This document shows, piece by piece, positions 1 to 38,383 of a DNA stretch of 38,383 nt. Made by a program: the position numbers and the translations under genes. The notes beneath the pieces are model-generated. The model did not search any database and had not been told where the DNA came from. It worked only from the letters and a program-made list of their open reading frames with translations. This stretch comes from Campylobacterota bacterium (GTDB lineage Bacteria; Campylobacterota; Campylobacteria; Campylobacterales; Sulfurimonadaceae): positions 1-38,383 of the forward strand of contig JAADDU010000022.1 of assembly GCA_013153755.1 (NCBI GenBank), given 5' to 3'. Positions within the stretch are counted from its first letter, which is position 1. Each line of letters begins with the position of its first letter.

Positions 1-825
1 GAACAAACTATGGATGTTATCTGTGTTGGTCAAGTTAGTGGAGCTATGGGTAACTTTGCTCATGCACCACTAGAACTTGAAGAATATACTTGCGAAGAGC
101 TAGGTCTAAAACCAGCTCCTGCATCTAATCAAGTTATACAAAGAGATAGATATGCTAGACTTGCTACTGCTTTGGCTCTTATGGCTTCATCTATAGAAAA
201 GTTTGCTGTTCAAGTTCGCCATTGGCAAAGAACAGAAGTTTATGAGTGTGAAGAGTTTTTTGCAAAAGGGCAAAAAGGCTCATCAGCAATGCCACACAAA
301 AGAAATCCTATCCTTACAGAAAACATAACAGGACTAGCTAGAATGATAAGAGCTTATGCTACTCCTGCTATGGAAAATGTAGCTTTATGGCATGAGAGAG
401 ATATAAGTCACTCTTCAACTGAACGTTTTTGGTTACCAGATGCGTTTGTTACTACCGACTTTATGCTTCATCGTATGAATAATGTTATAGCTAACCTAAC
501 AGTTTACCCTGAAAATATGATGAAAAACCTAAACCTAACAGGTGGACTTGTTTTTTCTCAAAGAGTTCTACTTGAACTTCCACTTCAAGGTGTAAGTCGT
601 GAAGATGCTTATAAAATCGTTCAAAGAAATGCTATGAAAGTTTGGGAGGAGATTCAAAATGGTCGTCCAACTATAAATGAAAAAGGGGAATCTCTTTACC
701 TAAATCATCTTTTAGCAGATGAGGAACTTAGAAGTAAACTTAGTGAAGAACAGATAAGAGAGTGTTTTAACTATGATTACTATACTAAAAATGTAGATAA
801 TATTTTCAAAAGAGTTTTTAAATAA
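1..825 (+). CDS. purB: Adenylosuccinate lyase, 5'-truncated by window edge
   Basis: Fumarase/aspartase-superfamily lyase that acts twice in purine synthesis: SAICAR to AICAR, and adenylosuccinate to AMP, releasing fumarate each time. The frame is open from base 1 (Glu-Gln-Thr before the first Met at 10), so the start lies outside the window and the Met at 10 is internal. The superfamily signature loop SSAMPHKRNP is encoded at 280-309, and the helical core and C-terminal domain follow to a TAA at 823-825. About 274 codons are present; the family is usually 430-460 aa, so roughly the C-terminal 60% is seen. nrdA follows after 12 bases, suggesting co-transcription of purine and deoxynucleotide genes. 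Confidence 0.95.
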   Translation, partial: EQTMDVICVGQVSGAMGNFAHAPLELEEYTCEELGLKPAPASNQVIQRDRYARLATALALMASSIEKFAVQVRHWQRTEVYECEEFFAKGQKGSSAMPHKRNPILTENITGLARMIRAYATPAMENVALWHERDISHSSTERFWLPDAFVTTDFMLHRMNNVIANLTVYPENMMKNLNLTGGLVFSQRVLLELPLQGVSREDAYKIVQRNAMKVWEEIQNGRPTINEKGESLYLNHLLADEELRSKLSEEQIRECFNYDYYTKNVDNIFKRVFK

Positions 826-837
826 TCGAGGATTTAT

Positions 838-3204
838 ATGATAACAATTATAAAAAGAAATGGTAGAACAGAACCATTAGATATAACAAAGATTCAAAAA
901 TATACTTCAGCAGCAGTTGAAGGTCTAGGCAATGTAAGTCAAAGTGAGTTAGAAGTTGATGCCCAAATTCACTTTCGTGATGGCATAACATCAAAAGAGA
1001 TTCAACAGACACTTATAAAGACTGCTGTAGATAAGATAGATATAGATGCACCAAACTGGACATTTGTAGCTTCAAGACTCTTTATGTTTAATCTTTATCA
1101 TCAAGTGAATGGTTTTACAGGTTATACCTCTTTAGAAAAGTATTTTACAAAAGGGGAAAAAGAGGGCAGACTTTTAAAAGGTTTAAAAGAGATGTATGAC
1201 CTTGATAGGTTAGATAAACATATAAAGCCAGAGCGTGATATGCTATTTAACTACCTTGGTGTTAAAACTCTTTATGATAGATACCTCATAAAAGATAGCA
1301 ACGGTAACCCAATAGAACTTCCTCAACATATGTTTATGGCTATAGCTATGTTCTTGGCTCAGAGGGAAGAAAAAAAAGAAGAGTGGGCTATAAAATTTTA
1401 TAACATGATAAGTAAGTTTGAAGTTATGTTAGCTACTCCGACGCTAAGTAATGCAAGAACAACTAGACATCAGCTTAGTTCTTGTTATATAGGTTCAACT
1501 CCAGATAACATTGAGGGGATTTTTGACTCTTATGCTGAGATGGCAATGCTAAGTAAATTTGGTGGTGGTATCGGTTGGGATTGGACTGGTATCCGTTCTA
1601 TGGGTAGTTTTATAGATGGACATAAAAATGCAGCTGGTGGAACTGTACCGTTTTTAAAAATCACAAACGATATAGCTATAGCAGTTGACCAACTAGGAAC
1701 TAGAAAAGGTGCTATAGCTGTTTATATGGAACCTTGGCATATAGATATAAATGACTTTTTAGACCTTAAAAAGAATTCTGGAGAAGAGAGAAGAAGAGCA
1801 CATGACCTTTTTCCAGCTATGTGGTTAAATGATTTGTTTATGCAAAGAGTTCAAGAAGATGGTATCTGGACACTTTTTGACCCTTATGATGCTAGAGAAT
1901 TAACCAATCTTTATGGAGATGCTTTTAAGAAAAGGTATGAAGAGTTAGAAGAGGATGAATCTGTAGTAAAAGATAAGATAAAAGCTAAAAATCTTTGGAA
2001 AAAGATACTAACAAGTTACTTTGAAACTGGTTCACCTTTTTTATGTTTTAAAGATAATGCAAATCGAGCTAACCCTAACAACCATACAGGTGTTATAAGA
2101 AGCTCAAACCTTTGTACAGAGATTTTTCAAAACACAAAACCAAACCATTACAAAATAAAATTTATCTTTGAAAATGGAGATAGTATATCTTACGAAGAGG
2201 AAGAGATAGTAACACTAGATAGTGGACTTGAAAAACCAGCTAAAAAAGTTACTGCTCTTGATTCTCTTGGTGGGCAACAAATCTATGTCGTAGAGAAAGA
2301 GAAGATAAATGGAGATACTGCTGTTTGTAACCTTGCATCTGTAAATCTATCTCGTATAAATACAAAAGAAGATATAGATAGAGTTGTACCTATTGCCATA
2401 AGATGTTTGGACAATGTTATAGACTTGAATTTCTATCCTGTAGAGAAAGTAAAACGAACTAACATGAAGTCTCGCTCTATCGGTTTAGGTGTTATGGGTG
2501 AAGCTCAAATGTTAGCTGAAAAAGGGATAGTTTGGGGAAGTCAAGAGCATTTTGACAAGATAGATGAAGTAATGGAAGCTGTTAGTTACAATGCTATCAA
2601 TTCATCTTCAGATTTAGCACTAGAAAAAGGGTGCTATCCTGAGTATGAAGGCTCTGAATGGAGCAAAGGTATCATGCCGATGGACCATGCAAATGCAGAG
2701 GTTATAAACCTTGTTGATAGAGGTGGGTTGTTTGCTTCGTCTTATGAGTGGGATGATTTAAGAGCTAAAGTTAAAAAACAGGGGATGAGAAATGGTTACC
2801 TGATGGCTATTGCACCAACTAGTTCTATCTCTATCTTGACTGGTACTACTCAAGCTATTGAGCCAGTATTTAAACGAAAGTGGTTTGAAGAAAACTTGAG
2901 TGGTCTTATCCCTGTTGTTGTTCCAAAACTCTCTCCTGAGACTTGGGCTTATTATACACCAGCTTATGATATGAACCAAACACTACTCATAAAAGCAGCA
3001 GCTATCCGTCAAAAATGGATAGACCAAGGTCAAAGTTTAAATATCTTTATAACACTAGATAAAGCAAGTGGTAAATATCTAAACGAGATATATATGTTAG
3101 CATGGAGACTTGGACTAAAATCAACTTACTATCTTCGCTCACAATCTCCAGAAGTTAGCAATGATGTAGAAGACAGAAGTATGGAATGTGTAGGTTGTCA
3201 ATAG
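838..3204 (+). CDS. nrdA: Ribonucleoside-diphosphate reductase class I, alpha subunit
   Basis: Reduces ribonucleoside diphosphates to deoxynucleotides together with a radical-carrying beta subunit. Residues 1-90 form an ATP-cone allosteric domain. The active-site pair is Cys216 (in LSSCYIGS) and Cys497 (in CNLASVNL). The radical-site block NLCTE gives Asn424, Cys426 and Glu428. Tyr764-Tyr765 match the radical-transfer tyrosine pair, and the tail ends MECVGCQ, the swinging thiols that thioredoxin re-reduces. Residues about 432-493 between Cys426 and Cys497 are an insertion of nearly 50 aa compared with the E. coli enzyme, where these cysteines lie 23 apart. An AGGA Shine-Dalgarno precedes the ATG. 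No beta-subunit gene lies in the window. Confidence 0.97.
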   Translation: MITIIKRNGRTEPLDITKIQKYTSAAVEGLGNVSQSELEVDAQIHFRDGITSKEIQQTLIKTAVDKIDIDAPNWTFVASRLFMFNLYHQVNGFTGYTSLEKYFTKGEKEGRLLKGLKEMYDLDRLDKHIKPERDMLFNYLGVKTLYDRYLIKDSNGNPIELPQHMFMAIAMFLAQREEKKEEWAIKFYNMISKFEVMLATPTLSNARTTRHQLSSCYIGSTPDNIEGIFDSYAEMAMLSKFGGGIGWDWTGIRSMGSFIDGHKNAAGGTVPFLKITNDIAIAVDQLGTRKGAIAVYMEPWHIDINDFLDLKKNSGEERRRAHDLFPAMWLNDLFMQRVQEDGIWTLFDPYDARELTNLYGDAFKKRYEELEEDESVVKDKIKAKNLWKKILTSYFETGSPFLCFKDNANRANPNNHTGVIRSSNLCTEIFQNTKPNHYKIKFIFENGDSISYEEEEIVTLDSGLEKPAKKVTALDSLGGQQIYVVEKEKINGDTAVCNLASVNLSRINTKEDIDRVVPIAIRCLDNVIDLNFYPVEKVKRTNMKSRSIGLGVMGEAQMLAEKGIVWGSQEHFDKIDEVMEAVSYNAINSSSDLALEKGCYPEYEGSEWSKGIMPMDHANAEVINLVDRGGLFASSYEWDDLRAKVKKQGMRNGYLMAIAPTSSISILTGTTQAIEPVFKRKWFEENLSGLIPVVVPKLSPETWAYYTPAYDMNQTLLIKAAAIRQKWIDQGQSLNIFITLDKASGKYLNEIYMLAWRLGLKSTYYLRSQSPEVSNDVEDRSMECVGCQ

Positions 3205-3205
3205 A

Positions 3206-3574
3206 ATGAAACCACTACTTAAAACTGAGCTAAATAGTTTTAATGAGAGATTTTGTAACTTTGTAGATGCAGAGTTACGAACTATAGATATAACATCACC
3301 AACAACTATGTTAGTTAAAATTGCCACTCAAGACAAAAATAAAGAGTTTGATTGGATAACTTTAGAGTTAGAGTTTGGTGGTGTTAGTGATGCCAATCTT
3401 ATAGATGATAGCAAGCTCTCATTTGTAGATATGAGTGAGGGTGCAAATATCATACACGAAGATAATCATTTTGGTTTTTGCATAGGTAGTTACAAAAATA
3501 TATCTAGTTTAAAAAACAGTTTACTGTATATTATCTCTTCAAATTTAAAATACGATATAAAATCATATAACTAA
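3206..3574 (+). CDS. Uncharacterised 122-aa protein between nrdA and thioredoxin gene
   Basis: I do not recognise a family. The ATG begins one base after the nrdA stop, and a thioredoxin gene follows 12 bases later, so this is probably a translationally linked member of the nrdA unit. The protein is soluble, mixed alpha/beta in appearance and acidic, with two cysteines (CNF near residue 17 and FCIG near residue 92) and no signal peptide, membrane segment or metal motif. A sequence with alternating hydrophobic strands such as WITLELEF suggests a small globular domain. A role linked to ribonucleotide reduction is only a guess from position. Codon use resembles its neighbours, and I am fairly sure it is a real gene. 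Confidence 0.75.
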   Translation: MKPLLKTELNSFNERFCNFVDAELRTIDITSPTTMLVKIATQDKNKEFDWITLELEFGGVSDANLIDDSKLSFVDMSEGANIIHEDNHFGFCIGSYKNISSLKNSLLYIISSNLKYDIKSYN

Positions 3575-3586
3575 AAGGAGCAAGAT

Positions 3587-4009
3587 ATGAGAGTAGTTTG
3601 TCCCCATTGTAAAAGTGTAAACAACATCCCATTTAAAGATTCTTACAAAAAAGCTAACTGTGGAAAGTGTAAAAATTCACTCTTAGATACTAATCCTATA
3701 GAACTTACTGCATCTAACTTTGATGAGGTTATAGTAAACAGTGACATACCTGTTGTAGTTGATTTTTGGGCTCCTTGGTGTGGACCTTGCAAGATGTTTG
3801 AACCAACATTTAAAAGTAGTGCATCTAAGTTCCCTCTAAAAGCTTTATACGTTAAAGTAAATACTGAAAATGAACAACAGCTTGGTGCTAGATTTGGTAT
3901 AAGAAGCATACCAACTTTGATGATATTTAAAGATGCAAAAGAGGTTCATAGAGCTTCAGGAGCTCTTGATGGGAGTAGTTTAAATAATTTGGTAGCAAGA
4001 TTTATATGA
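3587..4009 (+). CDS. trxC: Thioredoxin with N-terminal zinc ribbon (thioredoxin-2 type)
   Basis: Disulfide reductase of 140 aa. Residues 1-30 form a zinc ribbon with Cys5, Cys8, Cys25 and Cys28 (CPHC and CGKC). The thioredoxin fold follows with active site WCGPC at 64-68 and the cis-proline loop RSIPT (Pro109). This arrangement is that of E. coli thioredoxin 2. A good Shine-Dalgarno (AAGGAG) precedes the ATG. Lying just downstream of nrdA, it could serve as electron donor to the C-terminal CxxC of NrdA, which is inference from proximity. The stop overlaps the next ATG (ATGA), indicating translational coupling. The symbol follows domain architecture; a general trx name would also be acceptable. 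Confidence 0.93.
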   Translation: MRVVCPHCKSVNNIPFKDSYKKANCGKCKNSLLDTNPIELTASNFDEVIVNSDIPVVVDFWAPWCGPCKMFEPTFKSSASKFPLKALYVKVNTENEQQLGARFGIRSIPTLMIFKDAKEVHRASGALDGSSLNNLVARFI

Positions 4010-4467
4010 GGTTATTTATATCTATATTTATGATATTTATGATTTCATCCAATTTAAGTGCATACTCAAGAAGTATAGTTGTCTCCACCTATGCAAAGAA
4101 AAAAGATGCAAAACTAGCATTAACATCTACACAGAAGAAGTATGCTAAATTTTCAAGACTTGTAGAGTATGCTAAAGAAAATGATTTTGAAGTTAATATT
4201 TTAAAAACTGGTAAGTATTTTGTAATAGTAGTGGAGCCATTTTTTGACAAAACTACATTAAAAAAAGCATTAAAGAAGATAAAAGAAGAGTTTAGTACGG
4301 CATTTGCTACAAACTATTTAGGCTTAAAAAAGATTAAAAAAGTAGAAGAACCAAAAAAGGCTAAAAAAGAGATATCACCTATAGATATAAAAAAGCATAA
4401 CAATCAAGAGATGAAGGAGATTGTTGATGCTGAAAAATGTTCTTGGATTTTTGGGTGTGAAGAGTAA
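4006..4467 (+). CDS. Secreted or membrane-anchored SPOR-like protein
   Basis: A 153-aa protein starting within the stop codon of the thioredoxin gene (ATGA overlap). Residues 1-19 form a signal peptide or anchor (RLFISIFMIFMISSNLSAYS). Residues about 20-110 look like one SPOR-like peptidoglycan-binding unit: strand SIVVSTYAKKKDAKLAL, helix, strand FEVNILKTGKYFVIVVEPF, then a second helix. A lysine-rich linker and an unrecognised C-terminus with two cysteines (CSWIFGC) follow. The SPOR assignment is by pattern (strand-helix-strand with the KYFVIVVEPF strand) and is not certain. The gene converges on ppnP with only seven bases between the stop codons and no evident terminator hairpin. Confidence 0.7.
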   Translation: MRLFISIFMIFMISSNLSAYSRSIVVSTYAKKKDAKLALTSTQKKYAKFSRLVEYAKENDFEVNILKTGKYFVIVVEPFFDKTTLKKALKKIKEEFSTAFATNYLGLKKIKKVEEPKKAKKEISPIDIKKHNNQEMKEIVDAEKCSWIFGCEE

Positions 4468-4474
4468 CCCTAGC

Positions 4475-4786
4475 CTAACTGATATATGAACAACAGTAAT
4501 CTGTAACTTTTTTAATTTTTAAGTCAAATGATGAGTTTGCTGGTACATTAAAAGTTTCTGGAGTATTGAGTGTTTTCCATTCTTCATTTGGTAGTTTTAT
4601 ATCTAACTCTCCACTCATTATCTCCATGATTTCAGCTTTATCAGTAGCAAAAGTGTATTCACCCTCTAGCATGATACCAAGTGATTTTATACTACCATCT
4701 TCAAACTCTATAGTTCTACTTGTTACTTTGCCATCATAGTAAATATTTGCTTTTTTTATGATAGTAACATTGTTAAATTTTGACAT
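4475..4786 (-). CDS. ppnP: Pyrimidine/purine nucleoside phosphorylase (DUF1255 family)
   Basis: Small single-cupin enzyme that phosphorolyses a range of nucleosides to base and ribose-1-phosphate. The 103-aa product carries the family hallmarks MLEGEYTFATDK, IMSGELDIKLP and ETFNVPANSSFDL, closely resembling E. coli PpnP (YaiE, about 94 aa). The start is an ATG with AGGA seven to nine bases upstream on the minus strand. It is separated by about 130 bases of AT-rich DNA from the next minus-strand gene, so it probably has its own promoter. There is no signal peptide; a cytosolic salvage role fits the nearby nucleotide genes, although they are on the other strand. Confidence 0.92.
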   Translation of the reverse strand: MSKFNNVTIIKKANIYYDGKVTSRTIEFEDGSIKSLGIMLEGEYTFATDKAEIMEIMSGELDIKLPNEEWKTLNTPETFNVPANSSFDLKIKKVTDYCCSYIS

Positions 4787-4917
4787 TATTATTCCTTTTT
4801 TTATTTATAAAATAATATCCTAAAAATGCTAAATTATTTTTAATTTTGTATCATGCTTATTTTATACTTATATCAGCATAAGCAATACAAAAAAAGCTGA
4901 AACAAGGTATGTGAACC

Positions 4918-5883
4918 TTATTCCCAGTCAAGAAGTCTTTGCTGTCCTTCTAAGCCTCTTATATGAGTTACATCCTGAGAAACCTCTATAACACCTTTAT
5001 ATGTTCCTTCATCATCACGAATAGCAAAGTAACGAATATGGATAAATTTGCCTTTAAATGTGATCCAAAATTCTGCCTCATCTCTTCTACCAGCTTTAAA
5101 TTCACGAAGAATCATAAGAACTTGGTCAACTGACTTTGGTGGATGACAAAACTTTACTTCACGACCGATAATACCAGCACTTCTTGGAAAAACTCTATTT
5201 TCTCCACGATTATAAAATATAACTATATCATTTTCATCTACATAGGTTATATCGACAGGCATGAATTTTAAAAGCCAATTTATCTGTTCTGGAAGCATAT
5301 GCCCTTGGTCTAAATCTATGCGATTTTCAAGTGAAAATGGTAATTTTCTTTTTTTTGTATCTTGGGATGGGTGAATATATTCTCCCTCTATATGAGGAGG
5401 ATAAAGTGTTGGAGCTTCATCAAACATCCATCCTATCTCTTCATCTCCATCACGCATCTCTTTCCAGTCATCTTCTTGAAGCATAGAAAGAGCATTTGGA
5501 AAAAGTCTTCCCTCCTCAACTTGTAGTATATGTTCTAAGTTTCTAAAAAGATTATCTAGTGATAGTTTTAGAGAGTTTATCTCTTTTGTTTTAGATAAAT
5601 TTCTACATACTTTAAAGATAGCACGAATGTCATCATGAAAAGCCCACATATTTTGAGAAGGAGATGTCCAACCATATTTTTCTAAGTAAGGAAAAAGTTG
5701 ATTTTCTTTTCTAGCAAAATGTTTTTCAGTTTTACTTAGTTTCTCAAATAGTGTTAAAAACTCGTCATAGTTTTGGTTTAAATCTATGTTATTTATGTTC
5801 TCTATTAAAGAACGGATAAGTTGATTTTCCTCCAAATAAACCCGTACAGGGTGTCCTTGTGGTAGGTTATCGAATGGAGTCAT
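4918..5883 (-). CDS. DUF438 / hemerythrin-like / PAS domain protein
   Basis: A 321-aa cytosolic protein of the DUF438-PAS type. The N-terminal half (about 1-150) is helical and hemerythrin-like, with spaced His and Glu residues (GHPV, HFARKENQLFPYLEKYG, WAFHDD, HILQVEEGRLFP) that could bind a di-iron centre. The C-terminal half (about 200-315) is a PAS domain beginning at INWLLKFMPVDITYVDE, with the family-typical stretches VFPRSAGIIGREVKFCHPP and VIEVSQDVTHIRGL. No kinase, cyclase or DNA-binding output domain is attached, so it would have to signal by protein contact, store a ligand or do chemistry itself. It sits 64 bases downstream of a haem-motif chemoreceptor in the same orientation, so oxygen, NO or redox sensing is plausible but inferred. 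Confidence 0.85.
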   Translation of the reverse strand: MTPFDNLPQGHPVRVYLEENQLIRSLIENINNIDLNQNYDEFLTLFEKLSKTEKHFARKENQLFPYLEKYGWTSPSQNMWAFHDDIRAIFKVCRNLSKTKEINSLKLSLDNLFRNLEHILQVEEGRLFPNALSMLQEDDWKEMRDGDEEIGWMFDEAPTLYPPHIEGEYIHPSQDTKKRKLPFSLENRIDLDQGHMLPEQINWLLKFMPVDITYVDENDIVIFYNRGENRVFPRSAGIIGREVKFCHPPKSVDQVLMILREFKAGRRDEAEFWITFKGKFIHIRYFAIRDDEGTYKGVIEVSQDVTHIRGLEGQQRLLDWE

Positions 5884-5947
5884 ATTTAGCCTTTGATATA
5901 TTAAAATAAGTTTATAGTATATTTTAACATATCTTTTGGTTATACTT

Positions 5948-7549
5948 CTAGCTTTTAAACTCGTCTATAGTTGATTGTAAGGAAGATGCTATCTTAACAA
6001 GCTTTTCTAAATCATTTTCTATACTTAATATGCTTGTATTGTTCGCAGTAGATAGTACATCTATCTTATGAACTTCTTCGATAATATTTTCAACACTAGA
6101 AGATATTTCAATCGTATCTTCAGCAGATTTATTTGCAACTTTTGTTGAGTTATCTATGGCATCTGATGTTGTAGTGATTTTCTCTTCCACTTCATTAGAA
6201 ATTTTGATTAGGTTTTCTATATTTTTAGCATTATTATTCATCTTATCACTGACATCGTTTATAGATTGAACAATAGTTCCAACACTTATATCTATCTCTG
6301 TTAAGCTTTTTTGAGTTCGCTCTGCTAATTTTCTAACTTCATCAGCAACAACAGCAAATCCTCTACCATGTTCCCCAGCTCTTGCTGCTTCTATAGCTGC
6401 ATTTAAAGCTAAAAGATTTGTTTGTTCTGCTATCTCTTTTATGACATTTAAAACATTTTTGACTTGGTCAGCATCTGTTCTTAGCGACACTAGCTCGTTT
6501 GATAATTCATTTTCAGTTTCAACAAAAGAGTTTACTTCTTCAGTTAGTGTATATAAAGAATTTTTTGCAGTAGTAAGCTCTTTTTGAGCTTCTTTTACAT
6601 TTTTTTGTGTTTCTTGTGATGCTTGCATATTTTGTGAGAGAAGGTCTTTTATGTTTATACTCTTTTTTGTTGTTTGTGCTACTATATCTCTTTCTTGCTC
6701 TGTACTTTTTCTTATAATATGGCCTGATTGCTCAATCTCATGAGCTATATGTGAGTTTTGCTGACCTAAAGCTTTAACTTCATTTACAGTAATTTGAATC
6801 ATTTTAATAAATTTATTTACTTCATTTGCTGTTTCTCCAAACTCATTTCCACTTTTGTGCTCTAGCCTTTTTGTTAAATCTTTATCTCCACTAACAAGTT
6901 CAGATATACGACTTTTTAGTTCATGAAGAGGGGAAAAAATCTCTTTTGTGAAAAATATTGATGCACCTATACCAAAGAGAATAACACCTATGAGTAAGAA
7001 GATGATTAATGTTGTCTTTGTTGAGGATATATTTTTATCATTACTATCAAGAGAGATAACCAAATCTAATGCTCCAAGAACATACCCTTCTTTAACATTG
7101 TAATGGCAAGATAGACACTTGTTTTCAGCAATCATAGGGCGAATCATACGGATAGAGTGATGTCCATTCTCATTTTTTTCTATAATTTTAATCTTTTTAG
7201 AGTTAATAACTTCTCTAATAAGTTTGTCTTTTGTAAAGCTCTCTTGTGGTGCATAAGCTTCTATGACTGCTTTTGATTTTGAGATATTTAAACTCTCTAT
7301 ACCATCTATTTTTCTTGCATGTTTAAAAGCATCTTGAACTATGCTAGAGTCTCCCATCATCATGCTTCCCGTCATAGTTTGAAAGATAGATGCACTAAGC
7401 ATAGATAGTGATTGTTTTGTTGTTCTTTCTGAGAGGCTAGTAAGTGTTGAAGATAGGTAGTATGTGATCCCAATAAGTCCAATGATACTTAAAGATAAAA
7501 TGGAAAAGATTACTTTAGATTTTACAGTTTTTAGCATTTTATAGTCCAT
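5948..7549 (-). CDS. Methyl-accepting chemotaxis protein with periplasmic c-haem motif
   Basis: Chemoreceptor of 533 aa. A transmembrane helix at about 12-32 is followed by a periplasmic sensor (about 33-178) carrying Cys145-Leu-Ser-Cys148-His149, a CxxCH c-type haem site. Its context resembles DUF3365/Tll0287-like sensors ([24 protein letters not shown]). A second membrane helix at about 179-200, a HAMP domain and the long signalling coiled coil follow, with the conserved hairpin tip [21 protein letters not shown] (from residue 372) and [18 protein letters not shown]. No CheR/CheB-binding pentapeptide is seen at the C-terminus. c-haem sensor domains of this kind in Geobacter receptors are known to sense redox state or small ligands. 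The start at 7549 has a weak ribosome site; Met5 is an alternative. Confidence 0.93.
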
Positions 7550-7612
7550 TTTTATAATTTTATTGAAATTATTATATCCTAATTTGCTCTTTTATTTACT
7601 TTAAATATATTT

Positions 7613-8512
7613 TTATCTGTTTAAAACTAAAATAGTTACAAAAAATACAAAAATATAAAAATCGATTTGCTTTCTTAGTGTAAGTGCTTTTTTTAAATCA
7701 TTTTTATTTAGATTATCTCTTGTTGAGCCAAATTTTGCTTTGTGTTTTAGTTTTCCAAAATAGTAAGTATCTCCACCTAGTGCAATATCTAAACCTTTTG
7801 CCATAGCTGTTATAGGATGTCCAGCATTTGGAGAATCATGTTTTTTTCCATCTTTATAAAAAGAAAATATATGCTTTTGTTTGAAGATAAGCATGATTAA
7901 AATAGCTGTGATTCTAGAGGGGATATAGTTAGCTATGTCATCTAATATAGCTCCAATCTTACCAAAGTTTTCATACTTTTTGTTTCTATACCCAACCATA
8001 GAATCCATAGTATTTATAGCTTTGTAGATAATAATTCCACTTAAACCAAATATACTTAGATAAAAGAGTGGAGCTATAACTCCGTCACTTAGATTTTCTG
8101 CATATGTTTCTATAGATGCTTTATATATATCACTTTCATTTAAGTTTTCACAATCTCTACTAACAAGCATGGCAATTAGTGGCTTTTTATCCACTGCATC
8201 TAAAATCTCTTTTATGGAATCATATAACATTCTGTGTGCTAAAAACATAGATGCAATGCTACTATATAGTATAAGAGATATAAGATAAGGCATTGCATCT
8301 AAAAAGCTTTCTAAGGCAAAAGATATAAAACTAACTAACCCTAACACAAACAAAACTAACAATAATCCTCTGAAAATACTATCTTTATAAAATCTATCTT
8401 CAAAAAAAGATATAAAACTACCTATGATGATGATTGGGTGTTTTATAAATCTAAATTCTCCAAAAATTCTATCTATAAAGTATGCTATGAGGGCAACTAA
8501 AAGATTACTCAT
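7613..8512 (-). CDS. cbiB: Adenosylcobinamide-phosphate synthase
   Basis: Integral membrane enzyme of the late cobalamin pathway that attaches aminopropanol or its phosphate to adenosylcobyric acid. The 299-aa protein has several hydrophobic segments and the two family signatures: YKAINTMDSMVGYRNKKY followed by GAILDDIANYIPSRITA, and HDSPNAGHPITAMAKGLDIALGG. Length fits the family (about 300-320). Its start overlaps the end of cobQ by eight bases, so the two consecutive pathway steps are translationally coupled. The synonym cobD is used in some organisms. No adenosylcobalamin riboswitch was seen upstream of the pair. Confidence 0.94.
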   Translation of the reverse strand: MSNLLVALIAYFIDRIFGEFRFIKHPIIIIGSFISFFEDRFYKDSIFRGLLLVLFVLGLVSFISFALESFLDAMPYLISLILYSSIASMFLAHRMLYDSIKEILDAVDKKPLIAMLVSRDCENLNESDIYKASIETYAENLSDGVIAPLFYLSIFGLSGIIIYKAINTMDSMVGYRNKKYENFGKIGAILDDIANYIPSRITAILIMLIFKQKHIFSFYKDGKKHDSPNAGHPITAMAKGLDIALGGDTYYFGKLKHKAKFGSTRDNLNKNDLKKALTLRKQIDFYIFVFFVTILVLNR

Positions 8513-9890
8513 TTAAACTCTCTAATATATACTCCATATCTATATGTTTGTCTATATGGTTTGCAAAATTTGCTATACTTTTTTCTTTAAATTCTTTAAA
8601 ACAGTAACCTTTATAGCTGGTGTTTATCTCTTGAAATATTTTTTTTCTTAGTTCATCATTTTCAAAAATGCCATGCAAGAATGTACCGTATAGATTTATA
8701 CTTTTTTTGTTTCTTTTTTTTGTTATACCATTGTGTATTTCATATGCGTTGCACATAATTCCAAAAACTCTATAACACCCTTTTTTTACCACTTTTTTAT
8801 GTTTAAATTTAACATTACCTTTAAATCTAGCAAATCCATCAGTTACATCTTGATTTGATTCTATATGCACTGCATCTAAAATTTTTTCATACATCATTTC
8901 GTATCCACCACAAATGGCAAAAATCATCTTCTTATCTGATTTTAGTATCTCCTCAAATCCCATCTCTCTTAACCATGCTAAATCATCTATGACCCTCTTT
9001 GAACCTGGTAGTATTAGTATATCGCATCTTGATGCTTCATTGATGCTTTGTATAAAATTAACATCAAGTTCATTATCAACTATGAGTGGCTCAAAGTCTG
9101 TAAAATTACTTATATGTGGTAGTTTTATAATGCCAACTTTTATGATGGCTTTACTTATATCTTGTTTGTAGTTCATAATAGACTGAGAGTCTTCAAAACC
9201 TAAGTTAAATGGAAGGTATGGAACTACCCCTAAAACTTTTAACCCTAGTCTATCTTGTATGATATTTACACCTTCATCAAAAAGTTTCATATCCCCTCTA
9301 AATTTATTTACAACAACACCTATGATATTTTTACGAAGTTTTTTTGGCAGTAGTTTATAAACTCCATAAATGGAAGCAAAAACACCACCCCTTTCTATAT
9401 CAGCTACTAAAATAATCTTAGTATTGAACTTTTTTGCTATGTATATGTTGGATAAATCTTTATCCATTAGGTTGAGTTCTACTGGACTTCCAGCACCCTC
9501 TGCAACTATACACTCATACTCATTTTGTAGTTTTTTAAATGCTTTTTTTACATGAGGTTTTAGTGCATCTAAATCACGATAATAGCTCCAAACATCTTTG
9601 TTACCTATACTTTTTCCGTTGATGATTAGATGTGCTTTAGATGCCTCACCAGATTTTAGTAAGATGGGGTTTATGAGAGGGGAAGTTTTCAAGCCTATCG
9701 CTTCTGCTGCAAAAGCTTGAGGTATAGCAATCTCTCCCCCTTCATCGGTCACTTGAGAGTTGTTTGATACATTTTGAGCTTTAAAAGGAGTTACTTTTAT
9801 ACCCCTTTGATGAAGTAGATAAGTGATAGCAAAAGATAGGGTTGATTTACCTGCATCACTACTTGTTCCAAAGATACTAAGAGAGTTCAT
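8505..9890 (-). CDS. cobQ: Cobyric acid synthase (glutamine-hydrolysing)
   Basis: Amidates the b, d, e and g side chains of adenosylcobyrinic acid a,c-diamide using glutamine and ATP. The N-terminal dethiobiotin-synthetase-like ATPase domain starts with FGTSSDAGKSTLSF (residues 7-20) and includes EGAGSPVELNL (131-141). The C-terminal triad-type amidotransferase domain has the nucleophile Cys327 in AICGGYEMM and the catalytic His406 in YGTFLHGIFEN. At 461 aa it is slightly shorter than the usual 480-510. The ATG is preceded by AAGGT at a good distance. It is followed by cbiB with an 8-base overlap and is divergent from folE across 93 bases. Synonym cbiP. Confidence 0.94.
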   Translation of the reverse strand: MNSLSIFGTSSDAGKSTLSFAITYLLHQRGIKVTPFKAQNVSNNSQVTDEGGEIAIPQAFAAEAIGLKTSPLINPILLKSGEASKAHLIINGKSIGNKDVWSYYRDLDALKPHVKKAFKKLQNEYECIVAEGAGSPVELNLMDKDLSNIYIAKKFNTKIILVADIERGGVFASIYGVYKLLPKKLRKNIIGVVVNKFRGDMKLFDEGVNIIQDRLGLKVLGVVPYLPFNLGFEDSQSIMNYKQDISKAIIKVGIIKLPHISNFTDFEPLIVDNELDVNFIQSINEASRCDILILPGSKRVIDDLAWLREMGFEEILKSDKKMIFAICGGYEMMYEKILDAVHIESNQDVTDGFARFKGNVKFKHKKVVKKGCYRVFGIMCNAYEIHNGITKKRNKKSINLYGTFLHGIFENDELRKKIFQEINTSYKGYCFKEFKEKSIANFANHIDKHIDMEYILESLNE

Positions 9891-9983
9891 TTTTTACCTT
9901 GGTTTTTAAATTTATCATAATAAGAGTTCTTTTTTTCAGCTATATATAGATATTATATTATAATTAATCTTAAGGGTATAAAG

Positions 9984-10568
9984 TTGTCAGATAATAAAAA
10001 TGTAGATTTTGAAAATGCTGTAAAGACTATGATGAGTTATGTGGATGAAAATCCAGATAGAGAGGGGCTTTTAGATACTCCAAAAAGAGTTAGAAAAGCT
10101 TATGAATTTATTTATGGTGGTTATAAAGAAAATCCAAAAGAGATACTACAAAAAGCACTTTTTACATCATCTAATGATGAGATGGTTCTCATAAAAGATA
10201 TAGAATTTTACTCAACTTGTGAACATCATTTACTACCTATTATAGGGCGTGTTCATGTTGCTTATATTCCAGATGGAAAGGTGGTTGGACTCTCTAAAAT
10301 CCCTCGTGTAGTAAATGTTTTTGCTCGTCGTATGCAGATTCAAGAGCAACTAACAGAGCAAATAGCAGATGCAATAATGGATACCATAGCACCAAAAGGT
10401 GTGGCAGTTGTGATTCAAGCTCGTCATATGTGTATGGAGATGCGTGGTGTTGAGAAGATAAATTCAACGACAACATCATCTGCGCTTAGAGGTTTGTTTA
10501 AAAGGGATGAAAAAACACGAGCAGAATTCTTCTCACTCATAAACTCCCCATCAGGTAGCAGATATTAA
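9984..10568 (+). CDS. folE: GTP cyclohydrolase I
   Basis: Converts GTP to dihydroneopterin triphosphate, the first step of folate and pterin synthesis. Zinc ligands are Cys79 with His82 (STCEHHLLP) and Cys150 ([10 protein letters not shown]), and the loop [10 protein letters not shown] is conserved; length (194 aa) is normal. The start is a TTG at 9984 with AAGGG at 9972-9976; the next in-frame Met lies inside the conserved N-terminal helix, so TTG is preferred. A TATAAT at 9959-9964 could be the -10 element, giving a very short leader. The last base of the stop codon is the first base of the fliI ATG, so fliI translation is probably coupled to folE. Confidence 0.96.
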
Positions 10569-11875
10569 TGCCACTAAAATCACTAAAAGATAAGATTGCA
10601 TCTAAGAATTATTCTGTAGCATTTGGTGAGGTTGTTAAGATAAATGCAACAGTTATAACAGCAACAGGTCTTAGTGTTAGTATTAGTGATATGGTAAAGA
10701 TAGTTTCTAATTCAACTTCTCAAGAGACTATGGGAATGGTTACAGAGATAGATGGTAACACTTTTTTTATAACACCTTTTAGTTTTGTAGAGGGATTTTG
10801 TTCTGGAGATAGGGTGTTTTTAGATCAAGCTGGGATGAATATACCTGTGGGTAGCTCTTTACTTGGTAGAGTAGTTGATCCATTTATGAACCCTATAGAT
10901 GGCAAGGGTAATATAGTAGACTCTAAGGTGTCTCCTATTATTAAATCTCCTATACCTGCTATGAAAAGGGGTATGATAGATGAGGTTTTTAGTGTAGGTG
11001 TTAAGAGTATAGATGCACTATTGACATGTGGAAAAGGACAAAAACTTGGTATCTTTGCAGGTAGTGGGGTTGGAAAATCAACACTAATGGGGATGATAGT
11101 AAGAGGCTCAAAAGCACCCATAAAAGTGGTTGCACTTATAGGAGAGAGAGGTAGAGAAGTCCCTGAATTTATAGAGAAAAATCTAGGTGGAGATTTAACA
11201 AATACAGTTATCATAGTCGCAACTAGTGACGATAGCCCACTTATGAGAAAGTATGGAGCTTTTGCTGCTATGAGTGTAGCTGAACACTTTAAAGACAAGG
11301 GTTTAGATGTGCTTTTTATTATGGATAGTGTCACAAGGTTTGCTATGGCTCAAAGAGAGATAGGACTTGCCCTTGGAGAACCTCCAACATCAAAAGGCTA
11401 TCCACCATCATCACTTACACTTTTACCACAGTTGATGGAGAGGGCTGGAAAAGAGGAAGGAAAGGGTAGTATAACTGCTTTTTTTACTGTTTTAATCGAG
11501 GGTGATGATATGAGTGACCCTATAGCTGACCAATCTCGTTCCATACTTGATGGTCATATAGTTTTATCAAGAGAGCTTACAGATTTTGGTATATATCCAC
11601 CTATACATGTTTTAAACTCTGCATCTAGGGTAATGAATGACATCATAACACAAGAGCATCTAAAAGCAGTTATGAAATTTAGAAGACTCTACACGCTACT
11701 AAAAGAAAATGAGATGCTTATTCGTATAGGTGCTTATGCTAAGGGTACAGATATAGAGCTTGATGAAGCTATGGATAAGAAAAAAGCGATGGAAGAGTTT
11801 GTTTCTCAGTATGCTAATGAGCAGGTAGAGTATGAGAAAACTGTTAATGAGATTATAGAAATTATGAACCAATAA
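10568..11875 (+). CDS. fliI: Flagellum-specific ATPase of the type III export apparatus
   Basis: Cytoplasmic ATPase that helps unfold and deliver flagellar substrates to the export gate. The Walker A motif AGSGVGKST is at residues 164-172. The conserved block VLFIMDSVTRFAMAQREIG (Walker B) is followed by LGEPPTSKGYPPS, the pattern that separates FliI/type III ATPases from F1 beta subunits. Length (435 aa) is typical. It is separated from any other flagellar gene in this window, being placed behind folE with a one-base overlap. Its 3' end overlaps the convergent beta-propeller gene by 14 bases. I see no sign of damage. Confidence 0.95.
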   Translation: MPLKSLKDKIASKNYSVAFGEVVKINATVITATGLSVSISDMVKIVSNSTSQETMGMVTEIDGNTFFITPFSFVEGFCSGDRVFLDQAGMNIPVGSSLLGRVVDPFMNPIDGKGNIVDSKVSPIIKSPIPAMKRGMIDEVFSVGVKSIDALLTCGKGQKLGIFAGSGVGKSTLMGMIVRGSKAPIKVVALIGERGREVPEFIEKNLGGDLTNTVIIVATSDDSPLMRKYGAFAAMSVAEHFKDKGLDVLFIMDSVTRFAMAQREIGLALGEPPTSKGYPPSSLTLLPQLMERAGKEEGKGSITAFFTVLIEGDDMSDPIADQSRSILDGHIVLSRELTDFGIYPPIHVLNSASRVMNDIITQEHLKAVMKFRRLYTLLKENEMLIRIGAYAKGTDIELDEAMDKKKAMEEFVSQYANEQVEYEKTVNEIIEIMNQ

Positions 11876-13982
11876 TCTTTGAGTTTACCCAATCATCTCT
11901 AGTTTTATTTGTAGTTTCTATCTGCGTTATAGCTAGCTTTTTAGAGGAAATACTCTCATACCTATCCATAATCAAAATGATTTCTGTATCTTTTGTGAAA
12001 ATATCTATGTATGAGTAAATAAGGTTTTTAGCATTATTAAATTTATGGTTTGAAAGTAGATGTAGTATATGTACTTGAAATGCAAGTCTAAGCAAAGAGC
12101 CTATTCTTTCTCGTCTGTGTGCTAGCTTTATAAGTTCTCCAAGTGTTGATTTTATCTCTCTTGCACTACCTTTTATGGCATGATTTTCACATCTGTTTAT
12201 TAGTTTAAACCAGTGACGATGTAGTAATGTACCTAGTTCAGAGTGTTGTAAATGAGGGTACTCATCTATAATTTCATAACATCTAAAAAAATCATTCTCA
12301 GTATAAGCATCTTGCAAATTTTGCATATTTAAACACATCATATAGAGTTCTTCTATCTCTTGTTTGAAGTTTGGCATATTTTCTATCTTCTTGAGTGCTT
12401 CTTTTGCTTTGTTTAGTTGATTTTGCTTTATATATATTTTTATCTCTTGGATAGATTCTTGTATATTTTCTTCAAGTGTTTTAAATATAGGCATTTGTAA
12501 AAATAGTTTATTTTGTTTTGAGATTTCATTAATAACTTTAAAGTTTTTACTGTTTATGGCTTTTACAAATTCTATAAATAAATCATTGTGCATTAGCATT
12601 AGATGTATAAGATTTCGTTTTGACTGTACCGGTATGAATTCATGAAAAATATTCTTTGCATGGTTTATTTGATTGTTACTTATATGTTTTTGAGCGATAC
12701 TAAATGTTTCTTTCCACTTTCTCTCCATATTTTTATGTTCTTTTGTCAGCTTTAAAGGTGGGAATTTTTCACTCATAGCATAACAAATAGAGTATTTTTT
12801 ATCTAAGTAGAGGATATTAAATCTATGATAGTTTTCAAATGCTTTAAATAGTAATCTTATAGATTCTTTTTTTGAATCTACATTTTGATAGTTATTCATG
12901 ATCTCTTTTGCAAGTTTTTCATTTTTATTTATGAGAGCTTCTGTTGCTCTTTTGTAGTTTTGTATATATCTCTTCTCTAACTCTTGATGAGCATCTGTTC
13001 CTATTAGCATTGGCTCATCTTCTATGAGTTTAAATGCCTTATCTATAGAGTTATGTAATATAAGTGATTTTAGTCGTTTGGTATTAGGAAGTTCTACATG
13101 AAGAAGCTTATTGTTGCTTAGGGCTACTATGAGAGTGTCTTTATCTGTAAGTTCTAAGAAGTTAATTTTATCTTCAAATTTTATGTATTTAGTATGTATA
13201 AGTGTTTTTTGTTTTGAATCTACAATATAAATTCTTTTAGAATTAGCATGTATGATGAGGTAGTTTGTATTTGGAATTTGCTTTATTTGTGAAATCTTTT
13301 TTTCATTAAGATGAATAGTTTTTAAAACTTTGTTTTTACAAATGGATATAAATTGTAAATCACCATTATTATCACCACATAAGATAGTCTCTGTATCTAA
13401 AAAGAGTAAAGCAGTTTTTAAAAATGTGTTATGAAAAAGTATGTGTTTATTTGCTTGAGAGTATATATCAACTATAAAGATAATTCCACCATGACCACCT
13501 ACAGCTATGAAATTTTTATAATATGTGATAGAACTTATAAAATGGTTTCTAAATTTATTGGTTTTATTTTTATATCCAAATGAAAAAAGTCTTGATATGT
13601 GTAGGTTTGAATTATATTTATACAGCATAACCCGTGCATCTTTTGTCCCTGCTATGATATAGTTTGAAGAATTGTCAAACGATAAGATGATTAGGTGTTT
13701 TGTTTGTGTATCTATTTTTTTTATGATTTCGTTTGTTATTAAATCAGCTATGTATAAATACCTTTTTGTGCTAAAAGCGATTCGTTTTCCATTCTTTGAA
13801 AAGGTTACAGCTAGAGTATGACTACTTAAATCTTTATGCGTAAAAGTATAATTTGGTTTACATTTTGATAGACTAAGACTATCTACTCCATCATATTTAG
13901 TAGAAAATATGATTTTATCAATTGTTTTTGATAGATTTGTAATTTGAGATGAAGCTGTGTGGATTTCGTTTATTATTGGCAT
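11862..13982 (-). CDS. Large beta-propeller (WD40-like) plus helical repeat protein
   Basis: A 706-aa protein without signal peptide or membrane helix. Residues about 20-320 contain WD40-like blade repeats: LAVTFSKNGKRIAFSTKRYLYIADLITNEII, LIILSFDNSSNYIIAGTKDARVMLYKYN, then blades with GGHGGIIFIVDI and CGDNNGDLQFISI. The remainder (about 330-690) is entirely helical and rich in Lys, Glu, Leu and Asn, resembling TPR/HEAT-type solenoid helices (for example ISNNQINHAKNIFHEFIPVQ). This suggests a scaffold for protein assembly. No enzymatic motif is visible and I cannot name it. The ATG at 13982 has no clear ribosome site. Its 3' end overlaps fliI by 14 bases in convergent orientation. Confidence 0.75.
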   Translation of the reverse strand: MPIINEIHTASSQITNLSKTIDKIIFSTKYDGVDSLSLSKCKPNYTFTHKDLSSHTLAVTFSKNGKRIAFSTKRYLYIADLITNEIIKKIDTQTKHLIILSFDNSSNYIIAGTKDARVMLYKYNSNLHISRLFSFGYKNKTNKFRNHFISSITYYKNFIAVGGHGGIIFIVDIYSQANKHILFHNTFLKTALLFLDTETILCGDNNGDLQFISICKNKVLKTIHLNEKKISQIKQIPNTNYLIIHANSKRIYIVDSKQKTLIHTKYIKFEDKINFLELTDKDTLIVALSNNKLLHVELPNTKRLKSLILHNSIDKAFKLIEDEPMLIGTDAHQELEKRYIQNYKRATEALINKNEKLAKEIMNNYQNVDSKKESIRLLFKAFENYHRFNILYLDKKYSICYAMSEKFPPLKLTKEHKNMERKWKETFSIAQKHISNNQINHAKNIFHEFIPVQSKRNLIHLMLMHNDLFIEFVKAINSKNFKVINEISKQNKLFLQMPIFKTLEENIQESIQEIKIYIKQNQLNKAKEALKKIENMPNFKQEIEELYMMCLNMQNLQDAYTENDFFRCYEIIDEYPHLQHSELGTLLHRHWFKLINRCENHAIKGSAREIKSTLGELIKLAHRRERIGSLLRLAFQVHILHLLSNHKFNNAKNLIYSYIDIFTKDTEIILIMDRYESISSKKLAITQIETTNKTRDDWVNSKIIGS

Positions 13983-14040
13983 ATATAATTATATATAAAA
14001 AAAGGGGTTTAGTTGCTTAAAAGGTTTATAAAAAGAAAGT

Positions 14041-14063
14041 TTAAGCCACAAAAAGTGGCTTAA
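14041..14063 (-). terminator. Rho-independent terminator of the psr unit
   Basis: Perfect 9-bp stem TTAAGCCAC / GTGGCTTAA with a 5-base A loop (read on plus). It starts eight bases beyond the stop of the 107-aa cytochrome-like gene. On the minus strand the stem is followed by ACTTTCTTTTTTAT, a U-rich tract, so it should end minus-strand transcription from psrABC and that gene. Confidence 0.8.
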
Positions 14064-14070
14064 GAGTTAA

Positions 14071-14394
14071 TTAACAAGATGGAACATTTCCACTATCGTT
14101 AGCAAACTCATAGAAAAAGTCATAGTAGTGTTTAAGATATTTTTCTTTTAATGCTTTATCTTTAGCAGTTGGACAAATAGTTTTAATCTCTTTAGCTAGT
14201 CCAGCACCATTACCGATTTCTTCCCATTCATCTTGAGAATGTTTAGCAGACATTTTACCACCATTCATACCACAAGCACCTTTAAGCTTTTTAAGATAAA
14301 GTTTTTGACCTTTACCAGCATCTGCATTTAAAGTAACAGAACCCATTCCTAAGATAAGTGTTGTCGCAAGAGCGATTTTAACGATTTTATTCAT
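14071..14394 (-). CDS. Small secreted cytochrome-c-like protein lacking a haem motif
   Basis: A 107-aa protein with a clear signal peptide (about residues 1-25, ending TLNADA) and a strong AAGGAG ribosome site. The mature part begins GKGQKLYLKKLKGACGMNGGKMSAKHSQDEWEEI. This resembles the start of small class I cytochromes (GQKLYLKK followed by CxxCH), but here CGMNG replaces the CxxCH, so covalent haem attachment by the standard motif is impossible. Three cysteines remain: Cys41, Cys74 and the C-terminal residue Cys107. It is the last gene of the psrABC unit, 128 bases below psrC and just before a strong terminator. A periplasmic thiol or sulfane-sulfur role would fit the context but is unproven. 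Confidence 0.8.
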   Translation of the reverse strand: MNKIVKIALATTLILGMGSVTLNADAGKGQKLYLKKLKGACGMNGGKMSAKHSQDEWEEIGNGAGLAKEIKTICPTAKDKALKEKYLKHYYDFFYEFANDSGNVPSC

Positions 14395-14522
14395 TTTTTC
14401 TCCTTGTTGAATTGCATAAGTGTACCGAAGAAAATATAAAAATAATATTTATTATAAAATTAATCTATATAATTTATATTTAGCGTTACACATTTTTTAG
14501 TATTTTAAATGAAGAAAGGGGC

Positions 14523-15713
14523 TTAGTGAGCCTCTTCCTCATCAAGATTAAATACTTTAGTACCTACATAGTATAACATTAAACATATACCAAGACCACC
14601 AAGAGATATCATGATCTCAGTACTACTTGGAAAATAGTGAATCCACTCTGGTGGAAGTTGATACTCTGCTTTTTTAAGCATTTGTAATGGTTTAACTTGA
14701 GTATCATGTACAAGATTGTATCTCATAAAGAAAATTCCAACCATACCACTTAATGATGCCCAGAACATAAGAACAGGACTTCTACCAAAATCTTTGAGTA
14801 TTACAAGCAAAGGTATAATCATAGCTAACACAACTTCTACATGAAATGCAGTCGAATGTATAATATGTTCAGCAACTTCAGCACGATTTGGCATACCACC
14901 ATACATATCTGTTAAAAGTTTCCATGTTACGAAGAAAATTAAGATAGAGATTAGTAAACCTTGTATCTTAGCAAGACCTTGAAGCATAGTTTTTACTTTT
15001 GCTGGGAAATTTAATTTATATCTAAATCCCATAATGATAAATGCGATAAATACACCTGTAATAAACGCAGTTAAGATAAAGTATGTTGGATAGAACACAC
15101 CTTGTGAGATTGTTCTAGCATTTAAAAAACCAAATACTGAACCAAGATTTGAGTGAGCTGCAAGACCTACTAAAAGACCTGTAAGACCAAAAATCTTAGC
15201 TTTTTTCATGTCATGGTTAAGTAAAAAGTAAAACTCAACAATCATAAATGTTAAGTAAAGACCATAAAGTGTACCCATCCACCAGATAGCAGAAGTTAAA
15301 CCTGGACTTAAAACATTATAGATAAGCATAGTTACTGGGTGACCAATCTCAAATGCGATAACTGCAAAACCAGCTAAAATAGTTACGATTGAACCAAATA
15401 TAGCTCTTTTTGAGATAAGCATATAGTCTTTAAAACCAAATACATCACCAAGTGAACCGATGATACACATACCAGTTGAGCTTACAACAAAAAAGATATA
15501 AACTGCGATTAGTAATCCCCACGGGTGTTCTCTTGTTACATTATAAGCATGGTGACCATGCATTAAATATGTAGCAACTCCTATAACAAACATCGCCAAA
15601 AATGCTACTACTACTACAGCAAGAAGCATATTGATTGGTGTTTTTTCAAAATTGAATAATGATTTGATAGAAAAATCTTCCCTTATAGGAATATTTAATG
15701 GACCTATTTTCAT
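14523..15713 (-). CDS. psrC: Polysulfide reductase membrane subunit (NrfD/PsrC family)
   Basis: Integral membrane quinone-interacting subunit that anchors PsrAB and exchanges electrons with the menaquinone pool. The 396-aa protein is almost entirely hydrophobic helices (about nine or ten), for example LLAVVVVAFLAMFVIGVATYL at about 29-49. The NrfD-family features are clear; the cytosolic N-terminus is short and the C-terminus acidic (NLDEEEAH). A strong AAGGAG ribosome site overlaps the end of psrB, 11 bases upstream. PsrC-type proteins carry no haem, and none is seen here. The same architecture occurs in thiosulfate and tetrathionate reductases, so substrate naming relies on the partner subunits. 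Confidence 0.88.
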   Translation of the reverse strand: MKIGPLNIPIREDFSIKSLFNFEKTPINMLLAVVVVAFLAMFVIGVATYLMHGHHAYNVTREHPWGLLIAVYIFFVVSSTGMCIIGSLGDVFGFKDYMLISKRAIFGSIVTILAGFAVIAFEIGHPVTMLIYNVLSPGLTSAIWWMGTLYGLYLTFMIVEFYFLLNHDMKKAKIFGLTGLLVGLAAHSNLGSVFGFLNARTISQGVFYPTYFILTAFITGVFIAFIIMGFRYKLNFPAKVKTMLQGLAKIQGLLISILIFFVTWKLLTDMYGGMPNRAEVAEHIIHSTAFHVEVVLAMIIPLLVILKDFGRSPVLMFWASLSGMVGIFFMRYNLVHDTQVKPLQMLKKAEYQLPPEWIHYFPSSTEIMISLGGLGICLMLYYVGTKVFNLDEEEAH

Positions 15714-15724
15714 TTCTATGCTCC

Positions 15725-16288
15725 TTATGTTAGATAAAATAATTTTGGATTAGTGCCAAGATGAGATTTTAAACTAAAATGTTCTCTTACTCTTAGTATT
15801 TCACTAATTTCACTATTTGGATCATCTAAATCACCAAAAATTCTTACTTTCGTAGGACAAGTATTTTGACAAGCTGTTGTAGTCTCACCACGAGCAAGTC
15901 TAGTATCTGCACAGAAAGTACATTTATCAACAGTCATAGTTCTATCATCTACATATCTTGCATCGTAAGGACATGCATTCATACAGTAACTACATAAGAT
16001 ACATTTTTCAGGGTCAACTCTTACTATTCCATCTTCAGTATAGTATGTTGCATGAGTAGGACATACATCTTCACATGGAGCATCATCACAATGTTGACAT
16101 TGTGAAGGATAAAAAGCATTTGAAGTTATGTCAAGTAGAGGATATTGCCCCTCTATTTCACCAACACCTACCCAAATTCTATGTTTGTCAGCACCTAATA
16201 GTACTCCGTTTTCTTCTTTACATGCTGTTTCACATGCCTTGCAATTGATACAATTTTTGTAATCAAGTGCCATTCCATATCTAGCCAT
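15725..16288 (-). CDS. psrB: Polysulfide reductase iron-sulfur subunit, four [4Fe-4S]
   Basis: Electron-transfer subunit of 187 aa that links the molybdopterin subunit to the membrane subunit. Sixteen cysteines fall in four ferredoxin-type groups: C13/16/19/23, C64/67/72/76, C96/99/102/106 and C123/126/140/144, enough for four [4Fe-4S] clusters as in the PsrB/DmsB/PhsB family. There is no signal peptide, as expected for a partner exported together with a Tat-targeted catalytic subunit. The ATG lies three bases after the psrA stop, with AAGG inside the psrA end, indicating tight coupling. Length matches the family. Confidence 0.92.
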   Translation of the reverse strand: MARYGMALDYKNCINCKACETACKEENGVLLGADKHRIWVGVGEIEGQYPLLDITSNAFYPSQCQHCDDAPCEDVCPTHATYYTEDGIVRVDPEKCILCSYCMNACPYDARYVDDRTMTVDKCTFCADTRLARGETTTACQNTCPTKVRIFGDLDDPNSEISEILRVREHFSLKSHLGTNPKLFYLT

Positions 16289-16291
16289 AAA

Positions 16292-18724
16292 TTACACCTT
16301 TCTTATTTCAACATTTGTTTCATGCATAGCAGCTGCACCATAAACAGGTTCTGTATGATCTTCAATAACAGCATTATCATTACCACCATTTTTATAAGCC
16401 CAAGTTAAAGACTCACTCTCTTCACCAAAACCATGGATAAAGAAAACTTGATCAGGAGCTATTTTTTCTGTTGGATAAGCTTTAAGTTGAGTTTTACCTA
16501 TACTTGAACTTACTTCAATCATATCTGCAAATTTGATACCTTTTTCTTCTGCGATTCTTTTATTTATCCATATAAAGTTTTCCGGCATAAGACTTCTAAG
16601 CATTGCATTATTTGATGTACCACTTTGAGTAAACTGAGCATGACGACCAGTCAATAATTTGAACTTACCTTTTGGAACATTAAAGTTATATTCATCTCTC
16701 CATATAGGCATAGGATCTATCCCTTTAGCTGCAAATGATTTTATAACACATTCAACTTTTCCAGATGCAGTTTTTAGTTTTCCACCTCTAGTAGTATATG
16801 ATTTTTTGTTTTCAGGATAGTACTGAAATTTATTTTCACCAAGCTGTTTATAGTAAGTTTCTTGTTTAGGATAATAAATACCATGGTGATGAAGTTGCTC
16901 AGCAGCACCAGGGTACATAGCAACAGCATGATGATTTAGTTCCTCTTGTGTATGTTTAAATGGTAGTGTTAAGTCAAACTCTGCATAAGTTTCCTCTTCT
17001 CCATCATCTTCTATAGCATCTTGAATCTCTTCATCATATTTTTTACTGATTTCAAATAATGGTTTAGAGATTTTATTTGTTAAACCATTCATAATTTCCA
17101 TTACTGGTTTAGTTTCAAACATAGGGTCTATTACTTTATTTCTAACTGCGATAGAAGGTTCTATTCCACCAAATGTTTTAACAGGGTCAGTTCTCTCTAA
17201 GTATGTACACTCTGGAAGTACAACATCAGCATACATTACAGTATCACTTGGCATTGTATCTATTGTTACAACTAGCTCCATTTTTCTTAGCATCTCAGCT
17301 GTTTTTGCAGTGTTTGGCATATTCATCATAGGATTATGCTTATAGCAAAACATCCCTCTAACTTTATATGGCATTTTATCTTCTAAGAAACGATTTCTCC
17401 ATCCTATCCAAGAACCACCACCAGATACAACGGCACAGTCATCATAACCTTGATGACCACTTTTGTCAGTTCTTTTTACGATTGCTCTTGCTTGAGCTTT
17501 TTCATATAGAGGTTGAAGACCCTCATGTGGCTTAAGTTTTAATTTACTACCAAAGATTAAACCACCTTTAGTGTCAATTGCTCCATGAAGTGCTTGGAAA
17601 ATTGCCATTGCACGGCGAAGTTGGAAGTCATTTTTAGCAAAAGTACTTCTTCTTCCTGGATAATAAACAGACTTCGGTGCATGAGATGCAAATTCTCTTG
17701 CTATTGTGTATATGTCTTTTGCTTTTACTCCAGTGATAGCTTCAGCCCACTCCGGAGTATATTTGTTTGTGATAACACTATCTTTATATTCATCAAAACC
17801 ATTAAAATGCTTAGATATATATTCTTTGTTTTGTAAATCTTCTGTTAGTGTTACATAAGTTAATGCTAAAACAAATGCTAAGTCTGTACCAGGTTTGATA
17901 GCTAACCATTTATCGGCTTTTGCAGCAGTGTTTGTAAATCTAGGATCAATACATATTAACTTTGCGCCACGACCTTTTGTTCTTTTAAAACAGTCCATAG
18001 TATCAGGTGTCACGATAGCTTCTGCTCTGTTTGCACCAGCCATAATGATATACTCAGCATTTTCTAAATCTGCTTGAGGATATGAACCAAGTGTTACTCC
18101 ATATCCAGAAGCAACAGTTTGTAAACATATTGAAGCATGGTTTAACCAGTTTGAAGAACCAAATGCTTGATAAAATTGTTTAAATGTATGTTCTGCCATA
18201 CCTTCACCAGCACAAAATAGCATTGATGAACGGTTGTCTTCTTCTTCATCTAAAATTTTACTAAGACCTGGGAATTTGTCTGTACCATTTAAAATAGCAT
18301 CATAAGCTTCATCCCAACTAACTCTTTTAAATTTACCTTCACCTTTTTCTCCGATTCTAATCATCGGGTACTTTAGTCTGTCTGGATCATAAAGAGCTTG
18401 AAGTCCAGCATTACCTCTAGCACATAACATGTTTTTTGATTTTGGAAACATTGGATTTGGATTTAATTTTGTAACAACCCCATCCTCAATTCTTGCAAGT
18501 GCAGCACATTTGTTAACACACATTTCACAAAGTGTTGCTACATCATGAGCCTCACCAGTACCAGTTTTTGTTGTGATTGAGCTAGGTGCATGACCTTTTG
18601 TAGCACCATGACTTGAACCATGTTCATTAGATAAAAGATTTGTAGTACTAAGTGCTGTTGCTCCAACAACACTCATAGCTACAGTTCCTTGAAGAAATTT
18701 TCGTCTTGAAACTTCTACTTCCAT
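16292..18724 (-). CDS. psrA: Polysulfide/thiosulfate reductase-type molybdopterin catalytic subunit
   Basis: Periplasmic molybdenum bis-MGD oxidoreductase of 810 aa. The start is set at 18724, not at the longest frame start (18808), because GGAGGGG (18733-18739 on minus) stands 8 bases before this ATG and the protein then begins with a twin-arginine leader, SRRKFLQG at residues 6-13. A [4Fe-4S] motif follows (Cys66, Cys69, Cys73, Cys101), and Cys199 (NHASICLQT) is the likely Mo ligand. The C-terminal dinucleotide-binding domain contains LLTGRHAQFTQSGT. An acidic stretch near 564-582 and two His groups (597-598, 611-613) mark a variable segment. Direction (polysulfide reduction or sulfur oxidation) cannot be read from sequence. 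Confidence 0.88.
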   Translation of the reverse strand: MEVEVSRRKFLQGTVAMSVVGATALSTTNLLSNEHGSSHGATKGHAPSSITTKTGTGEAHDVATLCEMCVNKCAALARIEDGVVTKLNPNPMFPKSKNMLCARGNAGLQALYDPDRLKYPMIRIGEKGEGKFKRVSWDEAYDAILNGTDKFPGLSKILDEEEDNRSSMLFCAGEGMAEHTFKQFYQAFGSSNWLNHASICLQTVASGYGVTLGSYPQADLENAEYIIMAGANRAEAIVTPDTMDCFKRTKGRGAKLICIDPRFTNTAAKADKWLAIKPGTDLAFVLALTYVTLTEDLQNKEYISKHFNGFDEYKDSVITNKYTPEWAEAITGVKAKDIYTIAREFASHAPKSVYYPGRRSTFAKNDFQLRRAMAIFQALHGAIDTKGGLIFGSKLKLKPHEGLQPLYEKAQARAIVKRTDKSGHQGYDDCAVVSGGGSWIGWRNRFLEDKMPYKVRGMFCYKHNPMMNMPNTAKTAEMLRKMELVVTIDTMPSDTVMYADVVLPECTYLERTDPVKTFGGIEPSIAVRNKVIDPMFETKPVMEIMNGLTNKISKPLFEISKKYDEEIQDAIEDDGEEETYAEFDLTLPFKHTQEELNHHAVAMYPGAAEQLHHHGIYYPKQETYYKQLGENKFQYYPENKKSYTTRGGKLKTASGKVECVIKSFAAKGIDPMPIWRDEYNFNVPKGKFKLLTGRHAQFTQSGTSNNAMLRSLMPENFIWINKRIAEEKGIKFADMIEVSSSIGKTQLKAYPTEKIAPDQVFFIHGFGEESESLTWAYKNGGNDNAVIEDHTEPVYGAAAMHETNVEIRKV

Positions 18725-18791
18725 AAGCATTACCCCTCCATATATTTTTCTAAAATAATTCCCCATAAACTTAAGTGTTACTGATGAAAGA

Positions 18792-18861
18792 ATTATAGAT
18801 TTAAACATTGTAGTTAAATTTATCTTATAATAAACTTTATTTAAACTTATTTATAAGATAA
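18792..18861 (-). promoter_or_regulatory. Candidate psrA promoter with paired TTATnnnATAA sites
   Basis: On the minus strand TATAAT occupies 18792-18797, giving a predicted start near 18785 and a leader of about 60 bases to the psrA ATG. Upstream lie an 11-base inverted repeat, TTATCTTATAA at 18820-18830 and TTATAAGATAA at 18851-18861. Each arm is itself dyadic (TTAT-3 bases-ATAA), and the arm centres are 31 bp apart, about three helical turns. The near arm would cover about -35 to -45. This looks like tandem operator sites; the regulator is unknown. Confidence 0.5.
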
Positions 18862-18913
18862 GAAAAATTTATATAAATAGGTAAACTTATAATAATAATT
18901 ATATATACTAATA

Positions 18914-20065
18914 TTATCTAGGTATTTTTATATCAATATCCTCTATCATTCCTTTTTCAAAGTTTTTATGGCAAGCAAAACAGTTTGATTTTCTTTTTAC
19001 TTTTTTTGATTTAAAAATATGTGGTGCTATACCACTATGTGTTTTTTTCCAATACTTAATTTTAGTGATAGATTTTCTACCTCTAGCTCCATTTAGGGAC
19101 TTCATTACTTTTACAGAGATCTCTCTTGGGTTTTTATCAGCACTATTTTGTTCTAGATAATTAAATATAACAGTTTGATCATTAAGGGAGATTCTATTTT
19201 CCCCTTTTTTCATATTTGGGGAAATCTCTTCACCAAAATGATTTTTTAGTCCACCTTGTATTCGAGACCATGAACTTTTTGGTAACATAAATGGTGGATA
19301 AGGTTTATGACAAGCTCCACATTCAGTATAGTAAGTAAAAGATTCATGTTTGTAGTCATGTTGTGTATATTTACTTACTACAAATGGATTATTTCTCCCA
19401 TCTGTTGAAACAAAAAAAACAAAAATAGATAAAAGTAAAAAGAGGTAAGAAAGTCCACTTTTATATTTTCCAGGATAAGAGTCTTCCCCTTTTGCTTTTT
19501 TATATCCACTAACCATAGCAAATGCCATATTTGTTTTATGATAAAATTGTTCAACAAAAACACCACTCACATGGATAATTGCCCATACTAAAAGTGCATA
19601 GGATGTTAGTTTATGTATATCAAAAAGTATATCCATATACATATAATATTCATCATTTAAGAAACCAAGATAACCCTTGCCCTCTTGAATACCATAAAGC
19701 AAAAGACCCGTTAATGAGATAACAGAACCTAAAGATAAAACTATAAGGGTAAACCAACTTGATGCTGGATTGTGTCCAGCTGGAATATCTCTATACCTAT
19801 TTTTTACTTTTTCAGTAAAGTATTCTTTAAGTTGTTTTAGTGAGAGTTTAAATGTATTAAAAGTTGCATATCTTGGACCAATAAATCCCCAAATAATCCT
19901 GTAAACAAGCATAAGTCCAAAGATAATACCAACAGCAACATGAAGATTTAAGAGATTTTCTTTAAAAGAGAAGATAAAGGCTAGAGTGAAAGATGAAGCT
20001 ATCAGCCAGTGGATAACTCTAGTGTAAAAAGGCCATACAAAAACTAAATTTTTTCTTTTGTTCAA
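18914..20065 (-). CDS. Cytochrome b561-type membrane domain fused to dihaem cytochrome c
   Basis: A 383-aa redox protein. Residues about 10-220 form a cytochrome b561-like membrane domain with candidate haem b histidines (His19 in RVIHW, His42 in LNLHVAVG, His151 in FDIHKL, His165 in AIIHVSG) and a further helix at about 205-220. Residues about 235-383 form a dihaem cytochrome c domain of the DHC type: Cys249-Cys252-His253 in ECGACHKPYPPFMLP and Cys362-Cys365-His366 in NCFACHKNFEKG. It probably carries electrons between quinone and periplasmic c-haem carriers. The start is a TTG at 20065 with AGGA upstream (ATTAGGAATAAATATTG). It precedes psrA in the same orientation, separated by 189 bases with a candidate promoter. 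Confidence 0.85.
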   Translation of the reverse strand: MNKRKNLVFVWPFYTRVIHWLIASSFTLAFIFSFKENLLNLHVAVGIIFGLMLVYRIIWGFIGPRYATFNTFKLSLKQLKEYFTEKVKNRYRDIPAGHNPASSWFTLIVLSLGSVISLTGLLLYGIQEGKGYLGFLNDEYYMYMDILFDIHKLTSYALLVWAIIHVSGVFVEQFYHKTNMAFAMVSGYKKAKGEDSYPGKYKSGLSYLFLLLSIFVFFVSTDGRNNPFVVSKYTQHDYKHESFTYYTECGACHKPYPPFMLPKSSWSRIQGGLKNHFGEEISPNMKKGENRISLNDQTVIFNYLEQNSADKNPREISVKVMKSLNGARGRKSITKIKYWKKTHSGIAPHIFKSKKVKRKSNCFACHKNFEKGMIEDIDIKIPR

Positions 20066-20124
20066 TATTTATTCCTAATATTTAATATGGTATTTATTGT
20101 AGCATATTAACTACTAGAAATAAT

Positions 20125-20154
20125 AAAAGGCAGTAAAATTATATACTACCTTTT
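20125..20154 (-). terminator. Terminator after the SQR-cytochrome c pair
   Basis: Arms AAAAGGCAGTA (20125-20135) and TACTACCTTTT (20144-20154) pair over 11 bp with one mismatch around an 8-base AT loop, 26 bases beyond the stop of the cytochrome c gene. On the minus strand the 3' arm ends in TTTT and continues ATTATTT, so it should separate the SQR-cytochrome unit from the b561-dihaem gene. Confidence 0.65.
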
Positions 20155-20180
20155 GTATTTATGTAACAAATAAGAAAACT

Positions 20181-20561
20181 TTATCTTTTCTTAGCTAAGT
20201 AAGATAAAAATTCTGCCATAGAATCAATATCGTAGTCATAACCCTTGTCTATAAGTTTTTGCATATTGTGTTCCATAATTTCATGGTCAGTTCCACTTGA
20301 CATGCCATCAGTTCCACCATTCTTAACATCATATAAATCTTCAGCCATCTCTCCTGGTGTTCTGTCGTTTAATGCAGGTGTTTTCTTAGCAGGGTTACCC
20401 TCTCCATTCGCACCATGACATTTAATACAACTTTTTTCATAAACTTGTACTGTTGTGTATTTATAAGTTTTTTTAGTTTCAACTGGTGTATCTCCACCAC
20501 AACCTGTAAGTGCTATAAAAGCCACAGATGCAAGTGCTATTGTAGTTATTTGTTTTATCAT
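20181..20561 (-). CDS. Lipoprotein monohaem c-type cytochrome
   Basis: A 126-aa class I-like cytochrome. The leader ends in a lipobox, ALTGC with Cys21, so the mature protein is probably a lipid-anchored periplasmic cytochrome. One CxxCH haem site occurs in CIKCHGANGEG (about residues 45-49). Met residues downstream (for example in MAEDL and GMSSG) could supply the axial ligand; the C-terminal helix is SMAEFLSYLAKKR. It begins 19 bases below the sulfide:quinone oxidoreductase gene with a strong AAGGAG site, so the two are likely co-expressed. A flavoprotein with a small cytochrome recalls the FccAB arrangement, although the flavoprotein partner here is SQR-like. Confidence 0.9.
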   Translation of the reverse strand: MIKQITTIALASVAFIALTGCGGDTPVETKKTYKYTTVQVYEKSCIKCHGANGEGNPAKKTPALNDRTPGEMAEDLYDVKNGGTDGMSSGTDHEIMEHNMQKLIDKGYDYDIDSMAEFLSYLAKKR

Positions 20562-20580
20562 TTTATTCTCCTTATTCTAA

Positions 20581-22053
20581 TTAAGCTCTACCGCTAAGCA
20601 TACCATACTGTGTCATAGGTTTAAGTAAATATACTTTTAACAACCACCAGATCCATCTCTCTTGTGTAGGATCTAAAGGAACCATTGGTGTTGGTTTTTT
20701 AGTCCAGTTAAACTCTGCTAACATTACAGTACCTATGCTTGTAATAAGTGGACAAACAGTATACCCATGATATTTTGCATCTAAAGATTTACCTTCCATA
20801 GAAGCTATCATGTTGTCAACAACAACTTTATATTGTTTTCTAGCAGATCCACCAGTTTTACCCATTGGAACAGCAGCAACATCACCTAAACACCAAACAT
20901 TTTTAAATTTTACATGCTGTAGAGTTTCTTTTTTAACTGGAACCCATCCTTTAGATGAACCAACTTTAGAGTTAGCAACAACATCTGGAGCTTTCATAGG
21001 TGGAGTTACATGTATAAAATCGTAAGGAACTTGAACCTCTTCACTTTTTAACTCAACACCATACTCTTCCAAATCTTCATCCCAAGCACCTTTTTCTTTC
21101 CAGTGATGGTTAAAAGTTGCCATTTTAGCTTCTGTATCTATTTTGATTAGGTTATGGCTATAGTTCCATTTAAAACCTCTAGTTTTAAATTGATTTACGA
21201 TCGCTTCGTGATACTCAGGAACACCAAACATTTTCCCACCATTTGGATAGAAAGTAAGTTCAACTGCTTCTCTAACACCAGCTTTTTCTAATTGTGCATG
21301 TGTAAGATACATGATTTTTTTAGGAGCACCACCACATTTAATAGGTGTATTTGGGTGAGTAAATAGAGCTTGAAGCTTAGGTTCACCTTTTTTCCATTTT
21401 TTAGCTTTTGCTATAAGTGATTCTATCCCTTTCCAAGTGTCTTCTGAACCATCTTGAAAATAGATAGAATAAACACCATTTTTACCAATAGTTTTCTTAG
21501 CCTCTGCATTGTCAGGATTACAAGATGTTATCTCTCCTGTTAAACCTTCGATAGCTTTGAAGTTTAACATAAGACCTGTTGCAATGATAAGCTGGTCATA
21601 TGACACTTCTTGTTTACCATCTACTGTTACTGTATTGTTTTTAGGATCAAAACTAGTTACACTACCTTTTATAAGAGTAGTTCCACTTGGAACAAAGTCA
21701 TCTCTGTTGTACATAACTTCACTCTTATCCCAAATACCACCACCTACTAGTGTTTGACCTGGTTGGTAAGATGTAGATAAAGGATTTGGTTCGATTACCG
21801 TTATATCTGGATTTGATAGAGTGTTTGTTAGTCTTGCAGCTGTACTCATACCAGAGAGTCCACCACCAACGATAACAATTTTTCCTTTTGCACTAGATGC
21901 ACTAACAGAAGTTGTTCCAACTGTAGCACCTGCAATAATAGATGCAGCCAAAGGTGACATTGTTAAATACTTCATAGCATCACGACGAGACATAATTTCT
22001 GGATGTTTATCTACTTCAGCCAGAATCTCTTTTAAGATTTCATTTTTTTTCAT
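20581..22053 (-). CDS. sqr: Type II sulfide:quinone oxidoreductase with Tat-like leader
   Basis: FAD disulfide reductase of 490 aa oxidising sulfide to sulfane sulfur or polysulfide. An N-terminal leader contains SRRDAMKYL (residues 22-30) followed by a hydrophobic stretch ending SVSASS, a Tat-like signal. The FAD fold starts IVIVGGGLSGMS (59-70). Cysteines 178, 240 (TPIKCGGAPKKIMYL) and 434 (YTVCPLITSIGTVMLAEFNW) match SQR positions; the last two contexts closely resemble the redox cysteines of human SQOR, which defines type II. The C-terminal amphipathic stretch WIWWLLKVYLLKP fits monotopic membrane attachment. The leader suggests it works on the periplasmic face. The co-transcribed cytochrome c may be an alternative acceptor. 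Confidence 0.88.
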   Translation of the reverse strand: MKKNEILKEILAEVDKHPEIMSRRDAMKYLTMSPLAASIIAGATVGTTSVSASSAKGKIVIVGGGLSGMSTAARLTNTLSNPDITVIEPNPLSTSYQPGQTLVGGGIWDKSEVMYNRDDFVPSGTTLIKGSVTSFDPKNNTVTVDGKQEVSYDQLIIATGLMLNFKAIEGLTGEITSCNPDNAEAKKTIGKNGVYSIYFQDGSEDTWKGIESLIAKAKKWKKGEPKLQALFTHPNTPIKCGGAPKKIMYLTHAQLEKAGVREAVELTFYPNGGKMFGVPEYHEAIVNQFKTRGFKWNYSHNLIKIDTEAKMATFNHHWKEKGAWDEDLEEYGVELKSEEVQVPYDFIHVTPPMKAPDVVANSKVGSSKGWVPVKKETLQHVKFKNVWCLGDVAAVPMGKTGGSARKQYKVVVDNMIASMEGKSLDAKYHGYTVCPLITSIGTVMLAEFNWTKKPTPMVPLDPTQERWIWWLLKVYLLKPMTQYGMLSGRA

Positions 22054-22340
22054 ACTACTTCCCTATATATTTTAATAAAGTAGTACAATTTTACAGGTTT
22101 AGTACTTAATCGTAGTTTTTATTATAATTATTTTCTCAGCATTGTAGTGATTCTACACAAATTCCTATTTTAAGGGCTTTTAAAAGAATTTATACTTATC
22201 TTAATTATAATTATTACTTAATTATAAATAGAATTATAAGGCCTACTTTTTACTTTATTAAGTTTTTTTTATAACAGGTCTAAAATTTTCTTTTTATTGG
22301 TTATAATTATATAGATGTAAATCTCAAAGTAGGAATCGTA
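22054..22340. promoter_or_regulatory. Divergent promoter region between sqr and the FCSD-like gene
   Basis: This 287-base gap is extremely AT-rich. On plus, TATAAT at 22302-22307 is a -10 candidate for the rightward flavoprotein gene (about 35 bases before its ATG). On minus, TATAAT at 22121-22126 is a -10 candidate for sqr. Between them TTAATTATAA occurs at 22201-22210 and 22218-22227, a 17-base step, with a partial copy AATTATAA at 22232-22239. These may be regulator sites or only AT-rich background. I see no gene in the gap. Confidence 0.45.
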
Positions 22341-23660
22341 ATGGTAATTGATAGAAGAGATGTATTAAAACTTCCAATAATAGCACTTGGTTCTACAGTG
22401 CTAAATGCAAATATACAAAAAATAACTAAAGAAAAAGTAAAAATTGTAGTTATAGGTGGTGGTTTTGGCGGACTTACATTTGCAAAGAAATTTAAACTTT
22501 TACAAAAAGAGATAACAGTTACAGTTATAGATAAAAATGAACTTTTTATGACTGGTCCAATGTTTAACCTTATGTTAGGCGAAGTTAATGGTGTTGATTT
22601 TAAAACCATAACATACCAAAGGGAAAAAACAGCTCAAAAATATGACTATAAACTACTTCATGCAGAAGTTTTTAACATAGATAGAATGGTAAAAAAAGTT
22701 TATACAACTAAAGGAGAAGTTGATTATACATATCTTGTTTTGTCCCCAGGTATTGCTTATGCTTATGAAAAACAGTTTCCATCATGGGATAAAACAAAGG
22801 TACTCAGAGCAAAGATGGAAGCTCCATCTGCTCTTATACCAGGGGAAGAGTTTTTCTTATTGATGGATAAACTAAAAAGTTTTAAGGGTGGAAATATAGT
22901 CCTAAGTGTACCACTAGGTGAATATAGATGCCCACCTGCACCATATGAAAGAGCTTGTATGTTTGCTCAATACATAAGAAATCACAAACTAGATGCAAAA
23001 GTTATAGTGATAGATAACTACTCACGCCCTGTATCTAAAACAGAAGCTTTTGAAGAGGCTTTTAGAGATGTATATCCTGATATCATAGATTATAGGGGTG
23101 ATTGTACACTAGAAGATGTTGACTTTGATGCCAAAAAAGTAAGTTACTCTTTTTGGGGAGAGGGTAGTGGTGATGATGGAGATATGAAAGAGGTATCTTT
23201 TGAACTACTAAACCTTATGGTAAACAACAAAGCAAGTGAAGTTATCAAAATGGCAAAAATCAAAACACTTGGCTGGGGGTCTGCAAAACTAAAAGCACCA
23301 ACTTATCAGTCTGTAACAGATGAAGATATATATGTGATAGGGGATTGTGTAGGGTATGCTTTTCCTGAGAGTGGACAGATGGCAAACTCTATGGCAGCTA
23401 TCTGTGCAAAACATATCTCACAACGAATAAATGCTAAAGAAGTAACACAAGAGATGCCTGGTAATATTTGTATCTCTATGATAAATACAAAACCAAATGA
23501 AGCTATAAGTGATTCTCATAATATAAGTTATGATGGCAAAAAGTTTAAAGTTGTAAGGTATATGCCGTATGATGAAGTAACTAAAAAGTATAGAAGTGCT
23601 TATATTTCTAAAACACTATTTGCATGGTATGAGGGGATTATGAGTGATATTTTAGATTAG
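22341..23660 (+). CDS. Flavocytochrome c sulfide dehydrogenase-like flavoprotein (FccB/SoxF type)
   Basis: A 439-aa FAD protein of the SQR/FCSD superfamily, divergent from sqr. A short leader (DRRDVLKLPIIALGSTVLNA) includes twin arginines, suggesting export by Tat. The FAD fold is KIVVIGGGFGGLTFAKKF (34-51), and the redox cysteines are Cys197 in GEYRCPPAPYERA and Cys377 in GNICISMI. That pattern (YRCPPxPYERA) is characteristic of FccB/SoxF, not of SQR. The FAD-binding stretch YVIGDCVGYAFPESG is present. An acidic insertion GEGSGDDGDMKE lies at about 273-284. FccB normally pairs with a cytochrome; the nearest c-type cytochrome is the lipoprotein across the divergent promoter. AGGA precedes the ATG. 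Confidence 0.85.
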   Translation: MVIDRRDVLKLPIIALGSTVLNANIQKITKEKVKIVVIGGGFGGLTFAKKFKLLQKEITVTVIDKNELFMTGPMFNLMLGEVNGVDFKTITYQREKTAQKYDYKLLHAEVFNIDRMVKKVYTTKGEVDYTYLVLSPGIAYAYEKQFPSWDKTKVLRAKMEAPSALIPGEEFFLLMDKLKSFKGGNIVLSVPLGEYRCPPAPYERACMFAQYIRNHKLDAKVIVIDNYSRPVSKTEAFEEAFRDVYPDIIDYRGDCTLEDVDFDAKKVSYSFWGEGSGDDGDMKEVSFELLNLMVNNKASEVIKMAKIKTLGWGSAKLKAPTYQSVTDEDIYVIGDCVGYAFPESGQMANSMAAICAKHISQRINAKEVTQEMPGNICISMINTKPNEAISDSHNISYDGKKFKVVRYMPYDEVTKKYRSAYISKTLFAWYEGIMSDILD

Positions 23661-23686
23661 AAATACGACTAAAGTCGTACTTCTAA
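23657..23686. terminator. Hairpin between convergent flavoprotein and porin genes
   Basis: TACGACT (23664-23670) and AGTCGTA (23673-23679) pair around AA; after one A/C mismatch six more pairs extend the stem outward into the stop codon of the flavoprotein gene. The gap to the convergent porin stop is small, so this is probably a bidirectional terminator, although no long T-run follows on either side. Confidence 0.6.
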
Positions 23687-23693
23687 ATCTGGG

Positions 23694-25283
23694 TTAGTAT
23701 CTATATCTAAAATATACTCTTAAATCGGATGCAGATGTAACTGCATTCATCGCTTTAGCCATCATGGAGTCTATTTCATATGGTGTACCACCATCTCCAA
23801 AGAATCCATCTGAACCAGTATAATCATACTTCATGTATGTATATCTAATTTGCATAGAAAAAACTTTATCTATGATAGGTTGAGTCCAATAAGCTTCATA
23901 AGCTTTACCACGAACAGCCATTTTTGAACCAGCCATTGTATCTTCACCATATGTAAATGGTCTCCAATATTTTGAACCATGGTTGTATTCTATACCAAAT
24001 TTACCACCTGTTAAGTTTGGTGTTTGTATACCAATCCAGTATGAATTACCTGTTTGAGATTTTGTACTTCCAAGCATATCTTTATTGTTATCAGGTCGTG
24101 TTTTTGACCATGCATAAGAAGCAAATATGATAGTTTCGTCTAAGAAGTCATTTATCTCATTACCTATACCTTCTATTTTAGCTGATATTGCAGCTCCATC
24201 CATATCACCTAAAGTTTTCATATCTGCCATAGGCATCATTGGGTTATAATTAGGATTTGGTGCACCCGTTGGTGTAACTGGCTGATTTGCATTCATCTTC
24301 ATACCTGGTACACTTAATCCACGGTAATATTTAGTTACAATAGAGTACTGACCATCATCATAGGGTTGAAAAATAAATCCTACCATATCTGTATTATCTA
24401 ATGAACCATTAACTGTAGTATAACTAGGCTGATTAGCTGCTTGAGCCATAGGACTAGCATAGTAAGTTCCTTTAGAAGCCCATGAAGCTGCATTTGTTAG
24501 ACCACGACCAACACATGCTTTAAAATACATACCAGAAACATATTTATCAAACTTAGCACTGATGCTTGCACCATCAAACTCCATATTTATTATATGCCCT
24601 AGTGCTGATTTTGCTTTATCATCATCTCTTAAGTTTATTAGGTAACCGTTTGTTGCAGGACGACGACCAATACTAACTGTCATAGGTAAAGAGCCTAAAG
24701 TTGGTTTCCATAACCAATAAATTTCCCTAAGTCTTACTTTTTCATCTGTAAGTGTTTCATTTACAACCCAGTCAAATGTATCAAAGCCCATGCCAGTAGC
24801 TCGTTGACCGTAGCTAGCACCAAATGCTTTATTTACACCAAGAGTAGCATTAAAAACCATATCATCTGTTGGAGCATAACCCATTCCTAGCCATAATCTC
24901 ATAGAGTATAGAGCATCATTATTATACTCAGTTGGTTGTGTACCATACATCCCACCTGTAGTCTTATAAGTTAATTTATCATAAGAAGTTCTAAAGTCAA
25001 CATTAAATTTTAAGTTGTCATTAGCAGTTAGAGAGTTTATCTTAGATAATTTTTTAGTTTGAGAAACCTGTTTCTTCTCTAGTTTTTTTATCTTTTTAGC
25101 TAAATCTTTTATATTGGCTTCACCAGTGTTATTTGTTTTAGCTGGTAACTTCTGTTCTAGTTCAGCTACTTTATCCATCAAAGCTTTAACTTCTTCTTGT
25201 AATATTTCTACGTCAGTTTGTGCGTAAAGAGTGCTACTAAGAAAAGCGACTATTGAAAGTGTAATGAATTTATTCATTTTCAT
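23694..25283 (-). CDS. Outer-membrane beta-barrel porin, DUF3373-like (copy 1)
   Basis: A 529-aa protein with a signal peptide (about 1-21, ending LYA), then a heptad-rich coiled coil at about 25-85 (VEILQEEVKALMDKVAELEQ onward). A barrel domain follows with alternating strands, ending in an aromatic C-terminus, LRVYFRYRY. The coiled coil, the motif VSIGRRPATNGYL, the LGHIINMEFDGASISAKFDKY block and the FGIEYNHGSKYW block are shared with the next gene and fit the DUF3373 family as I remember it. An N-terminal coiled coil on a barrel suggests a trimeric porin held to the envelope. Substrate is unknown; its place beside sulfur genes hints at a sulfur or metal compound. Confidence 0.8.
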   Translation of the reverse strand: MKMNKFITLSIVAFLSSTLYAQTDVEILQEEVKALMDKVAELEQKLPAKTNNTGEANIKDLAKKIKKLEKKQVSQTKKLSKINSLTANDNLKFNVDFRTSYDKLTYKTTGGMYGTQPTEYNNDALYSMRLWLGMGYAPTDDMVFNATLGVNKAFGASYGQRATGMGFDTFDWVVNETLTDEKVRLREIYWLWKPTLGSLPMTVSIGRRPATNGYLINLRDDDKAKSALGHIINMEFDGASISAKFDKYVSGMYFKACVGRGLTNAASWASKGTYYASPMAQAANQPSYTTVNGSLDNTDMVGFIFQPYDDGQYSIVTKYYRGLSVPGMKMNANQPVTPTGAPNPNYNPMMPMADMKTLGDMDGAAISAKIEGIGNEINDFLDETIIFASYAWSKTRPDNNKDMLGSTKSQTGNSYWIGIQTPNLTGGKFGIEYNHGSKYWRPFTYGEDTMAGSKMAVRGKAYEAYWTQPIIDKVFSMQIRYTYMKYDYTGSDGFFGDGGTPYEIDSMMAKAMNAVTSASDLRVYFRYRY

Positions 25284-25449
25284 TTGTTCCCCTTTTTTAA
25301 TTAAGTTTAAGTAACCTTATCATAATTAAGCAGGAAATGAATGTGTTTTATATAAAAAAATCTAATATATAGAGAAAATGTAACAAAAAGTGTGATATAT
25401 AATCTTTTGTTATAATTTAATATTAGTCTAACATTGATTAGTAATAAGA

Positions 25450-25477
25450 ATAACTTATGCATTAATGCATAAGTTAT
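25450..25477. terminator. 28-base perfect palindrome after porin copy 2
   Basis: The half ATAACTTATGCATT is followed immediately by its exact complement, giving 28 bases of perfect dyad symmetry, eight bases beyond the stop of the downstream-facing porin gene at 25486. As RNA it would fold into a 12-bp stem with a TTAA loop. The minus-strand sequence after it is TCTTATTACT, only moderately U-rich, so terminator function is likely but an operator or binding-site role is possible because it also lies 167 bases upstream of porin copy 1. Confidence 0.6.
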
Positions 25478-25485
25478 ATAAGAAT

Positions 25486-26871
25486 TTAATATCTGTAGCT
25501 AACTGATACTCTGATATCTTGAGAAGTCATATCTACACTTTCTGGTTTAATCCAACCAGCACATTTTACATTTGGTGTGTATTCATGTTGTACATAAGTG
25601 TATCTGATTTGCGAAGGTAAGTTTTTAGCACCAAAAAGGTTAAAATTCCAATATGCTTCATAAGCATTACCACGAACAGCTATTTTAGAGCCTATAGCAG
25701 TATCCTCTGCCCATGTCATAGGTGTCCAGTATTGAGAACCATGGTTATACTCTATACCAAATTTACCATCATCAGTCATTAGATCTGGTATTAGAACTCC
25801 AAACCAATAAGATGTACCTGTTTCACTTCCTGTAGAACCTAGTAGAGAATATCCCTCTTTTGGATTATATTTTGTTGCTGCAAAAGATGCAAAAACTGTA
25901 GTGTTTTCTAAAAATTCTATATCTTCACTAAGTCCATCTATTTTTAAAGATAAAGCACCTAAATCAGCAGTACCAGCTGCTTTTTTTGGTTTTCCATTAT
26001 TTAAATTTTTACCTTTAGTATTGAAAATATGAGCCCATTGGTACATTAACTGAACTTGACCATTGTTATATGCATCACCTAAAAATACAAAGAAGTCAAC
26101 ATCATCATCATCATCTTCAGTCTCGGCATAAGGACTAAAAGGATTAGTTGTACCTATTCCATAGATATTATCTATATCCCCAGTATGTGCTCTACCATAT
26201 ACAAATTTAGAATAACTACCTTCGATAAAGCGATCCCAGTTAAATTTAATCATAAGTGCATCTACTTCCATGTTTGTAATATGCGCAAGAGGTGAACCAG
26301 AATCTGGTTCGTTTTCTCTATAGTTAGCTAAAGTTCCATTTGTAGATGGTCTTCTACCAATACTTACACTATATGGTTGATTACCTATATTATTAGCATA
26401 TACAAAGTAAGCTTCTTTTACTCTCATCACTGTATCACTTGCTTTAGATGAACCAGACCAGTCTTTAAGGCCAAGACCTGTATCTAATGACTCACCAGTA
26501 TAGTTAAGGTGACCACCCCACATAGAATAAACAGCTAATTTACCGTAAAAAGTAAGTTCATCTGTTGGAGCAGCTTTCATATTTAAAAATAATTTACTTG
26601 TTAAAAGAGAATCATTGCTTGCTCTTTCTCCAGTTCTGTTATTTTTATAATCTAATACATCTACTGCATTTCTGAAGTCAATAGTGAACTTTATATTATC
26701 AAATGCATCGTGTGCTTTTACTGCATTTAATGTTTTTTTTGTTCTTTTTTGATTTTTTTCAAGCTTTTTAACTTTTTTAGTTAAAGCATCAACTTGTGCT
26801 TGTAAATCAGCTTGAGCATATAAGCTAGTACTTAAAACAGCAGCGGCTGAAAGTAGTATAATTTTTCTCAT
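25486..26871 (-). CDS. Outer-membrane beta-barrel porin, DUF3373-like (copy 2)
   Basis: A 461-aa paralogue of the neighbouring porin. It has a signal peptide (about 1-20), a coiled coil (LQAQVDALTKKVKKLEKNQKRTKK) and shared barrel blocks: KFTIDFRNAVDVLDYK, VSIGRRPSTNGTLANYRENE, LAHITNMEVDALMIKFNWDRF, and FGIEYNHGSQYWTPMTWAEDT with IRVSVSYRY at the end. A run of six consecutive acidic residues (ETEDDDDDVDFF, about 224-235) marks a loop, perhaps a cation-binding or selectivity loop, that copy 1 lacks. A gene duplication followed by loop divergence is the simplest explanation. The ATG is preceded by AAGGGAAAG. A palindrome separates it from copy 1. Confidence 0.82.
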   Translation of the reverse strand: MRKIILLSAAAVLSTSLYAQADLQAQVDALTKKVKKLEKNQKRTKKTLNAVKAHDAFDNIKFTIDFRNAVDVLDYKNNRTGERASNDSLLTSKLFLNMKAAPTDELTFYGKLAVYSMWGGHLNYTGESLDTGLGLKDWSGSSKASDTVMRVKEAYFVYANNIGNQPYSVSIGRRPSTNGTLANYRENEPDSGSPLAHITNMEVDALMIKFNWDRFIEGSYSKFVYGRAHTGDIDNIYGIGTTNPFSPYAETEDDDDDVDFFVFLGDAYNNGQVQLMYQWAHIFNTKGKNLNNGKPKKAAGTADLGALSLKIDGLSEDIEFLENTTVFASFAATKYNPKEGYSLLGSTGSETGTSYWFGVLIPDLMTDDGKFGIEYNHGSQYWTPMTWAEDTAIGSKIAVRGNAYEAYWNFNLFGAKNLPSQIRYTYVQHEYTPNVKCAGWIKPESVDMTSQDIRVSVSYRY

Positions 26872-26969
26872 TCTTTCCCTTTAAAATAAATTGACGGTAT
26901 TTTATCAAAAAAACGAATAAAGTGGAAGTTTTATGCTCTTGCGAATGGTGTTATGAAATTAAAATGTCA

Positions 26970-28574
26970 CTATTTGTAGATTTTTTGCACTAAAAGTTGT
27001 ATAGAAACCTTTGAATTGAACTCATTTTTATTTAGAGTATAACTGCATGTTATTTTTCTTGATTCTGGCATCTCAAAGGCATTTTTAAATTGAATAAGTT
27101 CTAATGTCTTACTTTGATGTGGATGTTGTTTTATCTCTATCCTTGAATGTGATTTATCTTTTCCCATAAGTTTTATGTTTGTAACTTCTGCATCATGAAA
27201 GATAAATCTAGGACGAGGGTTCGCTTCTCCAAATGGTTCAAAACTCTCAAGAAGATTTAGTAGCTCAAAGTCTATATCTAAACTATCAAGAACACCCATA
27301 ATCTCATCTTTTGGTTTAAAGTCATCATCACTTAGTTTAGATGCAGTGCTATTTATGGCATCTCTGAATGTATCTATATCCATTGCATCTAAACTTAATC
27401 CAGCAGCCATTTTATGTCCACCAAATTTACTTAAAAACTGTTCATTTTGTTTTATAAGCTCATATATATTTACTTTTCCTATGCTTCTAGCACTTCCTTT
27501 AGCTATGCCATTTTTTATACTTAGTACTATGGCAGGTTTAGAGAAGTGCTCAACAAGTCTTGATGCAACTATACCAACTACTCCCTCATTCCAATCATTT
27601 TGAGCTACTACTGTGACCCCTTTTGTAGTTGCATCTATATTTTTAGCCATCTCTATAGCTTCTTTAGTACATCTTGCTTCTTCCTCTTTTCTTTCATCGT
27701 TTAATGTGCTTAAGAGTTCAAACTGTTTATATGCACTATATGTATCTTGTGCCATAAAAAAATCAAGGGCAAGAGAAGCATCTTTAAGTCGTCCAGCTGA
27801 GTTGATACGGGGAGCAATACCAAAGGCTATATCTTCAGATGATATTTGTGCTTTATTTAAAAAATCTTTTATAATTATAGACGATGGTCTTCTTGAATTC
27901 ATCAAAACTTTTAAACCCTCTTTAACTAAAGTTCTATTTATATCTATAAGAGGCATAATATCTGCGATAATTGCAATGCTTAAGAGGTCTAAAAAACTTT
28001 TCATATCTATTTTTAACTCAAGCTCTTTTTTTACAAGCCCTAAAACTAACCAAGCTACTTGTGCACCACATATCTCTTTAAATGGATATGGACAAGTTGA
28101 TAGTTTTGGGTTTACTATGGCATAGGCATCAGGTAGTGTATCTGATGGGGTATGATGGTCTGTTATGATTAAGTCTATGTTTCTTTCTTTACATATTTTA
28201 GATGCTTCTATAGCAGTTATACCATTATCTACTGTAATTAAAAGCTCTGCATCTACCCTTTGTAGTATCTTTGGACTAACTCCATACCCATCATTAAAAC
28301 GGTTTGGTATGATAACATCAAGAGGGTATGGAATCTGTTTAAAAAAGTCAGCCATAATAGCAGAAGAGCTAACTCCATCTACATCATAATCGCCAACTAA
28401 AGTTATCTTTTGATTCTTTTTGATAGCTTCTGCTATCCGTTTAGCTGCTTTTGTTCCATCTTGAAGTAGGTTTGGGTTTGGGATTTGGGATAGTTTTTTT
28501 TCTTCATTTTCAAATCTACTATTTAGTATGTCAAAAATAGTAGATTTTGTTAGTTGTTTATGCGTTGTTTGCAC
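26970..28574 (-). CDS. recJ: Single-stranded-DNA-specific exonuclease RecJ
   Basis: 5'-3' single-strand exonuclease of recombination and mismatch repair. The DHH phosphoesterase motifs are present: GDYDVDG (61-67), TVDNGITA (114-121) and TDHHTPSD (138-145), with the DHHA1 motif [12 protein letters not shown] near 382. An OB-like C-terminal domain follows. At 534 aa it is shorter than E. coli RecJ (577) but normal for this phylum. The start is a GTG at 28574, inside pyrG (17-base overlap); there is no ATG near the expected N-terminus, so GTG is preferred. Transcription probably continues from pyrG. Confidence 0.93.
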
Positions 28575-30183
28575 TAAGAGCTGCTTTTACAAAAGCAAGT
28601 ATTGATGGGTTTGGAGTTTGTAGTCTTGATGTAAATTCTGGATGAAATTGTACACCTAAGAACCATGGATGACCTTCTATCTCTACTGTTTCTATGAGTC
28701 CATTTGACTCTCCAGTTATAATCATCCCAGCATCTTCAAGTTGTTTTCTATATGCAGGATTTGCTTCATATCTATGGCGATGTCTTTCATAGATAGTTTT
28801 AGCACCATCATATGCTTCTCTTATGATAGAGTTCTCTTTTGTATCACATGGGTACTCTCCAAGTCTAAGAGTTCCCCCCATTGGTGATTTGTGAGTTCGT
28901 AGTTGTTTATCTCCACTTTGGTCTAAGAAATTATCTATGAGATAAACCATTGGATGAGGTGTGTTTTCATCAAACTCTATGGAATTTGCACCCTCTAATT
29001 TAAGTACATTTCTAGCATACTCTACAAGTGTTAGTTGCATACCTAAACAGATACCTAAGTATGGAACTTTATTTACCCTTGCATATTCTATGGCAAGTAT
29101 CTTACCTTCAACTCCACGATTTCCAAAGCCACCAGCAACTAAAATAGAATCACAATCTCCAAGTAATGCTTCTGCACCCTTGTCCTCTATCTCTTCAGAA
29201 TCAACCCAGCAAACTTCCACTCTTGTATCAAGATGAGCCCCTGAGTGTATGAGTGATTCTGTTAAAGATTTGTATGCTTCTTTTAGTTCAAGATATTTTC
29301 CAACAAAACCAACAACAACTCTGTTTTTAGGTTGAACTATCTTTTTAACTAAAGTGTCCCACTCTTCCATATCTGGGTTTAGTTCATCTAAGTCTAACTC
29401 TTTTGCTATAGGTTTTAAGATGTTTTGTCTTAAAAATGTAACAGGTATATCATAGATTGTTGATGCGTCTAATGCTTCTATCACACTATCTGGATTAACA
29501 TCACAACTCATGGCAAGTTTTTTCTTAAAAGTTTTTGGAAGTGGGTTTTCACTTCTAGCTATAATCATCTGAGGAGTTATACCGATACGACGAAGCTCTT
29601 GAACAGAGTGCTGAGTTGGTTTAGACTTCATCTCCCCAGCTGCTTTTATGTAAGGTATAAGTGTTACATGTATGAAAAATGTTCCAGCAACATCATCATC
29701 ATGTTTCATTTGACGGATAGCTTCCATAAAAGGAAGACCCTCTATATCCCCAACTGTTCCACCAAGCTCAACTACAAGTATATCGTGACCTTTACCAGCT
29801 AGTTTTATACGGTTTACAATCTCGCCAACTATATGAGGGATAACTTGTATAGTTTGACCTAAGTAACCACCAGCTCTTTCTCTCTCAATAACACTAGAGT
29901 AAACTTGCCCAGTTGTAAAGTTTGCAGATTTTAAAAATGAAGCATCTAAAAATCTTTCATAGTTTCCGATGTCTAAGTCAGTTTCAGCACCATCTTTTGT
30001 GACAAAAACTTCCCCATGTTCAAGTGGACTCATAGTTCCAGGGTCAACATTGATATATGGATCTATCTTTAACATACCTACTTTTTTACCAGAGTGTTTA
30101 AGTAGTGTACCAACACTAGCAGCAGTTATCCCTTTTCCAAGAGAACTTAAAACCCCACCAGTTACAAAAATGTATTTAGTCAT
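28558..30183 (-). CDS. pyrG: CTP synthase
   Basis: Makes CTP from UTP, ATP and glutamine. The 541-aa protein has the N-terminal synthase domain starting [19 protein letters not shown] and a C-terminal glutaminase domain with the nucleophile Cys379 (LGICLGMQ) and His514/Glu516 (FHPEFTSR). Length and order match the family. Its end overlaps the recJ start by 17 bases. It is divergent from the cation/proton antiporter gene across a 74-base gap containing a short dyad. Confidence 0.97.
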
Positions 30184-30204
30184 CTATAATACTCCATATA
30201 TATA

Positions 30205-30230
30205 ATAATTCGTGAATTATAGTATATAAT
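30205..30230 (+). promoter_or_regulatory. Dyad and -10 candidate upstream of antiporter gene
   Basis: ATAATTC-GT-GAATTAT (30205-30220) is a 7-bp inverted repeat between pyrG and the antiporter gene. A TATAAT follows at 30225-30230, about 27 bases before the antiporter ATG. The dyad would lie in the spacer and -35 region of that promoter. It may be an operator, or chance in AT-rich DNA. Confidence 0.4.
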
Positions 30231-30257
30231 GCTTTTAAAATAACTGAGAGAATTTTT

Positions 30258-31880
30258 ATGGATTATACACTTCTTTATATAGTAATGGCATTAGGGATTT
30301 CAACTGTTTTAAACTTGTTTTTAAAACGCATAGGTGTTTCACAGATTATTGGCTATATTTTAACTGGTACGATTTTAGTTTACAGTTTTGATTTAAAACA
30401 TTTAAACGATTCCCATGTACTAGAACATATAGGGGAATTTGGTATAGTTTTTTTGATGTTTACTATAGGGCTTGAGATTTCATTGTCAAAAATGAATAGC
30501 ATGAAAAAGAAGATATTTTTAAATGGTTTTATGCAGGTTGGGTTTAGTGCTTTAGTTGTTTACTTGATTGCACACTATCTTTTTTCCTTAGAAGAGATTT
30601 CTGCTCTCATACTATCTTTAGCATTCTCTTTGTCCTCAACAGCAGTTGTTTTAAGCTACTTAAAGAGTTCAAAAGAGATATACTCCCCTTATGGACAGTA
30701 CTCTACTGGGATATTGATATTTCAAGATATAGCAGTTATCCCTATCTTGATTTTATTGGGATTTTTAACAAATAATGCGGGAATGCCAATATCTGAGATA
30801 ATTGCTAATACACTACTAAGTGCTTTTGTTGTTATAGGGCTTCTTTTTATCGTTGGAAAGAGGGTTATGACATGGCTACTACATTTCTCTGCATCTAGCG
30901 AAGTTGATGAGTTGTTTATGGGGTCAGTTTTGTTCATAGTTATAAGTGCTTCTTTGTTTGCTTCATATATGGGCTTTACTTACTCTCTTGGTGCTTTTGT
31001 TGCTGGTATGATAATCGCAGAAACTAAATACCATCATAAAGTCGAGTCTGATATAGCTCCGTTTAAAGATATACTGCTTGGTACATTTTTTATAATTGTT
31101 GGGATGAAGATAGATATAGCTTTTTTTATGCAAAATATCTTTTTAATTATAGCTATCTTCGCACTTGTTTTGGTTTTAAAAAGTTCTATTATCTATATGG
31201 TTTTAAAAACAACAACTACACATGCAACATCTCTAAAAACAGCTTTGGCTTTATCGCAAGTGGGGGAGTTTTCTTTTGTGATTTTTGCCATCGCATCTAG
31301 TGGAGGGATACTTGATAAAGATTTAACCTCTCTTTTTATACTTATAGTTATATTTTCTATGATGGTAACACCATTTTTTATCTCAAAAATCAACAAAACA
31401 GTTAATCGTTTTACTAAAGAGGAGTTTTTTGCACCAGATGTATCAACTTTTGCCACTAGAAAAGACCATGTGATAGTTTGTGGATATAGTGTAGTTGGTA
31501 AGTTCGTTGCACTGCATCTAGATGAATTAGATGCACCATATATAGTCATAGATAATTCTCCAAAGCATGTTCAAGAAGCAGTGGACGCTGGGATAGAAGC
31601 ATATCTTGGAGATATGTCAAAACTCTCAATGTTAGATGCAGTACAAGCTAAAAGTTCTGCCGCAGTTATAGTGACATTAGATAACATCGATAAAAAAAGA
31701 GCTATTTGTGAAGCTATTGTAAAATATACAAGAAATATAAACTTAATAGTAAAAGTAAACTCTTTAAAAGATAAACAATCTCTTGATGATTTAGGGATTA
31801 CTACTATAGTAGATGGAAAAGTTGAGGTTGCTAGAGTTTTAGTTGAGAGGATGATTAGTTGTCAGCTAAACTATAGGTAA
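30258..31880 (+). CDS. Monovalent cation:proton antiporter, KefB/CPA2 type, with TrkA-N domain
   Basis: A 540-aa transporter. Residues about 5-380 are some 12 membrane helices with CPA2 landmarks: GIVFLMFTIGLEISL (62-76), FSLSSTAVVLSYL (123-135), GILIFQDIAVIPILIL (151-166), YSLGAFVAGMIIAET (242-256) and ALSQVGEFSFVIFA (331-344). Residues about 403-520 form a Rossmann regulatory domain (TrkA-N) with HVIVCGYSVVG, where nucleotide would control gating. It probably exchanges K+ or Na+ for protons. Glutathione gating as in E. coli KefB/KefC cannot be claimed here. Its 3' end is convergent with a small membrane-protein gene with only one base between the stops. Confidence 0.88.
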   Translation: MDYTLLYIVMALGISTVLNLFLKRIGVSQIIGYILTGTILVYSFDLKHLNDSHVLEHIGEFGIVFLMFTIGLEISLSKMNSMKKKIFLNGFMQVGFSALVVYLIAHYLFSLEEISALILSLAFSLSSTAVVLSYLKSSKEIYSPYGQYSTGILIFQDIAVIPILILLGFLTNNAGMPISEIIANTLLSAFVVIGLLFIVGKRVMTWLLHFSASSEVDELFMGSVLFIVISASLFASYMGFTYSLGAFVAGMIIAETKYHHKVESDIAPFKDILLGTFFIIVGMKIDIAFFMQNIFLIIAIFALVLVLKSSIIYMVLKTTTTHATSLKTALALSQVGEFSFVIFAIASSGGILDKDLTSLFILIVIFSMMVTPFFISKINKTVNRFTKEEFFAPDVSTFATRKDHVIVCGYSVVGKFVALHLDELDAPYIVIDNSPKHVQEAVDAGIEAYLGDMSKLSMLDAVQAKSSAAVIVTLDNIDKKRAICEAIVKYTRNINLIVKVNSLKDKQSLDDLGITTIVDGKVEVARVLVERMISCQLNYR

Positions 31881-31881
31881 A

Positions 31882-32148
31882 CTAGTCTTCTTGCTTTTCT
31901 TCTTTTGTTTGAAATGCAGTTGGTTTGATTTTATTTGATAGTTTCATAATAAAGCCACTTATGATAGCTCCAGCTGGTAGTATCCAAACAGATATGATAA
32001 AAGCCATTTTACCAATATCTGCGATTTGTTGTCTAGCTTCTTTATAGTTGCCATTTTTGATGTGTTTAGGAATATCTTTTGTTTCTTGATATTCCTGCTT
32101 TAACCCAGAGCTAAATTTTTTAGTAAACTCTTTTATCTTTTTTTTCAT
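31882..32148 (-). CDS. Small protein with one or two membrane segments, unknown function
   Basis: The start is chosen at the ATG at 32148 (protein MKKKIKEFTKKFSSGL, 88 aa) because the longer frame to 32241 runs deep into pyrE and its extra 31 residues look non-native. The N-terminal half is basic and helical. A hydrophobic segment follows (about 49-67: MAFIISVWILPAGAIISGF), and the tail is acidic (EEKQED). The pattern somewhat recalls LETM1-like or small inner-membrane proteins, which I cannot confirm. It lies 13 bases beyond the pyrE stop in the same orientation. Function unassigned. Confidence 0.65.
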   Translation of the reverse strand: MKKKIKEFTKKFSSGLKQEYQETKDIPKHIKNGNYKEARQQIADIGKMAFIISVWILPAGAIISGFIMKLSNKIKPTAFQTKEEKQED

Positions 32149-32161
32149 ATATAAGTTTTTA

Positions 32162-32770
32162 CTAGTTTCCTCTTGAACCAGGTTTAATAGCTTCGCTTCC
32201 ATCTTTACATAATGGACACTCATCTGGTGAGTACATCTCAAAAGTAAAATCAGCTAATGCAAAAAATGGTATATCTTGAGGAAGTTTACAGTTTGGTTTT
32301 GTCTGTATATCGCTGTTTTCCCGTTTACAAAAACCACGATTTGCTAGTGCAGCAACACCAACTATCTCTCCGCCTAGTTCTTTAACAACAGCTGCTGCCT
32401 CCATAGCACTTCCACCTGTTGTTATGATGTCTTCACACATCAAAACTCTTTCCCCTTTTTTTACTTCAAAGCCACGACGGATATTCATCACACCATCAAC
32501 TCTCTCTGCAAAGATATAGCGAACATCAAGTGCTTGAGCTAAAGCAAATCCAGCTATAAGACCACCAAGAGCAGGGGCACATACTGTATCTATCTCTAAA
32601 CCACTCTCTTTTATCTGTTTTGCAAGTGCATCTGCTAAAAGTTTTGCAGTTTTTGGGTCTTCTAAAACTTTTGCAGATTGAAGGTAAAATTGTGAATGAT
32701 TTCCACTACTAAGTTTAAAATGCCCCTCTAGAAGAGCATCAGCATCCATATATATTTGTTTTACATTCAT
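32162..32770 (-). CDS. pyrE: Orotate phosphoribosyltransferase
   Basis: Transfers orotate to PRPP, giving OMP in pyrimidine synthesis. The PRPP-binding motif [17 protein letters not shown] is at 109-125, the flexible-loop region is [10 protein letters not shown] (84-93), and the substrate-end block [12 protein letters not shown] is at 67-78. The C-terminal ECPLCKDGS (Cys185, Cys188) is the extension with paired cysteines that many bacterial PyrE proteins of this length carry. At 202 aa it is normal. It lies three bases below frr. Confidence 0.96.
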
Positions 32771-32773
32771 GGG

Positions 32774-33331
32774 TTATACTTTTAGTATCTCTTGCTCTTT
32801 CTCTTTTAAGATTGAGTCAATTTTTGCTATGTATTTATCAGTAGTTTTTTGTATGTTATCTTGTGCAGATTTAGAATCATCTTGAGTTATCTCTTTATCT
32901 TTTTCAAGTTTTTTGATTTTATCGTTTGCATCTCTTCTATCATTTCTTATAGAAACTTTTGCATTTTCACCCATACCTTTCATCTGTTTTACAGACTCTT
33001 GTCTTTGCTCAACTGTCATTGCTGGGAAAAATAGTTTGATTTGGTCACCATCATTGTTTGGATTTACTCCAATATTTGCAGCATTTATAGCACTTTCTAT
33101 ATCACCTAAAAGGTTCTTTTCCCAAGGGTTTATAACGATAGTAGTTGCATCTGTAGCTAAAACTGAACCAACTTGGTCAAGTGGTGTTGGAGTTCCATAG
33201 TAGTCGATTTTTACATTGTCTAAAACAGCAGTTGTAACTTTACCAGTTCTAAGTGTCTTAAACTCTCTTTGCATATGTTCTATGCTTGATTCCATTTTTG
33301 TGTCACATGTGTTATAAATGTCATTTAACAT
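32774..33331 (-). CDS. frr: Ribosome recycling factor
   Basis: Releases ribosomes from mRNA after termination together with EF-G. The 185-aa protein shows family blocks [55 protein letters not shown], and [25 protein letters not shown], with the expected length. AAGGAAAGC lies just upstream of the ATG. It heads a short minus-strand group with pyrE. Confidence 0.97.
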
Positions 33332-33432
33332 TTGCTTTCCTTGATATTGAAAAATAATTATGTAATTGTAGCAAGAATTTTTTTAAAGGATATAAAAGTA
33401 TTTAAGAGGCAAAAAGTTTTAGATGTTAAAAC

Positions 33433-33451
33433 AGTTGCAAAAATGCAACTA
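33433..33451 (-). terminator. Hairpin overlapping the secG stop codon
   Basis: AGTTGCA (33433-33439) and TGCAACT (33444-33450) form a 7-bp stem with a 4-base loop; the secG TAG (33449-33451) is part of the stem. On the minus strand it is followed by GTTTTAAC, a weak U-tract. Read on plus it would be followed by a run of eight Ts, but no plus-strand gene ends here. Confidence 0.5.
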
Positions 33452-33787
33452 TTTTTTTTCTGAAGGAGCTGCTTTTGAAGGTGCTTCTACAGGTGTAACA
33501 GCACTAGGAGCAACTACAGTTGTAGTTTCAGTTATGTTGTCAACTACAGATTCTTGAGCTGTAGCAGAATACATATAACCTAAAGCGATTGTATTTGAAA
33601 CAAATAAGAAACCTACAAGAAATGTAGCTTTAGCTAAAAAGCTGTTTGGTCCTTTTGCTCCAAAAACTGATTCGTTAGAGCCACTATATGCACCAAGACC
33701 GATGCTTGAGCTTTTTTGTAACAATACTGCTATCACTAGTACTACGACTAAAATGATTTGAACAATAAGTAAAAAACTAGTTGTCAT
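33449..33787 (-). CDS. secG: Preprotein translocase subunit SecG
   Basis: Small inner-membrane SecYEG subunit of 112 aa. Helix 1 (about 4-22) is followed by the conserved loop VLLQKSSSIGLGAYSGSNESVFGAKGPNSFLAK, then helix 2 (about 52-70) LVGFLFVSNTIALGYMY and a low-complexity Pro/Ala/Val tail (VAPSAVTPVEAPSKAAPSEKK), typical of this phylum. It lies 118 bases above frr. A minus-strand TATAAT at 33816-33821 is a promoter candidate. Confidence 0.95.
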   Translation of the reverse strand: MTTSFLLIVQIILVVVLVIAVLLQKSSSIGLGAYSGSNESVFGAKGPNSFLAKATFLVGFLFVSNTIALGYMYSATAQESVVDNITETTTVVAPSAVTPVEAPSKAAPSEKK

Positions 33788-33815
33788 TATATATCCTAAG
33801 TTTTAAAAGTGGCGA

Positions 33816-33857
33816 ATTATACCTAAAAAAACTTATTATTACAAAATTAGATATAAT
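33816..33857. promoter_or_regulatory. Divergent -10 candidates for secG and znuA
   Basis: Minus-strand TATAAT at 33816-33821 would start secG about 20-30 bases upstream of its ATG. Plus-strand TATAAT at 33852-33857 does the same for znuA. No recognisable Zur dyad is seen between them. Confidence 0.4.
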
Positions 33858-33880
33858 TTCAAAAAAATACTTGGATATTT

Positions 33881-34807
33881 ATGAAAAATTTTAGATATGT
33901 TGTTTTTATTTTAGTAGTTATAATGTTTATATGGCAAATCAACCTTTTTCAAAAAGATAAAAAACTAGAACAATTAGATAAAAAACCAACTGTTATGTTA
34001 AGTACATTTTCTCTTTATGATATGGCTAAAAATATAGCTAAAGATACATTTGAAGTTGGAATGATTCTACCATTTGGGGTAGATGCACATAGTTTTGAAC
34101 CAACACCAAAACTAATGGCAAAGATACTAGATAGTGATTTAGTTGTTTATAGTGGAGCTGGTTTAGAGCCATGGACACACTCTTTTGAGTTTAAATCAAA
34201 AGTTATAAATATGAGTAAATTTGTACATTTAATTAAGTCAAAAAAACATCATAAATCTTCTTCACATGAACACCATGGAGCATTAGACCCACACTACTGG
34301 TTAGATATACAAAATATGATAGATGCAGTAGGTGTACTAACTAAAGAGTTTATAACACTTTTACCACAAAACAAAGAGTTATATAATAAAAATAAAGATA
34401 ACTATATAAAGATGTTAAAAAGTTTAGATACGAAGTATAAAGATACACTTAGTGAGTGTAAAAAAGATACTATCATAGTAAATCACAATGCTTTTTCATA
34501 CTTGAGTAAAAATTATGGTTTTCATGTAGAGGCTCTTAGTGGTTTATCTCCAGATGCACAACCAGATGCTAAAAGTATTATAAACCTTATGCAACATATC
34601 AAAGAACACAATGTCTCAACTATCTTTTTTGAGAGTTTTGTTAGTGATAGAGCTATGATGAGTATCTCTAAAGAGGTGGGAGTTAAGCTGGATGTTTTAC
34701 AACCTATTGGAAATATAACAGCAGATGAAGCAAAACAGAATCTATCTTATGAAAAAATTATGCTTCTAAATTTGGAAAAGATTTCAACTGCTTTGGAATG
34801 TAAATGA
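33881..34807 (+). CDS. znuA: Zinc-type ABC transporter substrate-binding protein
   Basis: Periplasmic metal-binding protein of the cluster A-I family, 308 aa, with an uncleaved or signal anchor at about 6-22. Candidate metal ligands are His70 (GVDAHSFEP), His138 (LDPHYW) and His202 (IVNHNAFSYL). A His/Ser-rich loop at about 123-133 (HHKSSSHEHHG) follows the ZnuA pattern and favours zinc over manganese. The ATGA overlap with the next gene shows coupling. Manganese or other metals are possible. Confidence 0.88.
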   Translation: MKNFRYVVFILVVIMFIWQINLFQKDKKLEQLDKKPTVMLSTFSLYDMAKNIAKDTFEVGMILPFGVDAHSFEPTPKLMAKILDSDLVVYSGAGLEPWTHSFEFKSKVINMSKFVHLIKSKKHHKSSSHEHHGALDPHYWLDIQNMIDAVGVLTKEFITLLPQNKELYNKNKDNYIKMLKSLDTKYKDTLSECKKDTIIVNHNAFSYLSKNYGFHVEALSGLSPDAQPDAKSIINLMQHIKEHNVSTIFFESFVSDRAMMSISKEVGVKLDVLQPIGNITADEAKQNLSYEKIMLLNLEKISTALECK

Positions 34808-35568
34808 AGTTTAAAACCCCAATCTTTAGTGTAAAAAACATATCTTTTAATGTTAGAGGTCAAAGTATCTTATCAGATATATCTTTTGATATTTCTACAT
34901 CTGAATATATCGCTATTATTGGACCAAATGGTGGTGGAAAAACTACACTTATCCGTATCTTGTTAGGGCTTGAAGAACCAACAAGTGGAGAGGTTAAAAT
35001 CTTTGATACCAAGTTGAAAAATTTTAAAAAATGGCATAAGATAGGTTATGTACCACAAAGAGCAACACTTATAGATGAATCATTTCCAGCAAGTGTACAA
35101 GATGTTGTTAATATGGGTAGAACTTCTCAAAGAAAACTATTTTCATTTATGAGTCAAGAAGATAAAAAGTGTGTTTTAGATGCGATGCTTAAGATGGATG
35201 TATATGATTTAAAAGATAAGATGGTTGGAACTTTATCTGGTGGGCAAAGACAAAGGGTTATGATAGCTAGGGCATTAGCATCAAAGCCTGAAATCTTGAT
35301 ACTTGATGAACCAAACACAGGTGTTGATATGGCTTCACAAAGAAAGTTTTATGCCCTTTTAAAAGAGTTAAATACCCAAGAAGGTATAACTATAGTTTTT
35401 ATAACACATGACATAGGTGTTATAGCTGATGATATAGCTAGACTCTTTACCATCAACCAAAAAGCTATCATTTGTAACAATCCAAAAGAGGCTTTAAGTT
35501 GTGAAGAGATGAGTGAACTCTATGGTATAGAAGCACATCTACTTCATAACCATAAGCATGAGCATTAA
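34804..35568 (+). CDS. znuC: Zinc-type ABC transporter ATP-binding protein
   Basis: A 254-aa ABC ATPase energising metal import. Walker A is GPNGGGKTT (40-48), the signature is LSGGQRQRVMIARA (144-157), Walker B is ILILDEP (164-170), and the switch His is in FITHDIG. The tail is histidine-rich (HLLHNHKHEH), as in several metal-transport ATPases. It begins within the znuA stop codon, and znuB follows after nine bases. Confidence 0.92.
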   Translation: MKFKTPIFSVKNISFNVRGQSILSDISFDISTSEYIAIIGPNGGGKTTLIRILLGLEEPTSGEVKIFDTKLKNFKKWHKIGYVPQRATLIDESFPASVQDVVNMGRTSQRKLFSFMSQEDKKCVLDAMLKMDVYDLKDKMVGTLSGGQRQRVMIARALASKPEILILDEPNTGVDMASQRKFYALLKELNTQEGITIVFITHDIGVIADDIARLFTINQKAIICNNPKEALSCEEMSELYGIEAHLLHNHKHEH

Positions 35569-35577
35569 GGATGAAAA

Positions 35578-36375
35578 ATGTTTGAAATATTTTCTTATGA
35601 TTTTATGCAAAGAGCTTTTTTAGCAGGTATCATCATCGCTATATTAGCATCGATTAGTGGTACTTTTGTGGTTCTTAGACGATACTCTATGATAAGCGAA
35701 ACTTTAGCACACTCTGCACTTGTTGGTGTTGCTGTTGGTTTGGTTGCAGGATTAAATCCTCTATGGATGGCAGTAGTTGTAGCAGTATTATCTGCATGGC
35801 TCATAGAATACCTTAGGGCATATTTTTCTTTGTATTCAGATGCAGTACTTTCCATAATGCTCTCAGGCTCATTAGCTATAGCTGTTATCATAGTGTCTTT
35901 AGGTGGTGCATTTAATAACTCCTTGTTTTCATACCTTTTTGGGTCTATCCTCTCTGTTAGTAACGAAGATATAGCTGTTATAAGTTTATTTGGTGTTATA
36001 TGTTTGGGTTTTTTGCTTATCTTTTCAAAAGAGTTTTATTTTATATCTTATGATGAAGAGGTTGCAAAAACAAGTGGTATAAAAGTAAAGTTATTAAACT
36101 TTTTACTTGTTAGTATAGTTGCAGTTGTTATAGCTTTGTCTATCAGAGTTGTTGGTAGTTTACTTATAGGTGCTTTGATGGTTATACCAACTGTAGCCTC
36201 TTTACAGTTTAGAAAAGGGTTTATTCATACTCTCTTATTAGCTTTAGTGTTTGCAATTTTGAGTGTGATTGTAGGTATATTTTTATCTTACTACTTTTCT
36301 TTACCATCTGGTGCAACTATAGTACTATGTATCTTAATGATTTTTATAATCTCTTTAGTAGTAAATAAACGATGA
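35578..36375 (+). CDS. znuB: Zinc-type ABC transporter permease
   Basis: A 265-aa inner-membrane permease of the ABC-3 family with about eight hydrophobic helices. Family stretches include ASISGTFVVLRRYSMISETLAHSALVGVAVGL (about 22-53) and YDEEVAKTSGIKVKLLNFLL (about 159-178). SIRVVGSLLIGALMVIPTVASL (about 187-208) is the cytoplasmic coupling and late-helix region. It ends in an ATGA overlap with the methyltransferase gene, so that gene is probably translated from the same mRNA. Confidence 0.92.
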   Translation: MFEIFSYDFMQRAFLAGIIIAILASISGTFVVLRRYSMISETLAHSALVGVAVGLVAGLNPLWMAVVVAVLSAWLIEYLRAYFSLYSDAVLSIMLSGSLAIAVIIVSLGGAFNNSLFSYLFGSILSVSNEDIAVISLFGVICLGFLLIFSKEFYFISYDEEVAKTSGIKVKLLNFLLVSIVAVVIALSIRVVGSLLIGALMVIPTVASLQFRKGFIHTLLLALVFAILSVIVGIFLSYYFSLPSGATIVLCILMIFIISLVVNKR

Positions 36376-37058
36376 AAATCAGTTCAGAGTTTTCAAAACA
36401 TGCTTCTAGTTATGAATCTTATAACATCATTCAAAACAAAGTTATAAAAAGGTTATTAAAAAAAGTAAAAACTAAACCAAAATATATCTTAGACTTAGGT
36501 TGTGGTAGTGGAGCATTACATAATGCTATCACTTGGAAATACAAACACTTTACTGGTGTAGATTTTGCCCCAGGTATGTTAGAACTCCATCCAAAAGCAC
36601 AAAATTGTGAGTGTATATACGGTGATTTTAATGATGAAACACTTTTTGAAAATCTTTTGACATATAGATATGATTATATTTTCTCCGCATCTGCTTTGCA
36701 ATGGGCACAAGACCTTGATATGGTTTTTAGACATATAAAAAAACTACAAACTCCTATCGCATTAGCTATCTTTAGCTCAAACACATTTAAAACACTAAAT
36801 GAAACTGCATCATTAACACCGATGTTAAGAAGCGTAGATGAGATAGATGCAGTGCAAAAGAGATATTTTGATGCAAAACTTGAAGTTGTAACATATAAGC
36901 TAGAGTTTAACTCAACTAGAGAGATGTTTAGATATATAAAAAATAGTGGGGTGAGTGGTTCAAGAAGAGTTTTAGACTACAAACAAACAAAAAAGCTTAT
37001 GAAAGAGTATCCCCTTTCATATTTGGAATTTGAGGTTGTTTTTATTCACTCTCACTAA
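36372..37058 (+). CDS. BioC-like class I SAM-dependent methyltransferase
   Basis: A 228-aa methyltransferase overlapping the znuB stop by four bases. The SAM-binding motif I is ILDLGCGSGALHNAI (about 39-53), followed by FTGVDFAPGML, then YGDFNDETLF and FSASALQWAQDLD, the last being a pattern of BioC, malonyl-ACP O-methyltransferase of biotin synthesis. The N-terminus (SEFSKHASSYESYNIIQNKV) also matches BioC. The C-terminal part with MFRYIKNSGVSGSRR agrees. Start of fatty-acid-type biotin synthesis is the leading guess; other small methyltransferases remain possible. It has no other biotin genes beside it. Confidence 0.75.
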   Translation: MKISSEFSKHASSYESYNIIQNKVIKRLLKKVKTKPKYILDLGCGSGALHNAITWKYKHFTGVDFAPGMLELHPKAQNCECIYGDFNDETLFENLLTYRYDYIFSASALQWAQDLDMVFRHIKKLQTPIALAIFSSNTFKTLNETASLTPMLRSVDEIDAVQKRYFDAKLEVVTYKLEFNSTREMFRYIKNSGVSGSRRVLDYKQTKKLMKEYPLSYLEFEVVFIHSH

Positions 37059-37452
37059 GAACTATCTCTTTTTCTAGGGTATAAAGTTCGTATCTTATAT
37101 ATTTGAAGTTTTCACTATATGCTACATCATGTAGTTTGAAAAGCTCTTCTAATACTCTTGAAGATTCTTGAGCTCTTTTAAAGTTGGCGATGATGATGCT
37201 TGTCAAATCACTACGGTTTAGTTCAGTTTTTCTAGTTGGTCGTAAAACATCATTTATACTATCACGATTTTTAAGTAGTTTTGTAGTTTCGTTTATGTGA
37301 GCTTTATGTCTAAGAGTTTTAAGTTTTGAAGATAAATTTTTGTCGTTGTTTTTATATCTTACTATATCTTCTACGACACGGATTCCCTCTTTGAGGCGGT
37401 TTATATTTGCATCAACCACCCGAAAAAGTTCGGGTGAGAGTGAACTAGTCAT
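37042..37452 (-). CDS. Stand-alone ThiD2-like domain protein
   Basis: A 136-aa protein (start chosen at the ATG at 37452; a longer frame start at 37470 adds six unlikely residues). The N-terminal block LFRVVDANINRLKEGIRVVEDIVRY and the helix KLKTLRHKAHINETTKLL are typical of the ThiD2 domain. That domain is usually found fused to the N-terminus of thiamine-phosphate synthase and is thought to phosphorylate the pyrimidine precursor (HMP-P). LNRSDLTSIIIANFKRAQESSRVLEEL completes the all-helical fold. Here no ThiE domain is attached. The 3' end overlaps the convergent methyltransferase gene by 17 bases, and its start overlaps the stop of the Bax-inhibitor-like gene by eight bases. Confidence 0.72.
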   Translation of the reverse strand: MTSSLSPELFRVVDANINRLKEGIRVVEDIVRYKNNDKNLSSKLKTLRHKAHINETTKLLKNRDSINDVLRPTRKTELNRSDLTSIIIANFKRAQESSRVLEELFKLHDVAYSENFKYIRYELYTLEKEIVLSESE

Positions 37453-38143
37453 CACTACCAAAGATACCAAAAAGTTGAAGTAATGCAGTAAAGATATTTA
37501 AAAAATCTAAATACAATGCAATAGCACCATCTATAGGAGTTTCGTAAGCACCTCTAATGATGTTTTGAGTGTCATAGATAACTAGTATGCTAAATAAAAA
37601 TACAACAGCACCAGAAATCATAACACTTAGCATAGGGTTACCTATGAACATATTTAGGATAGAAAAACCTATGATAACAAATAAAGCAATCATAAGAGGT
37701 TTTCCATAACTTGTAAAATCTTTAGTAGTTTTTATAGCATAAAAGCTCATAGCACCAAATACAACAGATGTCATAGCAAATGCATTACCTATGATGATAC
37801 CACCACCATTCATTCCAAGAGTATAAGCTAGAAGTGGTGCTAAAGTAATTCCTGTCATAAAAACAAAAGCAAACATAACAAGCAAGTTTATCCCTGGTTT
37901 GTTTTTAACAAACTGTAGTCCGATTAAAAGACCTATCTCTAAAAAGAATAGAGGCCACATCATACTAGCAATAGTTCCAGCTAATGGAACACCAATATAA
38001 GCACCAACTGCACCAGCCATCATAGATGCAGCAAAAAGCTTATATGTTTCTTTTACAAAAGAGATGATTTGTGTATCACTTTTAGATGCACTCTCATAAG
38101 CAAAAGAGCTACCTCTTGCATAATCACGATCATATAGTCCCAT
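37445..38143 (-). CDS. Bax inhibitor-1 / YccA family membrane protein
   Basis: A 232-aa inner-membrane protein with about seven helices and BI-1 family features: FVKETYKLFAASMMAGAVGAYIG (about 29-51), MTGITLAPLLAYT (about 95-107), SVVFGAMSFYAIKTTKDFTSYG and the C-terminal LVIYDTQNIIRGAYETPIDGAIALYLDFLNIFTALLQLFG. The family includes pH-sensitive calcium-leak proteins and YbhL/YccA-type FtsH modulators; no function can be set for this member. The start codon is preceded by AAGGAAAAAAT. Its stop overlaps the ThiD2-like start. Confidence 0.9.
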   Translation of the reverse strand: MGLYDRDYARGSSFAYESASKSDTQIISFVKETYKLFAASMMAGAVGAYIGVPLAGTIASMMWPLFFLEIGLLIGLQFVKNKPGINLLVMFAFVFMTGITLAPLLAYTLGMNGGGIIIGNAFAMTSVVFGAMSFYAIKTTKDFTSYGKPLMIALFVIIGFSILNMFIGNPMLSVMISGAVVFLFSILVIYDTQNIIRGAYETPIDGAIALYLDFLNIFTALLQLFGIFGSDD

Positions 38144-38333
38144 ATTTTTTCCTTATATTATAATATTGTTTGATAAGAATTTTATATATAAAGAGTTAAT
38201 GTATAGCAACAAGCACAATATAGACACAGACATTTTACATGCACAGATTATAATTATTAGAATATTTTATAGGGAGAGTAAAAAAAGTTATGGCATAACA
38301 ATTTACAAACAATATCTTATAAAATTTAAGCAA

Positions 38334-38358
38334 TTGTTAAGCAACTTCCCCCTATAAT
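38334..38358 (+). promoter_or_regulatory. Probable promoter near the right edge
   Basis: TATAAT at 38353-38358 is preceded by GCAACTTCCCCC and, at 38334-38339, TTGTTA. The spacing between the two hexamers is 13, shorter than the usual 17, so the -35 is doubtful. A GC-rich run flanking the -10 in otherwise AT-rich DNA resembles promoters of stable RNAs in this phylum. A transcript would start near 38365 and run out of the window. Confidence 0.4.
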
Positions 38359-38383
38359 TCCCATCCACAAACGAAGAGACTTA

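Follow-up and report, generated by a model that had tools for sequence, protein, structure and literature searches.

A recurrent sqr–psrABC cassette in a Campylobacterota genome, with a Gly72 FccB-like flavoprotein and a Cys-ended 107-aa protein that look new

Layout of the locus

We asked what a set of genes for sulfide oxidation and polysulfide reduction, lying side by side in the genome of a Sulfurimonas-like member of the Campylobacterota, might do together and whether the set is peculiar to that genome. The window (the whole stretch of DNA that we analysed) comprises 38,383 nucleotides. An earlier note on this DNA had listed PsrABC, a b561-dihaem fusion, a type II sulfide:quinone oxidoreductase (SQR) with a lipoprotein cytochrome, an FccB-like flavoprotein and two porins, and all of these genes were found within 14071–26871. 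The gene for a 107-aa protein in the same stretch was absent from that note. The features are:

14071..14394, minus strand: 107-aa protein gene; signal-like N-terminus, no CxxCH, Cys41/74/107, no Pfam or NCBIfam family
14523..15713, minus strand: psrC, NrfD-type membrane subunit (PF03916, E 8.8e-19)
15725..16288, minus strand: psrB; 16 Cys, four 4Fe-4S clusters expected
16292..18808, minus strand: psrA, molybdopterin catalytic subunit; Tat motif SRRKFLQ
18914..20065, minus strand: cytochrome b561 fused to dihaem cytochrome c (DHC) (PF01292 and PF09626); two CxxCH
20181..20561, minus strand: mono-haem cytochrome c lipoprotein (cytc); one CxxCH, LTGC lipobox
20581..22053, minus strand: type II SQR (sqr); Tat motif
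22054..22340, no strand: intergenic, 287 bp, from which sqr and the FccB-like gene diverge
22341..23660, plus strand: FccB-like flavoprotein; Gly72 replaces the FAD-anchoring Cys
23694..25283, minus strand: DUF3373 outer-membrane porin 1 (PF11853, E 5.4e-111), convergent with the FccB-like gene
25486..26871, minus strand: DUF3373 porin 2 (PF11853, E 3.8e-78)

The cassette is flanked by WD40/fliI/folE on one side and by recJ/pyrG on the other. It occupies a slot, recJ/pyrG–WD40/fliI, that is a frequent position of sqr in relatives (35 of 70 related sqr loci, many of them on short contigs, have recJ directly upstream of the gene), so that 'island', as the earlier note called it, is a loose term. 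The sqr and FccB-like genes do diverge, as that note had it, but the promoter that it placed between them was not borne out, as the promoter-like matches in 13900–27100 (54, against a shuffle mean of 64.6) were not above shuffles. A hairpin resembling a terminator separates cytc from b561, which makes a single transcript of the cassette doubtful. As a conserved terminator it is a weak candidate, being present in some relatives only. Rfam and tRNA scans of the window returned nothing.

Predicted enzymes of the cassette

The best solved match of the window SQR is human SQOR. Both catalytic cysteines of the human enzyme, which we take to be Cys201 and Cys379, align with the window residues Cys240 and Cys434, which are invariant in 34 aligned sequences. 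In the structure model the C-terminus forms two helices (467-475 and 477-485) in a conserved stretch, which are candidate membrane-binding helices. The catalytic Cys pair, the fold and, in the model, the two C-terminal helices are shared with human SQOR (6oi5/6mp5) and with the Campylobacterota Tat-type SQR. The part of PMC4584964 that holds its epsilonproteobacterial table gives a TAT motif for all type II SQRs listed there. We thus assign the protein to type II SQR, with its activity predicted. In contrast to known type II SQRs, the window sqr is followed by genes for the lipoprotein cytochrome, which is likely the SQR partner, and for the b561/DHC protein. The latter matched the DHC structures 2fw5, 2fwt and 3u99. 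In Rhodobacteraceae, SHP/DHC genes are grouped with a b-type cytochrome gene. The b561 and DHC domains are common to the SHP and DHC proteins of that family (PMC2909971) and to the window, although in the window the two are fused and occur without a confirmed SHP.

PsrA has T. thermophilus 2vpw as its best solved match, in which residue 173, presumably the Mo ligand, is the counterpart of Cys228. The hallmarks of PsrABC are present (Mo-site Cys, Cys-rich PsrB, NrfD-type PsrC and Tat motif). The subunits and aligned Cys are the same as in PsrABC of Wolinella and Thermus (2vpw), while the window Psr differs in lying within an SQR cassette, and polysulfide as its substrate is predicted only. The best NCBIfam model for PsrA was thiosulfate reductase PhsA, with 489.5 bits, which is below its cut-off of 694, and a PDB sequence search with PsrC gave no match up to E 1. 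As to the two porins, DUF3373 is listed in outer-membrane pore family 1.B.62 in the relevant section of PMC4827864.

Recurrence of the cassette in relatives

Is the set unique to this genome? Among 70 related sqr loci, cytc followed sqr in 35, b561/DHC was present in 31 and psrA in 15, and all 15 psrA-bearing loci also carried both cytc and b561/DHC. In the Hydrogenimonas-like genome G152 the order is pyrG–recJ–sqr–cytc–psrABC–b561 (the Hydrogenimonas-like loci were read by tblastn and a six-frame CxxCH scan). We therefore rejected uniqueness of the whole set: the sqr–cytc–b561/DHC–psrABC core is a recurrent Campylobacterota cassette, and most of the gene set is ordinary for these bacteria. 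Gene order in relatives, which the earlier note had offered as a check, thus bears out the core but not the FccB-like gene, which lies beside sqr in none of the 70 loci. The view that the set had not been described as one system holds in part. The passages on DUF3373, sqr/psr, sulfur reduction/disproportionation and FccB/Rieske/FAD that the search covered, mostly from non-subscription papers without supplements, contain no description of the whole set, but the core recurs and an SQR–Psr cycle is already in PMC4674564. The parts that look new, judged from sequence, are the Gly72 FccB-like protein and the Cys-ended 107-aa protein.

Such recurrence need not mean joint function, as the slot between recJ/pyrG and WD40/fliI could be a variable one that gathers sulfur genes, their adjacency being locus history. 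Its contents do vary: some relatives have sqr alone there, others sqr with the 107-aa gene, and others again all of the cassette. Parts are also lost independently, as in G382, which has b561-psrABC without sqr. However, Sulfurospirillum loci keep sqr-cytc-b561 with no recJ nearby, and the porin, sqr and 107-aa genes recur together in other gene orders. We consider this explanation possible but doubtful.

An FccB-like flavoprotein without the FAD-anchoring cysteine

The best solved matches of the FccB-like protein are flavocytochrome c sulfide dehydrogenases, and it has the fold of their flavoprotein (FccB). Its Gly72 aligns with position 42 of 3vrd, and Cys42 covalently holds FAD in flavocytochrome c according to the part of PMC3504083 that treats it. 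In the tree the protein sits in a monophyletic clade; Gly72 is found in 24 of 24 sequences of clade plus window, while Cys occupies this position in all 96 other homologues that show the residue, among the matches listed. The clade and window retain Cys197 (24/24) and Cys377 (23/24, the sequence of P0023 being incomplete), and the active-site Glu203 is invariant in the 55 sequences of alignment A1. The single gap at residue 72 in the alignment is P0042, a 251-aa fragment that starts after this residue. It is similar to the Gly72 clade, with Tyr at the position of Cys377. We also considered whether the clade lacks the C-terminal FCSD domain and rejected this, since the region aligns; P0019 scored 16.8 bits (E 0.0088) against PF09242, where the cut-off is 26.

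No cytochrome (fccA) or Rieske gene lies beside the FccB-like gene. The nearest CxxCH gene in the window is 1.8 kb off, across sqr, and no CxxCH frame was found within 1.6 kb of the gene in the G027, G152 and G549 stretches. The protein thus departs from known FccB (1fcd, 3vrd, 5n1t) in having Gly at Cys42, in its lack of an FccA, Rieske or cytochrome neighbour, and in facing a DUF3373 porin. The clade is rare, with 3 of 398 order genomes and 1 of 228 family genomes; the count of 3/398 stands because a further match in G178 (50% identity) is Cys-type. Of the four genomes with the clade, three have a convergent DUF3373 porin and in the fourth the contig ends inside the gene; the convergent arrangement of the window recurs in G027, G152 and G549. 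By comparison, among 39 contexts of Cys-type FccB, none had DUF3373 within about 1.5 kb and 20 had a Rieske neighbour. Campylobacterota FccB proteins encoded with Tat-Rieske and cytochrome c'-like genes are mostly 35-47% identical to the window protein, are represented in the sister group of the tree and, unlike the Gly72 clade, keep the FAD Cys. Part of PMC3504083 likewise describes an fcc-type gene accompanied by a Rieske gene in a Sulfurihydrogenibium-like bacterium. Arrival of the FccB-like gene together with a foreign porin was rejected, as the first porin of the window groups with the L001 and L137 porins in a rapid tree that shows no support values.

The loss of the FAD-anchoring Cys, the lack of an adjoining cytochrome gene and a clade-like fragment without Cys377 could all be taken to mean that the Gly72 protein is some other disulfide-type flavoenzyme and no sulfide dehydrogenase. 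We think this quite improbable. The clade also offers a natural test of the role of covalent FAD in flavocytochrome c.

The Hydrogenimonas-like genomes carry the FccB-like gene apart from sqr, the psr cassette and the 107-aa gene. The locus of the sibling genome G549 holds the FccB-like gene, psrABC, a porin and the 107-aa gene, with no sqr, cyt c or b561, and a search of the remaining assembly with the SQR as query gave no type II SQR. Hence the FccB-like protein appears to replace SQR at the G549 locus.

A Cys-ended 107-aa protein

The 107-aa protein has three cysteines, of which Cys107 is the last residue. Among the matches listed, the terminal Cys is present in 120 of 120 homologues and a CxxCH haem motif in none, although some sources name them cytochrome c. 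A related protein in G027 does have a CKKCH motif and shares the tail. The protein is thus likely a haem-less cytochrome c derivative. The best hit of the family was at E 0.18 in the PDB and at a not meaningful E 0.028 in Pfam (searched up to E 10).

The family is tied to sqr, psr and porin in several gene orders. The 107-aa gene lies at most 1 kb from sqr for 27 of 69 SQRs of at least 64% identity, and within 10 kb upstream for 12 of 20 SQRs under 55%, but within 10 kb for only 1 of 20 at 55–63%. In all five of those 12 loci that were read, a DUF3373 porin lies between the 107-aa gene and sqr. In the loci with Sulfurovum or Sulfurospirillum in their titles, we detected neither a porin nor a 107-aa gene close to sqr.

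We regard the protein as a candidate sulfane-sulfur carrier. More speculatively, the 107-aa proteins could form a new class of periplasmic sulfane-sulfur carriers that arose when a mono-haem cytochrome c shed its haem and acquired cysteines, with Cys retained as the last residue. The sulfur donor would be SQR, or else an FccB that binds FAD non-covalently and replaces SQR, and the acceptor PsrA, a role that would account for their genes travelling with sqr, psr and porin. We put this forward as a tentative and rather unlikely proposal.

Direction of sulfur flow

Finally, we asked in which direction the system would run. The earlier note had suggested a loop in which sulfide is oxidised and polysulfide reduced, or else a bifurcated route, which is without direct support. 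The genes for the loop are present, but alternating use fits better, since running the loop on a single quinone pool would presumably waste energy. About as probable as all other readings together, in our judgement, is a modular periplasmic sulfide/polysulfide interface with its direction set by conditions, rather than a simultaneous two-way loop; the catalytic residues kept in SQR (Cys240/Cys434), the FccB-like protein and PsrA (Cys228) argue for it, as do the recurrence of the cassette, the G549 locus, the porin convergent with Gly72-clade genes and the linkage of the 107-aa gene to sqr. Against it count the rarity of the Gly72 clade and the lack of its gene beside sqr in the 70 loci, the scattered occurrence of porin and 107-aa gene near sqr, the hairpin, the separate position of the FccB-like gene in Hydrogenimonas-like genomes, the Tyr of P0042 and the Black Sea transcripts described below. 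psrA of at least 69% identity, too, lies away from sqr in 8 of 16 genomes, though contig ends may contribute to this count. In this reading sulfide would enter via the DUF3373 porins, and either of two enzymes would oxidise it: SQR, with menaquinone as electron acceptor, or the FccB-like one, with a periplasmic cytochrome as acceptor. Sulfane sulfur would leave as polysulfide or on the Cys-ended 107-aa protein, and the b561/DHC protein and the lipoprotein cytochrome would couple the quinone pool to periplasmic cytochromes. With H2 or formate present and acceptors scarce, PsrABC would reduce polysulfide back. Oxidation and reduction would occur at different times, the FccB-like enzyme offering one more outlet, at a different redox potential. 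The locus bears on how sulfane sulfur moves between SQR, Psr and Sox in the Campylobacterota periplasm, and the conserved Cys-ended partner and the apparent FccB-like/SQR swap at one locus make this a testable question.

Alternatively, Psr may run oxidatively or in sulfur disproportionation, so that SQR, FccB and Psr all work one way. The Psr enzymes characterised to our knowledge are reductases, which speaks against this, while the sequence itself carries no sign of direction. Campylobacterota strains with psrABC do disproportionate sulfur, by a pathway left unrevealed in the part of PMC9948710 concerned. We regard an oxidative Psr as very unlikely.

An unlikely reading, too, is that of a simultaneous internal sulfur cycle, in which SQR and FccB make sulfane sulfur and Psr re-reduces it via the same quinone pool. 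The genes stand together in the 15 psrA-bearing sqr loci, and passages of PMC4674564 already propose an SQR–Psr 'internal sulfur cycle'. However, on a single menaquinone pool its net yield would be zero, and in G549 the SQR half was not found. Moreover, in Black Sea Sulfurimonas, according to the part of PMC9122950 that reports it (the type of sqr being unstated there), normalised psrABC transcription did not track that of sqr.

Gene content of the island

We read all genes of the island from the window sequence and found them in place, which bears out the gene set that the earlier note had proposed.

Genes of the island (14071..26871) in their order, with strand
minus strand: two DUF3373 porins
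22341–23660, plus strand: FccB-like gene, between porin and sqr
20581–22053, minus strand: sqr
minus strand: lipoprotein mono-haem cytochrome c (cytc)
minus strand: cytochrome b561 fused to dihaem cytochrome c (b561/DHC)
minus strand: psrA, psrB and psrC
14071–14394, minus strand: gene for a 107-aa protein, absent from the earlier note

By sequence and predicted structure, the window SQR is assigned to type II because its closest solved relative is human SQOR with both catalytic cysteines aligned, both are conserved across 34 aligned proteins, and the predicted structure (pLDDT 85.1) has human SQOR as its top structural match. PsrA Cys228 aligned with position 173 of the solved Thermus structure 2vpw, and the DHC part of the fusion matched solved DHC structures. 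Expression of the cassette as a single transcript is doubtful, since a hairpin with a T-rich tail lies between cytc and b561. A poorly conserved WD40-repeat protein (11862–13982, 33–48% identity in relatives) adjoins fliI, and its gene is frequently found at the same place in relatives.

The sqr–psr core in relatives

A scan for SQR yielded 70 loci, almost all titled Campylobacterota. Counted as lower bounds, since numerous contigs were short, a cytochrome c gene followed sqr in 35/70 loci, b561/DHC did so in 31 and psrA in 15, all 15 with both cytochrome c and b561/DHC. Among 228 genomes of the family of genome G003, 9 had psrA no more than 6 kb from sqr, and 16 psrA genes of at least 69% identity were divided into 8 linked to sqr and 8 unlinked, some of the latter possibly explained by contig ends. 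The order pyrG–recJ–sqr–cytc–psrABC–b561 was also present in the Hydrogenimonas-like genome G152. The core is therefore a recurrent cassette, frequently next to recJ/pyrG, and is ordinary for the phylum. In the gene orders compared, the synteny of the core recurred but the FccB-like gene beside sqr did not (an fccB relative near sqr in 0/70 loci). In two Sulfurimonas MAG loci (L003, L053) the first psrABC was followed by an Lcl-domain gene and a diverged second psrA–psrB pair, 46% identical to window PsrA. A 78–87 aa ORF immediately followed a distant type II SQR in 5/5 loci read (L144–L148).

The FccB-like gene and its clade

The FccB-like protein belongs to a clade with Gly at the position of the FAD-anchoring Cys42 of flavocytochrome c (Gly72 clade), which is new as far as our searches reach. 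It was found in 3/398 genomes of the order, in none of 24 in a smaller genome set, and in 1/228 of the G003 family at a strict threshold that could miss fragments. We compared 44 distinct FccB contexts (flanks of ~1.5 kb or more where the contig permitted). Of 39 Cys-type genes, 20 had a Tat-Rieske neighbour and none a DUF3373 porin, whereas in three of the five Gly-type genes (genomes G027, G152, G549) such a porin was convergent; of the other two, the G172 gene is cut off by the end of its contig and the G004 gene is distant (locus L073, a separate loss of the cysteine, SGPLSN). A search of G027, G152 and G549 up to 1.6 kb away from the gene found no CxxCH reading frame. At loci L121 and L124 (the latter assigned by sequence start only) an Mrp/ApbC-type P-loop gene lay directly upstream of the FccB-like gene.

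The G549 locus reads folE–fliI–WD40–107-aa gene–psrC–psrB–psrA, then FccB-like gene and porin. This contig had no sqr, cytc or b561, and an SQR query against the 1.5-Mb assembly matched nothing but the FccB-like gene. The window carries both genes. Most simply read, the G549 locus, with this gene and psrABC but no sqr detected, suggests that the FccB-like enzyme may take over the role of SQR. This apparent replacement beside Psr is new as far as our searches reach; PMC10066037 suggests that a non-canonical fcc replaced sqr in another Sulfurimonas.

The sequences themselves show which genes are present, their linkage, the retained catalytic residues and a locus that carries the FccB-like gene but lacks sqr; we infer the direction of sulfur flow, the electron partners and a sulfur carrier role. 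Alternating use of SQR and Psr is more likely than the earlier note's loop, in which sulfide would be oxidised and polysulfide reduced together, because the two enzymes acting at once through one menaquinone pool would conserve nothing. Two short helices close the SQR model at its C-terminus, but they are missing from the FccB-like model, which finishes with a single long helix; a periplasmic cytochrome would therefore be the likelier acceptor of the FccB-like enzyme.

A Cys-ended 107-aa candidate partner

The haem-less, Cys-ended 107-aa partner is likewise new as far as searches reach, and neither Pfam nor NCBIfam contained a family for it. Among the matches listed (120 of 642), the last residue was Cys in all 120, exactly three Cys were present in 119 and CxxCH in none; several homologues bear the source name 'cytochrome C'. 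Searches of PDB and Pfam gave no match backing a cytochrome ancestry. A haem-bearing ancestor is nevertheless likely, because a cousin in G027 (L155, 4213–4536, minus strand) combines CKKCH with an identical DSGNVPAC tail, a pattern suggesting that the branch linked to sqr lost its haem.

In the G003 family, the gene was within 1 kb of 27/69 SQRs of at least 64% identity, and in 26 of these 27 it lay downstream of sqr and codirectional with it. It was within 10 kb of 1/20 SQRs of 55–63%, and within 10 kb upstream of 12/20 SQRs below 55%. It was within 6 kb of 27/50 psrA genes, and 60 of the 113 family entries used had sqr or psrA no more than 10 kb away. The order 107-aa gene–DUF3373 porin–sqr was seen in 5/5 loci read of those 12, gene orders from one clade being non-independent observations. 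In Hydrogenimonas-like genomes the gene was not beside the FccB-like gene, and in loci titled Sulfurovum or Sulfurospirillum neither it nor the porin was detected near sqr. Locus L044 has the order sqr–107-aa gene–porin, and in three Arcobacter-type loci the 107-aa gene lies 5–7 kb from sqr on the opposite strand.
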